Shown here: positions 1-64,000 of the stretch, piece by piece | How positions within the stretch are numbered: the first letter of the stretch is position 1 | How the letters are laid out: each line of letters starts with the position of its first letter | Source: Candidatus Gastranaerophilales bacterium | GTDB lineage: Bacteria > Cyanobacteriota > Vampirovibrionia > Gastranaerophilales > Gastranaerophilaceae | Length of the DNA: 64,000 nt | Reading direction: 5' to 3' | Assembly (NCBI GenBank): GCA_944323035.1 | Contig: CALUQY010000008.1 | Coordinates: forward strand, 1 to 64,000 | Translations under genes and position numbers: made by a program | Notes under the pieces: generated by a model | Database searches by the model: none | What the model was told of the DNA's origin: nothing | The model's input: only the letters and a program-made list of their open reading frames with translations

Positions 1-93
1 TAACTTTTTAACCTATTAACTTTTTAACTTTTCTTGTCCATTTGGCCATAACGACTTATTGCCTTATTGCCTTATTCACTTATTGCCTTTTTC

Positions 94-121
94 ATTATGT
101 ACGATTTTTTATAATAGTCAA
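94..121 (-). promoter_or_regulatory. Left-edge copy of the prepilin-cassette promoter
   Basis: Read on the minus strand this is TTGACT, a 16-base spacer and CATAAT. The same layout precedes the prepilin loci at 21.5 and 61.4 kb and, more weakly, the leader locus at 2.9 kb. Positions 1-92 hold the same ATTGCC/TTAACC-type repeats that form the 5' UTR in those loci, so a further prepilin-like gene probably starts about 90 bases beyond the left end of the window. A TATAAT on the plus strand at 110-115 may serve the glutaredoxin gene, but it lacks a good -35 box. Confidence 0.6.
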
Positions 122-175
122 GCCGGGCAATTTAAAAATCTCCACCACAGGTAAAACATATATCAGGAGGTCACT

Positions 176-406
176 ATGCTAGAACTTTATTCAATGGACA
201 GCTGCCCTTACTGCCGTAAAGTCAAAGAATATTTTAAGGCGCACAATATTCAATATATTGAACACGATGTAAACGATCCCGAAAACGCCATGGAATTAAT
301 GAAACTTGGCGGCAAACCTCAGGTTCCTTTTCTGGTTAACAAAGAAAAAAATATTTATATGTATGATTCCGATCATATTATCAAATATGTCGAAGAAAAA
401 GAATAA
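176..406 (+). CDS. Glutaredoxin
   Basis: A 76-residue single-domain glutaredoxin, the normal length for the small bacterial class. The dithiol active site CPYC lies at residues 10-13. The conserved cis-proline is P51 (QVPF), and YDSD around residues 63-66 matches the glutathione-binding end of the fold. These proteins reduce protein disulfides or glutathione mixed disulfides in the cytoplasm. The ATG is preceded by GGAGG at a good distance. The degenerate hybrid-cluster homologue begins 57 bases downstream on the same strand, so the two may be co-transcribed; a shared redox role is only a guess. Confidence 0.93.
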   Translation: MLELYSMDSCPYCRKVKEYFKAHNIQYIEHDVNDPENAMELMKLGGKPQVPFLVNKEKNIYMYDSDHIIKYVEEKE

Positions 407-462
407 AATTTCACAAGTTGCCCCTGACAACATCAGCAAATACATTACAAAAAGGAAAAATA

Positions 463-2067
463 ATGTTTTACGACAATTACAAAGCAAATGAATACGATTT
501 CAGCGAATGCAGTTCAAAAGGAACTTGCTCGGTTTCCCCGAATGTTTCCTCAATTCAGGAAATTGTGCTGGTATTAATAAGAGAAATCGCCCATTACGTA
601 AAAAAATTAAAAAAATTAAGCCATACATTTCCTGTTCTTGAAGCGGAAATTCTACATTCACTATCTGAATTTATTTCAGTAGCAGAATATACTGATGACG
701 AAGTCTTTGCTGTGTTATTAAAGCTTAACAAAAACTTTAACAGTCTGCAAAGGCAGTACAGTGCTATCTGCAAAAAGAAAAACATTAATTGCAGTGAAAA
801 TATAGAATTCATCAATCTTGATAAGCTCTCAACGCTGTCCGGAATAATTGCCATGGGCGAAAAACTTTATCTGAAAAGAATAAGTAAACTCACAATCGAA
901 GAAAAATTCTACAGTGATATCCTGCTTTTGAATTTAAAAAGCTTATCTATCAATATTCTCAAACTTGCCGACTATAACATAATAAATCAGGAAGCCATTA
1001 ATAAGGTCATTGAAGCTCTGGATTTGTATAATTTTACAAAATTTCCGGTCGAAAAAGTTGAAGAGTCAATTAAAACCTTAACATACTGCGAAAGCGAAAT
1101 ACTAAAAGATCGCGCCAAAATCCAGCGGGAAACTTTCGGACAAATAAATAAAACCGTTGTGTCAACTTCCACCAGAAGGAACAAAGCTGTTCTTGTATCA
1201 GGTTCCAGCCTTATTGATTTATACAAATTTCTTGAATACACAAAAGATGAAGAAAACTTAGACGTCTATTCTCACGGTGATCTTCTAATCGCGCATGCGT
1301 TTGAAAAATTCAAAGAGTTTAAGCATTTTGTAGGTCACTACGGAACCAGCAACGAAAACTGTATTTTCGATTTTGCGACCTTTCCGGGGGCAATACTTCT
1401 GACTAAACACAGCAAACAAAACATTGAACACCTTATCCGCGGCAGAATTTTTACTATGGATACCGTTCAGCCAAAAGGCGCAATTAAAGTTACACCTGAT
1501 GAATTCGGCAAAATCATCGAAAGCGCAAGGCTTGCAAAAGGGTTCAACAAAGGGCAGATAAGAAACGACGTGATAACAGGGTTTAATGAAACGGAACTTA
1601 ATGAACAAATTAATATTATCCACGAAAAGCTTATAAACAAAGATATAAAACGACTTCTAATCATAGGCATGTCCGCAAAATCCACCTTACAGGAAATTTA
1701 TTTAAACGATATTATAAAACACCTTTCAAGCGATACCTACATTGTAAGTTTTTCAAAAATCAATACAGACAAGGAACACCTTGAAATTAATATCGCGAAC
1801 AATTTTCCGCTGCTGTATACAATTATGGATAAACTTTCACAGAAAATAAATTTGAGCGATAACAATTTAAGATTTTTCCTGCAGAAATGCGATCCGAACT
1901 CAATCAGTGCCATTGTCCAGATGAAAAATTACGGGGCAAAACGTATCATGATTGCCAACTGCTCGCCAAACGTGATGAATCCATCAATACTTACCATGTT
2001 TGCAGAAAAATACGATATAAATCTTATAACCACACCCAAACTTGATGCAGAAACTTTAGAAAAATAA
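463..2067 (+). CDS. Hybrid-cluster-protein (prismane) homologue with most metal ligands lost
   Basis: 534 residues from the ATG at 463, which has AAGGA upstream; the longer frame from a TTG at 418 lacks a ribosome site. Family signatures are clear: an N-terminal CSSKGTC (C16, C22), a central VYSHGDLLIAH, FPGAILLT, RGRIFT, and a C-terminal SPNVMNPSILTMFAEKY followed by ITTP. In hydroxylamine reductase-type Hcp the N terminus carries four cysteines (MFCxxC...C...C). Here the first two are tyrosines (Y3, Y6). The conserved TTNCIQ, GGCDG and ACGK cysteine segments read as TKHSKQ, IGMSAK and VSFSK. So the fold appears kept, while the 4Fe and hybrid clusters should be incomplete. Function unknown; a scaffold or regulatory derivative of Hcp is possible. 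Confidence 0.75.
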   Translation: MFYDNYKANEYDFSECSSKGTCSVSPNVSSIQEIVLVLIREIAHYVKKLKKLSHTFPVLEAEILHSLSEFISVAEYTDDEVFAVLLKLNKNFNSLQRQYSAICKKKNINCSENIEFINLDKLSTLSGIIAMGEKLYLKRISKLTIEEKFYSDILLLNLKSLSINILKLADYNIINQEAINKVIEALDLYNFTKFPVEKVEESIKTLTYCESEILKDRAKIQRETFGQINKTVVSTSTRRNKAVLVSGSSLIDLYKFLEYTKDEENLDVYSHGDLLIAHAFEKFKEFKHFVGHYGTSNENCIFDFATFPGAILLTKHSKQNIEHLIRGRIFTMDTVQPKGAIKVTPDEFGKIIESARLAKGFNKGQIRNDVITGFNETELNEQINIIHEKLINKDIKRLLIIGMSAKSTLQEIYLNDIIKHLSSDTYIVSFSKINTDKEHLEINIANNFPLLYTIMDKLSQKINLSDNNLRFFLQKCDPNSISAIVQMKNYGAKRIMIANCSPNVMNPSILTMFAEKYDINLITTPKLDAETLEK

Positions 2068-2104
2068 AAACAGTCCATAAAGCTTTACTTTAGTTTACAA
2101 AGTA

Positions 2105-2132
2105 TAGTCAAATTATATATATCTGATATAAT
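2105..2132 (+). promoter_or_regulatory. Probable promoter of the RHH gene
   Basis: TATAAT at 2127-2132 lies 34 bases before the chosen ATG, with a weak TAGTCA 16 bases upstream. The intergenic gap after the Hcp homologue makes a separate promoter plausible. Confidence 0.4.
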
Positions 2133-2166
2133 AAAATTATGGATGTGCAAGGAGGTAAGTAAAGTT

Positions 2167-2355
2167 ATGGCTAAAGTTTTGGTATCTATGTCGGACAAAT
2201 TTTTGGAGAAAATCAACGAGGTAGCGGATAGCGAACAACGTTCCCGCAGCGAACTAATCAGAGAAGCCCTGCGTTCATACATAAGACGGGCATCTTACAC
2301 AAATACAAAGAAAGCGGAGCAAAACGCAGATCTTCTGGAAGAATTAATCGGGTAA
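2167..2355 (+). CDS. Ribbon-helix-helix (CopG-like) DNA-binding protein
   Basis: 62 residues. The start at 2167 is chosen because AAGGAGG lies at 2149-2155; an ATG at 2143 would overlap that site. The N-terminal strand AKVLVSMSDKFLEKI followed by RSRSELIREALRSYI is the classic RHH pattern: a beta strand that reads the major groove, then helix A. The C terminus is acidic and short. Such proteins are antitoxins or small autoregulators. No toxin-like frame follows, so a solitary regulator or an orphan antitoxin is the best call. Confidence 0.85.
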   Translation: MAKVLVSMSDKFLEKINEVADSEQRSRSELIREALRSYIRRASYTNTKKAEQNADLLEELIG

Positions 2356-2360
2356 AAAGA

Positions 2361-2386
2361 AGCGGTTTTAAAACCGCTCTTTTTTA
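2361..2386 (+). terminator. Intrinsic terminator after the RHH gene
   Basis: A perfect 9-bp stem AGCGGTTTT/AAAACCGCT with no extra loop bases, then CTTTTTT. The minus strand also has a T run after the stem, so it can close the minus-strand leader locus at 2384-2753 as well. Confidence 0.85.
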
Positions 2387-2494
2387 TATTGGATAAGAGT
2401 ATCTTTGCCATGATAAGGCACCGAGCGCCATCCACAAGGGGTTAACATGACTTTTTAACGAACGACCCAAACAGGAAGCCGCCTTGACCGGCGG

Positions 2495-2653
2495 TGTCAT
2501 CCCGAACTGCGCGAGCGAGCGGAGGCACAAAGCGAAAACCACGCTTTTCGCGGTGCCGTTTTTCGCGAGTCGAGCAAGACCGTTTCGGAATCTGTCCGGC
2601 GTTACCGATTGCTCGCATCGCTGGACAGACCCTGAATCAAGTTCAGGGTGACA
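2495..2653. repeat. R1 repeat element, copy A
   Basis: About 160 GC-rich bases running from TGTCATCCCGAACTG to TCAGGGTGACA. It shares long identical segments (CGCGAGTCGAGCAAGAC, TTTCGGAATCTGTCCGGCG) with copies at 20.99, 46.2 and 61.0 kb. The ends are roughly inverted (TGTCATCC.../...GGTGACA), like palindromic interspersed elements. It lies inside the leader frame of the locus at 2384-2753. Confidence 0.85.
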
Positions 2654-2710
2654 ATAAAATTTTACTTTGTTCGTGAGCACGCATTCCTTTTGTAGAACCG
2701 GCTCAGCCGG

Positions 2711-2724
2711 CCCCCCCCCCCCCC
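2711..2724. repeat. Poly-C/poly-G tract (14) of leader cassette A
   Basis: Fourteen consecutive C on the plus strand, read as G in the minus-strand leader nine codons after its ATG. It is flanked by the palindrome CCGGCTCAGCCGG. The tracts at the other two cassettes are 12 and 13 long, so this is a length-variable homopolymer at a conserved position. Assembly error at homopolymers cannot be excluded. Confidence 0.85.
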
Positions 2725-2777
2725 GTACAAATACTTACACTTCGCTTTTTCATCTTTCGATCCTTTCTTTTTGTCAT

Positions 2778-2880
2778 AAGGCAATAAGTCATTAAGGCAT
2801 TAGGGCAATAAGACTCTTTTTTTATCCATTCGGCCATAACGACTCATTGCCTTATTATCTTATTGCCTTATTGCCTCTTC
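2778..2880. repeat. Cassette 5' UTR repeats (AGGCAATAAG / CTTATTGCC)
   Basis: Short units such as AAGGCAATAAG on the left are repeated in inverted form (CTTATTGCCTTATT) on the right, around a conserved CATTCGGCCATAACGAC. The same architecture lies at 21.44-21.54 kb and, partly, at 1-90 and 61.25-61.40 kb. In the minus-strand transcript the two halves could pair into a long hairpin ahead of the ribosome site. Confidence 0.7.
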
Positions 2881-2881
2881 T

Positions 2882-2910
2882 ATTATTTATCATTTTTCAC
2901 ATTTAGCCAA
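2882..2910 (-). promoter_or_regulatory. Prepilin-cassette promoter, copy A (degenerate)
   Basis: On the minus strand TTGGCT, 17 bases, AATAAT. It is at the same place relative to the leader ATG as the two intact copies, but both boxes are one base worse, consistent with decay of this locus. Confidence 0.5.
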
Positions 2911-2967
2911 GACCCTTGCCCTGTAAATATTTTGATGTTACAATTACATAGGATAAAGGGATAAGTA

Positions 2968-3672
2968 ATGGAAATAGGTTCTACTTTAGAAATTTTATTA
3001 CGTGTATTCAGCGCTTGTTTACTCGGTTTTGCAATCGGTTTAGAGCGTGAAATGACAAATAAATACGCCGGCCTTAGAACAAATATTCTGGTTTGTTTAG
3101 GAGCATGCTTGTTTACAATAATTTCAATCTACGGATTTCCGACCGTTGTGACGGGCGAAAATGCAAACGGCATCCGCGATACAGCCCGTGTTGCGGCACA
3201 GGTGGTAACAGGTATCGGTTTTATCGGCGGCGGTACGGTTCTGCGCCACGGGGCAACTGTGTTCGGGCTGACAACCGCAGCAACTCTCTGGATGGTCGCA
3301 AGTATAGGTATGGCTTGCGGTGCAGGACTTTACACGCTGGCGGTTATCTCAACCGTAATTTCGATAATTGTACTCGTATCTGTCAGAGTTTTTGAAAAAT
3401 CAATGCTCATCAAAAGTACGAAAAATACAAGAAGATTAACAGTTAACCTGACCTGCCCGACAGATGCAGCGGATGATATTTATGAATTTGTTATTGACAA
3501 GTATCCGAAACTTTTTGAGATAACCAAGAAAATCCAAAAGCCGGACAGCGAAAGAACCAAAATTAACGTTGTAATAGAAGTTGTAGGCAGAAACCCGATT
3601 GAATCCACTTACAAAGTATTTAATAAGCTGGAAGGCATTGAAGCGCTTTCGGTACAGGAATTTAGGGAATAG
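2968..3672 (+). CDS. MgtC/SapB-family membrane protein
   Basis: 234 residues. The N-terminal two thirds are hydrophobic with the MgtC signature: LLGFAIGLERE near residue 20, KYAGLRTNILVCLGACLFT, GIGFIGGGTVLR and TTAATLWMVASIGMACG. About four membrane helices are visible, followed from about residue 150 by a soluble ACT-like C-terminal domain (RRLTVNLTC to the end). MgtC proteins are linked to magnesium limitation and virulence regulation in other bacteria; here only family membership can be claimed. It heads a tight operon: miaB starts four bases after its stop. A GGGATAAG ribosome site precedes the ATG. Confidence 0.88.
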   Translation: MEIGSTLEILLRVFSACLLGFAIGLEREMTNKYAGLRTNILVCLGACLFTIISIYGFPTVVTGENANGIRDTARVAAQVVTGIGFIGGGTVLRHGATVFGLTTAATLWMVASIGMACGAGLYTLAVISTVISIIVLVSVRVFEKSMLIKSTKNTRRLTVNLTCPTDAADDIYEFVIDKYPKLFEITKKIQKPDSERTKINVVIEVVGRNPIESTYKVFNKLEGIEALSVQEFRE

Positions 3673-3675
3673 TAT

Positions 3676-4995
3676 ATGAAAAAAGTTTATATAGAAACAA
3701 TGGGCTGCCAGATGAATAAGTCCGACACGGAAAGAATGCTCGGTATGCTATCGCATTTCGGCTATGAAGAAACAAAAGAGTCCAAAGAAGCTGATTTGTT
3801 GATGATTAACACCTGTTCTATCCGGCAGTTGAGCGAGGATAAAGCTTACAGTGCCATAGGTGTCTGGGGCAAGTGGAAGAAAAACAAACCGGATTTAAAA
3901 ATCGGCTTCTGCGGCTGTGTTGCGCAGCAAAAGGGCGAAGATTTATTTAAACGCGCGCATTATATTGATTTTGTTCTGGGTACACATCATATTTACAAGC
4001 TGCCGGAAATCATCAAACGCGTTGAAGCAGGTGAAAAGGTATGTGAGTGCGAAGAAACACACTGCGTAGAAGATACAAAAGATTATCCGATTAAACGGGT
4101 TAAAAGCGTAAATGCGTGGATTCCGATAACAGAAGGCTGCAACAACTTTTGCACCTACTGTATTGTTCCTTACACCCGCGGACGCGAACGTTCCCGACTG
4201 CCGGAAGTAATTTTAAAAGAAGCAAAAGATGCTCTGACGCAAGGCTACAAGGAGATTACGCTTCTCGGGCAAAACGTTGACAGTTACGGCAAAGATTTTG
4301 AAGATAAGCACTACCGGCTCGCGCAATTATTAGAAGATTTAAATGCAATTGAAGGGAAATTCAGAATTCGCTTTGTAACATCATATCCGACTGATATTTC
4401 GGATGAGTTGATTGAAACCGTTACCAGATTGGATAAAGTTTGTGAATATTTTCATATTCCGATGCAATCCGGTTCGAGCGAAGTTTTGAAGAAAATGAAC
4501 CGCCGCTATGACAGAGAAACTTATGCTAAAATTGTTCAAAAAGTCCGCGATAAAGTCAAAGATGTTACGATAACAAGCGATTTCATTGCGGGATTTCCGG
4601 GCGAAACAGAAGAACAGTTTGAAGAAACCCTGACGGCAATTGATGAATTTGAGCTTGATTATTCAAACACAGCAGCTTATTCACCGCGTGAAAAAACCGT
4701 TGCAGCAAAATGGGTAGACAAATATATTGATGAAAACACAAAATTTGAACGGTTAAAACGACTCAATGACAAAGTAAAAGAAAATTGTCTTAAATCAAAC
4801 AAGAAATTTGTCGGGCGGGAAATGGAAGTTCTAATTGAAAGTTTTGAAAACCACAAAGGTAAAAATATTATTACAGGACGCACACGTAATAATAAAATAG
4901 TTCATATTCCGTGTGATACCGACCGGACAGGAGAATTTGTAAACGTAAAAATTACAGGTGCTAAAACCTGGTATGTTACAGGAGAGTTAATCTAA
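3676..4995 (+). CDS. miaB: tRNA-2-methylthio-N6-dimethylallyladenosine synthase MiaB
   Basis: 439 residues, normal length. It methylthiolates i6A37 in tRNAs that read UNN codons. The N-terminal methylthiotransferase domain supplies C11 (GCQMN), C47 (NTC) and C81 (GCVAQQ) for the auxiliary iron-sulfur cluster. The radical-SAM triad is C155-C159-C162 (GCNNFCTYC), followed by IVPYTRGRERSR. A C-terminal TRAM domain occupies about the last 65 residues. The PYTRGRERSR and LGQNVDSYG motifs favour MiaB over MtaB or RimO. Its stop overlaps the start of the terC-like gene by one base (TAATG). Confidence 0.95.
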   Translation: MKKVYIETMGCQMNKSDTERMLGMLSHFGYEETKESKEADLLMINTCSIRQLSEDKAYSAIGVWGKWKKNKPDLKIGFCGCVAQQKGEDLFKRAHYIDFVLGTHHIYKLPEIIKRVEAGEKVCECEETHCVEDTKDYPIKRVKSVNAWIPITEGCNNFCTYCIVPYTRGRERSRLPEVILKEAKDALTQGYKEITLLGQNVDSYGKDFEDKHYRLAQLLEDLNAIEGKFRIRFVTSYPTDISDELIETVTRLDKVCEYFHIPMQSGSSEVLKKMNRRYDRETYAKIVQKVRDKVKDVTITSDFIAGFPGETEEQFEETLTAIDEFELDYSNTAAYSPREKTVAAKWVDKYIDENTKFERLKRLNDKVKENCLKSNKKFVGREMEVLIESFENHKGKNIITGRTRNNKIVHIPCDTDRTGEFVNVKITGAKTWYVTGELI

Positions 4996-6047
4996 TGTTA
5001 GAATATTTTTTCGGGTCATATTTAGTAACGATTTTAGGCGTAATTGCGGCTTATTTCTGGGCGGAGCATTCACACCCCGGAACAGGCTGGACAAGCATTT
5101 TTATTGTATTTATACTTGCAATTCTTGAAGTCAGCCTGTCGTTTGACAACGCTGTTGTTAACGCGATGAAGTTAGAAAAAATGACTCATGTCTGGCGCCA
5201 CAGGTTTTTAACCTGGGGGATTGCAATTGCTGTTTTCGGGATGCGGTTTTTGTTCCCGATTTTAGTCGTTTCAATCTTTGCAAACCTGAGTATGGCAGAA
5301 GTCGCAAGAATTGCGGTTAATGACGCAGACAAATACGCACACTACCTTCATCTTACCCACGCCCCGATTGTATCCTTCGGCGGAATTTTCCTGCTGATGC
5401 TGTTTTTACATTACTTTTTTGATCACGAAAAAACAGTACACTGGCTGAAGCCTATTGAAAACTGGTTATCTCACCTTGACAATATCCGCGGAATAGAAGT
5501 CATTATTTCGCTTGCGGTACTTCTTGTAACCCAGAGTTTTGCGAAAACTCCGGATGTACAGCTTTCAATTATTATTGCCGGAATCAGCGGTATAATAACG
5601 TATCTTGCCGTAGACGGACTGGCACATTATCTGGAAAAGCGTGAGAAAAAAAGGCTTGCCCAATGCGCAGAAGGTGCTGTTTGCGGCGGATTTGTTGCGT
5701 TTATGTATCTTGAATTAATTGACGCATCTTTTTCGCTCGACGGAGTACTCGGCGCATTCGCACTGAGTAAGGACATCATCATCATTTCAATCGGCCTTGC
5801 AATCGGTGCGATGTTCGTCCGCTCGCTCACGGTAATGCTTGTTGAAAAAAAGACACTTGCGCAGTTCCTCTACCTTGAACACGGCGCGCACTGGGCAATT
5901 GGCGCCCTCGCTGTTATTATGCTAATTTCAACGGAAATTGAAGTTCCGGAAGTCGTAACCGGTATTATCGGATTGGTATTTATTGTACTTTCCTTGATTT
6001 CCTCAATACTTCACAATAAAAAGAAAAAATCACTTGAAAGTAATTAA
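4995..6047 (+). CDS. TerC/DUF475-type integral membrane protein
   Basis: 350 residues with eight or nine hydrophobic segments. LEVSLSFDNAVVNA near residue 50 and the internal echo YLELIDASFSLDGVLGAFA near residue 250 are the acidic metal-binding motifs of the TerC superfamily; the spacing fits the DUF475 branch. TerC relatives export metal ions such as manganese. The end is basic (HNKKKKSLESN). The last 18 bases overlap the stop end of a convergent gene of the phage-type cluster, so the cluster begins with no spacer. Confidence 0.85.
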   Translation: MLEYFFGSYLVTILGVIAAYFWAEHSHPGTGWTSIFIVFILAILEVSLSFDNAVVNAMKLEKMTHVWRHRFLTWGIAIAVFGMRFLFPILVVSIFANLSMAEVARIAVNDADKYAHYLHLTHAPIVSFGGIFLLMLFLHYFFDHEKTVHWLKPIENWLSHLDNIRGIEVIISLAVLLVTQSFAKTPDVQLSIIIAGISGIITYLAVDGLAHYLEKREKKRLAQCAEGAVCGGFVAFMYLELIDASFSLDGVLGAFALSKDIIIISIGLAIGAMFVRSLTVMLVEKKTLAQFLYLEHGAHWAIGALAVIMLISTEIEVPEVVTGIIGLVFIVLSLISSILHNKKKKSLESN

Positions 6048-6260
6048 GCAATCATAAATTTTGTCAATTTTATCTTTCATTTCGGCGACACCTTCTTTCA
6101 GCTCGTTATAGCTGTGCAGGGAAACGAAATGTTCTTCAACGCTCTCAATTATTTCTCTGTGTTTTTTCTCAAGCTGCTCCGGAGTGACAAAAATTCTGTG
6201 CTGGATTAAAAACATCATCAGCACAATTATTATAGGTGAATATTGTAAAATCTGTTCCAT
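6030..6260 (-). CDS. Small membrane-anchored coiled-coil protein of the phage cluster
   Basis: 76 residues, last gene of the cluster, not recognised. Residues 8-20 (SPIIIVLMMFLIQ) form one membrane helix. From about residue 28 to 72 the chain is charged and heptad-like (EQLEKKHREIIESVEEHF, ELKEGVAEMKDKIDKI). Position after the terminase and the topology suggest a lysis accessory protein (holin or spanin-like), but no motif proves it. Its 3' end overlaps the convergent terC-like gene by 18 bases. AAAGGAAC precedes the ATG. Confidence 0.7.
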   Translation of the reverse strand: MEQILQYSPIIIVLMMFLIQHRIFVTPEQLEKKHREIIESVEEHFVSLHSYNELKEGVAEMKDKIDKIYDCLITFK

Positions 6261-6278
6261 TTTAGTTCCTTTCGTTGG

Positions 6279-7568
6279 TTATAGCGTTATCGGCCAGTAA
6301 AAATCCACCAGATAAGAGGCCGCATCTATCGGGTGAGAAAGAAATTTCAATTCTCTCGATTGCTTTATCTGCTGATATGTGGGGATGTCAATTTTTGAAG
6401 ACCCTTCTTTATATTTCAAATTATAGATATTATAAAGAAGTTTTTCGCATTTTTTATCAACAAACAGGCAGACTTCGCCGTCAGCAGAGCGGATTTTAGC
6501 ATTAAATGCCATAATCCTGTTTTTAATCGGCGGGTTGAACGGTTTGATTTTAATATCAACATCATAACCGTATTGAAGAAGTTTCTTCTTGATTATTACG
6601 TAATTTGTGTACTCACTCGTACAGCTTCTGTTGTCGCCCGAAGCATCACCGTTCACAATAACTTTTCCTTTATGGTTCGGGTATCGTCTGTGAAACTCCT
6701 CGCAGGCTTTAGCAGTAGTCGTATTTTCCATAACAATTTCATCAAAATAAAAAACTTTATCCTCCGTCTTATGCGCCAGAACCCACGACATCGGATCTAC
6801 GTTGAAGTCGCAGGAAATATGCAAATCCAGCTCAGGCTGATATTTAATCTCCATGATGTTATCGTCTGTAAAATCCTTGATAACCAGCCCTTTATTGTAT
6901 TCTCCGTTTTGCGCCAGAACAAAAATATTATAATAATTTTCATCATAAAGTTTTTTAAGTTCTTCACAATAGCCCTCGGGCAGATAAATATTCTGCGTTG
7001 TAGGGGCTGAAATGAGTCTGTAATTTGGCGGCGGATCCTCAATAAAAGTTTTATAAACCCAGCCCCGCTGCATTTCAGGGTTAGTGTGTCCGAAAATTCT
7101 GTACTTAAAATTTTTCCAGCTTTTGCGGACTTTTTGCCGCATACGGCTCAAAAGCATTTTAAAAGTGTCGTAAGGAATATCAGACATTTCCTCAATTTCT
7201 ACAAACCCGAGGTTTAACGATTTCAACTTATTAGGCTCCTCAAAATGCCTGAATAAAATTTCCGATGAATTATGAAAAACCAGTTTTTGCAATGTCGATG
7301 ACCATTCATAATCCTTGCCTTCAACAAAACCCATATTATCAAGGTGTTCAAAATAAGTGTGCAGCGTGGTATCACGGACAAGGGTATAAGTCTGCGCTCC
7401 GACAAGCCCGCGAATTCCGGGGAATTTTAGCGCAAGCAAAATTCCGAGCAGCGAGCCGGCAAAGGTTTTGCCGGAGCCGTATCCGCCCTGATAAACCGCT
7501 ACATCTAAGCTGTATGAATGCGGGATTTCCAAAAACTCCCGCTGTGCTTTTAGTAAATTATATTCCAT
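6279..7568 (-). CDS. Phage terminase large subunit
   Basis: 429 residues, typical TerL length. The ATPase half has Walker A GGYGSGKT at residues 28-35 and Walker B VEIEE at 123-127. The C-terminal RNase H-like nuclease half carries D254 (SCDFNVD), a second acidic site in VNGDASGD near residue 310 and HPIDAASY near 420. TerL pumps DNA into the empty capsid and cuts it. All catalytic positions look intact, so the motor may work. GGAGGAG lies just ahead of the ATG and directly abuts a small GCCGGC...GCCGG hairpin, which could mask the ribosome site. Confidence 0.93.
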   Translation of the reverse strand: MEYNLLKAQREFLEIPHSYSLDVAVYQGGYGSGKTFAGSLLGILLALKFPGIRGLVGAQTYTLVRDTTLHTYFEHLDNMGFVEGKDYEWSSTLQKLVFHNSSEILFRHFEEPNKLKSLNLGFVEIEEMSDIPYDTFKMLLSRMRQKVRKSWKNFKYRIFGHTNPEMQRGWVYKTFIEDPPPNYRLISAPTTQNIYLPEGYCEELKKLYDENYYNIFVLAQNGEYNKGLVIKDFTDDNIMEIKYQPELDLHISCDFNVDPMSWVLAHKTEDKVFYFDEIVMENTTTAKACEEFHRRYPNHKGKVIVNGDASGDNRSCTSEYTNYVIIKKKLLQYGYDVDIKIKPFNPPIKNRIMAFNAKIRSADGEVCLFVDKKCEKLLYNIYNLKYKEGSSKIDIPTYQQIKQSRELKFLSHPIDAASYLVDFYWPITL

Positions 7569-7598
7569 AAATTTCTCCTCCGGCGCTCAAGCCGGCTC
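7569..7598 (-). promoter_or_regulatory. Hairpin abutting the terminase ribosome-binding site
   Basis: On the minus strand CCGGC-TTGAGC-GCCGG is followed immediately by AGGAG. The last stem bases touch the Shine-Dalgarno sequence of the terminase gene, so pairing may lower its translation. This is an inference from position only. Confidence 0.45.
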
Positions 7599-7618
7599 CG
7601 TAATCGGTTTAACAATAC

Positions 7619-7686
7619 AAAAAAAAAGCCGCTGCAAGATAGGGTAATTAAGACGAGAAGAGTTTAAAAAAGGAATAAGCAGCGGC
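7619..7686 (-). terminator. Long-loop terminator between portal and terminase genes
   Basis: On the minus strand GCCGCTGC, a 43-base loop, then the perfect complement GCAGCGGC followed by nine T. It sits 17 bases after the portal stop. It would partly insulate the terminase gene from the structural genes upstream, or form a structured RNA element. Confidence 0.7.
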
Positions 7687-7703
7687 ACTAAGAATAAGCA
7701 GAT

Positions 7704-9356
7704 TTAGTCAGTTGTACCTTTATCAAGTAAGAAGTTATTCACATTTTCAATTCCGTACTGTTCAAGCGCGAACTTAAAGCACTCAAGCCAGTCGATATTC
7801 TGCGCGATTACATCCACCTGTGCAAAAGCCTGAACGACCTCAAAGAGTTCTTTAAACCGGCTTTTACGTTCGAAAATTGCTTTTCTGTCGCCATAGCGAT
7901 AAATATAATTTGCGTTGCGGATAGAATCATCAATTTCCATAAATGAAGTTTGACCGTGTTCGTTAACAGCAATAGTTTCCTTGCCAAGTTTGAAATTTGC
8001 AATAATATCAGCCGTTTTTTCGACTGCCGGAATAATAATTTTTCTGTTAATTTCTTCCAGCAGCATATTCAAACGCGACTCCTGCCCGCTGGCAGAGTAG
8101 TTGAGTTCTGTTGCCGTGCGCGCCTGTTCCTGAATATTTCCGGACATATTTTTGAAAATACCGGTTGCACTTTCAATGGTTGTTTTAAAATAATTCAGAA
8201 AATCCCAGCCGACCATAGCTTTATCAAAATTCAGCGGCGTCGGGGTTGTAGGCATTAAAGCCGCATCATACTCAATAATTTTACCGGGACTGATATTTTG
8301 TTGACCTCTAAAACATCCCTTCGGCGCAAGATATGGCGGGTTCATGGTAAGTGCCAGCGCATCAAGCTGTTTATTCAGGATTTCAGACGAAATATCATTG
8401 AGCACAAGCGCAACTCTGATAGGCGAAATTCCGCGTCCGGTTGCAGGATTTTCAATAATATTTGCGTGAATAAACGGGTTTATTACGAACGGGTTGCTTT
8501 CAAAGCGTATAATATGCTTTCTGCCGGCAACGGTTATAAACCAGTTTTTCAAAAGTTTTCCGTTTCTAAGTTCTATATCCCCGAGGAATTCAAAAACCTC
8601 AATCTTGTTATTATCAAAAGAGGTCGGTCTTTTGCTGTTTTTTGCCACCACTCCCTTCAAATCTTCCAGCTTTAACTCGTTAAGATAATTGTTTGCCTTG
8701 TCCGAACGGATTTCATCAAGGGTCTTAAAGGTTCTGTAAATCTTCGAGCAACTGTCCCAGTTATCCGCATCGTACTTATCAAAAACAAAATCTTCCGGAT
8801 GAATATACTTAATTTTTGCGTTATCATAGACGACTTTTTCTTCAATAACAAAGCCTTTATTAGTAAAATCCAGCATTTTTTCTTCAAAAGTCTGGGCACG
8901 GCGCGTACGTTTAACCCGTGTTTCCCAGCCGACAAAAAGCGTTGCCTCACCCGCTTCAACAATACCGTTGACTATTTTTTCAAGTTCGGATTCAAAATCC
9001 ATCTCTTCAAAGGTTTTAACAAGCATAGCTTTTTGTTTATTTGCAAACGCTTGCGACTCTTGATCGGTTCCTGAAACATCAAACATAGTTTCAGGGTGAG
9101 AATAAACATTCTGCGTAATATGAGCCTTGAGTGTCTGCGCAAGTTCATACATATTCGGCAGCTCAACTTTAGAATCCCATGCCCCTCTGACAGGTGATTT
9201 TATCTCATAAATTGCATTTCTCACCGCCGCGAGATCTGATATTTGCGAACTTCTTGTACTTTCATAGTTATCAAATTTTCTTGTAATTCTGTCTACAAGA
9301 TGACTTTCTTCCAATTCATCAATCTGAATTGTTAAATCTTCCATTTCTAATTGCAT
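7704..9356 (-). CDS. Portal (head-tail connector) protein
   Basis: 550 residues, within the range for podovirus-type portals. The sequence has the features of the P22/T7-like portal class: an acidic N terminus, VRNAIYEI...VKSPVRGAWDS-type opening, FVDKYDADNW-like segment FVFDKYDADNWDSCSK, long central ENPATGRGISPIRVALVLNDISSEILNKQLDALAL helix region (seen near residues 305-345) and an Ala/Gln-rich wing before residue 430. It forms the dodecameric DNA gate that docks the terminase. AAGGAGGGG precedes the ATG; the start overlaps the end of the acetyltransferase gene by ten bases. Assignment rests on size, context and general pattern. Confidence 0.8.
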   Translation of the reverse strand: MQLEMEDLTIQIDELEESHLVDRITRKFDNYESTRSSQISDLAAVRNAIYEIKSPVRGAWDSKVELPNMYELAQTLKAHITQNVYSHPETMFDVSGTDQESQAFANKQKAMLVKTFEEMDFESELEKIVNGIVEAGEATLFVGWETRVKRTRRAQTFEEKMLDFTNKGFVIEEKVVYDNAKIKYIHPEDFVFDKYDADNWDSCSKIYRTFKTLDEIRSDKANNYLNELKLEDLKGVVAKNSKRPTSFDNNKIEVFEFLGDIELRNGKLLKNWFITVAGRKHIIRFESNPFVINPFIHANIIENPATGRGISPIRVALVLNDISSEILNKQLDALALTMNPPYLAPKGCFRGQQNISPGKIIEYDAALMPTTPTPLNFDKAMVGWDFLNYFKTTIESATGIFKNMSGNIQEQARTATELNYSASGQESRLNMLLEEINRKIIIPAVEKTADIIANFKLGKETIAVNEHGQTSFMEIDDSIRNANYIYRYGDRKAIFERKSRFKELFEVVQAFAQVDVIAQNIDWLECFKFALEQYGIENVNNFLLDKGTTD

Positions 9357-9871
9357 AGCCCCTCCTTAAGGTTGTGTTCACGGAACACAGAATAAATTTC
9401 GATATCCTGTAATCGGTTATTTTTTCTTGTTTCGGCTTTTAAAAGTGCTTCGCGTCTGAATCCGCATACTCTCAAGATTGCTTTAACTCTTGAATTTTGC
9501 GGATATACAAGCGCCTTAATCTTAGTCAGCCCGAGTACGTCAAAGCAAAAATCCTGAAAATTTCTTGCTGCGTATTTAGTGAAAACGCCCCAGTATTTCC
9601 GGTTAAAGCAGGTGATAACCTCTGCGGAATGAATTTTGTTTTCAGAACCTATGAGGTGTTCCAGACAAAAGAAGCCACAAACCTCATCATCTGCCAGCAC
9701 AAGATAAAAATGCGGCGTTATTCTCTCAATAGTTTCAACCATTCCTTCAAGCGAACGCTCAGAGAACAGCGAAAAATCGTCCTCCAAATTACGCAAGTAT
9801 TTTATGTAGAGTTTCATAACCTGCGGAAAGTATTTAATATTATGAAACAGTCCGGCCTTACGGTTAATCAT
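9347..9871 (-). CDS. GNAT-family acetyltransferase of the phage cluster
   Basis: About 174 residues from the ATG at 9871; an ATG at 9904 is an alternative and the longer frame to 10015 lies inside the preceding gene. The C-terminal half shows the GNAT pattern: LVLADDEVCGFFCLEHL (beta strands), YWGVFTKYAARNFQDFCF (acetyl-CoA-binding helix) and LGLTKIKALVYPQNSRVKAILRVCGF. Acetyltransferases of this kind accompany portal genes in several podovirus-like and GTA-like clusters, where they may modify virion proteins or the host surface. Substrate unknown. Confidence 0.75.
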   Translation of the reverse strand: MINRKAGLFHNIKYFPQVMKLYIKYLRNLEDDFSLFSERSLEGMVETIERITPHFYLVLADDEVCGFFCLEHLIGSENKIHSAEVITCFNRKYWGVFTKYAARNFQDFCFDVLGLTKIKALVYPQNSRVKAILRVCGFRREALLKAETRKNNRLQDIEIYSVFREHNLKEGLCN

Positions 9872-9884
9872 AATTCTTTCAAAT

Positions 9885-10250
9885 CTAAACTGTTGTCTTT
9901 GCATACATAAATTCCACATAAGAATCGCCCGCGATAAAGGCGTTGATTTTACCTGCAAGCAAAGCAGCTCTGACAGTTTCCTGCATTCCGAGCATAGCCT
10001 CTGCCTGAACACCATTCACAAGGCTTTCAGTCCCGTTAATTTTGTTAAAAACCTTAAAAACACTTGATTTAGAAAAAAGAAGATTTTTCGGAACTTCCGA
10101 AATATTTTCAAATTTTCTGACTTTAGGAATATTTTTTGCTTTTTCCTGAAGGGTTTTATAGTCTTGCTGAATTTTCATCTGAATAAGTTCATCAATAGAC
10201 TTGCCCGTCAAAAGCATTTTTTCAACATCTGAATTATTAATATCTTTCAT
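9885..10250 (-). CDS. Uncharacterised protein of the phage cluster
   Basis: 121 residues, not recognised. An acidic-basic helical N terminus (VEKMLLTGKSIDELIQMKIQQDYKTLQEK) is followed by a shorter folded part ending INAFIAGDSYVEFMY. There is no signal peptide or membrane helix. It lies between the small terminase and the acetyltransferase, and AAAGGTAAAAT precedes its ATG. By position it could be a packaging or connector accessory factor. Confidence 0.7.
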   Translation of the reverse strand: MKDINNSDVEKMLLTGKSIDELIQMKIQQDYKTLQEKAKNIPKVRKFENISEVPKNLLFSKSSVFKVFNKINGTESLVNGVQAEAMLGMQETVRAALLAGKINAFIAGDSYVEFMYAKTTV

Positions 10251-10266
10251 ATTTTACCTTTCTTTT

Positions 10267-10701
10267 TTAGAGTTTATTTTCATCCAGATTGGATATTGTT
10301 ATAATTTTTGCGTCCTTGTAAGAGTCCTCCTGAGAGAGTCCGAACCCGAGATGTTTGCAGAGATTTTCAAGGGCTTTTAAGCCTGTCGAGGTATCTCTTA
10401 GCTTACGTTTACCAGTAAGCGAGCCGTCTTTATCCAAAATATCCTCTTCTTCGAGCGAAAACTCTATGATTTGTAAAAGCTTTTGAACAATATAGCCTTT
10501 TTCAACGCGCAGAGAGGGTATTCTGGAGAGAAGTTCCCCTTGCATAGCTTTAATAATTTTCTTATCGGAGAGCATTTTGTTAGCGAGTTCTTTAAGATTA
10601 TTATTTTTGTAGCCTGCATAGCGGCAGGCAGCCTCACCGTCAAGAGTTTTGATATATTCTTCAATAAACTTTTTCTGTTGAATTGTAACGTTTTTCATCA
10701 T
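10267..10701 (-). CDS. Phage terminase small subunit
   Basis: About 144 residues from the double ATG near 10701. The longer frame to 10761 would run over an opposing promoter and has no ribosome site. The N-terminal QQKKFIEEYIKTLDGEAACRYAGYKN matches the Terminase_2 DNA-binding helix-turn-helix; LSDKKIIKAM follows, then a helical oligomerisation region and a short acidic tail. It recognises DNA for packaging and activates the large subunit. In GTAs this subunit is often changed to allow non-specific packaging; the sequence alone does not settle that here. Confidence 0.85.
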   Translation of the reverse strand: MMKNVTIQQKKFIEEYIKTLDGEAACRYAGYKNNNLKELANKMLSDKKIIKAMQGELLSRIPSLRVEKGYIVQKLLQIIEFSLEEEDILDKDGSLTGKRKLRDTSTGLKALENLCKHLGFGLSQEDSYKDAKIITISNLDENKL

Positions 10702-10726
10702 TTTTATTTCAATTTCTTTACATAAT

Positions 10727-10755
10727 TTGATATTTTTCCGAATAAGTAGTATAAT
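10727..10755 (+). promoter_or_regulatory. Consensus sigma-70 promoter opposing the phage cluster
   Basis: TTGATA (10727-10732), 17 bases, TATAAT (10750-10755). It points to the right, against every gene of the cluster. Transcription would start near 10762 and meet the terminator at 10792-10823. Confidence 0.8.
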
Positions 10756-10760
10756 GAACA

Positions 10761-10823
10761 TGCTATTTATATTTCGGCTAGTGTAAATCTTAACAGGGGG
10801 AATACAAACTTCCTGTTTTTTTT
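10761..10823 (+). ncRNA. Predicted ~60-nt antisense small RNA
   Basis: Bounded by the consensus promoter at 10727-10755 and by a stem AACAGGGGG/CTTCCTGTT (10792-10800 with 10809-10817) plus a T run. It contains only an eight-codon frame without a ribosome site (ATG at 10760). The transcript is complementary to the leader of the small terminase message if that is read from upstream. It could control expression of the packaging half of the cluster. Not matched to any known RNA family by eye. Confidence 0.6.
10792..10823 (+). terminator. Intrinsic terminator of the antisense RNA
   Basis: Stem of up to nine pairs with two G-U pairs, 8-base loop, then eight T in a row including the stem end. The T run is only on the plus strand, so it serves the opposing transcript. 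Confidence 0.8.
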
Positions 10824-10983
10824 ATGCGCCGAGCGAAGCCACGAAGATTGCGGAGCAATCGTAGAGTCGAGCGTGCGACGGCCAAAACCGCGTTCTTGGC
10901 TGCAAACGCGAGCAGTGGCGTTCATCGCGAGGCGCAAAGGCTTTGCCCGATGTGTAGCGCCGGTGCAGAGGCAGACATCCTGC
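10824..10983. repeat. GC-rich insertion between connector and small terminase genes
   Basis: About 160 bases much richer in GC than the neighbouring genes, with small inverted repeats such as GATTGCGGAGCAATC and GGCTTTGCCC. It resembles the R1/R2 elements in composition but I cannot align it to them. It holds no credible gene; an open frame on the plus strand across it has no ribosome site. Confidence 0.5.
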
Positions 10984-11628
10984 TTACGATCTACGTAACC
11001 TCACAACCGGTTCAAACCCTGAATCAATAGAACAGCGCGAAACCATGTTTGCCAGCGCATCTTTATACATACTTACCCAGTAGTTAAAACGTATGTGCTG
11101 CGGATTTCCTTTCAGCCGCATACAGGTGCCGAAAACCAGAATCGGTTCAACAAACGGCATCGGTATCGCAGAAGAATCTGTTTCCTCAGTAAGCGACGAT
11201 TTTTCCTCACCTGCGGCATTAAGCGCACTGTTGTATGTATAATAGATTACCTCCACGCTCTTATCTTCATCAAAAGTTTTGGCGAAGATAATTTTGCCGT
11301 CATAGCCTGAATAAAGATTTTTACCTTTGACTTTACGGTTAATAATATCAGAAGCGTTTTCATAGTAGTGAAACTCATGTGAATCAATAAGCAGCTGCGA
11401 AATTCTGCCGTTTATTGTATTATCAATTTCATTCATGCCGGCAGGCAGAGTGAGTACGGTTTTTCGCAAAAGAAAATTCCATTTTGCATACTGGCAGACT
11501 TCCGAATTTAGAACGTTAAGAATGTTCATTATTTTCTTGTGCTCATTTTTGGTAAGTTCCGCGAAATTATTAACCTGTTTGTAATTAAGTTCAACCAGAC
11601 ATTTATTTATAATTTCTAAAAAGTTCAT
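10984..11628 (-). CDS. Probable head-completion / tail-connector protein
   Basis: 214 residues from the ATG at 11628, which has AAAGGAG at good spacing; the longer frame lacks one. The N-terminal half is helical (EIINKCLVELNYKQV, NILNVLNSEVCQYAKWNFLLRK). Then come strands containing LTLPAGMNEIDN, YSGYDGKIIFAK and VEVIYYTYNSALN, and a C-terminal helix pair. This arrangement is like the P22 gp4 / gp10-type adaptor that sits under the portal. Recognition is by pattern and context, so the exact role is uncertain. The end lies next to the GC-rich insertion, which may have altered the final residues (RLRRS). Confidence 0.65.
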   Translation of the reverse strand: MNFLEIINKCLVELNYKQVNNFAELTKNEHKKIMNILNVLNSEVCQYAKWNFLLRKTVLTLPAGMNEIDNTINGRISQLLIDSHEFHYYENASDIINRKVKGKNLYSGYDGKIIFAKTFDEDKSVEVIYYTYNSALNAAGEEKSSLTEETDSSAIPMPFVEPILVFGTCMRLKGNPQHIRFNYWVSMYKDALANMVSRCSIDSGFEPVVRLRRS

Positions 11629-11695
11629 AATTACTCCTTTAACATCTGTGAAGCCAGAGGGGAAAAATCCCCTCAAAACCTCACAAAAGAATTTA

Positions 11696-12361
11696 CTATT
11701 TAATCAGGCCCTTGCGGAGCTGGTCCATAATGGCAGCTTCATATTTAGTAAATTCATCACCACTCATTTTGCCGATTTGAGCACGGGTAAAAACCCTGTT
11801 GTTATCGGAAGGATTAGAGCTTTGCGCATTGGCGGTAAGTCTAAGCTTCGCGATATTGTTTTCGTCATTTAATGTTTTTCCGTACTCTTCTTTTTTCAAA
11901 TATCTTTCCACAGCACTCTGTTCAAGAGCTTCAATGAGTTTAGATATTTGCAAGAGTTCATCTTTGTCAAAATTCACGGGTGAATTTTTCAGATAATTCA
12001 GGACATCCGAGCGCCCTGCCTGATTAAAGAAATCAGGGTTAAGCGCGGCGAATTGTGCGAATGCATCCGTTGAAGGAGTAGTATTGCCGGACAAAGCAGA
12101 CTCATGTTGTTGTGTAGTAACATCTGTGTATGCATTTTTAATAACCTGTTTCATTAAATTTTGTCCTTGTTCACGGTCTACAAGTCCCATAGCCATTAGT
12201 GCACGAATGGCCGCGAGGTCATTTGCGACTAATTTTTCAACCCGTTCCTGCGCAGAAGCAATATTTTGCCCGTTGTTATCTGTTGGAGTAACACGCGGAT
12301 TTTGAGTCACGGCATTCAATGAATCCCTTGATAAATTTTTATTTTTTTCCTGTTCGTTCAT
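11696..12361 (-). CDS. Probable capsid scaffolding protein
   Basis: 221 residues, hydrophilic and rich in Asn, Gln and Ala, without cysteines or membrane helices. The N-terminal third looks disordered. The C terminus FTRAQIGKMSGDEFTKYEAAIMDQLRKG follows the 'tRxqIgkMs..EF.k....I...l..G.I' pattern common at the end of phage scaffold proteins. It lies two genes from the coat gene. It would direct coat assembly and leave before DNA packaging. Start supported by GAGGT ahead of the ATG, only three bases after the preceding stop. Confidence 0.7.
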   Translation of the reverse strand: MNEQEKNKNLSRDSLNAVTQNPRVTPTDNNGQNIASAQERVEKLVANDLAAIRALMAMGLVDREQGQNLMKQVIKNAYTDVTTQQHESALSGNTTPSTDAFAQFAALNPDFFNQAGRSDVLNYLKNSPVNFDKDELLQISKLIEALEQSAVERYLKKEEYGKTLNDENNIAKLRLTANAQSSNPSDNNRVFTRAQIGKMSGDEFTKYEAAIMDQLRKGLIK

Positions 12362-12364
12362 TTG

Positions 12365-12622
12365 TTATACCTCAATTACATCTTGAATATCGTCGCGGTG
12401 ATTCATATATGCAACCGCGATTTCGACAGCACTGTCAATAAATACAGAGAGCACAAACCCGAGAATAAATTTCAGATAAGACGGCACCGGCAGATTTGCG
12501 ACAACATATTTTATTGCTGCAATCTTTTTATTTTTGCCTTCTTCTCCGTTTAGTTCTTCCTCAACCTGCATAACAGCACTTTTTGCGAGTTCAAGAATCT
12601 TATTTTTTAAACTGTCAAACAT
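12365..12622 (-). CDS. Small holin-like protein
   Basis: 85 residues from the ATG at 12622 (CAGGTG upstream); a GTG at 12631 is an alternative. The first 30 residues are charged and helical, GEEGKNKKIAAIKYVVANLP follows, then a hydrophobic helix YLKFILGFVLSVFIDSAVEIAVAYMNH. The GKxKK...VE..V..LN pattern recalls the LLH-type holin-like family, but a place between coat and scaffold genes is unusual for a holin. A virion-associated role is equally possible. It overlaps the coat stop by a few bases depending on the start. Confidence 0.6.
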   Translation of the reverse strand: MFDSLKNKILELAKSAVMQVEEELNGEEGKNKKIAAIKYVVANLPVPSYLKFILGFVLSVFIDSAVEIAVAYMNHRDDIQDVIEV

Positions 12623-12623
12623 A

Positions 12624-13508
12624 CTACGCACCTGCCGTTACAACCATTTTAGCCAGCGCTTTCGGCTGAACAGTCTTAGCACCGTAGAGATAAAGACCTC
12701 TGACAAGATCAGAGAAGGAATCTTTATCACGTAAAGTTTCAATTTTAGCGAGCTGTGATGCGAACGTAATCGCTTCGTTAGTACCGGCAAGGATGTAGTA
12801 TTTATCATCAGTATCAGTAAGGTTTGTACTTACAAGAACATCCATGCCTGCAATTCTTCCGATTGCACCTTCTCTAAGTGTTTGGTCAGCAACATTGTGC
12901 GCACCGATAAATTCAGAACTTTGAAGCAGGTAAGATTCAACCAGCGGATTAATAACAACCCACGGACGCTGACCGCCGCTTACGGCATCAGAATTTTTCA
13001 ATTTCATTGCAAGTTCAACAAAATATTTGTAAATAGTAGTTTTATCCAGTGACACAGGAGAAGCATCGCTGCCGACAGTGTTATCTGTAGTAACGTTTGT
13101 ATGCTGTGACAAAAGATAAGCATCCTGAACCTGTTCAATAGCTCTTCTTGCGTTTTCAAGATGTGCTTCCATAATGCTTGTGTTAGCCTGAACAGCCGCA
13201 ATATCATTGATTTTAAAGGCAAAGAATTTTTGCTGGTCAATAACCAATTCCTGAGAGGTCGGTTCAAGTTCATCATAAGTTATAGCGGAAGTTCCAAGAG
13301 TAGAAATTGCAACCTGTGCAGGAGTGATAATTTTTACCTTATCGCCCTGAGCAGCGATTTCGCCCTCATAGTTTCTGTTAACACATTGGAGCATAACGCA
13401 TTTTTTCTCTAACATTGTTGACAGTTTTTTACTCCATATTTCAGGAATAAAAGCAGCGTAAGAGTTTGCTGCCGGAGCAGCAGAAGTTGTTGGTGTGTTT
13501 TCTGACAT
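12624..13508 (-). CDS. Major capsid (coat) protein
   Basis: 294 residues from the ATG at 13508 with AAAGGGAAAG upstream. A flexible Ala/Pro/Ser N terminus is followed by FIPEIWSKKLSTMLEK, an opening typical of P22-type and related HK97-fold coats. DKVKIITPAQVAISTL, LVIDQQKFFAFKINDI and HLENARRAIEQVQDAYLLS mark the E-loop, P-domain and spine helix. GRIAGMDVLVSTNL and the end VQPKALAKMVV complete the A-domain. It should form the icosahedral shell. No truncation is visible. Confidence 0.88.
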   Translation of the reverse strand: MSENTPTTSAAPAANSYAAFIPEIWSKKLSTMLEKKCVMLQCVNRNYEGEIAAQGDKVKIITPAQVAISTLGTSAITYDELEPTSQELVIDQQKFFAFKINDIAAVQANTSIMEAHLENARRAIEQVQDAYLLSQHTNVTTDNTVGSDASPVSLDKTTIYKYFVELAMKLKNSDAVSGGQRPWVVINPLVESYLLQSSEFIGAHNVADQTLREGAIGRIAGMDVLVSTNLTDTDDKYYILAGTNEAITFASQLAKIETLRDKDSFSDLVRGLYLYGAKTVQPKALAKMVVTAGA

Positions 13509-13568
13509 TTTCACTTTCCCTTTCGTTTAACTAGTGTAGTAATATAAATAATGAGTGGTGGTGTTTAA

Positions 13569-15095
13569 TTAATATGCGTCGTCAAAAATTTCTCTGAATT
13601 GTAAGCCTATAATTCCACAGTTGTGATAGGCTTCACTCCCTTCGATACATATTTGAACCGCATAATTGCTTTCGGAAATTTCCGCCTTTTCCAGCGTTTC
13701 CGAATTAACAGACCAGATAGGAATACGGGCTTCATCTTCCCCCCATTTACACGGCAGACTCTCTGGTGTTGTTTCATCTGCCCATAATAAATGGTCATAG
13801 TTTATATTATGTATAACTTCTTTATCATCCGGATATCCGGTATCAAAATTTTTATACACAGAAAAGTTAAAATTATTATCATATTCGCAGTCAAGTACAA
13901 AATAAAATTCATCAATAACTTTTCTGTGATGAGCGTCTTTCAGCACCAGAAAAGGAGATTTCCACATAAAATCAACAGGCTGTCCGCAAAAATCACGTCC
14001 GAAATCTTCTATATAAATCTTTCCGGCATCATCATAAGTAAGGACATTTCCCTTGAACATACACGCACCCAGAACATTCTGCGGAACAACACGCTTGTAC
14101 CAGAGTTTCAGTACGTAATCATTAATCCAGATTGTTTTAAAGTATGCCTCATCAGTATAAGGCATAAAATACCACATTTGATTACGCTTTTCATAATGCA
14201 GACAAATGCTTTCAGATAACCTTGAGGTATCCAGCAAATCAAATTCCGGCTTAATTTTCAACGAAATCTCGGAACCGACATGGATTTGCATCAAAACTCC
14301 GGCCTCCTCAAGCGAAAATATTCCGCTGTCGGAGAGGAAAAATTGCCTGTTATCAACATTAACAAGAGAACGATGTGCCTTTGTACCTTTATCCGCAAAA
14401 AGCTGGATTGAAAAATCCTCCGGAGAACTTCCGCTCAAAAGGTAAACCTGATTTTTCTTATAAATCGCCAGATAATCCTTGTACTCTCCAATACCAGTAA
14501 TAACATCCGTATTGGTGTGGAAATCATTTATATAACCGGCGTCTTTTTCTTCCGTAAAATTATCATAAGTACCGAGCGCTGAATAATAAATTGTCGAATC
14601 TTTAGCGACCCAAACCCGTCCGCGATATGTTGTAATAAGTCCGCCGGTCAAATCGTTTCCGGATAAATTTTTCAAATTACAATCAACGACAGTGTAATCT
14701 TCGTCATTTTTAACATAACGCATCTTATCAGCTTCAGTCATAATCAAAAACCCGTTTAAAAAGTTTCTGAATACCGGTTTAACTCCGCTAAGAGTCAAAT
14801 CAAGCGTTTTTAGCTCCTCTTCAGCCTCATCATAGATATAAACTTTTCCGCTGACTGTTGTTATTACAAGTTTATAAGAATCCTGATGTGTAAACTGATG
14901 CAGTCCGGTTATTTCTTCCTTATCAGTAAGTTCCAGATAAACAGCATTGCCCTGCTGTCTTTTAATTCCATTGGTATTAAGGAGTTCAATATTTTTTGAA
15001 TCAGCCCAGTACATACGCTTTGTATCAAGCCCCATTTCTGTCTTTGATAAACTCTGGTTAATACCTCCGGATAAGTTGTAAAAAGCAATCTCCAT
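13569..15095 (-). CDS. Beta-propeller-like virion structural protein
   Basis: 508 residues with many regularly spaced short strands ending in aromatic residues (KLVITTVSGKVYIYDE, GRVWVAKDSTIYYSALG, YLAIYKKNQVYLLSGSS), suggesting a beta-propeller. The opening FYNLSGGINQSLSKTEMGL...WADSKNIEL is typical of podovirus tail-stabilising or tail-hub proteins (P22 gp10-like position). It is encoded just upstream of the coat gene. No tail-fibre or spike domain is present, so if particles form, receptor binding must come from elsewhere. GGGGGAT precedes the ATG. Confidence 0.7.
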   Translation of the reverse strand: MEIAFYNLSGGINQSLSKTEMGLDTKRMYWADSKNIELLNTNGIKRQQGNAVYLELTDKEEITGLHQFTHQDSYKLVITTVSGKVYIYDEAEEELKTLDLTLSGVKPVFRNFLNGFLIMTEADKMRYVKNDEDYTVVDCNLKNLSGNDLTGGLITTYRGRVWVAKDSTIYYSALGTYDNFTEEKDAGYINDFHTNTDVITGIGEYKDYLAIYKKNQVYLLSGSSPEDFSIQLFADKGTKAHRSLVNVDNRQFFLSDSGIFSLEEAGVLMQIHVGSEISLKIKPEFDLLDTSRLSESICLHYEKRNQMWYFMPYTDEAYFKTIWINDYVLKLWYKRVVPQNVLGACMFKGNVLTYDDAGKIYIEDFGRDFCGQPVDFMWKSPFLVLKDAHHRKVIDEFYFVLDCEYDNNFNFSVYKNFDTGYPDDKEVIHNINYDHLLWADETTPESLPCKWGEDEARIPIWSVNSETLEKAEISESNYAVQICIEGSEAYHNCGIIGLQFREIFDDAY

Positions 15096-15127
15096 TTTTT
15101 CAATCCCCCAAGATAAAGTTAATATAA

Positions 15128-15187
15128 TAAAGCAGTTTCCCGCCGCGGGTTGAGCTGCAGGAGCAGGTCAATACGCGGCGACACCGG
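15128..15187. repeat. R2 repeat element, partial copy a
   Basis: AATAAAGCAGTTTCCCGCCGCGGG...GAGCAGG matches the tail end of the R2 family (AAAGCAG..CTCCGCC...GAGCAGG) but lacks the co-varying hairpin arm. It fills the gap between the amidase and propeller genes. Confidence 0.55.
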
Positions 15188-15676
15188 CTATAAATTTTCC
15201 AGATACCACCGTACTTTTGAACGTATAAAACTTCCGGCTTCATCCCTTTTAACCCACGGATACGGCGGGATAAAAACAATATCTATTTTGCCGAAACTTG
15301 TCGTCTTTGGATGTGCCTGCCCGAATTCATAGTGAGTCATAAGAGTGTCAGTCCCTAAAGGAATGCCGTACTTCTTTAAAAGTTCTGCACACAATTTCAT
15401 TGTTCTTTCAAATTGAACAGGCGTAATCGGATAATCTCCGGCATTATGTTCATTTTTAAATCCCAGCATTGCACACATTGACACCCCTATTGAACCCGTG
15501 TTGCCGCCGCCGGTGTGCATAGCATAGCTATTACCTCTACACACCTCATTGTCCTCAACTTTAAATTTTCCTTCATAAATTTCGCCATCAGCCCCGACTA
15601 AATAATGATAATGTTCCAGATCACAATGGTTTGGCTGATATTTTCCGGCTGTCCAGTGTAAAATTATTCGTTTCAT
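15188..15676 (-). CDS. N-acetylmuramoyl-L-alanine amidase (phage-type endolysin)
   Basis: 162 residues, one Amidase_2 (T7 lysozyme/PGRP-like) domain. It cleaves between muramic acid and the stem peptide. Probable zinc ligands are H7 (ILHWTAG), H115 (MTHYEFG) and an acidic residue in GKIDI near 132; MHTGGGNTGSIGVS is the usual core strand. There is no signal peptide or cell-wall-binding domain, so it would need a holin. Its ATG overlaps the stop of the HTH gene by four bases (ATGA), showing translational coupling. It is transcribed second, unlike most phage lysis genes, which come late. Confidence 0.9.
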   Translation of the reverse strand: MKRIILHWTAGKYQPNHCDLEHYHYLVGADGEIYEGKFKVEDNEVCRGNSYAMHTGGGNTGSIGVSMCAMLGFKNEHNAGDYPITPVQFERTMKLCAELLKKYGIPLGTDTLMTHYEFGQAHPKTTSFGKIDIVFIPPYPWVKRDEAGSFIRSKVRWYLENL

Positions 15677-15906
15677 AAAACCTCTTTACTATCGCGCAAT
15701 ATTTGCATAAACTCCTCGGGAGCAATTTCTATTAAGCATTTAAACGCAGCATTTATCTTGTTTCTGGCAGCTAACTTTAACGTTGCTCTATCAATATAAG
15801 TCCTCACGGTGTAATAACTAAGATTCATCTTGTCAGCTACCTCTCTGTCGCTATATCCCAAGGCAATATAGACGAGAACCATTATTTCCTGCGATGATAA
15901 CTTCAT
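15673..15906 (-). CDS. LuxR/GerE-type HTH regulator heading the phage cluster
   Basis: 77 residues consisting almost only of a LuxR-like helix-turn-helix: LSSQEIMVLVYIALGYSDREVADKMNLSYYTVRTYIDRATLKL, then a short helical tail. No receiver or ligand domain is present. AAAGAGGTAG precedes the ATG. Being first in the operon, it is the only candidate regulator of the cluster and may act on the repeat-rich region upstream (15907-16180). Host-type rather than CI-type control would fit a domesticated element. Confidence 0.85.
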   Translation of the reverse strand: MKLSSQEIMVLVYIALGYSDREVADKMNLSYYTVRTYIDRATLKLAARNKINAAFKCLIEIAPEEFMQILRDSKEVL

Positions 15907-15981
15907 TTTCTACCTCTTTTTCATACATACTACCAGCTTAACAAAAAATATTTTAAAAACATTAATAATATTTCCTGTTTT

Positions 15982-16011
15982 AAAAAAATGAGGATTTCAT
16001 AGAAATCCTCA
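15982..16011 (-). terminator. Terminator upstream of the phage cluster
   Basis: On the minus strand a perfect ten-pair stem TGAGGATTTC/GAAATCCTCA with a 3-base loop is followed by seven T. It lies 76 bases upstream of the HTH gene and in the same direction. It therefore ends a short transcript from the 16.0-16.2 kb region, or acts as an attenuator that must be overcome to express the cluster. Confidence 0.8.
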
Positions 16012-16031
16012 CGTTAAGATAATCGGATTTT

Positions 16032-16178
16032 ATATGAAAAATTTGTCTCCCAAGTTCTACTGTCAATTTGCATTCGATATTTGTAGTATATACGATATGA
16101 AAAATTTGAAAAGTCGCCAATTTTGTTGACCCAAATTTATGTCAACATATTTATGTAGCCAAATTTGGGGACTTGACA
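16032..16178. promoter_or_regulatory. Repeat-rich control region of the phage cluster
   Basis: The 324-base gap 15907-16230 holds no gene. It contains the direct repeat ATATGAAAAATTTG twice (near 16032 and 16095), the dyad GTTGAC-N10-GTCAAC (near 16126-16147) and several CCAAATTT units. These look like operator sites. A minus-strand TATACT near 16088 with a weak -35 could start a transcript ending at the terminator at 15982-16011. Confidence 0.5.
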
Positions 16179-16181
16179 AAC

Positions 16182-16207
16182 AAAAAAGCCCGTAAATACG
16201 GGCTTTT
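16182..16207 (-). terminator. Terminator of dnaE
   Basis: Eleven-pair stem AAAAGCCCGTA/TACGGGCTTTT with a two-base loop, located 24 bases after the dnaE stop. T runs flank it on both strands. Confidence 0.88.
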
Positions 16208-16230
16208 AAAAAATTATATTAAGTGTAAAT

Positions 16231-19200
16231 TTATGCCAATTTTGTGTCCATAGACTTCACATTGACATCAATTCTGCCGGAGAATTTTGCCTTAAGCGTA
16301 TTCACAAGGTCATTTGAGGAGTTAACCCAGCAGCTTGAATTGGATAAAATTTTGACTGTTCCGGTCGAATCTTTAAGCGTTACCGTCACAGGATCAGATC
16401 CGGCATGTTCGGTTAAGAAACTTTTTAAATACATCAATTCCTCAAATTTAAAATCATCAAGAAGAATAATATTAAAGATGTTGGAATTTTCAATAGTTTT
16501 AACGCTGTCAACAACAAGAGAAGGTGCCTCATCCTCTTCGCGGCGGTTAACTTTTCCGGATACAATAACACGCTGTTCCGGTTCCAGCAGGCTGTCAAAC
16601 TCCATTAGTTTTCTATGGAAACAAATCACATCAATCTTGCCTGAAAGATCTTCAACCGTCACAAATTTAAGGAACTTTGTAGGATCTTTTTTAGTCGGAA
16701 TTTTCTTGACTGCCGTAATCAACCCGCAGATTGTAACCGGTTTATCGTTTGGAAGTTCAGCAAGTTCCGTAATTTTATGTGTCATCAAAAACGGCAATTT
16801 ATCCCTGATTGTCTGAAGCGGGTGGCTCGTGACATAAAATCCTAAAAATTCTTTTTCAAAATTTTGTATCTGGCGCGCGTCAAACTCCTCATCGCTTCCT
16901 GCAAGCTGAAATTTCATATCATCAACAACGGAGGAATCGCCAAGCATATCAAATAAGCTGCCCTGACCGGATTCTTTTGCCTTTGCCTCTTTAGAAGCCG
17001 TATTTGTAATATAGTCAATATTTTCCCATAGCTGCTTACGACTCTTTTCAATAGTCGAAAACGCACCGGATTTAATCAAACCTTCAAGAGTTTTCTTGTT
17101 GGAACATTTTGAGTCAAGACGTTTGATATAATCATAGATAGATTTAAAAGGCCCGTTAGCATCCCGCTCTGCAATAATACATTCAATAACGGCTTCACCC
17201 ACCTGCTTAATTGAAGCAAGCCCGAAACGAATATTACCGTTATCCGGCGTGAAGGATGCCATTGAGTGGTTAATATCCGGCGGAAGAACTTTTATACCTT
17301 TCTTCTGCGCCTCTTCTATGTAAAGCTGTGTTTTTTCCTGATCGCTTGAAACACTTGATAAAAGCGCAGAAAGATATTCAACAGGGTAGTGGCATTTCAG
17401 ATAAGCCGTCTGATAAGCAACAAACGCATACGCAGCAGAGTGCGACCGGTTAAAGCAGTAAGAAGCAAACGCAAGAATTTGGTTGAATAAAGCAGTCGCA
17501 TCCGCCGCACTCATCCCGTGTGCTGCAGAACGCTCAATGAACTTGGTTTTTTGTTTTTCCATTTCATCGACTTTTTTCTTACCCATCATACGACGAACCA
17601 TGTCCGCTTGCCCGAGAGTATAATCAGCAAGCACCTGAAACACCTGCATGATTTGTTCCTGATAAACAATAGTTCCGTAAGTATCTTTAAGAACTGGCTC
17701 AAGAAGCGGGTGGGCATAAGAGATTTCCTGACGGCCGTGTTTTCTTTCAACGAAGTCGTCAACCATGCCGGAATCAAGCGGCCCCGGTCTGAAAAGTGCC
17801 ACCAGCGCGCCCAAATCTTCAAAAACGTCCGGTTTAAGACGTTTGACAAGGTTTTTCATGCCTTGAGATTCCAGCTGAAAAACGCCGTCCGTATCGCCCG
17901 TCATAAGCATGTCATAAACAGGTTTGTCATCCAGTGGAATATCATTAATTGCAAGTTCAATTCCCTGCTGCTGCTTGATTAAATCGACTGTTTTATAAAT
18001 AGTCGTAAGGTTGCGCAGCCCCAGAAAGTCCATTTTCAAAAGGCTTAAAACTTCTGTAACGTCATGCGGCGGATAGCCGGTCTGTACAATTCCGTCTTTT
18101 GACGGCTGAATAGGCAGGATTTCATCCAGCGGAACCCTCGAAATAATAACGCCCGCCGCATGGGTACCGGTATTATTTTTGATTCCTTCAATCCCGATTG
18201 CAAGGTCAACAATCTTTTTAACCCCGACGGTTTTCCCGTCCCCCGGATCGCCGCATGGCAGCTGCTCATCGTTCTTGTACATCGTTTTTAATTCCGAGCC
18301 GTCGACCTGCATAGCATCTTTCAGGGTTTTTGCTTTAGGATTTGTTGCCTGTGCAAGTTCAATTGCAGGCTCGATAAGAGAAGCCAGCTTGTTACTTTCC
18401 GAAAACGGAACTTTTAATATACGGCAAATACCTTTCAACGCAGCTTTTGCCGCATAAGTACCAAACGTAATAATCTGACAGACTTTATCTTCACCGTATT
18501 TTTGCGTAACGTAATCAATAACTTCCCCGCGGCGCTCAATACAGAAGTCAATATCAATATCGGGCATGGTGAAACGTTCAGGATTCAAAAAACGTTCAAA
18601 CAATAATTTGTGCTTAATCGGGTCAAGATCGGTGATTTCAAGAGCATACGCAACAAGCGAACCCGCTGCCGAGCCTCTGCCCGGGCCGACCGGAATTCCG
18701 TGCGATTTTGCATAATAAATAAAATCCCACGTAATCAAAAAGTATGCAGCAAAACCCATCTGGTTAATAACACTTAATTCATAATCCGCACGTTCTTTAA
18801 GCTCTGGCGTAACTTCGCCGTAGCGTTTTTTAATCCCCTCAAAGACAAGGTGTTCCAAATAAGATTCAATAGTATAGCCTTCCGGAACCTGATAGTGAGG
18901 AAGCGGACTTTTCCCGAGTTCCAGCGTCAAATGACATTTTTCGGCAATATCAACCGTATTTTTAATGCATTCGTTAAACGTATCCTCGTCCATCCACTTG
19001 AAAAATGTTCTCAATTGTTCCGGTGTTTTAACGTAAAATTCGTTATTCGGAAAATGGAAACGGTTAGGATCGTCTTTATCACTGTTTGTCTGCATACAAA
19101 GAAGGGTGTCATGCATATCCGCATCATCACGCGTTAGATAGTGCGAGTCATTTGTAATAACCATTTTAATCCCGAGTTCTTTAGCGATTTGGACGAGTTC

Positions 19201-19761
19201 AGGGTTGGTGCGTTTTTGCTCTTCTAAACCGTGATCCTGCAGCTCAATATAGTAATCCTCGCCAAACAAATCTTTGTATTGCTGTGCAACTTCGCGGGCT
19301 TTAACCTTATCATTTTTCAGCAGATTTTGCAGCACCTCACCGCCCAGACAAGCAGAAAGACAAATAAGCCCTTTGTGGTGTTCCTTCAACAATTCCCAGT
19401 TTATACGCGGGTGAACGTAGCGGCCTTTACACCATGCAACAGAAACCAGTTTTAATAAATTCGCATAACCTTCCTTATCCTTTGCAAGCAAGACTAAGTG
19501 ATAACAAGGGTTATGCGCCTTATCGCGTTCTGAGATATCACCGTCATGTACATAAAATTCGCAGCCTAAAATCGGTTTAACGCCTTTTTCTTTAGCTGTA
19601 GTATAAAGTTCCATATCGCCGTACATAACCCCGTGGTCTGTCAGCGCGACCGCCGGCATGTTGTTTTCTTTGGCGAAATTCACCAGATCATCAATTCTTA
19701 TGGCCCCGTCAAGCAGTGAATACTCACTGTGGATATGTAATGGTACATACTGCATGCTCAT
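16231..19761 (-). CDS. dnaE: DNA polymerase III alpha subunit
   Basis: 1176 residues, the usual DnaE length. An N-terminal PHP domain opens with HIHSEYSLLDGAIRI. The polymerase catalytic aspartates are D401 and D403 (MPDIDIDF); GRGSAAGSLVAYAL precedes them. HhH and fingers regions follow, and an OB fold near residues 1000-1070 (VTICGLITAVKKIPTKKDPT) completes the enzyme. It is the replicative polymerase and belongs to the DnaE1 rather than PolC class. There is no obvious ribosome site before the start MSMQ; a TATAAT (minus strand, 19769-19774) lies ten bases upstream, so the message may be nearly leaderless. Confidence 0.97.
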   Translation of the reverse strand: MSMQYVPLHIHSEYSLLDGAIRIDDLVNFAKENNMPAVALTDHGVMYGDMELYTTAKEKGVKPILGCEFYVHDGDISERDKAHNPCYHLVLLAKDKEGYANLLKLVSVAWCKGRYVHPRINWELLKEHHKGLICLSACLGGEVLQNLLKNDKVKAREVAQQYKDLFGEDYYIELQDHGLEEQKRTNPELVQIAKELGIKMVITNDSHYLTRDDADMHDTLLCMQTNSDKDDPNRFHFPNNEFYVKTPEQLRTFFKWMDEDTFNECIKNTVDIAEKCHLTLELGKSPLPHYQVPEGYTIESYLEHLVFEGIKKRYGEVTPELKERADYELSVINQMGFAAYFLITWDFIYYAKSHGIPVGPGRGSAAGSLVAYALEITDLDPIKHKLLFERFLNPERFTMPDIDIDFCIERRGEVIDYVTQKYGEDKVCQIITFGTYAAKAALKGICRILKVPFSESNKLASLIEPAIELAQATNPKAKTLKDAMQVDGSELKTMYKNDEQLPCGDPGDGKTVGVKKIVDLAIGIEGIKNNTGTHAAGVIISRVPLDEILPIQPSKDGIVQTGYPPHDVTEVLSLLKMDFLGLRNLTTIYKTVDLIKQQQGIELAINDIPLDDKPVYDMLMTGDTDGVFQLESQGMKNLVKRLKPDVFEDLGALVALFRPGPLDSGMVDDFVERKHGRQEISYAHPLLEPVLKDTYGTIVYQEQIMQVFQVLADYTLGQADMVRRMMGKKKVDEMEKQKTKFIERSAAHGMSAADATALFNQILAFASYCFNRSHSAAYAFVAYQTAYLKCHYPVEYLSALLSSVSSDQEKTQLYIEEAQKKGIKVLPPDINHSMASFTPDNGNIRFGLASIKQVGEAVIECIIAERDANGPFKSIYDYIKRLDSKCSNKKTLEGLIKSGAFSTIEKSRKQLWENIDYITNTASKEAKAKESGQGSLFDMLGDSSVVDDMKFQLAGSDEEFDARQIQNFEKEFLGFYVTSHPLQTIRDKLPFLMTHKITELAELPNDKPVTICGLITAVKKIPTKKDPTKFLKFVTVEDLSGKIDVICFHRKLMEFDSLLEPEQRVIVSGKVNRREEDEAPSLVVDSVKTIENSNIFNIILLDDFKFEELMYLKSFLTEHAGSDPVTVTLKDSTGTVKILSNSSCWVNSSNDLVNTLKAKFSGRIDVNVKSMDTKLA

Positions 19762-19786
19762 AATATGAATTATACAATAAAATAAA

Positions 19787-19906
19787 TGTCCGAGAAAGTT
19801 TCGCGATAAGGAACGTGAGCGAAACTTTTGAGTGACGTATTAGACAGCGAAGTCGCGGGTTGACCTGCGCGAGCAGGGCAAGCAGGCGACGGAGAACTGC
19901 TTTATT
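19787..19906. repeat. R2 repeat element, copy b
   Basis: Starts TGTCCGAGAAAG, contains the hairpin AAGTTTCGC-N12-GCGAAACTT, then GAGTGACGTATTAGACAGCG, a variable GC-rich middle and GGAGAACTGCTTTATT. In copy c the hairpin arms are AGGCTCGC/GCGAGCCT, so both arms changed together. It lies upstream of dnaE. Confidence 0.85.
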
Positions 19907-19943
19907 TAAGGCAGGTTTTAAAATCTGCCTATTGTAAAGAATT

Positions 19944-19971
19944 AAAAAGCCCGATATTTAATCGGGCTTTT
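19944..19971 (-). terminator. Terminator of the first prepilin-like gene
   Basis: Stem AAAAGCCCGAT/ATCGGGCTTTT with a six-base loop, immediately after the stop at 19974 on the minus strand, followed by a T run. Confidence 0.88.
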
Positions 19972-19973
19972 GG

Positions 19974-21392
19974 TTAGCGTTTGACACAGCGAACGCTATA
20001 TTGTCGGCTAGTATTACCACCACTGTAAGTGAGATCTTCCCAACAGTTAGCCCAACCGCCCGACCAGTAATACCATGCTGTATCAGATGATACCTTGTCC
20101 GAAGACCAATAATACTCCCCGTCACCAATGCTGGAGGTAGAATTAGACATAAGCTTCAAATTTGCGAACATTGCTGAAAGCTCCGTTATATTTGAAAGAC
20201 GGTATTCAGAATCCAATGCTGTACAAGCCTTAGCAGCATCACCATGGCTATAGGTTCCGGCAGCATCACGCACATAAGGATACGGAGCGACTACTGCAAC
20301 ATCAGACGGATAATACGCAGAAATAAAACCTATATCTTTTCCCACTGTATTTGGTCCTTTATTACCATTCAAATCATAAACAAAGTTTGCACACATAGTC
20401 AGCTGCGGATTCATCATCATTGATTCGTTGAGGCTGCCACGGCATACCGGATTGTAAAAAGTCAGAATTGATTCACCATTTCCGGTTTCAAACGCCGCAG
20501 CCTTCGTATCAATCAACGAAATACTCTGTGACTGCGAGCCGTCAGAATAATTAAAACTGATATTGTTTGCATTCAAATCAGAAAGCATTTTAGGCGTGTC
20601 TATAGTTGTTCCGATGAGATTTGTCATTTTTTCGGGGATTCCACAATCTTGCAAATGCCCGTTATCACAAATATTGTTAATTTTTAGGACTTTAGAAAGA
20701 GCTACAGTAACGAAAGTTTCGGCAGCAGTGTCCTCAATGGATGTTGAGCCAGCGCTGTCAGTAGTTTCTCTTAAGGTTCCATAGCCATTAAGGGCAGGCA
20801 TTAACATTATTGCTTGTGAAAATCGTGCATAAAGGGCTTTGCGCTGGGTGTTCCATGTGCGCTCATTAATGTTGCCGGTGAGGCTTGGAAGCGTTATCGC
20901 CGCCACCACGCCGATTATCGTAAGAGAAAGCAATATTTCCGCCATAGTGAACGCTGCGTTTTTAATCGGGTCCAATTGTAGAACCGACTCAGTCGGTGTC
21001 ATTCCGAACTGCGCGAGCGAGCCGAGTGCGGAGTGCGTGACGCACGTAGTCACGTTTTCCGCGAGTCGAGCAAGACAGTTTCGGAATCTGTCCGGCGACA
21101 CCGATAACTCGCAACGCTGGACAGATGCTGAAACTAGTTCAGCATGACAACATGTGGGCGCGGCGTTTTTGACTGGATTGCCACGCCGACATTCGTCGGC
21201 TCGCAATGACAAAAAATTGTCACCCTGAACTCGTTTCAGGCTCTGGCCAATGTTGGATACCTGCTCGTAACGTGGAACAGATTCCGAAACATGTTCGGAA
21301 TGACAATTATAGGCTTGCGACTCCTCAATTGTGCCTGTTAAGAGAGGCCCCCCCCCCCCTGTGCAAGTAATTACACTTCTCTGTTTTTTCAT
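19974..21392 (-). CDS. Prepilin-like protein with repeat-encoded leader (G12, in frame)
   Basis: 472 residues from the ATG at 21390-21392, which has AAAGGATGG upstream. The start reads MKKQRSVITCTGGGGPLLTG, with four glycines encoded by a pure G12 tract. Residues about 30-145 are translated R1 repeats in two orientations. The pilin core begins near residue 148: FTMAEILLSLTIIGVV, with E5 and a hydrophobic N-terminal helix. It continues into a WNTQRKALYARFSQAI helix and a Cys-containing globular domain ending RCVKR. The residue before F1 is alanine, not the usual glycine, so prepilin-peptidase cleavage may be weak. A leader of about 147 residues is far longer than the normal 6-25. Likely a minor pilin or pseudopilin whose translation is switched by tract length. 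Confidence 0.8.
   Translation of the reverse strand: MKKQRSVITCTGGGGPLLTGTIEESQAYNCHSEHVSESVPRYEQVSNIGQSLKRVQGDNFLSLRADECRRGNPVKNAAPTCCHAELVSASVQRCELSVSPDRFRNCLARLAENVTTCVTHSALGSLAQFGMTPTESVLQLDPIKNAAFTMAEILLSLTIIGVVAAITLPSLTGNINERTWNTQRKALYARFSQAIMLMPALNGYGTLRETTDSAGSTSIEDTAAETFVTVALSKVLKINNICDNGHLQDCGIPEKMTNLIGTTIDTPKMLSDLNANNISFNYSDGSQSQSISLIDTKAAAFETGNGESILTFYNPVCRGSLNESMMMNPQLTMCANFVYDLNGNKGPNTVGKDIGFISAYYPSDVAVVAPYPYVRDAAGTYSHGDAAKACTALDSEYRLSNITELSAMFANLKLMSNSTSSIGDGEYYWSSDKVSSDTAWYYWSGGWANCWEDLTYSGGNTSRQYSVRCVKR
20997..21149. repeat. R1 repeat element, copy B
   Basis: TGTCATTCCGAACTGCGCG to TCAGCATGACA, in the same orientation as copies A and C. It is read in the same frame as in those loci (SPDRFRNCLARLA, SLAQFGMTP) and forms part of the prepilin leader. 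Confidence 0.85.
21218..21305. repeat. R1 repeat element, partial inverted copy B2
   Basis: TGTCACCCTGAACTCGTTTCAGG to TTCGGAATGACA, matching copy D and in opposite orientation to copy B. Also translated in the prepilin leader (SESVPRYEQVSNIGQ). Confidence 0.8.
21348..21359. repeat. Poly-C/poly-G tract (12) of prepilin gene 1
   Basis: Twelve C on the plus strand, twelve G in the coding strand, eleven codons after the ATG. Twelve keeps the leader in frame with the pilin core. Confidence 0.88.
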
Positions 21393-21442
21393 TTTTCCAT
21401 CCTTTCTTTTTGTTCCGTTGGGCTGGAAAGCCCAAACTACTT

Positions 21443-21543
21443 TATCATAAGGCAATAGGTCATTAGGACAATAAGACTATTCTTTTTTCTTCCATTTGGC
21501 CATTACGACTTATTGCCTCATTGCCTTATTTACTTATTGCCTC
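21443..21543. repeat. Cassette 5' UTR repeats, copy B
   Basis: AAGGCAATAGGTCATTAGGACAATAAG faces inverted CTTATTGCCTCATTGCC units across a conserved CCATTTGGCCATTACGAC segment, as in copy A. Confidence 0.7.
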
Positions 21544-21547
21544 TTTT

Positions 21548-21576
21548 ATTATGTACGATTTTTTCTCTTTCGTCAA
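21548..21576 (-). promoter_or_regulatory. Prepilin-cassette promoter, copy B
   Basis: On the minus strand TTGACG, 17 bases, CATAAT, giving a 5' UTR of roughly 150 bases before the prepilin ATG. It is back-to-back with the lptC operon. Confidence 0.7.
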
Positions 21577-21635
21577 GCGGTAACAAATCTTCACAGTAAA
21601 AACGAACAAAAACTTTTATGTTAAAATATTCTATT

Positions 21636-22223
21636 ATGAAGTGGCAGGATTTTACCAACAAACAAAAAATATATATCATTGCGTTCACAGCAATTATAAT
21701 AGTCCTTTTGTGGTCGTTCTTTTCAGCAAAACTTTTAACCTCGGGGCTGAACCGCAAAGATATTTCCCAGAACGAGGACAGCCAGCAGGCTGTGGTTGAA
21801 GGGATTATCCTGACCGAAACTAAAGATGAAGAAAAATACTGGGAAATTTACGGTGACACCGGTGTTTACGACAGCAAGCAGGAAATTGCAACTCTCAACG
21901 GGGTTTTAGCAAACTTTTATAAAGAAAATCAGGTTTCAATGAGCATACAGTCCTCTCAAGGAACTTATAATGCGAAAGAAAAAACGATAACACTTTTTAA
22001 TGACACGTACCTTGTGATAAAAGACGGTTTAACCCTGAACGCGGACAAACTCGTCTGGAGCGGAAACGATAAACCGATTTATGCTTATGGTAATGTAGTG
22101 ATTACAAAAGACGATCAATTTATGGCAAATGCTGATGAAATCGAAATCAGCGCGGATTACGAAGATATAAAAATTAAAGGCAACACCACTTCAAAAATAT
22201 ACGGGAGCAAGGATGAAAAGTAA
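21636..22223 (+). CDS. lptC: LptC-like lipopolysaccharide export protein
   Basis: 195 residues from the ATG at 21636; an ATG at 21618 is an alternative, neither having a clear ribosome site. One N-terminal membrane helix (YIIAFTAIIIVLLWSFF) is followed by a periplasmic beta-jellyroll typical of LptC: EGIILTETKDEEKYWEIYGDTGVYD and later repeats such as ADKLVWSGNDKPIYAYGNVVITK. LptC anchors LptA to the LptBFG transporter and passes lipid A across the periplasm. It overlaps the LptA-like gene by 11 bases. Confidence 0.82.
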   Translation: MKWQDFTNKQKIYIIAFTAIIIVLLWSFFSAKLLTSGLNRKDISQNEDSQQAVVEGIILTETKDEEKYWEIYGDTGVYDSKQEIATLNGVLANFYKENQVSMSIQSSQGTYNAKEKTITLFNDTYLVIKDGLTLNADKLVWSGNDKPIYAYGNVVITKDDQFMANADEIEISADYEDIKIKGNTTSKIYGSKDEK

Positions 22224-23205
22224 AAAATATATTCTTACCGCAATAATAATGAGTACAATTCTTAGTTCTGGCGCGCTTGTAAGCGTAGCGTCCGATCTGG
22301 TAATTGAATCAAAAAACCAGTCGTATTCTGAAGAGGACAGCAAGATTAAGTTTGACGGAGATGTTAATGTCACAATTGACGATTTGCACATAGTAGGCGA
22401 TAAGGCAGATGTGACGGTTATAAATAACGAAAAACTTGATACCGCAACGTTCTACGATAAACCTTATGCATTTGAGAACAAGGCGAATAAAAAACGTGAA
22501 GTTAAGGCTAATATTTTAAAAGTTTCGCTCATAAAAAAGACCGTAAGAGCTGAAGGCGACACTCAAACAGTAATTTTTGACGGGAAAGTGCCTATTGCAG
22601 TAGTCAATGCCGACATGCAGGAATATAATACAAAAACCGGAGTAATGACTGCAGAAGGCAATGTTACCATCAATTACAAAAGTGATGTAAAAGCATTTTC
22701 TGATAATGCAGAATTTAAAACTGACAAAAACGGCGACCTGAAAGACATCAAACTCAGCGGCAACGCAATAGTTAAAAATGAAGAAAATGAGGTTCTGGCC
22801 GATAAAATTACATACAGTGCCGCAACCAGCTATTTTATAGCTTCCGGCAGAACAACTACCAAAGCGATAAATAAAGACGGTTCTGTCCTGACCCTTTACT
22901 CTGACAGACAGGAATTCAACCAGCTTACAAACTTTTACAACGCTACCGGCAATGTAAAAATCTATTATGAAGATTATTTTGCACAAGGGCCTAAAGTTGT
23001 TATCTATCCGGATAAAGTTACCAAAAAACCAGGTGAAATTTATTTTGTCGGGCGTTCAAGCATTTCACAGGGTGTGAGAACAATCTTTGCCGACAAAATT
23101 AAAATGACAACCAATCCGAAAAATTTCAAAGCTGAAGGCAACACAAGAACAGTCATAAAAAATATTAACGAAAACAACGACACTGATATGGGGCTTGGCT
23201 TATAA
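22213..23205 (+). CDS. LptA/OstA-like periplasmic protein
   Basis: 330 residues with a signal peptide (basic KSKK, hydrophobic stretch, ALVSVAS near 28). The rest is a chain of short strands with 'a.G.v.i...d......A......' periodicity: KFDGDVNVTIDDLHIVGDKADV, AEGNVTINYKSDVKAFSDNAEF and SGNAIVKNEENEVLADKITY. This is the OstA/LptA jellyroll, here about twice the length of E. coli LptA, as seen in cyanobacterial-type homologues. It would form the periplasmic bridge for LPS. A GGGAGCAAGG ribosome site lies inside the lptC end. Confidence 0.8.
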   Translation: MKSKKYILTAIIMSTILSSGALVSVASDLVIESKNQSYSEEDSKIKFDGDVNVTIDDLHIVGDKADVTVINNEKLDTATFYDKPYAFENKANKKREVKANILKVSLIKKTVRAEGDTQTVIFDGKVPIAVVNADMQEYNTKTGVMTAEGNVTINYKSDVKAFSDNAEFKTDKNGDLKDIKLSGNAIVKNEENEVLADKITYSAATSYFIASGRTTTKAINKDGSVLTLYSDRQEFNQLTNFYNATGNVKIYYEDYFAQGPKVVIYPDKVTKKPGEIYFVGRSSISQGVRTIFADKIKMTTNPKNFKAEGNTRTVIKNINENNDTDMGLGL

Positions 23206-23228
23206 GCGTCAAGCAAAAAGAGGAACCA

Positions 23229-24002
23229 ATGGAAAAGAAAATAGAAGAGGCATTAAAATTATATAATGATAAGGAGTATAAAAAAGCGATTGACGTATTC
23301 TCCTCAATACTTGAAACCAACGGAGATAACGCCGAGGTTTATAACAACATTGCGACGTGTTATCTGCAACTGAACGATTTTGAGAAGGCTGAGAAAAATT
23401 ACCTCAAAGCCCAGTCGCTTAACCCGAAACTTCCGCAGGTATATGTTAACCTTGCTGATATTTACTATAAAGAACACGATATCGACAGCGGGATTCAGCT
23501 AATTTCACAGGGGATTTACGAGCTGCCGGACAATATGGTTCTGCGCCACTACTTAGCAAGATTTTATATGGAAGATGCAAGGCTTGACCTTGCGGTTGAT
23601 GAATTATATAAAATTCTTGACGCTCAGCCAGACAATTACGATGCATACTACGATCTTGCAAAAGTAAACTTTGAACTCGGCAACTATGACGTGGCAATTG
23701 AAAACTTTGAAAATGTTCTGAATTACAAGGGAAATGAATGGGTTTACTTCTACTTAGCAGAAGCCTATGAGGCCAATAATGAAATAGATAAAGCTATTTC
23801 AAACTACCTGAAAGCAATTACGCACAAATCAGATTTTATTCCGGCATACAAAAAGGTCGCGATTTTATTTCTTGCACGCGGCGACAGAGAAGACGCCATT
23901 GAATATTTTGAAGACTACATGTCAATGGATATCGCAGAAGAAGAAAAGAAAAAAATCAGTGAACTTGTAGAGAGAATCAAAAAGACAAATGTTGAAAGAT
24001 AA
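23229..24002 (+). CDS. Tetratricopeptide-repeat protein
   Basis: 257 residues made of about seven TPR units from residue 3 to 250, for example AEVYNNIATCYLQLNDFEKAEKNYLKAQSLNP and YDAYYDLAKVNFELGNYDVAIENFENVL, each with the G/A-8 and A-20 pattern. There is no signal peptide or membrane helix, so it is probably a cytoplasmic scaffold. The partner is unknown. Its 3' end overlaps dprA by 14 bases, and AGAGGAACC precedes the start. Confidence 0.85.
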   Translation: MEKKIEEALKLYNDKEYKKAIDVFSSILETNGDNAEVYNNIATCYLQLNDFEKAEKNYLKAQSLNPKLPQVYVNLADIYYKEHDIDSGIQLISQGIYELPDNMVLRHYLARFYMEDARLDLAVDELYKILDAQPDNYDAYYDLAKVNFELGNYDVAIENFENVLNYKGNEWVYFYLAEAYEANNEIDKAISNYLKAITHKSDFIPAYKKVAILFLARGDREDAIEYFEDYMSMDIAEEEKKKISELVERIKKTNVER

Positions 24003-25128
24003 GAACAATAGCACAACGTCATTTCCCAATTTGCCGTCCGACAGGTACTACTGGATAGCGTTTTCATCAATAGAGAGTATAGACAGTGCTTTTATTCTGC
24101 GTCTGTACAATTATTTCGGCGACATTGAAACCGCTTATAATGCACCTGAGCGGGAGTTTAAAAACATTGACGGACTGAGTGTTAAAAAAGCGCAAAATTT
24201 CGTAGATGCACGCAAAAATCTTGATATTGAAAAAGTTTTTAACGGGGTTGAAAAGCGTAGTATAGGATTTTTAACATTTGAGGATGAAAATTACCCCCAG
24301 ATGCTGAAAGAGATATACAACCCGCCTGCGGTTCTATATTATAAAGGTGATTTGAGCCGGATTAATTTCAATAAAACTTTAGCGGTCGTGGGTTCCAGAA
24401 AATCTTCAACTTATGCAAAAGACGCACTGAAACTTATACTTTCAGGTTTGAAAAATACCGACATAACAATTGTATCAGGTCTTGCGGCCGGGATTGACAC
24501 AGCAGCGCATAACCTCGCAATTGAATTCGGGCTTAAAACCGTAGGTGTTATCGCAAGCGGCTTTGACTACACCTATCCGGCGTCAAACAAAAAACTTTAT
24601 GAAGAGATTGAAGCCGAACACGGTGTGATTTTTAGCGAATACTACCCGACATTTGAGCCGTTAAAATACAGATTCCCGCAGCGCAACAGAATTGTTTCCG
24701 GTCTTTCCTCCGGAACCCTTGTCGCAGAAGCCTCCCTAAAAAGCGGAGCTTTGATTACGGCAAACCTGACTTTAGAACAGGGCAGAGAATTAATGTGTAT
24801 TCCCGGCATGATTACGAACCCGAATACACAGGGTATCTATAAACTGCTTAAAAACGGGGCAGCACTTGTAACTGAGGCAAACGACATCTTAAATACTCTG
24901 GGCTGGAAAGTTCAAAAACAACAGAATTTGGATTTAAAATCAACATTAGAATTAAGCGAAGAAGAAACAAAAGTTTTATCACACCTTGAAGTAGAAGAAA
25001 AAAACTTTGACGAACTTCAAACGCTTACAAACATGGATGTCGAAACACTTTTAACTAACTTGACATTGTTAGAACTAAAAGGCATAATAAAAAAAATCGA
25101 CGGCGACAGATATAAAAGAGAGGTTTAA
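23989..25128 (+). CDS. dprA: DNA processing protein DprA
   Basis: 379 residues. It protects incoming single-stranded DNA and loads RecA during natural transformation. An N-terminal SAM-like helical part (residues 15-85) precedes the Rossmann core: VVGSRKSSTYAKDAL, IVSGLAAGIDTAAHNLAI, TVGVIASGFDYTYPASNKKLYEEI, FPQRNRIVSGLSSGTLVAEASLKSGALITA. A C-terminal winged helix (residues 315-379) is present. The gene makes competence possible, but no com genes are in the window. Conceptually a GTA also depends on DprA in recipient cells. Confidence 0.95.
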   Translation: MLKDKNNSTTSFPNLPSDRYYWIAFSSIESIDSAFILRLYNYFGDIETAYNAPEREFKNIDGLSVKKAQNFVDARKNLDIEKVFNGVEKRSIGFLTFEDENYPQMLKEIYNPPAVLYYKGDLSRINFNKTLAVVGSRKSSTYAKDALKLILSGLKNTDITIVSGLAAGIDTAAHNLAIEFGLKTVGVIASGFDYTYPASNKKLYEEIEAEHGVIFSEYYPTFEPLKYRFPQRNRIVSGLSSGTLVAEASLKSGALITANLTLEQGRELMCIPGMITNPNTQGIYKLLKNGAALVTEANDILNTLGWKVQKQQNLDLKSTLELSEEETKVLSHLEVEEKNFDELQTLTNMDVETLLTNLTLLELKGIIKKIDGDRYKREV

Positions 25129-25133
25129 TTAAA

Positions 25134-27434
25134 GTGGTGCAAAAAGCCGAAACAAAATCAACAGCGAAAAAAGAAAAAGCTTTATTAATAGTCGAGTCAC
25201 CGGCAAAATCCAAAACAATCAAGAAAATTCTCGGCGACAGCTACCAGATAGAAGCCAGCTACGGGCATGTACGGAATTTACCGACAAATACCCTCGGATT
25301 TGACGTTAACAACAACTTTAAACCGACTTTTGAAATAATTCCGGAGAAAAAAGCTGTTGTAAAAAAATTAAATGAACTTGCAAAAAAAGCTGATAAAGTT
25401 TACCTTGCGTCCGACCCTGACCGCGAAGGAGAAGCTATAGCCTGGCATGTCCGCCAGCTTCTGGATGTGCCGGAAGATAAGGTCTACAGAATTGAATTTA
25501 ACGAAATCACGCCAAAAGCGGTAAAATATGCCGTTGAGCATTCACGCGCAATAAATATGGATATGGTTCAGGCACAGCAGACAAGACAAATTCTCGATAA
25601 ACTTGTAGGCTACAAGTTAAGCCCAATTCTCTGGCAAAAGCTCGGCAACCGCCACCTTTCAGCCGGCCGTGTTCAATCTGTTGCGCTCAGAATGATTTGC
25701 GAAAGAGAAGAAGAAATTGAAGCTTTCGTACCTGTAGAATACTGGACTATCGCAGCCGATCTTGCCAAAGAAAGCGGAGAACTTTTCAGCGCGGAACTTA
25801 CCAAATACAAAGATAAAAAAATTGAAATTCCAAATAAAGAAGCCGCTGACAAAATCGTTGAATATCTGACAAATTTTAAAGGCTATGAGGTTTCAAAGGT
25901 TACGAATAAAGAAACAAAGCGTAAACCGACAGCACCTTTTATTACCTCAACCCTTCAGCGTGAAGCCAGCTCAAAACTCGGCTACGGCGTTCAAAAAACA
26001 ATGCAGATTGCACAAAAATTATATGAAGGTATTGAACTTGAAAACGGTTCCGTCGGTTTGATTACCTATATGAGAACCGACAGCGTCCGCGTGTCAGATG
26101 ACGCGCAGGCGGCAGCAAAAGATTTTATTATAAACAACTACGGCGAAAAATATTACCCTGAGACCCCGAACATTTACGCAAAAGGTAAACAAAATGTTCA
26201 GGATGCCCACGAAGCAATCCGTCCTTCCTACCCTGAACGAACTCCTGACAGCATCAAGCAATATCTTTCAAATGAGCAGTACAGACTTTACAAACTCATC
26301 TGGAACAAATTTATGTCCTCACAAATGTCCAACGCCGTTGTTGCAAACAAAGCTGTTGAGATTTCGGCAGGCGACTACACACTTAGAACCAGCACCAGCA
26401 AGATTATGTTTGACGGTTTCTTAAAGCTTTACAATGACGCGGAAGAGGATGATGCGGATTCAAAAAACAAAATGCCGGATTTGAACAAAGGCGACAAACT
26501 GGAGTTAAAAAAAGTTAACCCTAAACAACACTTCACCCAGCCGCCGCCAAGATATTCAGAAGCAACACTTGTAAAAGCACTTGAAGAATACGGCATCGGG
26601 CGCCCTTCTACGTATGCTTCAATTATCACAAAAATCCAGACCAGAGGCTATGTTGAAAAACTGGAAAAAGCCCTTGCACCGACCCTACTCGGTCGAACTG
26701 TCTGCAAACAGCTTGTACAGCAGTTTACAGAAGTTATGGATTATAAATTCACCGCCGGCATGGAAACAAAACTGGATAAAATCGCAGAAAAAAAAGCGGT
26801 CTGGAATAAAGTCCTGCAGGAATTTTATGACGGATTTATGCCGGTAGTTGCAGAAGCCCAGAAAGATACCGGAAGAATTACAATAGAAACAAAAGTAACC
26901 TGTCCTAACTGCGGACGTCCTATGGCGCTTCGCACCAGCCGATTCGGCCAGCAATTCCTCGGCTGCACCGGATATCCCGAATGCAAAACAATTCTTTCAC
27001 TTAACGCGATTTCTGATATGGAAGCTCACGGACAGCCGGCAAATGAGCCGGCAACACTCGACGAAAAATGCGAAAAATGCGGCGGAAATCTTATTTTAAA
27101 AACCGGCCCTTACGGCAAATACACTGAGTGCACCCAATGCAAAGACCGTAAACCTTACCGCAAATCAACCGGCGTTAAATGCCCTAAATGCGGAGAAGGC
27201 GTTATTATTGAAAAAAAATCCAAACGCGGACTTGTTTTCTACGGATGCAACAGGTATCCAAACTGTGACTTCACGCTCTGGAACGAGCCTACCGGCGATG
27301 TTTGTCCGGAATGCGGTTCGTTAATCGTCAAAAAGCCGTCTAAAAAAGGTACAATCATTGCCTGCTCAAATAAAGACTGCCACCACAAACAAGAATTAAT
27401 CCCTAACGAACCGGAAGGAGATGGAAATGCTTAG
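25134..27434 (+). CDS. topA: DNA topoisomerase I
   Basis: 766 residues, starting with GTG at 25134 behind AGAGAGG. It relaxes negative supercoils. The TOPRIM domain shows VESPAKSKTI and the metal site ASDPDREGE at 92-100. The active-site tyrosine is Y312 in ITYMRTDSVRVS. Four C4 zinc-ribbon modules occupy the last 190 residues (CPNCGR, CEKCGG, CPKCGE, CPECGS). The 3' end overlaps aroE. Confidence 0.97.
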   Translation: MVQKAETKSTAKKEKALLIVESPAKSKTIKKILGDSYQIEASYGHVRNLPTNTLGFDVNNNFKPTFEIIPEKKAVVKKLNELAKKADKVYLASDPDREGEAIAWHVRQLLDVPEDKVYRIEFNEITPKAVKYAVEHSRAINMDMVQAQQTRQILDKLVGYKLSPILWQKLGNRHLSAGRVQSVALRMICEREEEIEAFVPVEYWTIAADLAKESGELFSAELTKYKDKKIEIPNKEAADKIVEYLTNFKGYEVSKVTNKETKRKPTAPFITSTLQREASSKLGYGVQKTMQIAQKLYEGIELENGSVGLITYMRTDSVRVSDDAQAAAKDFIINNYGEKYYPETPNIYAKGKQNVQDAHEAIRPSYPERTPDSIKQYLSNEQYRLYKLIWNKFMSSQMSNAVVANKAVEISAGDYTLRTSTSKIMFDGFLKLYNDAEEDDADSKNKMPDLNKGDKLELKKVNPKQHFTQPPPRYSEATLVKALEEYGIGRPSTYASIITKIQTRGYVEKLEKALAPTLLGRTVCKQLVQQFTEVMDYKFTAGMETKLDKIAEKKAVWNKVLQEFYDGFMPVVAEAQKDTGRITIETKVTCPNCGRPMALRTSRFGQQFLGCTGYPECKTILSLNAISDMEAHGQPANEPATLDEKCEKCGGNLILKTGPYGKYTECTQCKDRKPYRKSTGVKCPKCGEGVIIEKKSKRGLVFYGCNRYPNCDFTLWNEPTGDVCPECGSLIVKKPSKKGTIIACSNKDCHHKQELIPNEPEGDGNA

Positions 27435-28284
27435 ATTCGCAATTTTAGGCTACCCGATAGGCCATTCCGTTTCACCGCAAATTCACAAAGCCGGATTTGC
27501 AAGCCTCGGCATTGACGCGGATTACGAAATCCTTGAAACAGCACCGGAAAACCTTATTGAAAGAATAGATTTCCTCAAAAAAGAAGGCTACGCCGGCGTT
27601 AATGTAACAATTCCGCTGAAAGTAAAAATCGCAATGTTTGTGGAAGAAGTCGACAAAAACGCAGACCTTGCAGGCGCTATAAATACAATAAAAATTAATG
27701 CTGATAAAAGTTTAAGCGGGTTCAACACAGATATTACAGGCTTCAAATCCGCACTTACCTGCCCTCTTCAAGGTAAAGAAATTACAATCCTCGGTACCGG
27801 CGGCGCCGCAAGAGCCGTAACGGTTGCCTGCACTGAACTCGGCGTAAAAAAAGTTAATTTCTACACACGAAACATCCCGAACGCACTTGAATTCGTAAAA
27901 TTCTTCCGCGAACTCGCACCGCAAATCGAATTTACGCTGAATCAGATTGAAACCCTCAAAGAGCTTCCGACAACGGATCTGCTTGTAAACACCACCCCGA
28001 TAGGAATGAAAGGGCATTCCGCAGATTCTACACCCGTAAATAAAAAAGTTCTGACAACACTGCCAAAACACGCGGCCGTTTACGATATAGTATACAATCC
28101 GACAGAAACGATTTTGCTTGAAGATGCTCATCACCTCGGACTCCAAACAATAAGCGGACTTGATATGCTTGTTGCACAGGCCGTCGCAGCACAAAAAATC
28201 TGGTTTGGCGCAACCCCTGACTTTGAAAAAATGAAACTGGCAGGCGAACGCGCACTTGCCAGCTACCACATTGATTATATGTAA
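27427..28284 (+). CDS. aroE: Shikimate dehydrogenase
   Basis: 285 residues from the ATG at 27427, because GGAAGGAG sits directly against the ATG at 27421 and at normal distance from this one. It reduces 3-dehydroshikimate with NADPH in the chorismate pathway. The substrate site shows GYPIGHSVSPQIHKAGF and NVTIPLK (catalytic Lys). FNTDITGF follows with the catalytic Asp, and the nucleotide loop is ILGTGGAARAV. GLDMLVAQA closes the fold. Last gene of the lptC operon. Confidence 0.95.
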   Translation: MLRFAILGYPIGHSVSPQIHKAGFASLGIDADYEILETAPENLIERIDFLKKEGYAGVNVTIPLKVKIAMFVEEVDKNADLAGAINTIKINADKSLSGFNTDITGFKSALTCPLQGKEITILGTGGAARAVTVACTELGVKKVNFYTRNIPNALEFVKFFRELAPQIEFTLNQIETLKELPTTDLLVNTTPIGMKGHSADSTPVNKKVLTTLPKHAAVYDIVYNPTETILLEDAHHLGLQTISGLDMLVAQAVAAQKIWFGATPDFEKMKLAGERALASYHIDYM

Positions 28285-28292
28285 TCTATCTA

Positions 28293-28323
28293 TTGACAGA
28301 TAGCCGCTCTCAAGTGCTATAAT
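28293..28323 (+). promoter_or_regulatory. Promoter with dyad at the flavoprotein gene
   Basis: TTGACA, 19 bases, TATAAT. The -35 box sits in the loop of the inverted repeat CTATC-N8-GATAG, a possible operator. The long spacer suggests that an activator is needed. Confidence 0.55.
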
Positions 28324-28344
28324 AATCCTGAAACGGAGGTCATT

Positions 28345-28977
28345 ATGAAAGTTTTACTTGTAAACAGCTCGCCGCACAAAAACGGCTGCACATATACTGC
28401 TCTTGAAGAAATCGCACGAACTCTCAATGAAGAAGGTATCGACTCAGAATTTTTCCAAATCGGTTTAAACGCTGCACCTTGCCGGGCGTGCGGCGCGTGT
28501 ACAAAACTTAAACGCTGCGTAATAAATGACGATAGAGTTAATGAATTTTTAGACATTGCAGAAAAATGTGACGGATTTATTATAGGCTCCCCTGTCCACT
28601 ATGCCTCAGCAAGCGGACTTATAACCAGCTTTATGGATAGAGCGTTCTTTGCAGCCTACAGAGCCGGAAAAAATATTTTCGAGCACAAACCCGGAACTGC
28701 CATTGTAAGTGCCAGAAGAGCAGGTACAACAGCAACACTTGATCAGTTAAACAAATATTTTACAATAACACAGATGCCAATAATCTCCGGCCGGTATTGG
28801 AATATGGTTCACGGAAACACCCCGGAAGAAGTAAGGCAGGATAAAGAAGGGATGCAGAATATGCGAATTGTCGCCCGCAATATGGCTTGGCATCTCAAAT
28901 GCCGTGAAGCCGCCGAAAAAGCAGGTATAAAACCACCTGAAAGCGAAGAAACTATTTATACAAATTTCATAAGATAA
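28345..28977 (+). CDS. Flavodoxin-fold NAD(P)H-dependent (iron-sulfur) flavoprotein
   Basis: 210 residues. The N-terminal VNSSPHKNGCTYTAL is the FMN phosphate loop of the NADPH-dependent FMN reductase family. CRACGACTKLKRC near residues 50-60 is the cysteine cluster of the iron-sulfur flavoprotein (Isf) branch, which can hold a 4Fe-4S cluster; IIGSPVHYASASGLITSFMDR is the second flavin loop. It is a cytoplasmic electron carrier or quinone/nitro reductase of anaerobes; substrate unknown. GGAGG precedes the ATG. It has its own promoter and terminator. Confidence 0.85.
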   Translation: MKVLLVNSSPHKNGCTYTALEEIARTLNEEGIDSEFFQIGLNAAPCRACGACTKLKRCVINDDRVNEFLDIAEKCDGFIIGSPVHYASASGLITSFMDRAFFAAYRAGKNIFEHKPGTAIVSARRAGTTATLDQLNKYFTITQMPIISGRYWNMVHGNTPEEVRQDKEGMQNMRIVARNMAWHLKCREAAEKAGIKPPESEETIYTNFIR

Positions 28978-29000
28978 AGAGGGCTTCTGCCCTCTTTTTT
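28977..29000 (+). terminator. Terminator of the flavoprotein gene
   Basis: Stem AAGAGGGC/GCCCTCTT with a TTCT loop and six T, directly after the stop codon. Confidence 0.92.
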
Positions 29001-29024
29001 GCATTTTGTAGTAAAATTTCATAT

Positions 29025-29477
29025 ATGAAAATAATAAATATTGATAAAAACGGAAGAACAAAAAAGCTGATAACACAACTCCTCGAAGTATGGGAAAGTT
29101 CAGTGAAAGCAACACATCTATTTTTATCTGAAAAAGAAATAGAAAATATAAAAAAATATGTTCCGCAAGCATTAAAAGAAGTAGAACATTTAACCATAAT
29201 TTTGAATGAGAATAACAATCCTGTTGCATTTATGGGTATTGAAAACAATAAACTGGAAATGCTGTTCGTAAGTGCAGTTCAGAGAGGAAAAGGTTTTGGT
29301 ACAAAACTAATTCAATATGGGATTAGGGAATATTCAATAAATGAATTAGCTGTCAACGAACAAAATCCAGAGGCCAAAGGCTTTTATGAACACAATGGAT
29401 TTCAGGTTTACAAAAGAACAGAAACCGATGAGCAGGGAAATCCTTATCCATTGTTGTACATGAAACCGGCTAGATAG
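29025..29477 (+). CDS. GNAT-family N-acetyltransferase
   Basis: 150 residues, one complete GNAT fold. Motif A is LFVSAVQRGKGFGTKLIQYGI (residues about 81-101), with the acetyl-CoA loop RGKGFG; ELAVNEQNPEAKGFYEHNGFQVYKR is motif B. The pattern is like small-molecule or ribosomal-protein acetylases (YafP-like). It ends in overlap with a convergent acetyltransferase gene. Substrate cannot be told. Confidence 0.85.
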   Translation: MKIINIDKNGRTKKLITQLLEVWESSVKATHLFLSEKEIENIKKYVPQALKEVEHLTIILNENNNPVAFMGIENNKLEMLFVSAVQRGKGFGTKLIQYGIREYSINELAVNEQNPEAKGFYEHNGFQVYKRTETDEQGNPYPLLYMKPAR

Positions 29478-29907
29478 CCGGAGTATGAATAAAAGATAAT
29501 TTATAAATCAAATGTATCATATTTTTACCCCTAACATTTTTGATAAAATTTCCACAAATTTTCGCGTTCAAAATTTCTGCAAATTTTCGGGAAGCTATAT
29601 TCTCTGGACGAATTTCAAAAATTACTTCTTTCAAATTTAAGGAATTAAACGCGTAATGTACTAAAGCTCTGGCTGCTTCTGTTGCCAGTCCCCTGTGCCA
29701 ATATTCTTTTTTTAAGATATATCCAATTTCGTAGTATTTATGTCCGTTGATTAAATCAGGCATCAGTGCAGCCTGTCCAAGAATCTTTCCCGAGTTATTT
29801 TCAACCATTAAAAAATACCCGAGATTATACTTTTTATAAAGCTCTAAATTCTTCTCAATCCAATTTTGAACATCTTTATTAGAGAAATCATATTCCCAGG
29901 CATACAT
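29470..29907 (-). pseudogene. RimJ/RimL-type acetyltransferase, 5' end cut by an R2 element
   Basis: 145 residues from the ATG at 29907. The C-terminal part is intact: ILKKEYWHRGLATEAARALVHYAF is the acetyl-CoA site and ENIASRKFAEILNAKICG follows. The family normally starts about 30 residues earlier with 'RLILR...'. In the same frame upstream the DNA still encodes DRYITQDDFEELRTILQDKEV, but at 29967 it runs straight into an R2 repeat and no start codon remains. AAAGAGG is only two bases from ATG 29907. The gene is probably a broken remnant, although a shortened protein cannot be excluded. Confidence 0.65.
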
Positions 29908-29966
29908 AACCTCTTTATCCTGCAGTATAGTCCTTAATTCTTCAAAATCATCTTGAGTTATATATC

Positions 29967-30084
29967 TGTCCGAGAAAGGCTCGCGATAAGGAACGTGAGC
30001 GAGCCTTTTGAGTGGCGTATTAGACAGCGCAGCCGCTAACGGCTCGCGGTTCAGCGAGGCGGTGCGGCGGAGAACTGCTTTATT
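29967..30084. repeat. R2 repeat element, copy c
   Basis: TGTCCGAGAAAGGCTCGC-N12-GCGAGCCTTTTGAGTGGCG, then TTAGACAGCGCAGCC, a variable middle with GCCGCTAACGGC and CTCGCGGTTCAGCGAG hairpins, and GGCGGAGAACTGCTTTATT. Interrupts the acetyltransferase gene. Confidence 0.88.
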
Positions 30085-30134
30085 TTAGAATAAATCTATC
30101 CGTTTTTAAAAATATATTAGACATAAAAACCATT

Positions 30135-30641
30135 TCATACAGAATCTCTCCGCATACAAGTTTGCCGCCAAGGTGTTAGTCTTGGAATCCAGCGAGGAAC
30201 ATTCTTTTTATATTCAGTATATTTATCCTGAAATCGTTCTGCCAAATGTTTTTCTTCAGACAAAGGAAAATATATGCAGTTTATTAAGAAAAATACTCCC
30301 AGCCACCAGAGTAATTGATTGGCTCCGGTCAGGAAATATTCCCCTGCGAGCATTAACAATACACCGGATATCATCGGATTCCTAACATAACGATAAGGGC
30401 CCTCTACAATTAGATGTTTTGTAGGATTCCACGGTGCCGGTGTACCTTTACCTATTCGAGCAAATAATACCATAGTCCAGATAGCTAATAAGCTCCCTGC
30501 TAAAAATAAGCCTATACCAACAATAAGAAAACCAAACGGCTGCGATTTATATTGATACTTTGTAAAATACAATATTAGTAAAGGTATTATTACCAGTACA
30601 TTAAATGGTAATATTAGTAATGCTTTTATCCAACTTAACAT
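30135..30641 (-). CDS. Isoprenylcysteine/phospholipid methyltransferase-family membrane protein
   Basis: 168 residues with four or five membrane helices. HLIVEGPYRYVRNPMISGVLLMLAG is the conserved SAM-binding half-motif, and EEKHLAERFQDKYTEYKKNVPRWIP is the C-terminal signature of ICMT/PEMT-like enzymes. Bacterial members methylate lipids or unknown membrane substrates; prenylated proteins are not expected. It stands alone, with R2 copy c downstream. Confidence 0.85.
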   Translation of the reverse strand: MLSWIKALLILPFNVLVIIPLLILYFTKYQYKSQPFGFLIVGIGLFLAGSLLAIWTMVLFARIGKGTPAPWNPTKHLIVEGPYRYVRNPMISGVLLMLAGEYFLTGANQLLWWLGVFFLINCIYFPLSEEKHLAERFQDKYTEYKKNVPRWIPRLTPWRQTCMRRDSV

Positions 30642-30760
30642 ACCCCAATATATAACATATTAATTAAATTTTGTAAATAACGGTTTCAATTTGATGCCCC
30701 TCGCAAACAGGGCTTAAATACTAAAATAGAGCCTCATCATAGAGACTCTAAAAAGTTAAA

Positions 30761-30842
30761 TGTCGACGGCGAGACTTGAACTCGCAAGGATTTCTCCACA
30801 CGCCCCTCAAACGTGCGCGTATACCGATTCCGCCACGCCGAC
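30761..30842 (-). tRNA. tRNA-Leu (anticodon GAG)
   Basis: 82 nt, no CCA encoded. Acceptor GTCGGCG pairs with CGTCGAC with one G-U. The anticodon stem CACGT/GCGTG encloses TTGAGGG. The T arm is GCGAG-TTCAAGT-CTCGC. A long variable arm (class II) identifies leucine. The first 11 bases are duplicated upstream, see the repeat at 30832-30984. Confidence 0.95.
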
Positions 30843-30984
30843 TTACAATCTTATTTAATTTTCAACGATTAGTGAGTGTCACTTGTGGCGGAGAGCTGCG
30901 CTCCCTCTCGAAAAACGATACTCAATCGTTTTTCTCGGCACAGTGCCACGCCGACTTACAATCTTATTTAATTTTCAACGATTA
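30832..30984. repeat. 40-bp direct repeats carrying the tRNA-Leu 5' end
   Basis: The 40 bases at 30832-30871, covering 11 bases of the tRNA and 29 upstream, recur identically at 30945-30984. Between them lie 73 bases with a strong hairpin GAAAAACGAT/ATCGTTTTTC near 30910-30935. The arrangement looks like a small insertion with a long target duplication, and it moves the old promoter region about 113 bases away from the tRNA. The rest of 30985-31058 shows nothing I can name. Confidence 0.8.
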
Positions 30985-31058
30985 TATTAGAAATCAATGA
31001 CTTAACTTTATCGTCATGATTTATACTATCACGGACATAACTAAAACGCAATCTTTAC

Positions 31059-31087
31059 TTGAAAAAAATTTTTTCTTACCATATACT
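31059..31087 (+). promoter_or_regulatory. Promoter of bipA
   Basis: TTGAAA, 17 bases, TATACT; start expected about 32 bases before the ATG. Confidence 0.7.
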
Positions 31088-31125
31088 TAATGTAAGATTT
31101 ACACTTTAAAGAATGGTGGATTTTT

Positions 31126-32925
31126 ATGACGAAATATAATGAAAATATTAGAAATATCGCGATTATCGCACACGTTGACCACGGAAAAACTACCCTCGTT
31201 GACTGTTTACTAAAACAAGCCGGAGTTTTCCGTGAAAATCAACAGGTTCAAGAACGAATTCTTGACAGCAACGATATCGAAAAAGAAAGAGGAATCACTA
31301 TCCTTTCAAAAAACATTTCAATCAACTACAAAGGCTGCAAAATTAATGTTGTCGACACCCCGGGTCACGCTGACTTCGGCGGTGAAGTTGAACGGGTTCT
31401 AGGCATGGTCGACGGCGCTCTTTTAATCGTTGACGCCGCTGAAGGCCCTATGCCGCAAACACGTTTCGTTTTATCAAAAGCTCTGGAATTAGGCTTAAAA
31501 ATTATTGTAGTAATCAACAAGATTGATAAACCGGCAGCCTCTCCGCTGCATGCGCTTGATAAAGTTTTTGATCTCTTCACTGAACTCACTGACAGAGAAG
31601 ATTTAATTGATTTTCCGTTCATTTTCTCCAGCAGCCTTAACGGGTTTGCAATAAAAGATCTTGCAGACGACAGAAAAGACATGGTTCCGCTTTTAGACTG
31701 CATTTTAGAAAATATAAAACCGCCGGTAGCAAATGTTGACATGCCGCTTCAATTTCAAGCGACGACACTTGACTATAATGACTATGTCGGACGTATCGTT
31801 ATCGGCAGAATCGTTAACGGCACAATTAAATCGCAAGAACAGGTTTGTGTTGTAAAAGCTGACGGCACGCAGGAACGAGGAAAAGTTACAAAACTTTTCG
31901 GCTTCAAAGACCTCGGAAGAGTTGAGATTGATGAAGCGACAGCCGGAGATATCGTTGGGGTTGCAGGCTTTGCAGATATTCAAATAGGCGAAACCATTTG
32001 CGAACTCAACAACCCGAATCCGCTTCCGCTCATTCATATTGATGAACCGACACTACAAATGAATTTCTCCGTAAACGACAGCCCGTTCGCCGGTACAGAA
32101 GGAAAATTCGTAACTTCAAGACAGTTAAGAAAAAGGCTCTACAATGAACTTGAAAAAAATGTCAGCCTCCGCGTTGAAGATACCGAAAACACAGATGTCT
32201 TTAAAGTTTCCGGCCGAGGCGAGCTTCACCTTGGTATCCTCATAGAAACAATGCGCCGTGAAGGTTATGAGTTTCAGGTTTCCAAACCGGAAGTTATCTA
32301 TAAAGAAATTGACGGTGTAAAATGCGAGCCTTATGAAAATTTAATCGTAGATGTTCCGGAAGCATACGCCGGATCAGCCATTGAAAAACTTTCCGGCCGC
32401 AAAGGCGAAATGAAAGAAATGCACAACGCTAAAGGCAGAACAAGTTTAACCTTCCATATCCCTGCCCGCGGTCTGATTGGTTTCAGAAGCGAATTTATAA
32501 GAATGACCCGCGGCGAAGGAATTATGTATCATACATTTTTGGAATACAGACCCTATGCCGGAGATATTCCAAGACAGCGCAACGGCTCAATCATTGCGTG
32601 GGAACAGGGTGAAGCAATTCCTTATGCACTTGCCCAGTTTGAAGACAGAGGTGTGTTCTTTGTTGTACCGAAAACAAAAGTTTACAGAGGTATGATAATA
32701 GGGGAATGCAACAAACCTCAAGACATTACAGTAAACATCTGCAAAACCAAAAAATTAACAAATATGAGAAGTGCAACGGCAGACGTAATGGTAACGCTTC
32801 AAGCACCGAAAATCATGTCGCTTGAGGACTGCCTTGAATATATAGGCGATGACGAACTGGTAGAAATCACACCGCAAAATGTCCGAATTAGAAAAGCCGA
32901 TTTAAATAGAAAAATTTATAACTAA
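31126..32925 (+). CDS. typA: Ribosome-associated GTPase BipA/TypA
   Basis: 599 residues, standard length. G1 AHVDHGKT (15-22), switch [18 protein letters not shown]4 NKIDKP, then EF-G-like domains II, III and V and the BipA-specific C-terminal domain ([22 protein letters not shown] onward). It helps 50S assembly and stress adaptation. Single-gene unit with its own promoter and terminator; an AGAATGGTGG ribosome site. Confidence 0.97.
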
Positions 32926-32939
32926 TTTATAATAAAGAG

Positions 32940-32962
32940 AGCGCCTATAAGGCGCTTTTTTT
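32940..32962 (+). terminator. Terminator of bipA
   Basis: AGCGCC-TATAA-GGCGCT followed by seven T. Confidence 0.92.
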
Positions 32963-32972
32963 GAGTAAAAAC

Positions 32973-33124
32973 AATAAAGCAGCTCTCCGTCGCCTGCTTG
33001 CCCTGCTCAAAGCGTAAGCCGATGTTCGCGGTGTCACCTCGTGGGTACGAGGGGAGCAGGCGAGCATAATATCTCCGCCGTTTCTAATCTTTGATTTGTC
33101 AGGCGGGATAACGCAGGTCAACCG
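32973..33124. repeat. R2 repeat element, inverted and enlarged copy d
   Basis: Begins AATAAAGCAGCTCTCCGTCGCCTGCTTGCCCTGCTC, the reverse complement of the tail of copy b. It continues into GC-rich bases with a CCTCGTGGGTACGAGG hairpin and finishes near CGCAGGTCAACCG. The usual hairpin arm is not clear, so it may be a composite or partly deleted copy. Confidence 0.6.
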
Positions 33125-33137
33125 ACTTATCTCTCAC

Positions 33138-33167
33138 AAAAAGATAGAGGAGGTTAAAAACCTCCTC
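33138..33167 (-). terminator. Terminator of the HEAT-repeat gene
   Basis: Stem GAGGAGGTT/AACCTCCTC with a three-base loop; on the minus strand TATCTTTTT follows. Confidence 0.6.
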
Positions 33168-33212
33168 ATAGTCAACAGAAAGGATATTAAATTATATAAT
33201 TCTTTTTAAGTT

Positions 33213-34367
33213 TTATGCTTTATTCAATTTAGCTAAAGCTGCTGTTGCGGTTTCTTGAACATTTTTGTCCTGATCGTTCTTTGCAATTGTGAAGATTGTG
33301 TTCAAGTCATTTTTGTATTCCGGTCTTTGGATATAGCTTAATGACTCAATTGCTGACGCTCTAACCATAGGGTTAGGGTTAGATTTCAACTGTTCAACAA
33401 CTGCTACTGCGCCCGGCAACTCGGTGATTGGAACAACCTGTCCTGAAAGTTTTTGAACTTCATCACCAAAGAGTTTTTGCATTATTGCCATTGTGAATAA
33501 AGCGTAGCTTTTGTTTCTTTCAGCCTGTTCTTTTGGTGTCATAGCATTAGCCAATTCTTTTTCAGCATCGGTAACCTGTTTACCTGTCATAATTTTTTGT
33601 CTTGCTTCCATTTGTTCTTTTGACGGCCCGACTAATTCTTTTGTATCAGCGTTCAGGATATCGGTTAAAGCTTTAACAACTCTTTCATCTAAGAGTTCGG
33701 TTGCTTTTTGCGGTTCCTGATTAACCATCATTGCGATATTTTCCATTGCGGAAGCCTGTTTTTCAAAGTCAGGGTTTGTTAATTCTGCGATAAACGCATT
33801 GATATCTACCTGAGGTTTAAGTTCTTCCGGTTTAACTACTTCGACTTTCGGCTGGGTTGTTTCCGGTTTAACTTCTTTAGGCTGAACTTCCGGAGCTGCG
33901 ACTGCGGCCTGAGTAATTACAGGTTCAGGAACTGCAACTGCTGCCGGAGCGTTAAGGTTTTGCTGAACAACTTGCGGTTGAACCGGAGGTACAGGCGGCA
34001 TTGGAAGCGGCTGTTGTACAACAGGTTGAGCTGCAACGGCTTCTTGCGGTTGAACCGGTGCCATTGCTACAGGTGCCATAACTGTTTGGGCAGGCATGTA
34101 GTAAGGCTGTTGTAACGCCTGAGGGTAACTGTATAAATCTGCTTGAGGGTAAGAATAGTAAGGCATTGTAGGTACTGCGTAACCGCCTGCTTGAGGTTGT
34201 TGAGCACCCGGAGCCTGAACTGATGCGCCGTTAATTGCAATTTTTACGGCATTGTAATCCGCCTGAGGAGCCTGCGGCTGCGGCATGTACATAGGATTTT
34301 GCATATACTGTTGCTGAGCCATCGGATACACTTGATACGGATTTTGGATACTTGGTACTTGAATCAT
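33213..34367 (-). CDS. HEAT-repeat protein with P/Q-rich N terminus
   Basis: 384 residues from the ATG at 34367 (AAAGGAAC upstream); the longer frame lacks a ribosome site. Residues 1-190 are low complexity, rich in Pro, Gln, Ala, Tyr and Met with no signal peptide. From about 205 to the end there are HEAT/armadillo helices (FEKQASAMENIAMMVNQEP, NPMVRASAIESLSYIQRPEYK, DKNVQETATAALAKL). It is probably a cytoplasmic interaction scaffold. The role is unknown; no operon partner. Confidence 0.8.
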   Translation of the reverse strand: MIQVPSIQNPYQVYPMAQQQYMQNPMYMPQPQAPQADYNAVKIAINGASVQAPGAQQPQAGGYAVPTMPYYSYPQADLYSYPQALQQPYYMPAQTVMAPVAMAPVQPQEAVAAQPVVQQPLPMPPVPPVQPQVVQQNLNAPAAVAVPEPVITQAAVAAPEVQPKEVKPETTQPKVEVVKPEELKPQVDINAFIAELTNPDFEKQASAMENIAMMVNQEPQKATELLDERVVKALTDILNADTKELVGPSKEQMEARQKIMTGKQVTDAEKELANAMTPKEQAERNKSYALFTMAIMQKLFGDEVQKLSGQVVPITELPGAVAVVEQLKSNPNPMVRASAIESLSYIQRPEYKNDLNTIFTIAKNDQDKNVQETATAALAKLNKA

Positions 34368-34530
34368 ATAATTTGTTCCTTTCAGATAACGTATATCTTT
34401 ACTTTCTAATCTTCTAATATCCGTCAAGAAAAAAAATTGCTAAATTTACTATTTTTTTTAATAATTCTTAACATATCCCAAGATTTATCAGAAGTGATAA
34501 AAAAGATATATTTAACATAACTTTATTGTA

Positions 34531-34560
34531 TTACAATAAAACTTTTTTTCATGCTATAAT
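34531..34560 (+). promoter_or_regulatory. Promoter of the transketolase-ftsEX operon
   Basis: TTACAA, 18 bases, TATAAT, about 43 bases before the first ATG. Confidence 0.6.
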
Positions 34561-34602
34561 GTAATTGTTGTTACATTGTTTTACAAATAAGCGGGGGGTA
34601 TG

Positions 34603-35547
34603 ATGACATTAAACACAAAACAAAGACGCGCAATAAGGAATATTTTTGGCGAAACTCTTGCGAAATTAGGCGAAACGAACAAAGATATTGTTGTATTGGA
34701 TGCGGATTTGGCATGCTCAACGCAAACTCAAATTTTCGGTAAAAAATTCCCTGAAAGATTTTTTGATACAGGTATTGCCGAACAAGACATGATTGCAACG
34801 GCGGCGGGGCTGGCGTCTCAGGGTAAAATTCCGTTTGCTGCAAGTTTTGCTATGTTTGCAACCGGCAGAACTTACGATCAGATAAGGAATTCTGTTGCAT
34901 ACCCTAAATTCAACGTGAAAATAATAGGAACACACGGCGGGGTTACGGTAGGCGAGGACGGCGCGAGTCATCAGGCTCTGGAAGATGTTGCGCTTATGCG
35001 TTCTATTCCAAATATGATGGTTGTGGTTCCGTCCGACTGCAAAGAATGCGAAGAGGTTATAAAATTCGCGGCTGAATACAAAGGCCCGATGTACATAAGA
35101 CTTGCCAGAACAAATCTTATTGATATATTTCCGGAGGATTACACATTTAACCCTTATCAGGCAAAAGTTTTAAAAGAAGGAAAAGATTTTACCGTAATTT
35201 CTAACGGTGAAACACTTGCGGAAACCTTAATGGCTGCGGATATTCTAAAAGAAAGGGGCATTGACATTGAAGTAATAAGCATGCCTGTAATTAAGCCTAT
35301 TGACAAAAATACTATTATTAATAGTGCACAGAAAACAGGTTTTGTTGTGACAGTAGAAAACCATTCTATTATAAACGGTCTTGGCAGCGCTATATGTGAA
35401 GTTTTAAGCGAAGGACTTCCTACGCGTGTCCACCGAATCGGAATAAATGACCAGTTCGGACAAAGCGGCAAATGGAGTGAATTGCTTGACTTTTACGGAC
35501 TTACCGCAGAAAAAATAGCTTTAAAGATAGAGGAACTTAAAAAATAA
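34603..35547 (+). CDS. Transketolase, C-terminal half (pyrimidine and C domains)
   Basis: 314 residues from the second of two adjacent ATG codons, chosen for spacing to GGGGGG. It corresponds to the C-terminal half of transketolase: DIVVLDADLACSTQTQIF, RFFDTGIAEQDMIATAAGLA with the catalytic Glu, SFAMFATGRTYDQIRNSVAYPK, and GEDGASHQALEDVALMR. The TPP pyrophosphate-binding half is encoded separately in split enzymes, usually next door; here ftsE follows instead and the partner must lie outside the window. It transfers two-carbon units in the pentose phosphate pathway. Confidence 0.88.
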   Translation: MTLNTKQRRAIRNIFGETLAKLGETNKDIVVLDADLACSTQTQIFGKKFPERFFDTGIAEQDMIATAAGLASQGKIPFAASFAMFATGRTYDQIRNSVAYPKFNVKIIGTHGGVTVGEDGASHQALEDVALMRSIPNMMVVVPSDCKECEEVIKFAAEYKGPMYIRLARTNLIDIFPEDYTFNPYQAKVLKEGKDFTVISNGETLAETLMAADILKERGIDIEVISMPVIKPIDKNTIINSAQKTGFVVTVENHSIINGLGSAICEVLSEGLPTRVHRIGINDQFGQSGKWSELLDFYGLTAEKIALKIEELKK

Positions 35548-36227
35548 TGATTCAATTCAGAAATGTAACCAAAAAATATAAAAACGGGAATTTCGCACTA
35601 AAGAACATCAATCTGGATATCAAACCGGGTGAATTTGTTTTTGTTGTAGGAGCTTCTGGCGCCGGCAAATCAACCTTAATGAAACTGCTTTACCATGAGG
35701 AATTGCCCACTTCCGGTATTGTTACAATCGGCGGGAAAGATATCGGCAAGCTTTCCAATGATGAAGTTCCGAGCATCAGAAGATGTATGGGAATTGTCTT
35801 TCAGGACTATAAACTTCTTCAAAACAAAACGGTTTATGATAACGTAGCTTATGTTATCAGAACACTCGGGATAAGCACAAAAGAAATCCGCTCCCGTGTC
35901 ACAAGCGCTTTAAACATTGTAGGTTTAAGCGACAAATTAACCGCGTACCCGTCAGAACTTTCAGGCGGGGAACAGCAAAGAGTCGGGATTGCACGCGCAA
36001 TCGTTAACGGCCCGCCTCTATTAATCGCTGACGAACCTACAGGCAACTTAGACCCGACGAATTCCATGGAAATCATGCAGATTTTAGACCAGATTAACCA
36101 GCGCGGAATCACGGTAATCGTTTCCACCCACGATGAAGCTATGGTTAACTATATGAGAAAACGGGTTATTACACTCGGTTTTGGTGAAATTATCAGAGAC
36201 AAACAAGCAGGTACCTATGAACAGTAG
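35547..36227 (+). CDS. ftsE: Cell-division ATPase FtsE
   Basis: 226 residues. Walker [10 protein letters not shown] near 36-44, Q loop [10 protein letters not shown], signature [15 protein letters not shown], Walker [15 protein letters not shown] loop THDEA. With FtsX it forms the complex that activates peptidoglycan hydrolases at the division septum. Its ATG overlaps the transketolase stop by one base, and ftsX starts within its 3' end. Confidence 0.94.
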
Positions 36228-37134
36228 TAAAAATAACGTCAGAGTAAGAAAAAATATAAAAAAACGCATACCTAAAGATAAACTTTGCGAAGTAAGAATA
36301 CTTTACAGGTTAGTAAAAGAAGCAATCAATGATCTTAAAGGTACCGGTCTTCTGGTTAACGTTGTCATTATCACAACAATGACAGCTATTTTAACGATTT
36401 TCGGGGTATTTTTCAGATCAACTCTTTCCATTTCATCTTTTGCAAAAGAACTCGGGAAGGTGCTTGAAATTTCTGTATATCTGAAAAATGATACCAATAT
36501 AGATTATGCGACAAAACAAATTGAAGGCTTGGATCATGTAACCAAAATTACACTGGTGCCAAAACAGGTTTCGTGGGATTCTTTGAAGAAAGAACTTGAT
36601 TTACCGGACATAACCAACCCGCTGCCGGATACGCTGCATGTTCGGGTGGATTCTCCAACAAATGTTGAGGCGGTTTTTGATTCTGTCAAAAAACTTTCTT
36701 ATGTTGAGGATGTCAACTACGCGAAAGATCTGGCAGAAAAAATTAATACGGCAAATCACATAGTGTCGCATTTAATGATATTTGTTGTTGCCGTAATCGG
36801 TATTTTAACCGTAACGATTATCAATAACACAATTCTGCTGGTTATCCAGTCCAGAAAAGACGAAATAGAAATTATGCGGTTAATGGGTGTAAGTAACTGG
36901 TATATCAGGTTCCCGCTGCTGCTACAGGGCGCATATTACGGATTTATGGGTGCTTTGATTTCAATCATCCCTGTATACATGGTTCATAAATACCTGCTTG
37001 CAGTTCATAACTTCTTCTTTGTGCCAAGTCCGGATTACGCGCTGAACCTTGTTATCCTGACAGTATTCCTGACCGGTATAATCTTCGGGTCAGGCGGAAG
37101 CTTCATCTGTATTAAGAAACACCTTCAGGTATAG
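36217..37134 (+). CDS. ftsX: Cell-division membrane protein FtsX
   Basis: 305 residues from the ATG at 36217 (GCAGGT upstream), overlapping ftsE by 11 bases. A basic N terminus, one membrane helix (VNVVIITTMTAILTIFGVFF), a periplasmic loop with the FtsX extracellular fold (EISVYLKNDTNIDYATKQIEGL) and three C-terminal helices with RKDEIEIMRLMGVSNWYIRFPLLLQG, the FtsX hallmark. Confidence 0.94.
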   Translation: MNSSKNNVRVRKNIKKRIPKDKLCEVRILYRLVKEAINDLKGTGLLVNVVIITTMTAILTIFGVFFRSTLSISSFAKELGKVLEISVYLKNDTNIDYATKQIEGLDHVTKITLVPKQVSWDSLKKELDLPDITNPLPDTLHVRVDSPTNVEAVFDSVKKLSYVEDVNYAKDLAEKINTANHIVSHLMIFVVAVIGILTVTIINNTILLVIQSRKDEIEIMRLMGVSNWYIRFPLLLQGAYYGFMGALISIIPVYMVHKYLLAVHNFFFVPSPDYALNLVILTVFLTGIIFGSGGSFICIKKHLQV

Positions 37135-37142
37135 GGATAAGC

Positions 37143-38360
37143 ATGGGCAAAATTGCAATAGTTTCAGATAGTTCAACTATATTAAACTCTATACAGGCAA
37201 AACTTGTTCTGTTGAGAGAAGATGACTCTATCATACAATATAATTCACCGGAACTTTACAAATGCGCTACCACTGCTGATATAATTCTTTTTCACACACC
37301 TGAAATTACCGATATAACACTCACGGCTATTGCAAATATCAAAAAGAACAGTAACGTAATTATTCTTCTTGTTGAAGAGATTAATCCAAAAAATCTTCTG
37401 AATGCTTACGACTGCGGGATAAGCGATTTTTGTAATGTAAATATCACAAACTTTGAACTTCTGATAAAAATAATTAATGCAAAAAAATCGCTAAAACAGT
37501 ATAAAACAATTGAACGGCTTAAAACTTCGCTCAGGGATAAAGGCGTATTGAAGCCGAATTCCGATATATATGAAAAAATCAGCGACATAGTGAACGCAAA
37601 CTTTTTCAGTGAAATTCTTAACTCATCAATGCTTGTAATAAGTATAGATGAAATCTCACACCAGAAATTTTTACTTGATAATACAGAAAACCGTCTTTCC
37701 CTGATATTAAGAGATTCAGACTTTATCATTAATTATGCGGAGTTTAAATACTTAATTATTCTGCCGAAAACGGGGCTTGAAAATGCGGCAAAAGTCTTTG
37801 ACAAACTCAAAAATAAATACAACCTTGACATGAAAGGAGTTATATTCACTTACGGTGAAGAAAGCGCAAAAGACTTGCGCAATAAAATAGAACGGCTGGA
37901 GATAGAACGCACGAAAAACGGTGTTAATCTTTATATTGATAATGCCGCGGCAGATTACGAATTTGAAACTGAAAAAGATTGGTTAAGTAATGAGCTTACA
38001 GATGAACATAAAAATTACAAACTTTTTCAGAATATCTTTAACAAAAAGCTTGAAAGCGTCATAGAACCGGCATTTTACCGCACCAAACAAAAATACGAAA
38101 AAAGTTTTCCAAATACTAAGATAAAATATTTTACGGATAAAAATCGTGCAGAATTTATGCTAATCAATTTTGATAAAACGAATTCTTTACAAATTATCTA
38201 CAAAAACAGTGCAAAAGTAACTGTAAATATACAGTATTCCGGTCTGGACGCACCGGAAAACGAAAACTTTGAAATAATATTCTCAAAATTAAACACCAGA
38301 GGACTAATGGAAATACTTGACAGATTTATAAATAAGTTTAATGAAAATGGAGGTAACTAA
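37143..38360 (+). CDS. Receiver-like plus degenerate GGDEF protein
   Basis: 405 residues, not a known named protein. Residues 1-115 look like a CheY-type fold (IAIVSDSSTI...IILFHTPEIT...VIILLVEEI...AYDCGISDF), but the phospho-acceptor Asp position reads HTPE. Residues 155-230 follow the GGDEF pattern with the catalytic loop turned to INYAEF (196-201) and then KYLIILPKTGLENAAKVFDKL, as in RYGGDEFailLp.T. It should therefore bind neither phosphate nor GTP normally. The last 150 residues are not recognised. Co-transcribed with ftsEX, so a division-linked sensor is possible. Confidence 0.7.
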   Translation: MGKIAIVSDSSTILNSIQAKLVLLREDDSIIQYNSPELYKCATTADIILFHTPEITDITLTAIANIKKNSNVIILLVEEINPKNLLNAYDCGISDFCNVNITNFELLIKIINAKKSLKQYKTIERLKTSLRDKGVLKPNSDIYEKISDIVNANFFSEILNSSMLVISIDEISHQKFLLDNTENRLSLILRDSDFIINYAEFKYLIILPKTGLENAAKVFDKLKNKYNLDMKGVIFTYGEESAKDLRNKIERLEIERTKNGVNLYIDNAAADYEFETEKDWLSNELTDEHKNYKLFQNIFNKKLESVIEPAFYRTKQKYEKSFPNTKIKYFTDKNRAEFMLINFDKTNSLQIIYKNSAKVTVNIQYSGLDAPENENFEIIFSKLNTRGLMEILDRFINKFNENGGN

Positions 38361-38364
38361 TATT

Positions 38365-38895
38365 ATGCTAAATATTGATAACTGCGTACTTGTTGCAATA
38401 GATTTTCAAGAAAAGCTTGTCGGTATGCTGCAAAAAGATGACGCTGCTGTTAAAATGAATAAATTGCTTACAGCCGCGCATATCTTGAATATTCCGGCGA
38501 TAATAACCGAACAGTACCCTCAGGGACTCGGCAAAACTATCGCAGGTTTTAATCTGGAAGGAGTGACCGTTCTTGAAAAAACGGCATTTTCAGCAATGCA
38601 GAGTGAAGATTTCAGAAATGCACTAGAGCAAACCGGCAAAAAACAGGTCATTATCGGCGGGATTGAAACGCATATTTGCGTTCACCAGACCGTTTCTGAA
38701 TTAATAGATGCCGGATACGAAGTTTACGTTGTAAAAGATGCCTGCGCAAGCAGAAACACTTATGAATTCAAACAGGGTATTGAAGCTATGAAACAAAACG
38801 GAGCAAAAATCACCTGCCTTGAAATAGTTTTATTTGAACTGCTGCGGACCTCAAAACATCCTAACTTCAAACCGGTTCAGGCATTAATTAAATAG
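38365..38895 (+). CDS. Isochorismatase-family cysteine hydrolase
   Basis: 176 residues from the ATG at 38365, since GGAGG lies at 38349-38353. The triad is visible as Asp in AIDFQEKL, Lys in EKTAFSAM and Cys in GIETHICVHQTV. GYEVYVVKDACASR follows. This is the YcaC/nicotinamidase-like group; the substrate is unknown. It overlaps the preceding gene, so it is the last gene of the ftsEX operon. Confidence 0.88.
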   Translation: MLNIDNCVLVAIDFQEKLVGMLQKDDAAVKMNKLLTAAHILNIPAIITEQYPQGLGKTIAGFNLEGVTVLEKTAFSAMQSEDFRNALEQTGKKQVIIGGIETHICVHQTVSELIDAGYEVYVVKDACASRNTYEFKQGIEAMKQNGAKITCLEIVLFELLRTSKHPNFKPVQALIK

Positions 38896-38948
38896 AATGT
38901 GCTTAACATTCCGTAATATTTTTGACAAAACTAGCAAATTTCATTTTT

Positions 38949-38982
38949 GAGGGAACTTTATATATACATATAAAGCTCTCTC
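38949..38982 (+). terminator. Long AT-rich hairpin after the isochorismatase gene
   Basis: Fifteen-pair stem (one mismatch) from GAGGGAACTTTATAT to ATATAAAGCTCTCTC. It has only a weak T run after it, and the better terminator follows at 39001. Confidence 0.55.
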
Positions 38983-39000
38983 TTCTTATTTAAACGGATA

Positions 39001-39029
39001 GGCCTTGAATACCAAGGTCTTTTTTTTTT
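39001..39029 (+). terminator. Terminator of the ftsEX operon
   Basis: Stem GGCCTTG/CAAGGTC with a short loop followed by ten T. Confidence 0.88.
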
Positions 39030-39043
39030 TGCTTAAAATGACT

Positions 39044-39523
39044 TTAAGCTGCACCTTTTTTCAAAATTTCACGCATTTCAAGGTACCTGTTCAAAGTGTC
39101 TTCTAAGCGCGGAACAAAGTGGTATTCCATCGGGTTTATATATGCACGGTTTCTGAAAGGCGCGTCTTCTATATGTACAGCCGGAATAACGTTTACCATA
39201 AACTCATAACATAAAGGTGCATTTTCAGCCTTATCAACATCTATTTCTATAAAATTAAATGAATTTTTATATTTTTTCTTCAGCGCCAGCCAGGTTGGTT
39301 TAAATTTCTGACAGGACGAGCACTCATTACCATAAAAATACACCAGTGCAGGCTTGCCAAACTCCTTAACTTCTTTTGTTTCACTCACAGCTTCATCTAC
39401 CGCTTTTGAAACCCGTTCCGCTCTTGCTGCCATAGCCGCATTTTTGTCCGCCAGAAAATACCCGCCAAGAAAACCTGCCAGAAGCCCGATTATTGTCAAT
39501 ATAACTAATTTATATTTAATCAT
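39044..39523 (-). CDS. Membrane-anchored thioredoxin-like protein
   Basis: 159 residues. An N-terminal helix (YKLVILTIIGLLAGFLGGYFLA) anchors it with the thioredoxin domain outside. The redox motif is CSSC in YGNECSSCQKFKP near residues 67-72, followed by FIEIDVDKAENAPLCYEFMVNVIPAVHI, where IPA carries the cis-proline. It probably acts as a disulfide reductase or oxidase in the periplasm. GGAGG precedes the ATG; it is monocistronic. Confidence 0.88.
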   Translation of the reverse strand: MIKYKLVILTIIGLLAGFLGGYFLADKNAAMAARAERVSKAVDEAVSETKEVKEFGKPALVYFYGNECSSCQKFKPTWLALKKKYKNSFNFIEIDVDKAENAPLCYEFMVNVIPAVHIEDAPFRNRAYINPMEYHFVPRLEDTLNRYLEMREILKKGAA

Positions 39524-39603
39524 TATATCCTCCCAAATTTATTCTAACGCAAAAGCTTAACATTGCAAATTTTTGAGATTTGTAACAATTTTTTAACAAA
39601 AAC

Positions 39604-39633
39604 TTGATTTTAGTATATACTTGAGTATATATT
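39604..39633 (+). promoter_or_regulatory. Promoter region of the sigma-factor gene
   Basis: TTGATT, 18 bases, TATATT inside a run of AGTATATA repeats (39610-39642). A GC-rich leader of about 100 bases follows (39655-39730), unusual here, and the ribosome site GAGGAG is part of a small GAGGAGCCTC dyad. The leader could be regulatory. Confidence 0.5.
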
Positions 39634-39745
39634 AAGTATATAAGTGTTTAGTTTTTCCCGTACAACCTGCAAGCTGAGATAGCCGATTTGACGTGCCCGC
39701 GTGCCGGAACGACCAGCATCTGCAAAAGAAGAGGAGCCTCGTGTT

Positions 39746-40648
39746 ATGTCTAAAGTGATTAAAATGAAGAAATGTGAAAATTTATCCAACCCCGCTAGAG
39801 ATGATGTTTTTTCGTGCGATGAAAATGATTTGATGTCAGAATATATCAGATCAATTTCGCAGTACAGCGCGCTTAGTGCAGAAGAAGAGAGAGATTTAGC
39901 CGAAAAAATTAAATCAGGTGATTTTGAAGCGAAACAAAGATTGATTGAAGCGAATTTGCGTCTGGTCGTAATGATTGCAAAAAAGACAATTCATATTTCA
40001 AAAATTCCGATGAGCGATTTAATTCAGGAAGGCAATATTGGTTTAATGATTGCGGTTGAGAAGTTCAACCACAAACTAGGCTACAAATTCAGCACTTATG
40101 CGAACTGGTGGATTAAGCAGGCAATGTTCAAAGCTATTTCCGAACAGGGCTATTGCATGAAAATTCCGGTATATATACAGGAAACGCTTTCAAAATTTTC
40201 AAAAGTAAAACGAGAAATGGAAAGAGAGAAGAATAATACTGTTTCCAATAGTGAAGTAGCTAAAAAAATGAACATAGAGCCGGATAAAATTGATACATTT
40301 TTATCCGCATACTCAAAGAGTTTGTCATTAGAAAGTTCACTGAACAATGACGAGAACAAAGACATGACTTTAGGAGAGATAATCAGAGATGAAAATGCTT
40401 CAGTTGAAGAAGAAATTGAATATGAAGGGCTAAAAAATGATATTTATAATATTGTTTCAAGGCTCAAAGACAGAGAGCAGGAGGTTGTAAAAATGCGTTT
40501 CGGGCTTGGTAACACCGCCAGGAAAACACTGGAAGAAATCGGCAACCTTTATGGAGTAACAAAAGAGTGCATTCGTCAGACAGAAATGCGCGCGTTGAAG
40601 AAAATGAAGGCAACAGGCGCCGAACTTCTTGCATGCTACGTATGCTAA
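39746..40648 (+). CDS. RNA polymerase sigma-70-family factor (group 2-like)
   Basis: 300 residues from the ATG at 39746, chosen for GAGGAG upstream. Regions: 1.2 ([21 protein letters not shown]), 2 ([42 protein letters not shown]), 3 ([16 protein letters not shown]) and 4 ([29 protein letters not shown]). Region 1.1 is missing, as in group 2 and group 3 factors. Since region 2.4 and 4.2 resemble the housekeeping type, it should read similar promoters, perhaps under stress or in stationary phase. The end carries three cysteines (ACYVC plus one), which is odd. Confidence 0.9.
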
Positions 40649-40701
40649 CTGTCGGACGGACAAACGCAAACCTACGTGCTATGTGCCCTATGAAGTTAGA
40701 T

Positions 40702-40766
40702 GTTGGGCTGGTAAGCCCAACCTACAACAGTATATATGCAGTGAAGGCGGTCTAATGACCGCCTTT
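40702..40766. terminator. Two hairpins between convergent sigma and aspS genes
   Basis: GTTGGGCT/AGCCCAAC (40702-40721) and AAGGCGGTC/GACCGCCTT (40744-40765). T runs are poor on both strands, but the place between convergent stops suggests bidirectional transcription ends. The first hairpin core GTTGGGCTGG..AAGCCCAA also occurs at about 21417. Confidence 0.5.
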
Positions 40767-40776
40767 CAAACAAAAA

Positions 40777-42558
40777 TTAATGATTTTGTCTTGCCGTACT
40801 TTTCAGGTGAAGTTCTCTCAATTGCTGCAGAGAGGCTTCTCCCGGAGCATCGCTCATAAGGTCTTTCGCACCGGAATTTTTCGGGAACGCGATTACGTCA
40901 CGGATAGATTCCGTTCTTGCAAGCAGTGCAACGAGTCTGTCAAGACCGATTGCCAATCCTGCGTGCGGCGGAGTACCATATTGAAGCGCATTAACCATAA
41001 ATCCGAATTTTTCAACGGCTTCTTCTTCTGTTAAGCCGAGAGCTTTGAAGATTTTCTTTTGAACTTCAGAGGAGTGAATTCTGACAGAGCCGCCGCCGAG
41101 TTCCGTTCCGTTGTAAACGATATCGTAAGCAATTGATTTAACATTGCCAAGATCACCGCTATCGAGTTTATCCAAATCTTCAAGACAAGGAGATGTGAAC
41201 GGGTGGTGCATTGCCATAAATCGGCCTTCTTCTTCACTGTATTCAAACATAGGGAAGTCAACGACCCACAGAAGCGCATGCTTGCTTTCATCAATCAGAT
41301 TAAGCTGTTTGCCGAAGTGAAGTCTTAAACGACCCATAATGTCGTAAACCAATTTTGGTTTATCGGCAACAAAGAAAATAATATCACCTGCAACAGCCTG
41401 AGCGCGTTCCTGAATCATTTTAGCCTGCTCTTCTGTCACGAACTTCATAACAGGGGATTTCGCAGTGCCGTCCTCAAGGTAAATAATGTTAGCAAGAGCT
41501 TTCGCGCCAAAAGACATTGCAAGTTTTGTAATATCATCAATATCTTTTCTTGAATATGAAGCGCCGCCCGGAATTCTGATACCGCGGACGATACCGCCTT
41601 TTTCAAGTGTTGATTTAACGATTTCAAAGTTAGACTGCATAATAATATCGCCAAGATCAAAAAGCTCTAACCCGAAACGTGTATCCGGTTTATCGGAACC
41701 GTATCTGTCCATAGCTTCCTGCCAAGGCATTTGAATAAACGGAGGCTTAACCTCAACGCCGGCAGCTTTGAATGCATCAACAATCAAGTCTTCAACGACT
41801 TTGATAACGTCCTGCTGTTCAACAAAAGACATTTCAAGGTCGATTTGAGTAAATTCCGGTTGTCTGTCTGCGCGTAAATCCTCATCACGGAAGCATTTCG
41901 CAACCTGATAATATCTTTCAATACCGCCAACCATTAGTAATTGTTTAAAGATTTGAGGAGATTGCGGCAGTGCGTAGAATTTACCTTCCTGAACACGTGA
42001 CGGAACAAGATAATCTCTTGCACCTTCCGGAGTTGTTTTAATAAGGATAGGTGTTTCAACTTCTAAAAAATCTTTATTATTCAAATTATTTCTTACCGCC
42101 TGAACAATTTTGTGACGCAAAACGAGGTTTGAAAGCATTTTTTCACGTCTGAGGTCTAAATATCTGTATTTTAAGCGAACATCTTCGGAAACATTATCAT
42201 CATCCAAAACAAACGGTAAAACTTTTGCTTCGGAAAGAATTTCAATAGTGTCAGGATACATTTCAACCTGACCGGTAGCGTATTTTTCGTTGTAAGTTTC
42301 TTCCGGACGTCTTGTAACTTTGCCTTTAACGGTAATAACATATTCGGAACGAACTTTTTCAAGTACTTTGTGTACCTGGGGGTTAATTTGCGGGTTTGCA
42401 ACGATTTGGAAGAATCCGCTTCTATCTCTCAATTCAACAAATAAAATACCGCCCAAATCACGTACACACGCAACCCAGCCGGATAAAGTCACTTCCTGGT
42501 TGATATTGTTCAAATTCAACTCGCCGCAATTGTGCGATTTCATCTTTGTAACTATCAT
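40777..42558 (-). CDS. aspS: Aspartyl-tRNA synthetase
   Basis: 593 residues, bacterial-type length. An N-terminal OB anticodon domain (VTLSGWVACVRDLGGILFVELRDRSG), class II motif 2 FRDEDLRADRQPEFTQID, the bacterial GAD insertion (residues about 290-410) and motif 3 GLAIGLDRLVALLA. It charges tRNA-Asp, and possibly tRNA-Asn if an amidotransferase is present elsewhere. AAAGAGGAAAG lies ahead of the ATG. Confidence 0.96.
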   Translation of the reverse strand: MIVTKMKSHNCGELNLNNINQEVTLSGWVACVRDLGGILFVELRDRSGFFQIVANPQINPQVHKVLEKVRSEYVITVKGKVTRRPEETYNEKYATGQVEMYPDTIEILSEAKVLPFVLDDDNVSEDVRLKYRYLDLRREKMLSNLVLRHKIVQAVRNNLNNKDFLEVETPILIKTTPEGARDYLVPSRVQEGKFYALPQSPQIFKQLLMVGGIERYYQVAKCFRDEDLRADRQPEFTQIDLEMSFVEQQDVIKVVEDLIVDAFKAAGVEVKPPFIQMPWQEAMDRYGSDKPDTRFGLELFDLGDIIMQSNFEIVKSTLEKGGIVRGIRIPGGASYSRKDIDDITKLAMSFGAKALANIIYLEDGTAKSPVMKFVTEEQAKMIQERAQAVAGDIIFFVADKPKLVYDIMGRLRLHFGKQLNLIDESKHALLWVVDFPMFEYSEEEGRFMAMHHPFTSPCLEDLDKLDSGDLGNVKSIAYDIVYNGTELGGGSVRIHSSEVQKKIFKALGLTEEEAVEKFGFMVNALQYGTPPHAGLAIGLDRLVALLARTESIRDVIAFPKNSGAKDLMSDAPGEASLQQLRELHLKSTARQNH

Positions 42559-42654
42559 TTATACTTTCCTCTTTTCTTATTGATATTCTAAAAGTTATTG
42601 TATTACAAACAAGCAAAAAGTGAACACACACAGAAAATAAATGTTACATTTTAA

Positions 42655-42682
42655 TTGCCTTTTTAGTTTTTTCAGCTAGAAT
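42655..42682 (+). promoter_or_regulatory. Promoter of the HIT gene
   Basis: TTGCCT, 16 bases, TAGAAT, about 33 bases before the ATG. Confidence 0.5.
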
Positions 42683-42715
42683 TGAAATAAGGGATATTTT
42701 GTAAGGAGAAGAAAC

Positions 42716-43036
42716 ATGGAAAATGATTGTATCTTTTGTAAAATTATCAACGGTGAATTTAACACGGAATTTTTACTTGAAAATGACTACATTGTCGTGT
42801 TCAAAGATATTAATCCTAAAGCAAAGCACCATTTGCTTGTAGTCCCCAAGGTTCACGTTGAGTCTTTAAACGAACTTGAAGATGAAAAGTTAATGGCAGA
42901 ACTACTCAAAGGTGTAAAAGCCGTTACAAAAAAATTAGGTATTAAATCTTACAGAGTACAAATTAACACGGGGAAAGCTGAAGGTCAGGAAGTTTTCCAT
43001 TTACACATCCATGTGTTATCAAACACTAACGGTTAG
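42716..43036 (+). CDS. HIT-family nucleotide hydrolase/transferase
   Basis: 106 residues, one complete HIT domain. The N-terminal CIFCKIINGEF and the catalytic triad HLHIHV near the C terminus are diagnostic for the Hint branch (adenosine phosphoramidase). TAAGGAG precedes the ATG. After the stop, short AGGTTAA/TTAATAAG repeats fill the gap to speE. Confidence 0.92.
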   Translation: MENDCIFCKIINGEFNTEFLLENDYIVVFKDINPKAKHHLLVVPKVHVESLNELEDEKLMAELLKGVKAVTKKLGIKSYRVQINTGKAEGQEVFHLHIHVLSNTNG

Positions 43037-43150
43037 AAGGTTAAAAGGTTAATAAGTTCAACAGTTAATAAGGGTTATAACCGAATTGATAAAATATCTT
43101 TCATAACCTCTTACTCATATACTAACAATTGAATGAAAGGAACATTAATA

Positions 43151-43993
43151 ATGAGCGAAAAATTTTATAAAGAAATAACACCGGGTGGTTTCGGAATTGC
43201 AATCAAGAAAAAAGAAGTACTTTTTGAAGGCCAATCCGACTTTCAAAAGGTAGAAGTTTTTGAATCAGACAGCGAACTGGGCAGAGTTTTAACGCTGGAT
43301 GATTTAATGATGACAACAGAAGGTGACGAATGGCACTATCACGAGATGATTGCACATATTCCGATGATGAACCACAAATGCCCTAAAACCGTTCTGGTAA
43401 TCGGCGGCGGCGACGGCGGAACTGTTAGAGAAGTTTTGAAACACGATACTGTTGAAAAAGTTGTCCTTTGCGAAATCGATGGAATGGTTATTGACGCTTG
43501 CAAAAAATACCTTCCGACAATTGCCTGCGAACTAGACAATCCTAAATGCGAAATCCTTGTTGAAGATGCGATTGAATACATCAAAGATAAGAAAAATATG
43601 TTTGACATTGTCTTGATTGACTCAACCGACCCTATGGGCCCGGGAGAAGGCTTATTCACGGAAGAATTCTATACTAACGTTAAAGAGTCGTTAAAAGAAG
43701 GCGGAATTGTTGCTGCACAATCAGAATCACCTGTCGTTAACAAAAAAGAAATCAAAAAAATGTACGACCTGCTGAAAAAAGTATTCCCTATTGTGTCAAC
43801 CTATACCTCAAACATTCCGACTTACCCTGGCGGCTACTGGGCATGGGCGTATTGCTCAGAAACAGTTAAACCTTTATCATACATTGATGAAGAACGCTGC
43901 GAAAAAATTACAAAAACCTGCAAAATTTACAACAAGGACTACCACCTTGCACGTTTTGCACTGCCTAACTATTTGAAAGAGTTGACTGAGTAA
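43151..43993 (+). CDS. speE: Spermidine synthase
   Basis: 280 residues from the ATG at 43151 with AAAGGAAC upstream. It transfers aminopropyl from decarboxylated SAM to putrescine. WHYHEMIAHIPMMNH, the nucleotide loop LVIGGGDGGTVREVLKH, catalytic LIDSTDPMGPGEGLFT and the C-terminal YPGGYWAWAYCS are all present. It is followed after 58 bases by the site-2 protease gene. Confidence 0.95.
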   Translation: MSEKFYKEITPGGFGIAIKKKEVLFEGQSDFQKVEVFESDSELGRVLTLDDLMMTTEGDEWHYHEMIAHIPMMNHKCPKTVLVIGGGDGGTVREVLKHDTVEKVVLCEIDGMVIDACKKYLPTIACELDNPKCEILVEDAIEYIKDKKNMFDIVLIDSTDPMGPGEGLFTEEFYTNVKESLKEGGIVAAQSESPVVNKKEIKKMYDLLKKVFPIVSTYTSNIPTYPGGYWAWAYCSETVKPLSYIDEERCEKITKTCKIYNKDYHLARFALPNYLKELTE

Positions 43994-44051
43994 ACAGCCA
44001 TACCGGGATAATGGCAAGACGTAACAGATAAAGCATTTAGGGAGCAATTTC

Positions 44052-46115
44052 ATGTCATTTATTATTGCGATAATAGTTTTAAGCATATTAAAGTTAACAT
44101 TTACTATCGGGCGGTTTATCGCGGCAAAACGCCTTAAACTTCCTGTAGAAAAATTTGTTATCGGTATAGACTGGGGCAAACCGGTTTTCGCAAAGAAATT
44201 TAATGACACCGAACTTGTAATCTATCCGGTTTTCTGGGGCGGATATCTTGAATACAATAAGAATTTTGATCCAGAGGTAAAATGTTCAAACCGGCAAAAA
44301 GCATTTCTGACATTCTCATCTCTTTTGATGATCACAATTTCAATGCTCTTAATCGGCTTGATTTACATAAACTTTATCCCGTCAGGTAAATACGAAACAT
44401 TTGTAAAATCGGCCCCGCAGGAATCACTATTCAAGACCGGCGATAAGATACTAAATGTTAACGGTACAAATATAACGGGGGCTAATACCTTTAAGACTGT
44501 TATTAATAAAAACGATACCCTGATTACGGAATTAGGAATTACAAAAGGTATAAAGCCGGTTGTTCAGGTGGAACGGGAGGGACAGACTTTTAGTTTAAAG
44601 CCGGAATCTCTTGATGAATTTATATCAGGAACGACAAAATGTCAGATAAATACTATCTACACTCCTAAGTCCGAAATTTTAAAAAACCTTAAAAAGGATT
44701 TAAGTTTTAAATTTGATAAAAAAGCTCTCACAAAAAACACTTTATCAATACTGGCAATGCTTATACTGATAAGCATTCTGGTACTTGTTCACGAGGCAGG
44801 GCATTTCCTTGCTGCAAAAATGTTTAAAATTAAAGTTGAGCGTTTTGGCTTCGGACTTCCGTTCGGGCCGATACTGTGGCAAAAACAGTGCGGCGAAACA
44901 CTCATTGTAATCCACGCCTTTTTACTCGGCGGATATGTTTCGTTCCCTGATGATGATAAAGATAATAACCTGCCTAAAGATTCACCAGAAAGATTTGTTA
45001 ATAAACCAATATATCAAAGACTTGTGGTTGTATCCGCCGGCGTTTTCGCAAATGTTGTATGCGCGGTTTTTATCGTTGTATTAACAGCGCTTCTCTGGGG
45101 AAAACTTCCGACAGAAAATTATCAAACTTATATAAATTCTTTCGCACCGGAAGCAAAGGACAATATTTCATTGCTTAACTCCGGTCTTAAAGAGGGCGAT
45201 AAGGTTGTCGAAATCAACGGCAGCCCTGTTGACAGCGCTTACGCGTTCCAACTTTATGCAATAAAAAGCAGAAAATTTGACGGTCTTGTTTCTACGGACG
45301 CCATAAAAAGCACTCTTGAAAGGCTCCAAAAGCTTAACCCGAAAATTAGTGCTACAGATTTCGTGCCTGCTGGAAGAATAATAAAACTTCCAAAGGCTCA
45401 GCCGGAAGCTGCAATAAGCCTGAGTGAGGACATGCTCCGCGGCTATGAACGAATAATTGATGATAAAATTGCGCTCAACGACAGCCAGATAAAGCTTTGC
45501 AAAGCCTTGCAGGGCGAAAAAACATATAAGGCAGACGGCAATACGACCCTTGTGGATTTAGCATTTGCATTGAGCGACACCGCCTGCCCTATAAATATAA
45601 AAGTTGAACGTAACGGAAAAATTTTGGAACTGGCTCCAATTTACTCGACTGAAACAGGTGTTGTAGGAGTTAAGCTGGATAAAAAACGGGTTTTCATTGA
45701 AACGAAAAATTTAAAAACCGCAATGGTTGAAAGCTGTAATTACCTGTACAGCCAGACGAAAATGCTTTTAAAAGGTTTGTGGCAGTTATTTACTGGCAAA
45801 GTTCCGCTTGAGAATATGCACGGGGTTGTGGCAGTCGTAAAATACGGCGGGGATGTAATCCAGCAGGACGGCATCTGGCAGGGGCTGCTTTTGACGGCAT
45901 TGATTTCACTCGATCTTGCGATTGTGAATTTTCTTCCGATACCGGCACTGGACGGCGGACATGTATTATTTCTGCTGCTGGAAAAGCTTTACGGGAAACC
46001 GCTTGATGAAGATACAATAAATTCAATTGCAACCGCAGGATTTATGTTCCTGATACTTTTAATGGTAATAGTGCTTTATAACGACATAGTAGCCCTAGCC
46101 CTGCATAAGATTTAA
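44052..46115 (+). CDS. Site-2 protease (RseP-like) with a duplicated, inactive N-terminal copy
   Basis: 687 residues, about 250 more than usual. The active unit starts near residue 232: HEAGH at 247-251, GFGLPFGPILWQK, HAFLLGGYVSFPDD, PDZ segments around 385 and 540, and the second zinc motif NFLPIPALDGGH near 635. Residues 1-180 repeat the first half: FTIGRFIAAKRLKLPVEKF aligns with HEAGHFLAAKMFKIKVERF, FWGGYLEYN with LLGGYVSFP, and a PDZ-like GDKILNVNGTNITG follows. In this copy the zinc ligands are F17, T18 and R21, so it is catalytically dead. It probably cleaves membrane-bound regulators; the extra half may gate the substrate. Confidence 0.85.
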   Translation: MSFIIAIIVLSILKLTFTIGRFIAAKRLKLPVEKFVIGIDWGKPVFAKKFNDTELVIYPVFWGGYLEYNKNFDPEVKCSNRQKAFLTFSSLLMITISMLLIGLIYINFIPSGKYETFVKSAPQESLFKTGDKILNVNGTNITGANTFKTVINKNDTLITELGITKGIKPVVQVEREGQTFSLKPESLDEFISGTTKCQINTIYTPKSEILKNLKKDLSFKFDKKALTKNTLSILAMLILISILVLVHEAGHFLAAKMFKIKVERFGFGLPFGPILWQKQCGETLIVIHAFLLGGYVSFPDDDKDNNLPKDSPERFVNKPIYQRLVVVSAGVFANVVCAVFIVVLTALLWGKLPTENYQTYINSFAPEAKDNISLLNSGLKEGDKVVEINGSPVDSAYAFQLYAIKSRKFDGLVSTDAIKSTLERLQKLNPKISATDFVPAGRIIKLPKAQPEAAISLSEDMLRGYERIIDDKIALNDSQIKLCKALQGEKTYKADGNTTLVDLAFALSDTACPINIKVERNGKILELAPIYSTETGVVGVKLDKKRVFIETKNLKTAMVESCNYLYSQTKMLLKGLWQLFTGKVPLENMHGVVAVVKYGGDVIQQDGIWQGLLLTALISLDLAIVNFLPIPALDGGHVLFLLLEKLYGKPLDEDTINSIATAGFMFLILLMVIVLYNDIVALALHKI

Positions 46116-46148
46116 AGAAGAGGAGCTTTAAAAGCAAGCTCCTCTTCT
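46116..46148. terminator. Strong hairpin between convergent genes
   Basis: A perfect 13-pair stem AGAAGAGGAGCTT/AAGCTCCTCTTCT with a seven-base loop, after the protease stop. The T runs are weak. Confidence 0.65.
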
Positions 46149-46154
46149 CACGTA

Positions 46155-46193
46155 TTAATCACGTTTTACACATCTTTCTGCCATTGTGAACGC
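46155..46193 (-). pseudogene. Deletion scar of a prepilin gene (AFTMAE joined to RCVKRD)
   Basis: On the minus strand the frame leaving R1 copy C reads AFTMAE-RCVKRD-stop. AFTMAE is the start of the pilin core (compare AFTMAEILLS in gene 1) and RCVKR is the exact C-terminal end of gene 1. About 300 codons between them are missing while the frame is kept. There is no leader ATG or long G tract upstream, only GGGGCCGGCTGAGCCGG next to carB. This is a dead copy and proves that more prepilin loci of this type existed. 46194-46419 otherwise holds only R1. Confidence 0.75.
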
Positions 46194-46202
46194 TACACAC
46201 CT

Positions 46203-46352
46203 TGTCATTGCGAGCGAGCGGATGCACAAAGTGAAAACCAAGCTTTTCGCGGTGCCGTTTTTCGCGAGTCGAACAAGACGGTTTCGGGATCTGTCCGGCG
46301 TCACCGGTAGTTCGCGACATGGGATAGATCCTTAATCAAGTTCAGGATGACA
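46203..46352. repeat. R1 repeat element, copy C
   Basis: TGTCATTGCGAGCGAGCGG to TCAGGATGACA, with the shared CGCGAGTCGA.CAAGAC and CTGTCCGGCG segments, in the same orientation and frame as copies A and B. On the carB side it is followed by GAGCACGCATTC and CCGGCTCAGCCGGCCCC, as in locus A but with only four C. Confidence 0.85.
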
Positions 46353-46419
46353 TTAAATTTTTACGTTATCCGTGAGCACGCATTCACTTTGTAGAACCGG
46401 CTCAGCCGGCCCCTTGATT

Positions 46420-49400
46420 TTAAACACAAACTTTTGATTTTTTATATTCAGAAATACCTTCATAAGTCATTTCCGGGTGCTGAATATGGTATTTCATAGC
46501 TTTCAGGTAAGCCCGGGCAGTATCGACCGAAGTAAAACACGGAGTTGAATACATTTCCGCAATAGTTCGTATCAAAAATCCACGGTTTTCAGAGCCGATA
46601 CGGGCAGAATTGCCATTGGTCGTCGGAGTATTAATAACAAAACACAATTGACCTTTCTTCATATGCGCCTGCATTTTTTCAATATCAAAATTCGCAATTT
46701 CTTTTGACTGAATACCTTTTGATTTAAGATATTTATGCGTTCCGGTTGTAGCAACAATACGGAAGCCGAGTTCGGCGAAACCTGCTGCAATATCTTCACA
46801 ACCGGTTTTTGTATGATCGTTCAGCGAAAGCATAACATCTCCGCGGCGTTCAGGGAACGAGTAGCCGGCGGCCAGGAAACCTTTTACCAGAGCTTTTTCA
46901 TAAACCCTATCTACGCCCAGAACTTCACCGGTTGACTTCATTTCAGGCGCGAGGGCCGGGTCAATACGGTTAAGTTTCTGGAACGAGAACACCGGAACCT
47001 TAACGCAGACTAAATCCGTTGTCGGGGCAAGTCCTGTTCCGTAGCCCTGTTCTTTTAACGTTTTTCCAAGCGCAGCGTTAACTCCAATTTCAATCATCGG
47101 GATACCGGTTACTTTGCTCATAATCGGCATAGTACGTGACGCACGCGGATTAACCTCAATAACGTATGCAATATCGTCTTTAAGAACAAACTGAATATTC
47201 ATAACGCCTTTAATTTTAAGGGCTTTTGCAAGTTTTTCGGTGTGTTCGATGAGTTTTTGAATAACTTCCGGCTTAACTTTTTGTGTCGGATAAATCGCCA
47301 TACTGTCACCGGAGTGAATTCCGGCACGCTCAATGTGCTCTGTTATCCCCGGAATCAGAATATCTTCACCGTCAGATATTGCATCAAGTTCCACTTCTTT
47401 GCCTTCAATGTACTGGTCAATAAGAACCGGATGTTCATCAGAAAATTTCAGCGCAGAGTTGAAATATGTCAGAAGTTCTTCTTCATTGTAAACGACCTGC
47501 ATGCCGCGCCCGCCGATTACGTAAGACGGACGAACAAGAAGCGGAAAGCCCAGTTCTTTGTATGCTTCAATAGCTTCTTCCTGTTTCCTGACGGCGCGCC
47601 CCTGCGGCTGCGGGATGCCCAGTTCTTTCAGAAGCGCTTCAAACTGTTTTCTGTCCTCGGCTTTTCTGATTGCATCAATTGAAGTACCGAGAATATTCAC
47701 GCCGCGCTCGTAGAGTTTATCCGCAAGATTAATAGCGGTTTGCCCGCCAAATTGAACCATTACGCCTTTCGGTTTTTCTTCATCAATGATATTCATAATA
47801 TTTTCGATATTCATCGGTTCAAAATAAAGCTTATCAGCGACATCAAAGTCAGTTGAGAGCGTTTCAGGGTTTGAATTTACAATAAGCGATTGATAACCGT
47901 TGTTTCTGACGCTCCAGGCTGCATGAACCGAACAGTAGTCAAATTCTATCCCCTGTCCTATTCTGATAGGGCCGGAGCCAAGAATAAGAATACTTTCTTT
48001 AGAATTATCCACTGTATTTTCGTCAAATTCGTTGTAAGTTGAGTAATAATATGGTGTATATGCTTTAAATTCCGCAGCACAGGTATCAACGATTTTAAAA
48101 GCGGCTTTGACGCCGGTTTCTTTTTTAAGAGCTTCTATATCTGCGAGTCTGTGACGCGTGAATACGGCAATTTCAGTATCAAGGAAACCCTTTTCTTTGG
48201 CTTCAAGATAGAGTTCCGGCGTAAGATTTTTTTCTTTCAGTCGTTGTTCAAAATCAACAAGATTTTTAATTTTGTTGATAAACCACTTGTCAATTTTTGT
48301 GATGTGATTGATTTCGTCAACGGAAATTCTACGAGTCAGAGCTTCTGCCACACGGAAAATTCGCCTGTCATCCTGAACGGAAAGAAGCGCTTTCAATTCT
48401 TCATCGCTAAAAGCCGTGTATTGACGGCGCACAAGACCTGTATTTTTATCTTCAATTGAGGTAATAGCTTTTTTGAAAGAACTTTCAAAGGTTCTACCGA
48501 TAGCCATAACCTCGCCGGTTGCCTTCATTTTGGTACCTAAAAGCCTGTCGCCCTGATCAAATTTATCAAACGGCCATTTTGGAATTTTTGTAACAACATA
48601 ATCCAGCGCAGGTTCAAATGCGGCAACTGTTTTATGTGTAATTGAGTTTGGAATTTCATGCAGGTGGTATCCTATAGCGATTTTTGTCGTAACTTTTGCA
48701 ATCGGATAGCCGGTTGCTTTTGAGGCAAGAGCGGAAGAACGGCTTACACGCGGGTTAACTTCAATTACGTAATACTGGTTGCTTGCCGTATCCAGAGCAT
48801 ATTGAACATTACAGCCGCCTTCAATTTTTAGTGCGCGTATAATTTTTAAAGCAGAGCTTCTGAGCATCTGATATTCTTTATTTGTAAGCGTTTGGGAAGG
48901 TGCAACGACAAAGCTGTCGCCTGTGTGAATTCCTATAGGGTCAATATTTTCCATATTACAAATTGCAATTGCAGTATCGTTAGCATCGCGCATAACCTCG
49001 TATTCAACTTCCTTAAAGCCGGCAATGCTGCGCTCTACCAGAATTTGAGAAATCGGGCTTCTAAGAAGTCCGCTGTGGACAATTTCTTCAAATTCCTGCT
49101 GGTTAGAAGCGATACCGCCGCCGGAGCCGCCGAGGGTAAAGGCCGGACGAATAATCAACGGGAAGCCGATTTTATCCGCGAATTTCTGTGCATCCTCAAG
49201 GTTAGAAACCGTAATACTTTCAGGAATAGGCTCGCCGATTTCAATCATTAATTCTTTAAAAAGTTCTCTGTCTTCAGCCTTTTGAATTGACTCAATCGTA
49301 GTCCCGAGGAGTTTAACCCCGTATTTATCCAAAATCCCAGCATTATGAAGTTCAACAGCAAGGTTCAGCCCCGTCTGGCCGCCAAGCCCTGCCAGAAGCC

Positions 49401-49653
49401 CGTCCGGACGTTCACGGTTTATAATATAATCAAAGGCTTCAATCGTTAAAGGTTCAATATAGACCTTATCAGCGATATTTTCATCCGTCATAATTGTTGC
49501 GGGGTTGGAATTTACAAGAACAACCTGAATTCCTTCTTCTCTAAGCGCCCTGCATGCCTGCACACCCGCATAGTCAAATTCAGCAGCCTGACCGATTACG
49601 ATAGGGCCGGAACCTATTACTAAAACTTTTTTAATATCATTATTTTTTGGCAT
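46420..49653 (-). CDS. carB: Carbamoyl-phosphate synthase, large subunit
   Basis: 1077 residues, two homologous ATP-grasp halves (SGPIVIGQAAEFDYAG and SGPIRIGQGIEFDYCSVH begin the two preATP-grasp folds). ATP-grasp loops include RPAFTLGGSGGGIA and RPSYVIGGRGMQVV. The C-terminal allosteric MGS domain (from about residue 940) is kept, so ornithine/UMP control is possible. It makes carbamoyl phosphate from bicarbonate, ammonia and 2 ATP. Last gene of the pyr operon; it overlaps carA by 14 bases and has GGGGG before the ATG. Confidence 0.97.
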   Translation of the reverse strand: MPKNNDIKKVLVIGSGPIVIGQAAEFDYAGVQACRALREEGIQVVLVNSNPATIMTDENIADKVYIEPLTIEAFDYIINRERPDGLLAGLGGQTGLNLAVELHNAGILDKYGVKLLGTTIESIQKAEDRELFKELMIEIGEPIPESITVSNLEDAQKFADKIGFPLIIRPAFTLGGSGGGIASNQQEFEEIVHSGLLRSPISQILVERSIAGFKEVEYEVMRDANDTAIAICNMENIDPIGIHTGDSFVVAPSQTLTNKEYQMLRSSALKIIRALKIEGGCNVQYALDTASNQYYVIEVNPRVSRSSALASKATGYPIAKVTTKIAIGYHLHEIPNSITHKTVAAFEPALDYVVTKIPKWPFDKFDQGDRLLGTKMKATGEVMAIGRTFESSFKKAITSIEDKNTGLVRRQYTAFSDEELKALLSVQDDRRIFRVAEALTRRISVDEINHITKIDKWFINKIKNLVDFEQRLKEKNLTPELYLEAKEKGFLDTEIAVFTRHRLADIEALKKETGVKAAFKIVDTCAAEFKAYTPYYYSTYNEFDENTVDNSKESILILGSGPIRIGQGIEFDYCSVHAAWSVRNNGYQSLIVNSNPETLSTDFDVADKLYFEPMNIENIMNIIDEEKPKGVMVQFGGQTAINLADKLYERGVNILGTSIDAIRKAEDRKQFEALLKELGIPQPQGRAVRKQEEAIEAYKELGFPLLVRPSYVIGGRGMQVVYNEEELLTYFNSALKFSDEHPVLIDQYIEGKEVELDAISDGEDILIPGITEHIERAGIHSGDSMAIYPTQKVKPEVIQKLIEHTEKLAKALKIKGVMNIQFVLKDDIAYVIEVNPRASRTMPIMSKVTGIPMIEIGVNAALGKTLKEQGYGTGLAPTTDLVCVKVPVFSFQKLNRIDPALAPEMKSTGEVLGVDRVYEKALVKGFLAAGYSFPERRGDVMLSLNDHTKTGCEDIAAGFAELGFRIVATTGTHKYLKSKGIQSKEIANFDIEKMQAHMKKGQLCFVINTPTTNGNSARIGSENRGFLIRTIAEMYSTPCFTSVDTARAYLKAMKYHIQHPEMTYEGISEYKKSKVCV

Positions 49654-50770
49654 TTTTGCCCCCTATTTTTTTGATTAATCCGAAAAATTTCTTATCCTGC
49701 CTGTCCTGCTTAATCTGCGCAACCCACTCATCAAAAATTTCGCACGCATCATACGGCCCCGGAGAAGCTTCAGGGTGAAATTGAACCGCTTCTATTTGAA
49801 GTTCAGGACAGATAAACCCTTCCAGTGTGCCGTCATTGAGGTTTACATAAGTTGCGCTTGCATTAGCCGGCAAAGTGTCAACGTCAACCGCGTAACCGTG
49901 GTTTTGGGAAGTCATCATGACTTTGTTGGTTAATCTATTAATAACAGGGTGATTTCCGCCCCTGTGTCCGTATTTAAGTTTATAAGTTTTTGCACCGAGC
50001 GCAATGGATAAAATCTGGTAGCCAAGACAAATTCCGTATAACGGGATTTTCCCTATTAATTCCTTCACTGTTTGAATTGTTTTAACAGCATCCGCCGGAT
50101 CTCCGGGGCCGTTTGAAATAAGTACCGCATTGAATTTTTCTTTTAAAATTTCTTTTGCACTCACATCAGCCGGATAAACAGTCAGCGTACAGCCCTGTTT
50201 AATCAGGTTGTCAAGAATACTCTTCTTAATCCCGCAATCAATTACAGCGATTTTAATCTTTTTATTTTTAGCTTTGCTTTTGATAATTTCTTTTGATTTA
50301 CGCGAAACAATCTGCGCAATATCTTTATCCATAGAATAGTTTTTCAACTCATTGCGGTGTTCGTCCGTAATTTCGCCGGAGGTTATAAGACAGTTCATTG
50401 CACCGGTTTCGCGGATAATTGTTGTAAGCTTTCTGGTATCAACGCCCGAGATTGCAACGACTTTCTTTTGTTTAAGGTACTCATTAAGCTTAATTGAGGA
50501 AAGATAGTGGCTTTCCTTCTCGCAGTAATTTTTAATAACAAAGCCTGTTGCGTGAACCTTAGAGCTTTCGAAGTCATCCTTATTAATCCCGTAATTACCG
50601 ATTTCAGGATAAGTCATAACAATTACCTGCTCTGCATAAGAAGGATCAGTCAGGATTTCCTGATAGCCGGTCATAGAGGTGTTGAAACAGATTTCACCAA
50701 ACGCTGTTCCCTCGTAACCGATTGATTTACCCTCAAAAATTTCGCCGTTATCTAATAATAATTTCGCCAT
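49640..50770 (-). CDS. carA: Carbamoyl-phosphate synthase, small (glutaminase) subunit
   Basis: 376 residues. The N-terminal half begins LLDNGEIFEGKSIGYEG with FNTSMTGYQEILTDPSY. The class I glutaminase carries the nucleophile in YGICLGYQIL and the His/Glu pair in QFHPEASPGPYDACEIF. It channels ammonia to CarB. Its start overlaps the pyrF stop by one base. Confidence 0.97.
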   Translation of the reverse strand: MAKLLLDNGEIFEGKSIGYEGTAFGEICFNTSMTGYQEILTDPSYAEQVIVMTYPEIGNYGINKDDFESSKVHATGFVIKNYCEKESHYLSSIKLNEYLKQKKVVAISGVDTRKLTTIIRETGAMNCLITSGEITDEHRNELKNYSMDKDIAQIVSRKSKEIIKSKAKNKKIKIAVIDCGIKKSILDNLIKQGCTLTVYPADVSAKEILKEKFNAVLISNGPGDPADAVKTIQTVKELIGKIPLYGICLGYQILSIALGAKTYKLKYGHRGGNHPVINRLTNKVMMTSQNHGYAVDVDTLPANASATYVNLNDGTLEGFICPELQIEAVQFHPEASPGPYDACEIFDEWVAQIKQDRQDKKFFGLIKKIGGKNAKK

Positions 50771-51507
50771 TATAATACACTTTCTATTTCTTCATAAATT
50801 TTCTGCATAGCTTCGACCCTGTTTTCAGCAGCAGTTACCGCACGGCCAATGACCAGATAATCCGCCCCTTCTTTTACCGCAAAAGCAGGTGTTGCAAGGC
50901 GTTTTTGATCGCCCTTCACAGACCACTCAGGACGAATTCCCGGACAGAGAACCTTAAAATCAGCCCCGCAGGCTTCTTTTATCCTTCCTGCCTCAAAAAC
51001 AGATGCAACAACACCGGTTAGTCCGCTGTCTTTTGCAAGTTTTGCCAGAGTTTCAACATATTGAAGCGAACTTTGATTAATTTTCAATTCGTTTGCCAGA
51101 ATTTCGTCACTAATACTTGTCAAAACCGTAACCGCCAGAATTGTCGGTTCTTTCATCCCGAGTTTTTTTGCGGTTTCGCGCGCACCCAACGCAGATTGCT
51201 TCATCATTTCGCTTCCGCCAAGCGCGTGAAGATTGTAAAAAGTCGCGCCGGATTTTATAATATTTTCCGATGCTTTTTTAACAGTATTCGGAATATCCAG
51301 CAGCTTAACATCAAAGAAAAATTCCGCGCCGATTTCCTTCATAAACTCAAAGACCTCACCGCCGTTTGCGGTATAAAATTGCAACCCGACTTTGAAAACG
51401 CCTACATAATCTTTCAATTCACGGATTAAAGCCTTTGCCTCTTCAACCGTATCAACATCAAGAGCAAGAACTATTTTTTCTTTAATCTTAGGATTTATTT
51501 TAAACAT
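50770..51507 (-). CDS. pyrF: Orotidine 5'-phosphate decarboxylase
   Basis: 245 residues, the type I TIM-barrel length. LALDVDTVEEA, the catalytic FDVKLLDIPNTV (Asp-x-Lys-x-x-Asp), CPGIRPEW and DYLVIGRAVTAA. It converts OMP to UMP, the last step of the pathway. It overlaps pyrC by eight bases, with AGAAAGG ahead of the ATG. Confidence 0.96.
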   Translation of the reverse strand: MFKINPKIKEKIVLALDVDTVEEAKALIRELKDYVGVFKVGLQFYTANGGEVFEFMKEIGAEFFFDVKLLDIPNTVKKASENIIKSGATFYNLHALGGSEMMKQSALGARETAKKLGMKEPTILAVTVLTSISDEILANELKINQSSLQYVETLAKLAKDSGLTGVVASVFEAGRIKEACGADFKVLCPGIRPEWSVKGDQKRLATPAFAVKEGADYLVIGRAVTAAENRVEAMQKIYEEIESVL

Positions 51508-52555
51508 ATTCAGACCTTTCTACCTTTCCATACAATATTTTACCCTCAAACGGCGTTATTTTCGCCTTAGTTTTAAATTCAGATGCATTAACGACCCACT
51601 CTTTTCCTAAATCTATTTCCACTCTGCCAAACGGCTTAACGCCGATTATACGTGCAGGATTTTCAACCATTTTTTCTAATAATTGTTCCAGAGTCAAAAA
51701 GCCGGCACGCACCAGATTTGTATATCCGAGCGCAAAAGCGGTTTCAAAGCCGGCAATACCAAAAGGAGCCTCTTCAAACGGTTTCATTTTTTCTTCAATT
51801 GAATGCGGTGCATGATCCGTTGCGATTGCATCAATTGTTCCGTCTTGAAGCGCTGCTATCACGGCTTCAACGTCTGAGCGCGAACGCAGCGGCGGATTCA
51901 TTTTAAATCGAGCCTCATTATTTACTATATCCTCTTTGGAGAGCGAAAAATAATGCGGCGCGGTTTCACACGTGACATTCAAACCTTTTTTCTTTGCCGC
52001 ACGGATAAGTTCAAGGGATTCTTTTGTTGAAATATGACAGAAATGCAATTCGGCACCTACTTCTTCAACAATTTTAAGCTCACGTTCTACCGCAGTGTAT
52101 TCCGAACGGTTATCGTAAGGCGAAAACTCCGTATTTTCAGCATGCGACATCATCACCAGTCCGAGGAGCTTGCCTTCCTGAAGGATACGTTTGAAGGTTT
52201 CCATATTTTCAACAGGACGCCCGTCGTTAGAAAATGCAACTGCACCTGCTTTATGCAGAGCCTCAAAATCTACGCGTTCATCGCTATTCAAACCTTTTGT
52301 CATAGCACAAACCGGTAAGACTCTAACCCCGCCGATTTCAGCGGCACGCGCCTGAATATATTTTAAAGTTTCAATGTTATCACAGACGGGATTCGTGTTT
52401 GACATCGGACATATTATCCCGTAGCCGCCGGCTTTGGCAGCAGTCATGCCGGAGGAAATATCTTCCTTGTATTCATATCCGGGTTCGCGCAGGTGACAAT
52501 GGAGTTCCACGAACGCACTTGATATTAATCTATCACCTTTAAGTTCAAAAATCAC
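51500..52555 (-). CDS. pyrC: Dihydroorotase, N-terminally short
   Basis: 351 residues from a GTG with GGAGG at good spacing. It forms the dihydroorotate ring from carbamoyl aspartate. Metal site: HCHLREPG near residue 19, MSHAEN, FCHIST and ATDHAPH, all as in class I enzymes (PyrC2 type). The family usually has about 420 residues with a first beta-sandwich domain of about 50 residues before HxH; here only 18 precede it, although the C-terminal strands of that domain (FGRVEIDLGKEWVVNASEFKT) are present. The strong ribosome site argues that the short form is real. It overlaps pyrB by four bases. Confidence 0.93.
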   Translation of the reverse strand: MIFELKGDRLISSAFVELHCHLREPGYEYKEDISSGMTAAKAGGYGIICPMSNTNPVCDNIETLKYIQARAAEIGGVRVLPVCAMTKGLNSDERVDFEALHKAGAVAFSNDGRPVENMETFKRILQEGKLLGLVMMSHAENTEFSPYDNRSEYTAVERELKIVEEVGAELHFCHISTKESLELIRAAKKKGLNVTCETAPHYFSLSKEDIVNNEARFKMNPPLRSRSDVEAVIAALQDGTIDAIATDHAPHSIEEKMKPFEEAPFGIAGFETAFALGYTNLVRAGFLTLEQLLEKMVENPARIIGVKPFGRVEIDLGKEWVVNASEFKTKAKITPFEGKILYGKVERSEYV

Positions 52556-53448
52556 GAATTTTCCTCCGAATTAATCATCTCCAACACTGCCATTCTGACA
52601 AAAACACCGTTATGTGCCTGTTCTAAAATGATTTTTCCCCTTTCGCTGTCCAGAAGTTCTGATGTTATTTCCACCCCGCGGTTAACCGGCCCCGGGTGCA
52701 TTAACAATGCGTTCGGCGCATAGTTATTAAGGATTTCAGAATTAAGCTGATATTTATCAATATAATTTTGCGCATCAAACGCGCCCTCAAGCCGTTCTTT
52801 TTGAACCCGCAGAAGCATTACAACATCAGCGCCTTTAATCCCTTCTAATGAATCATGGTAACTGACCGGAAAATCTGTTTTTGCTGGTTTAAAATACGCC
52901 GGAGCGACAGCATGAAGTCTTGCGCCGAATTTCGACAACAGCGCGAAATTAGATTTTGCAACGCGCGAATGCACAATATCGCCGATTATACAAACCTTTT
53001 TGCCCGCAACAGTTCCCAGTTTTTCCTTCATTGTAAAATAATCCAGCAGAGCCTGTGTCGGATGCGCCGTAACCCCGTCACCCGCATTAACAAATGATAG
53101 CGGAGAAGCTAATTCTTTCAACGAACTGTCAATAAAACCGTCCTCTCTTGTGCGGACAATTACGGTATCAATTCCGATTGCCTTCAAATTATCAAACGTA
53201 TCTTTGCGCGATTCACCCTTAGAAAGAGAGGAACTTGCACCGTCAAAATGGATTACATTCATCCCAAGTCTTTGAGAAGCAAGCTCAAAAGAAATTTTTG
53301 TCCTTGTCGAATTCTCAAAAAACATCATGCAGGCTGTTTTGCCGGCAACAGAAGATTGACGCACACCAGTTTTAAACTCCTGCGCGAGTTCAATAATCCT
53401 CTCGATTTCCGACTTTTCCAGACGTTTGATATCAATTAAATTCTTCAT
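52552..53448 (-). CDS. pyrB: Aspartate carbamoyltransferase catalytic subunit
   Basis: 298 residues. FENSTRTKISFELAS binds carbamoyl phosphate; SLSKGESRKDT supplies the 80s loop Ser/Lys; AHPTQALLDYFT and MHPGPVNRGVEI complete the site. No pyrI regulatory gene is next to it, so it is likely unregulated or class C. GTG/ATG choice: the ATG at 53448 follows directly on pyrE. Confidence 0.96.
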   Translation of the reverse strand: MKNLIDIKRLEKSEIERIIELAQEFKTGVRQSSVAGKTACMMFFENSTRTKISFELASQRLGMNVIHFDGASSSLSKGESRKDTFDNLKAIGIDTVIVRTREDGFIDSSLKELASPLSFVNAGDGVTAHPTQALLDYFTMKEKLGTVAGKKVCIIGDIVHSRVAKSNFALLSKFGARLHAVAPAYFKPAKTDFPVSYHDSLEGIKGADVVMLLRVQKERLEGAFDAQNYIDKYQLNSEILNNYAPNALLMHPGPVNRGVEITSELLDSERGKIILEQAHNGVFVRMAVLEMINSEENS

Positions 53449-53449
53449 A

Positions 53450-54022
53450 TTAACCTGCCACCGTTGTTCTGCTGCCCGGTTTTACAAGCGGCAAGCCTTC
53501 TTTACATAACGGACAATTTTCAGGTTCGTAAGTAACCGGATCAATTTGGAGCAGCGACTTAATATTTAACCCTGTTCTTCCGCAGGTTCTGTCTACAATA
53601 CAACCGACAGCGGCAATTTCCACTTCAAACTCTTTCAAAGCCTCAATTGTTTCGTGAATTGTTTTGGCAGTCGTAATTACATCCTCCATAATCACAACTT
53701 TTTCACCTTTTTTAAGGCTGTATCCGCGGCGAAGCTGCATAATTCCGTCTTTTCTTTCAACGAAAAGATTCCTTTTTCCCGTCTGCTTAGCGGTTTCGTA
53801 CCCGATAATTACAGCCCCGATAGCAGGCGCAACAACCGTATCAAATTCAACATCTTTCAACTGCTCCGCAATCATTTTTGCAATCTTTTCAACGATTGGC
53901 GGATACTGGTACAATTTCGCACACTGAAAATAAATATCCGAATGCAAGCCGGATGTCAGACAAAAATGCCCCCTTAAAACGCCTTCTGCCGATTCTAACA
54001 ATTCTAAAACTTCATTACTCAT
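53450..54022 (-). CDS. pyrE: Orotate phosphoribosyltransferase
   Basis: 190 residues from the ATG at 54022, preceded by AAAGAAAGG; the longer frame runs into repeat R2 copy e. It adds ribose phosphate to orotate. The PRPP loop is VVIMEDVITTAKTIHETIEAL, with VERKDGIMQLRRGYSL upstream and RTCGRTGLNIKSL near the end. Length and motifs fit the cyanobacterial/Gram-positive long type. Confidence 0.95.
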   Translation of the reverse strand: MSNEVLELLESAEGVLRGHFCLTSGLHSDIYFQCAKLYQYPPIVEKIAKMIAEQLKDVEFDTVVAPAIGAVIIGYETAKQTGKRNLFVERKDGIMQLRRGYSLKKGEKVVIMEDVITTAKTIHETIEALKEFEVEIAAVGCIVDRTCGRTGLNIKSLLQIDPVTYEPENCPLCKEGLPLVKPGSRTTVAG

Positions 54023-54049
54023 GCTCTTAACCTTTCTTTTAATCATATT

Positions 54050-54112
54050 TAGACAGCGCAGCCACACACGCCTCGCGGTTCAGCGAGGCGAAAAGTGGCG
54101 GAGTACTGCTTT
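54050..54112. repeat. R2 repeat element, partial copy e, overlapping the end of pyrD
   Basis: TTAGACAGCGCAGCC, the CCTCGCGGTTCAGCGAGG hairpin and GGCGGAGTACTGCTTTT. It has the right half of the family only. Bases 54080-54112 are translated as the last ten residues of PyrD (KAVLRHFSPR) and give its stop codon. Confidence 0.8.
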
Positions 54113-55006
54113 TAATTCTTCTAATGTTCTAAACCCGTTTTCTTCCATAAATGCGCTCAATTCATCAATAATCCGCACGGAAATATCAGGAGTGGTAAAA
54201 TTTGCGGTACCGATTTGAACAGCATCAGCGCCAACCGCAAAGAATTCCAAAACATCCTGCATCGACGCAATACCGCCAAGCCCGATAACCGGAATATCAA
54301 GAACCGATTTCAAGCGGTTTACCACACCGAGTGCCACCGGTTTAACAGCCATGCCGGAAAACCCGCCTATAACCTGTTCACGATAAAATTTTCCATTTTT
54401 AAATGACAACTTCATCCCCAGCCCTTTAAGTGTATTAATTGCAGAAACCGCATCCGCACCGTTTTCCTGCGCCGCAAGCGCAATGTCCTCAATCCGCGTA
54501 ACATTCGGCGTAAGTTTTACTATCAAACATCCGTTATAAACCTCGCGGACAGATTTAACGAGCTCACCCAGCGTTCTTGCGTCCGTGCCGAACTCAAGGC
54601 AACCTGATTTAACATTCGGACAGGAAACATTCAATTCTACTGCATGGATTTTATTAGCATCGCAAATCCTTGCAAGTTCCACATACTCATCCATGCCGGA
54701 GCCTGCCAGATTTACAACAAAATCTATATTTTTCTTACGCAAAACCGGTAATTTATCAGATATAAACTTTTCAATCCCGACATTTTCAAGCCCGATTGAA
54801 TTTATCATGCCGGAGGTCACTTCAATAACCCTGTTCCACGAATTACCCGGACGGGGTTTTAAAGAAATCGCCTTTGTCACAACTGCACCAAGCCTTGAAA
54901 CATCAATAAAATCTTCAAATTCATCCGCATACCCGAAGGTTCCGGACGCCGTCATAATCGGATTTTTCAGAAAAAGTTTTTCTTTTTTTACCGACAAATC
55001 TACCAT
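54080..55006 (-). CDS. pyrD: Dihydroorotate dehydrogenase B, catalytic subunit
   Basis: 308 residues, class 1B. It oxidises dihydroorotate with FMN and works with PyrK. NPIMTASGTFGYADEFEDF, the FMN loop LGAVVTKAISLKPR.GN, the catalytic cysteine in LNVSCPNVKSG, and VIGLGGIASMQDVLEFFAVGADAVQIGTANF are present. A GAGGAGG site lies before the ATG, which overlaps pyrK. The final residues come from an inserted R2 repeat; the native end is lost but the barrel is complete. Confidence 0.95.
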   Translation of the reverse strand: MVDLSVKKEKLFLKNPIMTASGTFGYADEFEDFIDVSRLGAVVTKAISLKPRPGNSWNRVIEVTSGMINSIGLENVGIEKFISDKLPVLRKKNIDFVVNLAGSGMDEYVELARICDANKIHAVELNVSCPNVKSGCLEFGTDARTLGELVKSVREVYNGCLIVKLTPNVTRIEDIALAAQENGADAVSAINTLKGLGMKLSFKNGKFYREQVIGGFSGMAVKPVALGVVNRLKSVLDIPVIGLGGIASMQDVLEFFAVGADAVQIGTANFTTPDISVRIIDELSAFMEENGFRTLEELKAVLRHFSPR

Positions 55007-55788
55007 ACGACCTCCTCACCTAAAAATACCGGCCCGTCTTTGCAAACAGAAGCGTTTTCAAGTTTCCCGTTTTTATTAAGCGTAATAACGCACCCGCGAC
55101 ATACGCCGATAGAGCATGCCATTGTTTTTTCCATAGCGACTTCGCACGGGATGTCATGCGCTTTCGCAATTTCCGAAGTCAGTTTCAATACAATATGCGG
55201 TCCGCAAACACAAATTCTATCCGGCTGATACTCTCTTATCTCTTCCTCCAGGAAGTCAATAATACTTCCTTTTCCCTGTCCCCCGCCGGAGCCGTCATCA
55301 GTTGAGATAAAATCTATTTCATCTTTAAGACATGCCGGAATTTCATCCGCATTCTGAAAACCTGCAATAAGCCTCGGCGCGTCATTAAGATACTTTTTTA
55401 GATAATAAACAGGAGCGACACCAACACCCGCTCCCACAAGTAATATTTTTTCATTATTCAAAGAAAAACCGTTCCCCATAGCCCCAATAAAATCAACGGT
55501 ATCGCCGACTTTTAATGCAGAAATATACGCCGTACCGTCACCCTTTTTCTTAAATAAAAGGCTAATCACACCGTAATCCGGAGCCGTTGAACAGTTACCC
55601 TTTGCAAAATTCATAATGCTAAAAGGCCGGCGCATTGTATGCCCGTCACACAGAATTGATATAAACTGTCCCGGCTTAGATGAAAAATCAGGAGCCGTTT
55701 TAATCTTAATCAAAAACATTTCATTTGCCACGCGCTCAATATGCGTAACTTTCCCTTTATTCATTTTCTTCAGTTTTTCGATTGTCAT
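55000..55788 (-). CDS. pyrK: Dihydroorotate dehydrogenase B, electron-transfer subunit
   Basis: 262 residues. It passes electrons from PyrD to NAD+. FAD site RRPFSIMNFA, the NAD-binding fold ILLVGAGVGVAPVYYLKKYL, and the 2Fe-2S motif CSIGVCRGCVITL...C near the end. Class 1B enzymes are typical of fermenting anaerobes, whereas photosynthetic cyanobacteria use the quinone-linked class 2. It is the first gene of the pyr operon, with AAGGGG before the ATG and the attenuator leader upstream. Confidence 0.94.
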   Translation of the reverse strand: MTIEKLKKMNKGKVTHIERVANEMFLIKIKTAPDFSSKPGQFISILCDGHTMRRPFSIMNFAKGNCSTAPDYGVISLLFKKKGDGTAYISALKVGDTVDFIGAMGNGFSLNNEKILLVGAGVGVAPVYYLKKYLNDAPRLIAGFQNADEIPACLKDEIDFISTDDGSGGGQGKGSIIDFLEEEIREYQPDRICVCGPHIVLKLTSEIAKAHDIPCEVAMEKTMACSIGVCRGCVITLNKNGKLENASVCKDGPVFLGEEVVW

Positions 55789-55811
55789 CTATACCCCTTA
55801 AGCAATATCAG

Positions 55812-55927
55812 TAAAGCAGTTCTCCGCCACTTTCGCCCCGCTGAACCGCGGGCCGCGCGTGGCTGCGCTGTCTAATACACCACTCAAAAGGCTCGCTCAC
55901 GTTCCTTATCGCAAGCCTTTTTCGGGC
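55812..55927. repeat. R2 repeat element, inverted copy f
   Basis: TAAAGCAGTTCTCCGCC to TTTTTCGGGCA, with the hairpin arms GGCTCGC/GCAAGCC. It lies in the pyr operon leader between the attenuator and pyrK. Confidence 0.85.
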
Positions 55928-55963
55928 AAAAAAAGAGGAAAGTAAATACTTTCCCCTTTTTTT
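55928..55963 (-). terminator. Attenuator-type terminator in the pyr leader
   Basis: On the minus strand AAAAAAAGGGGAAAGTA pairs with TACTTTCCTCTTTTTTT (one G-U), a very stable stem with a seven-T tail. It starts two bases after the stop codon of the 15-codon leader peptide and about 140 bases before pyrK. The structure must be bypassed for operon expression. Confidence 0.85.
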
Positions 55964-55965
55964 GG

Positions 55966-56013
55966 TTAGAAAATTTTTATTATATAAAAATATGCTAAAC
56001 TTTTTCGTTTCAT
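55966..56013 (-). CDS. Leader peptide of the pyr operon (PyrL-like)
   Basis: Fifteen codons, MKRKSLAYFYIIKIF, then TAA, with AAAGGTG directly upstream. It overlaps a U/A-rich stretch of the transcript (UAUUUUUAUAUAAU) and ends against the attenuator hairpin. In enterobacterial pyrBI, low UTP stalls polymerase in such a stretch, so the translating ribosome catches up and prevents the hairpin. The same logic fits here. Inferred from layout only. Confidence 0.65.
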   Translation of the reverse strand: MKRKSLAYFYIIKIF

Positions 56014-56029
56014 TTTACACCTTTATTAT

Positions 56030-56058
56030 ATTATCTGCAAAGTCCAAGATATAGTCAA
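56030..56058 (-). promoter_or_regulatory. Promoter of the pyr operon
   Basis: On the minus strand TTGACT, 17 bases, GATAAT. It is divergent from the tRNA-Leu(UAA) promoter, with 34 bases between the two -35 boxes. The expected start leaves only a few bases before the leader-peptide ribosome site. Confidence 0.75.
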
Positions 56059-56092
56059 GGGAATATTAACGAATTTGTATTAAAAATTAATA

Positions 56093-56121
56093 TTGACAAT
56101 AATGTGTGTTTATCATATTAT
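56093..56121 (+). promoter_or_regulatory. Promoter of tRNA-Leu(UAA)
   Basis: Perfect TTGACA, 17 bases, TATTAT; transcription would start about 13 bases before the tRNA. Confidence 0.85.
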
Positions 56122-56140
56122 GAACTCACGCGCAAAGCCT

Positions 56141-56226
56141 GCTCTAGTGGCGGAATCGGTAGACGCGTTGGACTTAAAATCCAATCGGGAGCAATCTCGG
56201 TGCCAGTTCAAGTCTGGCCTGGAGCA
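56141..56226 (+). tRNA. tRNA-Leu (anticodon TAA)
   Basis: 86 nt, class II with long variable arm. Acceptor GCTCTAG/CTGGAGC, anticodon loop CTTAAAA in stem TTGGA/TCCAA, T arm GCCAG-TTCAAGT-CTGGC. CCA is not encoded. There is no group I intron, unlike the classic cyanobacterial tRNA-Leu(UAA). Confidence 0.96.
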
Positions 56227-56228
56227 AA

Positions 56229-56260
56229 TAAAAAGACTCATGTTTGTGGGTCTTTTTTTT
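56229..56260 (+). terminator. Terminator of tRNA-Leu(UAA)
   Basis: Stem AAAAGACTCA/TGGGTCTTTT with one G-U, then further T to a run of eight. Confidence 0.9.
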
Positions 56261-56262
56261 AT

Positions 56263-57633
56263 TTATTGAACACTTTCAACACTCTCAAATTCCTGCAGCT
56301 TAGCGTCAAGAGAATCAATCTGAGTGTTTAGCTTTTCTATTTGCTTTTGTTCTTTTTCTATTGTTTTTTCTAACTCTTTTATCTTTTCTTCACGGTATTT
56401 TTCAACCGCATCGTTGTAAGTCGTTGAACCCTTAAATTTCTTTAAGCGATTATATTCTTTGATATTTTCACGATATTCTTTATCAATCGCCTCTAACTCT
56501 GCTTTATAATCTACTTCGCACTGTTTATAATATTCTTTTTCAGCTTCTTTTTGTTGTTTTTTATGTTTTTTGTCCAGTTTTTTAAGTTGTTTTTCTTCCG
56601 ATTCCACCATAGTATAAGGAACAACACCGGATTTAACGATTTTAAAACCGCTTTGAGAAATAGGGATATCAATATTTTCAAACGAAATCAAGCGGGTTTG
56701 TTCCCTATTGATATCAATACTCCACACGCCAAGGAATACAGGTTTTCCGCCGGTATAGGCATAAGCAGTACAGACAATTCTATCCGGATTTTCAACACTA
56801 AATCCGAGCGGTACAATATCCCAGCGTTTATCCTGAAGCGGCAGACCGCGATATGTAGTCCAGTGATAAGTTATTGCATCGCGAATTTCAGACAATTCTC
56901 TGGCTTCTTTGATAGTAAAATCATAAATCCATGCATTTGTCTGCCATATACCATCAAACGAATTGCCTATTTTTTCTTTAACGAGAAGCTTTGTACCGTC
57001 AGCGGAAAAATCCACAGGAGTAAGTGTGCGGAAAGTCGCAAAGTTATCAATTCTCTTGCTTGTTTCCATTAAAGGTTTTTCTGTTCTGTTTGAGGTGTGA
57101 GCTTTTAAAATTCTGTCGAGTTCGGTTTCTTTAGGGTCAAGCGGAATTTCAAAGAGTTCGGCAGAAGTTGACGCGCTGTCGGGCGAATAATAAATTGCTG
57201 CATACACGAGTTTTGTAAAATCAGGAGAAACAATTCCCTGCGCATTCTGCTGTTTTTCGCGGTAAAAATTTTTCTTTAGGGAAAGCTCTACGCTCCCCGG
57301 CGGGTCATTATAACGAACAATTTTATAAGTCGGCTGCGGAACGTACTTCATCTCAGACAGAACCGGCACTTCCGGAATTTCTATCGGCTTTAATTCATCC
57401 GGAGTTTCAGGGTTTTTATGCTTAGCCAGACGTTCGTATTCTTCAACTGTCATCTTGCCGGACGGAAGTCTGTCCTCTTTTGCTTTTTCATACTTTTTTT
57501 TCGCATCACGCTTTTTGACATCACGCAAATAAGCCTCGTTGCGTTTGGTATAGTCTTTTGTTGGAAATAGACCGGCAAAAGCAAAATTAGAACTCAAAAC
57601 AAGTGCCAAAAACAGTGCAAAAAATCTGAACAT
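56263..57633 (-). CDS. Secreted beta-propeller protein with C-terminal coiled coil
   Basis: 456 residues, not a named protein. A signal peptide (FFALFLALVLSSNFAFAG) is followed by a lysine-rich stretch. TolB-like blades run from about residue 130 to 340 (GIVSPDFTKLVYAAIYYSPDS, PVDFSADGTKLLVKEKIGNS, WSIDINREQTRLISF). The last 110 residues are an uninterrupted charged coiled coil. It is the third gene of the sensor kinase operon, two bases after the regulator, so it may be an output or a periplasmic partner of that system. Confidence 0.75.
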   Translation of the reverse strand: MFRFFALFLALVLSSNFAFAGLFPTKDYTKRNEAYLRDVKKRDAKKKYEKAKEDRLPSGKMTVEEYERLAKHKNPETPDELKPIEIPEVPVLSEMKYVPQPTYKIVRYNDPPGSVELSLKKNFYREKQQNAQGIVSPDFTKLVYAAIYYSPDSASTSAELFEIPLDPKETELDRILKAHTSNRTEKPLMETSKRIDNFATFRTLTPVDFSADGTKLLVKEKIGNSFDGIWQTNAWIYDFTIKEARELSEIRDAITYHWTTYRGLPLQDKRWDIVPLGFSVENPDRIVCTAYAYTGGKPVFLGVWSIDINREQTRLISFENIDIPISQSGFKIVKSGVVPYTMVESEEKQLKKLDKKHKKQQKEAEKEYYKQCEVDYKAELEAIDKEYRENIKEYNRLKKFKGSTTYNDAVEKYREEKIKELEKTIEKEQKQIEKLNTQIDSLDAKLQEFESVESVQ

Positions 57634-57635
57634 CT

Positions 57636-58301
57636 TTAAACAAGACCCTCTTGCATAGCCATACTGATAGCTTTCGAACGGCTTTTTACATAAAGTTTTT
57701 GTAAAATACTGTGGACATGGGTTTTAGTTGTTGAAATAGAAATTACTAACTTTTCCGAAATCTGCGGGTTTGAATAACCGTCAACGATAAGCGACAAAAC
57801 TTCCATTTCACGTTCAGTCAATCCGTAAAGGTTTTTACCGAGTTTATAATTTATCTCACCTTTCTTTTCCGGAACAATTGCAGTCTTTTTAATATTTGAA
57901 AGAACAACTTTTGCGATAACCGGATCAAGCCATGCAACGCCCTGACTTACGGCAAGAACGGCAGAAGTTGTCTGTTCGGAAGATGAACCTTTTGTAATAT
58001 ATCCGTCTGCACCGGCCTGAAAAGAATCAATTATATCATCTTCATCCTCGCGGGAAGTGTACATCAAAACCTTAATATTCGGATTAACTTCTTTTATCTT
58101 ACGGGTAGCATCAATTCCGTCAATAGTCGGAAGCCCGATGTCCATAACCACTAAATCAGGGTTAAGCTCAAGCGCCTTATCAACACCTTCCTGACCGTCA
58201 GCGACCATGCCGGCAACTTCAATATTCGGGCAATTGCCAAGAATAACCGACAACCCTAACCTCGTCATATCATGATCTTCTACTATTAAAACCTTAGCCA
58301 T
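57636..58301 (-). CDS. NarL/FixJ-type response regulator
   Basis: 221 residues. Receiver with acidic pocket VEDHD and phospho-acceptor D54 (VVMDIGLP), then switch residues TSR and K in YITKG. A LuxR-type HTH from about residue 155 (LTEREMEVLSLIVDGYSNPQISEKLVISISTTKTHVHSILQKL). It controls transcription. The start overlaps the kinase gene by eight bases, so they form a cognate pair. Confidence 0.94.
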   Translation of the reverse strand: MAKVLIVEDHDMTRLGLSVILGNCPNIEVAGMVADGQEGVDKALELNPDLVVMDIGLPTIDGIDATRKIKEVNPNIKVLMYTSREDEDDIIDSFQAGADGYITKGSSSEQTTSAVLAVSQGVAWLDPVIAKVVLSNIKKTAIVPEKKGEINYKLGKNLYGLTEREMEVLSLIVDGYSNPQISEKLVISISTTKTHVHSILQKLYVKSRSKAISMAMQEGLV

Positions 58302-59895
58302 TTACTACTTCCTGTCTTTCTTTTTCAGTTGTGACTACATCCGTGAGCAAAAACGAAAATTCACTGCCCCTGTCCAGTTTGCTTTCAACCCAAATTTTGC
58401 CGTTATGCGCTTCGATAATCTGCCTTGAAAGATATAACCCTAGCCCCGTGCCTGTTGAACGTTTCTTACTTGTTCCTTGCGAAAACCGTTTAAAAAGATG
58501 CGGAATATCCTCTTTCGGAATACCGTTGCCGTTATCGGTCACTGAGAAAATAATATCATCATTTTTTTCTTTAAGCAAAATCTTAACATGCCCGCCTTTG
58601 TTTGTGTAATTAACCGCATTTCCGCAAAGGTTTGTTATTACGCGTTTAAGTTCGCCCCTGTCCGCGTAAATATAAGGGTCATCACTCACAGTATCAAATT
58701 CAAGTTCCAGCTTGAGATTTTTTGCTTCCGCAAGCGGTTTTATCTCGTCGTAGCACTGGTTAATAAGATTTTTTATCGGGAAATTTGTCTTACACAACGA
58801 CAGTTTACCGCTTTCAAACCTGTAAACTTCAAGAAGCGCATTAACCAGCCCGAGTAAATCCTCGTTGCTTTGCAGCATAGTGGAGAGCATAAGTTTTTGC
58901 TGATCAGTCAAAACACCCATTACACCGTCAAGGAAAAACCTCAATGTCTGAATCGCTGCAAGGAGAGGGGTTCGCAAATCGTGAGTAAGCGTTGCAATAA
59001 AATCATCGCGGAGTTTTTCGGTTTCCTTTTGTAAATGAATATCCCGAATAACACCAACATAGCGGCGTGCATCGCCGTCAGGCGAACACAGGGCAAAGTT
59101 AATTTCTACGGGGATTCGTTCACCGGACAAATTATTGACTATATATAAATCTTTAATAAGGACATCGGATTTATCAGAATTCAAAAGCGGCATAAAGCCT
59201 TTTTCACTGAAAAATCTCTGCTTTGCCGCAAGTGTTTCAAACTCCAGAAAGTCTATAAGCCTTTTTCCTGTAATATTTTTTGCACAATAGCCGGTAAAGT
59301 TTTCGCAAGCAGGGTTAATCTCTTCAATTTTACTGTCACCGTCAAGCAAAACTATCCCGTCCGCACAGTTTTCAATAATACCTGAAAGTTTCAAATTCGC
59401 AATCTCAAGTGATTTTGTACGTTCCGCGACAAGTTTTTCCAGATTTGCCGAGTAATCCTCAAGCTTTTTATTGGCGACTTCAAGTTCTGCAACTTTTTCA
59501 TTCAGTTTTTCAATAAGATAGCTTCTCTCAATACCGTTTTTGATATTAATTAAAAGCTCATCATTATCCCACGGCTTTTCAATGTATCTGTAAAGCCCGA
59601 CTTCGTTTATAGCGCGGATAGCGTTTTCCTTATCAGCGTAACCGGTCAACAAAATCATACTGACATCAGGGTAAAGTTTTTTTGCTTCTTTTAAGAATTC
59701 CAACCCGTTCATCTGCGGCATCATAAAATCCGAAATAATTATGCAGGGTTTATTGGATTGAAGATATTCAACAGCTTCAACCGGATTGTTAAATGTGACA
59801 AAGTTATTGATACCTTCGACCTTAAAAAAAGTTTTGAGCGCGGAAGTAACAATGACATCGTCATCTACGACTAAGATATTCTTCCCCATGTCCAT
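58294..59895 (-). CDS. Cytoplasmic hybrid sensor kinase (receiver-PAS-HisKA-HATPase)
   Basis: 533 residues, no membrane helix. N-terminal receiver with D56 (IIISDFMMPQMNG) and KPW, a coiled linker, PAS domain about 165-290 (GIIENCADGIVLLDGDSKIEEINPA), HisKA with FIATLTHDLRTPLLAA, then N box NLCGNAVNYT, G1 VTDNGNGIP, F box LFKRFSQG and G2 GTGLGLYLSR. A receiver in front of the kinase suggests input from another kinase in a relay. An ATG two codons later is possible. No clear ribosome site. Confidence 0.93.
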   Translation of the reverse strand: MDMGKNILVVDDDVIVTSALKTFFKVEGINNFVTFNNPVEAVEYLQSNKPCIIISDFMMPQMNGLEFLKEAKKLYPDVSMILLTGYADKENAIRAINEVGLYRYIEKPWDNDELLINIKNGIERSYLIEKLNEKVAELEVANKKLEDYSANLEKLVAERTKSLEIANLKLSGIIENCADGIVLLDGDSKIEEINPACENFTGYCAKNITGKRLIDFLEFETLAAKQRFFSEKGFMPLLNSDKSDVLIKDLYIVNNLSGERIPVEINFALCSPDGDARRYVGVIRDIHLQKETEKLRDDFIATLTHDLRTPLLAAIQTLRFFLDGVMGVLTDQQKLMLSTMLQSNEDLLGLVNALLEVYRFESGKLSLCKTNFPIKNLINQCYDEIKPLAEAKNLKLELEFDTVSDDPYIYADRGELKRVITNLCGNAVNYTNKGGHVKILLKEKNDDIIFSVTDNGNGIPKEDIPHLFKRFSQGTSKKRSTGTGLGLYLSRQIIEAHNGKIWVESKLDRGSEFSFLLTDVVTTEKERQEVVNG

Positions 59896-59948
59896 ACAAT
59901 AATCTTATACCAAAGCCCGCCCCAGCGCAAATTGTTAAAGAATTTGTA

Positions 59949-59975
59949 ACAGTCCGGCAAGAAATACCGGACTGT
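59949..59975 (-). terminator. Hairpin after the second prepilin-like gene
   Basis: Nine-pair stem ACAGTCCGG/CCGGACTGT after the stop; the T run is weak. Confidence 0.55.
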
Positions 59976-59987
59976 CACAAAACAGTT

Positions 59988-61196
59988 TTAACGGTTAACA
60001 CACCAGACCGCAGCCATGGTATTTGAAAGAGGATATACCAACCCCGTCCTATAAGAAACATGCATGTTCATAGTAGAACTAACTATATTGGAGCTATGAA
60101 ACCCTGCCGCAATATTTTCGCGTCCGAATAACGGAGCATTAGCAGCCATAGACATTAATTCCTCAAGGTTTGGTAAACGGGCGTTATCAAAATCTTCACG
60201 ACAAGATTTTTGTGCATTAGCTAGACTCATTTGCGATGCCCCTGCTGTGGAAGTTCTAACAACAGGATTCGGCGACACTATAACAGAATCCGTTGGATAA
60301 AATGCTGAAATCACTCCGATATCCTTGCCATAAGTATTAGGCCCTTTACTTCCGTTCAAATCATAAATAAAATTTGCACACAATTTATTCTGCAGGTAAA
60401 ATGAAACAGTCGATGGATTAGCAACTTCTTTTAATACACAACGCGGATTATAATAAATCAGAATACTTTCACCATTAGCAGTTTCAAACGCTGCGGCTTT
60501 TGTTCGAATTTTAAATTCTACGCTGCCATCTGTAGATGAGAACATACTGTTATATTCGTTTAATGTTGTCATATTATCCAGCTCTAAATTCAAGCTGCCG
60601 GTTGCTGTAGTTATTTTGGACGGAATACCGCAATCAGACAAGTGTTCACTGTCACAAATGTTATTAATTTTGAGGACTTTAGCAAGTCCGGATGTGACAA
60701 AAGTTTCTGCCACGTTATCTTCTGTAATACTTCCGCTTTCATCTTCGGTAAGGGTGCCGTAACCGTTCAACGCCGGCATCAGAGCTATTGCCTGTGAGAA
60801 CCGCGCATAAAGCGCTTTACGCTGGGTGTTCCATGTGCGCTCGTTTATGTCGCCCGTAAGGCTTGGCAAGGTTATCGCCGCTACCACACCGATTATCGTG
60901 AGGGATAACAGTATTTCTGCCATGGTGAAACCGACACACGCAAACCACTTCCTGTCATTGCGAGCCGACGAAATATTGTCACCCTGAACTCGTTTCAGGG
61001 TCTGGCCAATGTTGGATACCTGCTCGTATCGCGGGACAGATTCCGAAACTGTCTTGCTCGACTCGCGGGAAACGGCACCGCGAAAAGCGTGGTTTTCGCT
61101 TTGTGCCTCTGCTCGCTCGCGCTGTTCGGAATGACAATTATAGGCTTTCGACTCGCCAATTGTGCCTGTTAAGAGAGGCCCCCCCCCCCCCTGCAT
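59988..61196 (-). CDS. Prepilin-like protein 2 (G13, out of frame with its proper start)
   Basis: Open frame of 402 residues. The natural start is the ATG at 61222-61224 behind AAAGGATGGAAAG, reading MKNRSNVLTNAGGGG. The following tract has 13 G, which shifts frame and stops after about 25 codons; 12 would join it to this frame. An ATG at 61196 inside the leader has no ribosome site. Residues 15-85 are translated R1 in the orientation opposite to copy B. The core G-FTMAEILLSLTIIGVV begins at residue 90, with the proper Gly-1/Phe+1 cleavage site and E5, and WNTQRKALYARFSQAI follows as in gene 1. C-terminal Cys pairs end in WCVNR. It is apparently switched off in this assembly. Confidence 0.78.
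   Translation of the reverse strand: MQGGGGPLLTGTIGESKAYNCHSEQRERAEAQSENHAFRGAVSRESSKTVSESVPRYEQVSNIGQTLKRVQGDNISSARNDRKWFACVGFTMAEILLSLTIIGVVAAITLPSLTGDINERTWNTQRKALYARFSQAIALMPALNGYGTLTEDESGSITEDNVAETFVTSGLAKVLKINNICDSEHLSDCGIPSKITTATGSLNLELDNMTTLNEYNSMFSSTDGSVEFKIRTKAAAFETANGESILIYYNPRCVLKEVANPSTVSFYLQNKLCANFIYDLNGSKGPNTYGKDIGVISAFYPTDSVIVSPNPVVRTSTAGASQMSLANAQKSCREDFDNARLPNLEELMSMAANAPLFGRENIAAGFHSSNIVSSTMNMHVSYRTGLVYPLSNTMAAVWCVNR
60977..61136. repeat. R1 repeat element, copy D (inverted)
   Basis: TGTCACCCTGAACTCGTTTCAGG to TTCGGAATGACA, containing CTTGCTCGACTCGCGG and CGCGAAAAGCGTGGTTTTCGC. Opposite orientation to copies A-C, yet still open in the prepilin frame. Confidence 0.85.
61179..61191. 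repeat. Poly-C/poly-G tract (13) of prepilin gene 2
   Basis: Thirteen C on the plus strand at the same place as in the other cassettes, with the identical downstream flank (AAGAGAGG before the tract on the plus strand, encoding PLLTGTI). Confidence 0.88.
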
Positions 61197-61249
61197 TTGT
61201 TAATACATTACTGCGGTTTTTCATTCTTTCCATCCTTTCTTTTTGTCTA

Positions 61250-61400
61250 GTTAATCAGTTAATTTGGGTTATGGAGTTTATCCGGGTTCATTTTTCTTCC
61301 ATTCGGTCATATCCCTTATTAACTCTTTAACCTATTAACTTATTAACTTTTCTCGTCCATTTGACAATAACGACTTATTGCCTTATTCACTTATTGCCTC
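61250..61400. repeat. Cassette 5' UTR repeats, copy D
   Basis: Contains TTAACC/GTTAAT units and CTTATTGCC repeats with a CCATTCGGTCATA segment. It matches the left edge of the window (1-90) closely, including the TTAACTTTTC.CGTCCATTTG block. Confidence 0.65.
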
Positions 61401-61404
61401 TTTC

Positions 61405-61433
61405 ATTATGTAACATGTTTTTGGTTTAGTCAA
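61405..61433 (-). promoter_or_regulatory. Prepilin-cassette promoter, copy D
   Basis: On the minus strand TTGACT, 17 bases, CATAAT. It gives a 5' UTR of about 170 bases. Confidence 0.7.
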
Positions 61434-61441
61434 GACATGAC

Positions 61442-61472
61442 AAAAGCGCAGGGAACAAACCTTGCGTTTTTG
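61442..61472 (-). terminator. Terminator of the rsgA-ispA-DUF212 operon
   Basis: Stem ACGCAAGG/CCCTGCGC (one G-U) with a six-base loop and four T on the minus strand, starting right at the stop codon. Confidence 0.75.
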
Positions 61473-61937
61473 TTAATTAAAGAAATACGTGTGCATGAAT
61501 ATTGAATATAAAATTCCAAGTGCAGCGCCTACAAAAACTTCAAACGGCGTGTGTCCGAGAAGTTCTTTAAGCTTTCCGCCGATTGCCTGAACATCATGCT
61601 TATAAAAATCATCCATCATACGGTTTAAGCAAGCTGCCGTTTTTCCGGCTGCACGTCGCAAACCGGCTGCATCATACATCGTCACCATTGCAAACGCAAA
61701 TGAAACCGCAAAAATTACAGATGTGAAACCCTCCAGAAGCCCAACGGTCGTTGTAACGGCCATTACGCCGGCAGAATGGGCACTTGGCATGCCGCCGGTT
61801 GTCGTAAATATTTTGAAATTAAACTTTTTATCAACAAAGGCAAATGTAAATAATTTCAGTACCTGCGCCCAGAATGCAGCCGTAAGCCCCAAAAATAAGA
61901 CCTCAAGCCCGTTATTCCTGAATAGCTCTAAAAACAT
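61473..61937 (-). CDS. Divergent PAP2 (DUF212/YuiD-like) membrane protein
   Basis: 154 residues with four membrane helices. GGMPSAHSAGVMAVTTTVGL is the acid-phosphatase-like signature and YDAAGLRRAAGKTAACLNRMMDDF the DUF212-specific motif; GHTPFEVFVGAALG follows near the end. Such proteins may be undecaprenyl or prenyl pyrophosphate phosphatases, which fits its place directly after a prenyl synthase; the start overlaps the ispA stop by one base. Confidence 0.88.
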   Translation of the reverse strand: MFLELFRNNGLEVLFLGLTAAFWAQVLKLFTFAFVDKKFNFKIFTTTGGMPSAHSAGVMAVTTTVGLLEGFTSVIFAVSFAFAMVTMYDAAGLRRAAGKTAACLNRMMDDFYKHDVQAIGGKLKELLGHTPFEVFVGAALGILYSIFMHTYFFN

Positions 61938-62803
61938 TATATTCCTACTCGCTTTCTAATCCCTTTTACTATTTCTCTTAATATTTCAGAATTATATTTA
62001 TCAATTATAACATCACAACTATCCAGAAGGCAAGCAAGTTTACATTTCGAATTATCCAGCCCGTACATTGAAATATACGTAAGTTTTCCGCTCTGCGCGT
62101 CTTTGCCTAAAGTTTTACCCATTGTTTCGAAATCGGAAACCACGTCAAGTATATCGTCAGCGATTTGGAAAGCCAGCCCGAAATTACGTGCAAAATTCTT
62201 TGATTCTTCAATTTGTTCACGAGAACCGCCTGCTATTCTTGCACCCGAAACAATTGCGAGTTTAAACAAATCTCCGGTTTTATGTTCGTGAATAAAATCA
62301 AGCTTTTCTGCACTGTGTTTTTCAGGATAGCCTTCACACTCAATATCAACGACCTGACCTGCGATAACCCCTCTTGCTCCGGCAGCAGTACAAAAATCAT
62401 CAAGAAGCTGCAAAAGCACATCAGCCGGCAGATTTTTAGAATTTCTCAAAATAATCTGCATAGCATAAGATATCAGAGCATCACCGGCAAGAACCGCCGT
62501 TGCTTCTCCAAAGACCTTATGATTTGAGGGTTTGCCGCGTCTGAAATCGTCATTATCCATACACGGAAGGTCATCGTGGATCAGGGTTTGGGCATGGAGC
62601 ATTTCAATCGCGCAGGCTGTCGGCAGTGCATCTTCAATTTTACCGCCCAGACACCTGCAAATTTCAAGACAGAGAACCGGCCTTAGTCTTTTTCCTTCCA
62701 GAAGAACCGTATAGCGCATTGATTTAAATAAATCCTCAGGGTACTCAACAGGAAGAAAATTTCCCAAATTTTCATCAATTAACTTTATTAAATCATTCAT
62801 CAT
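61937..62803 (-). CDS. ispA: Polyprenyl (farnesyl/geranylgeranyl) diphosphate synthase
   Basis: 288 residues. First aspartate-rich motif DDLPCMDNDDFRRGKPSNH, second DDILD in AFQIADDILDVVSDFE, and YEHKTGDLF-like FIHEHKTGDLFKLAI. The residues before the first motif (LHAQTLIH) fit a short-chain C15-C20 synthase. It condenses isopentenyl and allyl diphosphates for quinones and cell-wall lipid carriers. Overlaps rsgA by 11 bases. Confidence 0.93.
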   Translation of the reverse strand: MMNDLIKLIDENLGNFLPVEYPEDLFKSMRYTVLLEGKRLRPVLCLEICRCLGGKIEDALPTACAIEMLHAQTLIHDDLPCMDNDDFRRGKPSNHKVFGEATAVLAGDALISYAMQIILRNSKNLPADVLLQLLDDFCTAAGARGVIAGQVVDIECEGYPEKHSAEKLDFIHEHKTGDLFKLAIVSGARIAGGSREQIEESKNFARNFGLAFQIADDILDVVSDFETMGKTLGKDAQSGKLTYISMYGLDNSKCKLACLLDSCDVIIDKYNSEILREIVKGIRKRVGI

Positions 62804-63791
62804 GGTGTTCTATATCCTTATAAACCTTTTGTTTCAACGTATTGCGGGCAGACTGGCGCTTGCGCCCGCTTATTTTAACCGCGGTTTTGTCGTTAATCTT
62901 TTTCTTTGAAGTTTCTATCTTTTTGCCTTCATACTTAACTTTTTCCTTGTATGCTCCGGCTTCTTCAACAAATGCCAGAAAGCTTGCATAGCGTGAATAC
63001 GGGATTTTATCGAGATTTTCAAGCACTGCACAGCCGGTTTCCAACCTGTGAAGGCAGTCGGCAAATTTGCACTTTCCCTTATACGCGGCAATTTCATCAA
63101 AAAGCAGGTCGACCTCTGTCGGGAGAATAAAATCAAATTTCAAATTACTAAACCCCGGTGTATCAATAATTTTTGTGTCCGAATCAAGATTCATAATCTC
63201 GCAGTGACGTGTTGTATGCGTTCCTCGGCCTGTTTTTGCACTTATTTCTTTTGTTTTCAGATGAAATTCAGGATTAATCGCGTTAATCAGGCTTGATTTG
63301 CCGACACCGGAGCTGCCGCATAAAACACTCGTTTTACCGCTCAAAATTTCTTCAAACAGCGCAACTCCGCGGTGTTCTTTTGCAGAAGTAAAGAAAAGCT
63401 GATACCCGAGCGGTTCATAAATAGATTTGATAAGCTCAATAAGTCCTTCTTCCACATTCAAATCTTCTTTGTTAAAGCAAAGTTTTACATCTAACCCGTA
63501 ATATTTGGCAAACGCAATGTATCTGTCAAGCTGGTTAAAATCCAAATCCGGCGATTTTAACGCCGAAACAACTACAATTTGATCAACATTGGCAACACTC
63601 GGGCGCGGAATAAAAGATTTTCGCGGAAGAATTTTTGTAATATGCCCGTTTTCAAACTCAACAAAATCCCCGACCAGAATTTTTTCATTCTGCTTTTTCA
63701 GAACTTCCCGGATTTTACACTCGAAATGCTCCTCCCCCGAGGTTAGATAATAAAAATCCGAATGTATCTTATAAACCTGTCCGATTGCCAT
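62793..63791 (-). CDS. rsgA: Ribosome small-subunit GTPase RsgA
   Basis: 332 residues. Circularly permuted GTPase: G4 FNKEDL comes before G1 GSSGVGKSSLIN and G3 DTPGF. An N-terminal OB fold is present, and a zinc motif C...CLHRLETGC follows the GTPase part. The C terminus is extended and strongly basic (KKKINDKTAVKISGRKRQSARNTLKQK), likely RNA-binding. It helps 30S maturation. First gene of the operon; R2 copy g lies upstream. Confidence 0.95.
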   Translation of the reverse strand: MAIGQVYKIHSDFYYLTSGEEHFECKIREVLKKQNEKILVGDFVEFENGHITKILPRKSFIPRPSVANVDQIVVVSALKSPDLDFNQLDRYIAFAKYYGLDVKLCFNKEDLNVEEGLIELIKSIYEPLGYQLFFTSAKEHRGVALFEEILSGKTSVLCGSSGVGKSSLINAINPEFHLKTKEISAKTGRGTHTTRHCEIMNLDSDTKIIDTPGFSNLKFDFILPTEVDLLFDEIAAYKGKCKFADCLHRLETGCAVLENLDKIPYSRYASFLAFVEEAGAYKEKVKYEGKKIETSKKKINDKTAVKISGRKRQSARNTLKQKVYKDIEHHDE

Positions 63792-63877
63792 AGGATTATT
63801 TTACACTAAAAACCCCGAATTCGTAAACATATATTAATAAAGTTTGTAAAATGAAATGTTTATGCTAAAATGGGATA

Positions 63878-63987
63878 AAAAGCAGTACTCCGCCACCTGC
63901 TTGCCCTGCTCACGCAGGTCAACCCGTGGCTACACTGCCTAACACGTCACTCGAAATTTCCGCGAGCACGCGAAAATTTCTCGGACA
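63878..63987. repeat. R2 repeat element, inverted copy g
   Basis: AAAAGCAGTACTCCGCCACCTGCTTGCCCTGCTC to TTTCTCGGACA. Its hairpin arms are GAAATTTCCGC/GCGAAAATTTC, a third sequence version that still pairs. Confidence 0.85.
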
Positions 63988-64000
63988 TAAAAGAGATATT

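Follow-up and report, generated by a model that had tools for sequence, protein, structure and literature searches.

A host-inherited, podovirus-derived particle operon in Gastranaerophilales that is probably a gene transfer agent

To our knowledge, only a few gene transfer agents (GTAs) have been described, nearly all of them from Alphaproteobacteria. RcGTA and CcGTA (Rhodogtaviriformidae) possess a siphovirus-type tail and regulators different from those of the locus presented here, and PBSX-type defective phages are contractile-tailed killing particles. In the case of FpGTA from Faecalibacterium, the particles and their packaged DNA of 8.4-8.9 kb have been demonstrated experimentally (PMC12946183). 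According to the ICTV, a viriform GTA holds Caudoviricete-derived structural proteins, is fully endogenised, and shows mostly vertical inheritance and codiversification with its host; the definition further comprises the encapsidation of mostly random host DNA, a head too small for the element's own genes, and the delivery of DNA (PMC9662315). It has also been proposed that a GTA-type small terminase subunit (TerS) lacks an N-terminal sequence-specific DNA-binding domain (PMC6854486).

The window analysed here, a stretch of 64,000 nucleotides from a Gastranaerophilales bacterium, contains 13 intact co-directional genes on the minus strand (6030-15906) which constitute a short-tailed phage-particle operon. 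These genes, together with the neighbouring elements, are the following:

6030-6260, minus strand: 76-aa protein with one TM segment and a coiled coil, holin/spanin-like by sequence; position conserved
6279-7568, minus strand: terminase large subunit (TerL); PF04466 (Terminase_3) 1.1e-19, PHROG TerL 3e-33
7704-9356, minus strand: podovirus-type portal protein; PF23899 (SU10_portal) 2.3e-15, phrog_332 7e-35
9347-9877, minus strand: GNAT acetyltransferase; PF13302 4e-7, kept in most relatives
9885-10250, minus strand: 121-aa protein; no family match, position in the cluster conserved
10267-10701, minus strand: TerS with an N-terminal HTH; PF03592 (Terminase_2) 1.2e-11, conservation
10828-10937, no strand assigned: short repeat between two genes of the operon, with ~80% identity to several sites elsewhere in the genome
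10984-11628, minus strand: portal-tail adaptor (T7 gp11 type); phrog_6013, AlphaFold pLDDT 92, Foldseek
11696-12361, minus strand: probable scaffolding protein; motif and adjacency to the coat gene
12365-12631, minus strand: holin-like small protein; weak LLH-holin and PHROG holin matches
12624-13514, minus strand: major capsid protein (coat); phrog_267 1.9e-52
13569-15095, minus strand: beta-propeller tail nozzle (P22 gp10 / T7 gp12 type); PHROG matches, AlphaFold pLDDT 83, Foldseek
15188-15676, minus strand: N-acetylmuramoyl-L-alanine amidase (endolysin); PF01510 (Amidase_2) 7e-16
15673-15906, minus strand: LuxR/GerE-type HTH-only protein of 77 aa, encoded at the head of the operon; PF00196 5.6e-11
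15988-16012, minus strand: hairpin resembling an intrinsic terminator, in the leader ahead of the LuxR-type gene
16085-16112, minus strand: promoter-like sequence TTTTCA-16-TATACT, conserved in 6/6 genomes of the genus examined

The initial annotation had placed head, packaging, tail and lysis genes in this block, headed by a LuxR-type HTH gene, and open reading frames and family matches bear out every gene that it named, in position and with open frames; the GNAT acetyltransferase and the 121-aa gene had been omitted. Two of its provisional names can be made more precise from predicted structures. The gene called "connector-like" is identified by its modelled fold as a podovirus adaptor, with Foldseek matches to cyanophage A4 (5.7e-9), SU10 and T7 gp11, and the "propeller" gene as a tail nozzle, matching the Pa223 tail (E 1e-17) and P22 gp10 (1e-14), with a TM of 0.74 in this comparison. 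PDB sequence searches with the portal and the nozzle returned nothing useful, fold comparison alone being informative.

The catalytic residues of TerL are conserved: its ATPase and nuclease motifs (GGxGSGKT, IEE, D254 and D308) are intact and shared by 95% or more of the 33 relatives compared. In the amidase, H7, H24, H54 and H115 show the same level of conservation (95% or more) among 34 relatives. The TerS frame extends to 10761, its start having been selected from relatives of 142-147 aa; the Terminase_2 match includes the N-terminal HTH, where residues are conserved. The scaffold candidate shows a variable N-terminus and a conserved C-terminal motif (FTRxQIGKMSGxEF..IMxQLRKGLIK), and adjoins the coat gene in the gene order of genera g18 and g27. 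In most related clusters the LuxR-type gene is found at the corresponding position, the stem sequence of the leader hairpin varies between genera, and the gene for the 76-aa protein overlaps terC by 18 bp at its 3' end.

Open reading frame and profile searches detected no integrase, repressor or replication genes within the block, as the initial annotation had stated. Neither a tail fibre nor an ejection protein was found for it, and a tail-fibre-like gene from relatives in the class (f9), used as query, had no match in Gastranaerophilales. Defence-system models revealed nothing notable.

The block is present in ~150 species of Gastranaerophilales, which are non-photosynthetic gut cyanobacteria. 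A strong coat match appears in ~157 of the 383 genomes of the order, nearly always as a single copy and without internal stops among the matches listed; in the genomes checked of genera g4, g13 and g17 the block is absent. Many genera share one fixed gene order, and the block sits at a small number of conserved chromosomal sites, of at least three types, a conservation that holds both within and between genera; no integrase is listed beside it in 30 genomes. The location between terC and dnaE, in which the block had been described as locked, is confined to this genus and has exceptions among its members, whereas other genera use other conserved sites. Two further candidates for membership were discarded: c13, a small protein encoded upstream in other genera, is missing from the cluster in genus g1 and was rejected as an essential member, and c14, a large gene located downstream in many genera, has no family match and was judged a neighbour. 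The proximity of dprA (23989-25128), taken at first as a hint of DNA uptake, is real (~8 kb) but uninformative, because the uptake gene comEC was found in every one of 14 genomes, of which eight have no cluster.

The IMG/VR contigs that hold this coat gene are pieces of host chromosome carrying host flanks, and the closest cultivated phages reach at most 42% identity in coat and ~30% in TerL. A similar case is the GenBank entry "Microcystis jumbo phage MaAM05", a bacterial chromosome fragment with a related cluster. Both databases thus contain host chromosome pieces which are labelled as viruses because they carry such clusters; one of these pieces was published as a "jumbo phage with ribosomal proteins".

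Inheritance of the cluster follows that of the host. Since dnaE is itself mixed among genera, it was dropped as a host marker and rpoB was used in its place. The cluster and rpoB trees have 12 of 24 splits in common (null mean 0.19), their distances are correlated (Mantel r = 0.88; 0.91 for TerL), every multi-species genus is monophyletic in the cluster tree, and the cluster agrees with the rpoB tree better than dnaE does. The dN/dS of the core genes, a check for purifying selection proposed in the initial annotation, is ~0.005-0.1, near the values of miaB, terC and dnaE. Relatives carrying the block at random sites, with integrases, in phage-sized genomes or in decay were named at the outset as evidence against domestication; given the fixed order and sites, the lack of an integrase, the congruence with rpoB, the low dN/dS and the host nature of the viral contigs, none of this was seen. 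The operon is therefore host-inherited, under purifying selection and chromosomally fixed, and its genes for head, packaging motor, short tail and lysis are all intact. Every test run agreed with the core claim of a domesticated block as opposed to a prophage.

With regard to the ICTV definition, family and fold matches assign the structural proteins to a Caudoviricete origin; endogenisation is complete, as host genes flank the block in contigs that reach beyond it, no integrase is listed nearby and the IMG/VR copies are host chromosome; and trees, distances and dN/dS indicate vertical inheritance and codiversification. The genomic half of the definition thus applies to this block. Neither the features of an active temperate phage or prophage (integrase, replication genes, att sites, varied insertion sites) nor the integrase and replication module that accompany capsid genes in cf-PICI-type satellites were found. 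Because it is a complete particle operon without replication or integration genes, inherited like chromosomal genes, the block is considered, with fairly good confidence, a particle operon that Gastranaerophilales domesticated from a podovirus, and most likely a GTA. Weighing against this reading are the N-terminal HTH kept by TerS, in contrast to the proposed GTA type (PMC6854486), the failure to find a tail fibre or ejection protein, the loss of the nozzle in genus g11 and the absence of the block from the genomes checked of several genera.

The strongest alternative, although unlikely, is a domesticated particle with another job, such as PBSX-like killing or a lysis or public-goods device, whose DNA content would be incidental. 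The nearest model to TerL is of the PBSX family (TIGR01547, 6.8e-25), although below the model cut-off; receptor-binding and ejection genes were not found; and in genus g11 the nozzle is absent genome-wide while TerL, coat and portal remain under purifying selection, so that selection in that genus may be acting on something other than DNA injection. Nevertheless, contractile or bacteriocin-like tail genes are absent from the block, and both terminase subunits and the portal belong to its best-conserved genes (dN/dS 0.005-0.1), a sign that DNA packaging is what selection maintains.

Less probable still is a small self-packaging element (a capsid-forming satellite or mini-phage) that remains horizontally mobile. 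TerS departs from the type proposed for GTAs in keeping its conserved HTH, and with an N-terminus of DNA-binding type it could recognise its own pac site; a length of ~10 kb suits a small head, and the same hosts carry genuine podovirus prophages whose TerL belongs to the same group (G091:C1, G146:C7). Against this, the block holds no integrase or replication gene, its trees follow the host, its sites are conserved and its copies are single.

Recurrent capture, meaning repeated integration of closely related phages at hot spots with only an appearance of vertical inheritance, is very improbable. The several site types would fit it, as would the TerL relatives in IMG/VR contigs of 36-42 kb. These contigs and the two prophages share related coat, portal and nozzle genes and a TerL 55-63% identical to that of the block (55-61% for the contigs), but they differ in gene content, with large extra genes, and the phage TerLs fall outside the cluster clade, within which genera are monophyletic; the block was nowhere found in free form. 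An ordinary or decaying prophage remnant, as a first-pass annotation would have it given that all structural genes are phage-derived, is the least credible reading and is largely refuted by ~150 species with intact frames, low dN/dS, host codivergence and conserved neighbours.

If the operon is a GTA, a host signal of some kind would lead the LuxR-type HTH protein to help activate it in a subset of cells, possibly by passing the leader terminator. Portal, scaffold and coat would build a procapsid, into which TerS and TerL would pack chromosomal DNA, perhaps with a preference for certain sites rather than at random, because TerS bears an HTH; adaptor and nozzle would seal the filled head, and amidase and holins would lyse the cell, releasing particles that take host DNA to related cells. 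Any tail fibre and ejection functions that the particle requires would have to come from genes outside the block. A single origin of such a GTA, functional and of podovirus type, in the common ancestor of most Gastranaerophilaceae, followed by its retention under selection during genus-level diversification and with gene transfer among host-associated gut cyanobacteria, is about as probable as not. It would probably be the first GTA found in the phylum Cyanobacteriota, representing an independent domestication from a short-tailed phage across ~150 species in a gut lineage from which very few cultures exist, and its age would allow a test of what maintains "selfless" particles.

Compared with known systems, the block resembles RcGTA and CcGTA in being a vertically inherited chromosomal cluster with host control and an intact packaging motor, and its leader terminator recalls the one bypassed with GafZ in Caulobacter (PMC11150451); random packaging and transfer are proven for those agents. 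Its TerL links it to PBSX-type phages through the sub-threshold match already mentioned, without their contractile tail genes. The closest known system, likened by description of size and type, appears to be FpGTA. The two differ in host phylum, in the TerS of FpGTA, which has no obvious DNA-binding domain, and in the second operon of FpGTA, which encodes tail fibre, receptor-binding and lysis genes, while in the present case the lysis genes belong to the main operon, the only one known so far. In common they have a gut anaerobe as host, podovirus-like character, no replication genes and genus-wide conservation, and operon I of FpGTA (~10.5 kb) likewise encodes TerS, TerL, portal, scaffold, coat and short-tail proteins (PMC12946183).

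The podovirus-type particle operon proposed to be a gene transfer agent (GTA) comprises 13 genes, all of them on the minus strand at window positions 6030–15906 and most of them separated by tiny gaps, in the following order:

LuxR-type HTH protein
amidase
tail nozzle (P22 gp10-type beta-propeller)
coat
holin-like protein
probable scaffold
adaptor (T7 gp11-type)
TerS
121-aa protein of unknown function
GNAT protein
portal
TerL
76-aa membrane protein

The assignments of TerL, TerS, portal, coat, amidase, and HTH are backed by Pfam and PHROG matches. For the adaptor and the nozzle, the two less certain tail genes, 31-sequence alignments and AlphaFold models (mean pLDDT of 92 and 83, respectively) were built, and Foldseek searches with these models grouped the adaptor with the podovirus adaptors of cyanophage A4, SU10, and T7 gp11, and the nozzle with those of Pa223 and P22 gp10. 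The gene between the holin-like and adaptor genes probably encodes the scaffold, judging by its position and a conserved C-terminal motif. The composition of the cluster matches that of the host (mean GC3 of 0.376 versus 0.392 in 15 neighbour genes). A short repeat between the TerS and adaptor genes (window 10828–10937) recurs with ~80% identity at seven or more further genomic sites.

Coat protein matches (E ≤ 1e-3) were found in 213 of the 383 Gastranaerophilales genomes; among the matches listed, 157 count as strong, with E ≤ 1e-49, the other 56 being weak and distant. The strong ones are nearly all single copy, and internal stops occur in none of those listed. Coat identity drops with kinship, from 81–100% within the source genus (full matches), where G091 is a near-identical relative of the source genome, to about 71–82% over most of the family and 42–64% in deeper lineages. 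The cluster is missing from several genera, in the genomes checked.

The tree built from a concatenation of seven cluster proteins agrees with that of the host marker rpoB in 12 of 24 splits (shuffled mean 0.19, maximum 2), the rpoB signal being small within the family (6% mean distance) and not resolving deep branching. Every multi-species genus forms a clade in the cluster tree, and the distance correlation with rpoB reaches 0.88 for the cluster and 0.91 for TerL; for dnaE, 9 of 23 splits are in common with rpoB and r is 0.79. Purifying selection on the cluster in relatives, expected by the initial annotation, was borne out: pairwise Nei-Gojobori dN/dS ratios, which are approximate as many dS values are near saturation, are low for core genes (TerL, 0.006–0.045; portal, 0.014–0.09; coat, 0.02–0.06; TerS, 0.005–0.11; nozzle, about 0.04–0.1) and near those of the controls dnaE (0.009–0.027), terC (0.03–0.05), and miaB (about 0.035), with higher values in the scaffold (0.08–0.24) and the HTH gene (0.07–0.42). 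The dnaE tree (window 16231–19761; loci L079–L108) is incongruent, placing members of the source genus in two distant clades, and G318 holds two copies; dnaE seems to have been exchanged between genera. A pilin-like ORF at window 19974–21455, whose size differs among genomes, has an N-terminal part resembling translated repeat DNA (CHAELVSAS-type motifs).

Synteny was compared at 68 TerL loci in GTDB contigs and, for 39 genomes, in the surroundings of the coat gene (up to 20 kb), two partly overlapping sets. The strict 13-gene order is present in 31 loci; most others deviate through contig ends or through one or two genes that are small or were missed, while genera g18 and g27 hold nearly the same gene set in rearranged order. 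The flanks of the loci compared are of few types. The cluster had been described as locked between terC and dnaE, which holds on both sides in four genomes of the source genus (G000, G091, G046, and G014), but G126 keeps only the terC side, G209 has neither gene, and other genera carry the cluster elsewhere. Genera g2, g3, g7, g9, g10, and g11 show a ZIP transporter, a radical SAM gene, and the small protein c13 on the left, and the large neighbouring gene c14 on the right, whereas g6 has dxr and a histidine kinase on one side and CorC on the other. At certain loci of other genera, terC follows closely after c14, so the right-hand flank may be ancestral. Tyrosine recombinases occur in all 30 genomes searched; among the matches listed, none lies at the cluster, and the nearest (~20 kb from the coat gene, in G065) has the look of an Xer-type core gene.

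An active phage would be expected to carry the block in phage-sized genomes. The coat gene occurs on 32 IMG/VR contigs (L137–L168); each of them contains cluster genes, and those of sufficient length show host flanks (terC/miaB, ZIP/radical SAM/c13, c14, CorC). By this gene content, these "viral" contigs are pieces of host chromosome, which means that the cluster contaminates viral catalogues. In the records of cultivated phages, coat matches reach at most 42% and TerL matches about 30%. True phage relatives do exist, namely loci of prophage type in G091 and G146 as well as 36–42 kb IMG/VR contigs (TerL 55–63% identical), and they fall outside the cluster clade in a TerL tree whose deep nodes are poorly supported (43–69%); a further IMG/VR TerL, that of IMGVR279, forms a very long branch inside the weakly supported base. 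The prophage-like loci L244/L245 (G091:C1) and L246 (G146:C7) are of the same podovirus group and occur alongside the fixed cluster in their hosts; one of them is near a 3025-aa ORF. At L237–L243 (g14, g28, and g15), with TerL ~57–60% identical, another larger arrangement, and a very divergent coat, the loci could be either prophages or another fixed cluster.

A related portal-scaffold-coat-adaptor-nozzle-tail-fibre-like cluster (L247–L250, L282) is present in family f9, which belongs to the same class; it adjoins lepA in three g77-type loci and is flanked by a lepA homologue in g54. The f9 genomes tested yielded no homologue of the Gastranaerophilales cluster TerL. The f9 cluster may be a second domesticated particle of the class. 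The best cultivated-phage coat match, MW495066.1 "Microcystis phage MaAM05" (PhiMa05; L284, L299–L303, L282), is an f9-type locus. A 2026 paper describes MaAM05 as a jumbo cyanophage encoding ribosomal proteins and takes the Vampirovibrio copies for prophages (PMC13157829). From one end to the other, 262.6 of 273.9 kb of the record align in order with the bacterial contig G425:C2:207429-479864 at 85% nucleotide identity. The record is rich in housekeeping genes, among them rpoD, smc, topA, secDF, and genes for five aminoacyl-tRNA ligases and for tRNAs, and its sole phage-like module is the captive capsid cluster. The simpler reading is that the record represents a bacterial chromosome fragment with such a cluster, on which the ribosomal-protein claim was probably based.

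A function other than DNA delivery has some room, since no receptor-binding or ejection protein was found, the nozzle is absent genome-wide in the six g11 genomes checked, and some genera lack the cluster; the remaining g11 genes are under purifying selection (TerL dN/dS 0.015). Regarding the proposed GTA, packaging and lysis look functional, as ≥95% of relatives keep the TerL GGxGSGKT, IEE Walker B, and nuclease aspartates, and the conserved histidines of the amidase are retained. Upstream of the LuxR gene, a promoter-like TTTTCA-16-TATACT element, kept in each of the six genus members examined, occurs once in the window (0.01 expected). It is followed by a terminator-like hairpin, kept in place between genera with differing stem sequence. 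In genera with c13, the hairpin mostly lies 18–31 nt past the stop codon of that gene and could just be the c13 terminator; in the source genus, it is present at a locus that lacks c13.

The ICTV definition of GTAs comprises six features (PMC9662315), three of which are found in the cluster, the others being experimental in kind. A literature search of partial coverage found no paper tying GTAs to Gastranaerophilales or Melainabacteria. The operon may be controlled by read-through of the leader hairpin, as demonstrated in CcGTA (PMC11150451). GTA-type TerS has been proposed to lack the N-terminal HTH (PMC6854486), while the cluster TerS retains it, so packaging may favour certain sites. Among described systems, the closest is FpGTA of Faecalibacterium, a podovirus-like GTA from the gut whose main operon spans 10.5 kb (PMC12946183).

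Follow-up and report, generated by a model that had tools for sequence, protein, structure and literature searches.

At positions 10762-10823 of the window (the whole stretch of 64,000 nt of Candidatus Gastranaerophilales DNA that was analysed), on the plus strand, there lies what is well supported as a real small RNA (sRNA) gene, predicted to produce an RNA of approximately 62 nt. The gene is conserved as a complete transcription unit, it is independent of the phage-like capsid cluster that surrounds it here, and its 5′ end is complementary to prepilin coding sequences far beyond chance. It is, in our view probably, a stand-alone gene of the host lineage (Gastranaerophilales), the product of which acts in trans as an antisense RNA on prepilin mRNAs, with an effect that is probably repression rather than activation; that prepilin messages are the target, and that the RNA is expressed and actually pairs with them, as well as any role of a chaperone, we infer from sequence.

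The promoter consists of a -35 box TTGATA (10727-10732) and a -10 box TATAAT (10750-10755) separated by 17 nt, which together match the consensus at 11 of 12 positions, and the 5′ end of the RNA is predicted at an invariant G located 7 nt past the -10 box, the position expected for a transcription start. The invariant 5′ region GCUAUUUAUAUUUCGGCUAGUGUAAA (10762-10787), which is the predicted target-pairing region or seed, is followed by an intrinsic terminator (10792-10823) that begins 37 bases past the -10 box and is formed by a GC-containing stem of 9 bp (10792-10800/10809-10817), a loop of 8 nt and a tail of eight T (10816-10823), the T run being taken as the 3′ end. These elements had been placed correctly to the base in an earlier reading made from the DNA letters alone (the sequence-only reading), which described them on the plus strand at 10727-10823, between minus-strand genes, and expected an RNA of approximately 60 nt, in agreement with the length now predicted. 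Its statement that this is the best promoter of the cluster is also borne out by a scan of window positions 1-20000, in which the site ranks first among sigma-70-like sites on either strand. The same scan returned 67 promoter-like sites, with 49 expected in shuffles, which is only a modest excess, and simple promoter scanning alone is weak evidence for the site. The site is taken as real because more than 100 divergent loci share the combination of promoter, 5′ end and terminator; the gene behaves as an independent transcription unit with its own promoter and terminator and with neighbouring genes whose orientation varies from locus to locus.

The unit sits in a gap of 282 bp (10702-10983) between two minus-strand genes, namely that of the terminase small subunit (TerS, 10267-10701; PHROG 51, E=5e-16, and Pfam Terminase_2), which flanks the unit and lies outside it, and a cluster gene with a weak match to a tail protein (10984-11676; phrog_6013, E=1e-8). 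The listed start of the terS open reading frame, at 10761, was rejected because the upstream extension contains a stop codon (TAG) in four sister genomes (G001, G002, G004 and G006), from which the start is judged to be at 10701 or 10698, so that the whole sRNA unit is intergenic. Directly downstream of the terminator, a dispersed GC-rich repeat (10829-10937) shows approximately 68-84% identity to about nine other places in the genome to which the window belongs (G000); being a dispersed host repeat, which several sister genomes lack downstream of the RNA, it was rejected as a part of the unit. Runs of at least 12 G/C are found near the repeat (L002-L006, e.g. L003:1485-1500), and in some copies they immediately follow a conserved coding start of short length; open reading frames reading MQGGGGPAEP... 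lead into prepilins, and phase variation is possible.

The conservation of both boxes and of the stem in relatives, which the sequence-only reading had proposed as a check, has now been examined, and promoter boxes, spacing and terminator form are all kept where the flanking genes are. Relatives of terS were found by protein query in 49 of 146 related genomes, and beside all 30 of the terS loci that were read (55-100% TerS identity) TGCTATTTATATTTCGGCTAGTGTAAA is unchanged, with a TATAAT-like box before it and a hairpin and T run after it. A pattern search allowing up to 3 mismatches detected the sRNA in 66 of the 146 genomes, generally with one copy each, and the gene is as a rule single-copy. 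At E<=1e-3, a model of promoter and seed (R1) matched 75 of the 88 genomes of family f1 and no genome from beyond it. The core TTCGGCTAGTNTNNA was carried by 312 of the 383 family genomes that were sampled, the reversed control giving only a handful of matches. Matches that carry a taxon name belong to Candidatus Gastranaerophilales/Melainabacteria, besides two ascribed to other genera that look like misassignments. No relevant match was returned by Rfam covariance models, including those of Yfr1 and 6S, at the gathering score or at E<=10, nor did the search for similar DNA in phage records match the sRNA site.

The distribution of the changes within the unit is informative on what is being kept. 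Among 90 different upstream sequences the promoter spacer drifts while the -10 box and its distance hold, TATAAT being exact in 73 and the interval between box and RNA start unchanged in 82, with TTG or TTTG (or CTTTAC) 17-18 nt before it in relatives. The terminator retains the form of a hairpin and T run with stems that differ by genus (AACAGG/CCTGTT, CGAGGG/CCCTCG, GCAAGT/ACTTGC, ACGGGA/TCCCGT), and it is the 26-nt 5′ end that is best conserved, being invariant or falling into few variants across the family and more strictly kept than the diverging terminators. The 62-nt RNA is identical in G000 and G004, for which dS at the neighbouring genes is approximately 0.5-2.3 and mostly above 1; with dS near saturation, drift would have erased the RNA if it were not under selection. 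Two further features of the locus were observed. A TTTCTTA-like box (often TTACATTTCTTA), a possible regulator site, is found upstream of the -35 box, e.g. at 10712-10719 of the window, in 31 of 103 divergent loci, with 11 expected from shuffles; and one subgroup (L032, L038, L070, L080, L090 and L097) has a long conserved insertion in the terminator loop (..GTTTGGACACGTTTTGATATTTCCTTTCATCTGAC..), so that the RNA predicted there is well over 100 nt.

Three classes of seed are found: class 1 GCUAUUUAUAUUUCGGCUAGUGUAAA, which is that of this window, class 2 GUUAUUAAUGUUUCGGCUAGUGUAAA and class 3 GUUGUUAAUGCUUCGGCUAGUAUGC. Class 1 can fold as a weak hairpin with the loop UCGGCU (10774-10779); classes 2 and 3 largely break it with no compensating changes, and the 5′ hairpin was therefore rejected as the conserved element, primary sequence being what is kept.

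Complementarity of the RNA to mRNAs encoded elsewhere exceeds chance. Read as its reverse complement, the 30-nt 5′ end gives R-F-T-L-A-E-I, i.e. codons of the start of the class III prepilin N-terminal motif. Among 2,000,000 shuffles, FTLAE turns up in only 5 and the looser F[TS][LM][ASV]E in 30, which puts the chance of an antisense FTLAE at approximately 2.5e-6. Several near-matches of the seed elsewhere are the antisense strand of prepilin starts (L116, L124-L128), and an R1 match in G077 (G077:C2:324665-324703, minus strand) falls within a prepilin gene (G077:C2:324647-324724, plus strand). Prepilins, counted as PF07963 matches, number 99 in G000, 116 in G015, 83 in G017 and 72 in G077; for a genome of 1.9 Mb such as G000, about 99 prepilin-type genes are an unusually large pilin-like repertoire.

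When 320-380 gene starts per genome (368 in G077) were ranked by duplex energy, prepilins took ranks 1, 2, 3, 5, 7 and 8 in G077, 1, 8 and 20 in G048, and 5 and 7 in G000, with AUC values for prepilin windows against other gene starts of 0.99, 0.99 and 0.88, respectively. Shuffled seeds did as well as the real one in none of 240 cases in G077, none of 240 in G048 and 4 of 240 in G000, and the reversed seed also fails. The three seed variants gave z values of about -2 to -7 against prepilins in nine of ten genomes; the sample of gene starts from G067 held a single prepilin. Although prepilins were picked as the target class only after the near-matches had been seen, the shuffle margins are large nonetheless. 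In well-annotated prepilin genes the predicted pairing covers roughly codons 4-12.

In the proposed mechanism, the sRNA would be transcribed from its own sigma-70-type promoter and stop at its own intrinsic terminator, and its invariant 26-nt 5′ end would pair with the start of prepilin coding sequences, at the codons of the motif for cleavage and methylation by prepilin peptidase, G|F-T-L-A-E-V/I-L-I (approximately codons 4-12). A duplex near the coding start can interfere with ribosome loading; here, either this step or the first phase of elongation would be impeded and prepilin messages laid open to RNases, and many prepilin paralogues would be lowered together.

A different account of the same data, which we regard as possible but would not favour, accepts a real host-wide sRNA and takes the prepilin complementarity to be secondary or inherited (e.g. 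from an antisense prepilin fragment), with the invariance of the seed serving another target or a bound protein. Indeed, G000 prepilins are mostly of the FTMAE type and pair imperfectly, with 13-18 Watson-Crick pairs out of 24 and the lowest AUC of the three genomes ranked above, so that the seed is more invariant than such pairing seems to need; the surplus may point to additional targets or to a protein that binds the RNA. In single genomes, genes of other kinds likewise reach good scores, and the best-scoring prepilins of G026 (FSLIE type) lack complementarity to the seed. Covariation on the target side was sought and not found, seed variants showing no preference for the prepilins of their own genome. 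Moreover, G037, although without a detected sRNA copy, gave an AUC of 0.96, which no shuffle out of 120 equalled, and since its prepilins are as complementary as others, prepilins are not visibly shaped by the RNA. Unchanged targets are what one would expect if the codons are held in place by the protein motif, yet the evidence is thereby left one-sided. Against this account stand the prepilin enrichment, which beats shuffles in G000, G048, G077, G037 and most of the ten-genome set, and the very low chance, given above, of an antisense FTLAE.

The sequence-only reading had described an antisense sRNA inside the capsid cluster, complementary to the leader of the small terminase message, that keeps the packaging half silent or separates it from the structural half. 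A plus-strand sRNA gene within the cluster is strongly supported, and the role proposed for it is not supported; the invariant 5′ end is complementary to prepilin messages and to nothing in the cluster specifically. The cluster itself (6030-15906, minus strand), which encodes TerL, a portal, a GNAT protein, TerS, a major head protein, an amidase and a LuxR-type HTH protein, lies between host genes (MiaB/TerC-like and DnaE). It spans approximately 9.9 kb, with host genes on both sides and no recognizable integrase, replication or tail-tube genes, and its dN/dS in comparison with G004 is 0.015-0.24. Many other genera have it at one shared locus, with SecA-like and c1 genes on one side and radical-SAM, ZIP and rotary-ATPase-like genes on the other. 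The cluster looks domesticated and vertically inherited, and is perhaps similar to a gene transfer agent.

Wherever the cluster is present in its close form, the RNA is antisense and placed between terS and the next gene, so that any read-through mRNA of the cluster would be complementary to it, which speaks for a cis-antisense RNA acting on the terS leader or insulating the two halves. However, 16 of the sRNA-bearing genomes, in which the RNA is equally conserved, have no TerL match, and RNA, promoter and terminator are kept at unrelated chromosomal sites in genomes with no detectable large terminase. Eight genomes (G029, G033, G034, G039, G045, G063, G067 and G074) carry a diverged TerL on a contig other than that of the sRNA. 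A diverged cluster is located elsewhere in G045, G029, G034 and G039, and in the first three of these the unit is conserved far from the cluster. In other genera the gene occupies unrelated intergenic sites, flanked by genes in any orientation. In G007, G046 and G075 the RNA comes after c1, the same gene that borders the cluster in other genomes, and G046 retains a remnant of a cluster gene; in G051, G014 and G082 the RNA stands beside cluster genes in altered arrangements or cluster remnants. Most simply, the RNA persists where the cluster decays or changes its place. Its conservation is thus not restricted to loci with an overlapping target gene but extends to genomes without TerL and to sites away from the cluster, and silencing of the terminase message is therefore not what the RNA is there for. 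Furthermore, pairing in cis would work with any sequence, yet here it is mainly the 26-nt 5′ end that is held invariant. Terminase silencing as the main role is largely refuted, and the cis-antisense explanation as a whole is improbable.

Selection on a leaderless mini-ORF encoding MLFIFRLV is very improbable: in the main variant the frame ATG CTA TTT ATA TTT CGG CTA GTG TAA is uninterrupted, and variants 1 and 2 differ in part at synonymous or third positions, but the start and stop codons that a leaderless small protein would conserve are not kept, the start triplet varying among relatives (ATG, TTG, CTG, GTG or AAG) and the stop being lost in the third variant. In addition, variants 1 and 2 show no change at the third positions of CGG CTA GTG. 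Sites for DNA packaging (pac/cos) are often at or near terS, which is the position of the unit here, but promoter and terminator are conserved, and the unit is present in genomes without the cluster and away from terS, so that a packaging site in place of an RNA gene was rejected and is hardly credible. A leader or attenuator of a downstream gene was rejected on the basis of the conservation pattern and the variable neighbours.

The prepilin-targeting sRNA can be compared with known systems. RybB has many OMP mRNAs as targets, and the sRNA described here would likewise be compact, have a promoter and a terminator to itself, act in trans and reach many related surface-protein mRNAs through a conserved 5′ region. 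Targeting of coding sequence, predicted here, is known for RybB, MicC and SdsR of enterobacteria, which bind that of ompD (PMC4911921). There is no sequence kinship with RybB, the taxon is unrelated, and the predicted site is one protein motif in up to approximately 100 paralogues. Yfr1 is a conserved small RNA of cyanobacteria (PMC6778093, PMC6974561). Like the present gene, it is found within the wider cyanobacterial lineage as a single gene whose very short product contains a highly conserved motif, and it affects envelope genes. Its conserved motif, ACUCCUCACAC, is unlike the present seed, and the sRNA matches no Rfam family. PilR of Synechocystis is antisense to the prepilin gene pilA11, and lowers a prepilin and pilus formation (PMC5924778). 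PilR is encoded opposite its single target, whereas the gene of the present sRNA lies apart from its predicted targets, and many prepilins would be reached in trans. Full-text searches of the literature on regulatory RNAs in Melainabacteria, the uncultured gut relatives of cyanobacteria, found nothing.

A bolder form of the prepilin model, which is unlikely to hold in full, is that the RNA reads a protein motif, with its sequence frozen to match the processing-motif codons of up to approximately 100 paralogues, so that one RNA would govern the whole repertoire; its housing, in many genera, in a domesticated capsid cluster could then link the state of pili or DNA uptake to particle production. 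If the model of prepilin targeting is true, a single ultraconserved RNA has control of a prepilin family of exceptional size through codons that the protein cannot easily change, which would account both for the extreme conservation of the seed and for the joint regulation of dozens of paralogues. The gene also shows that a conserved RNA located within a phage-like cluster need not serve phage genes.
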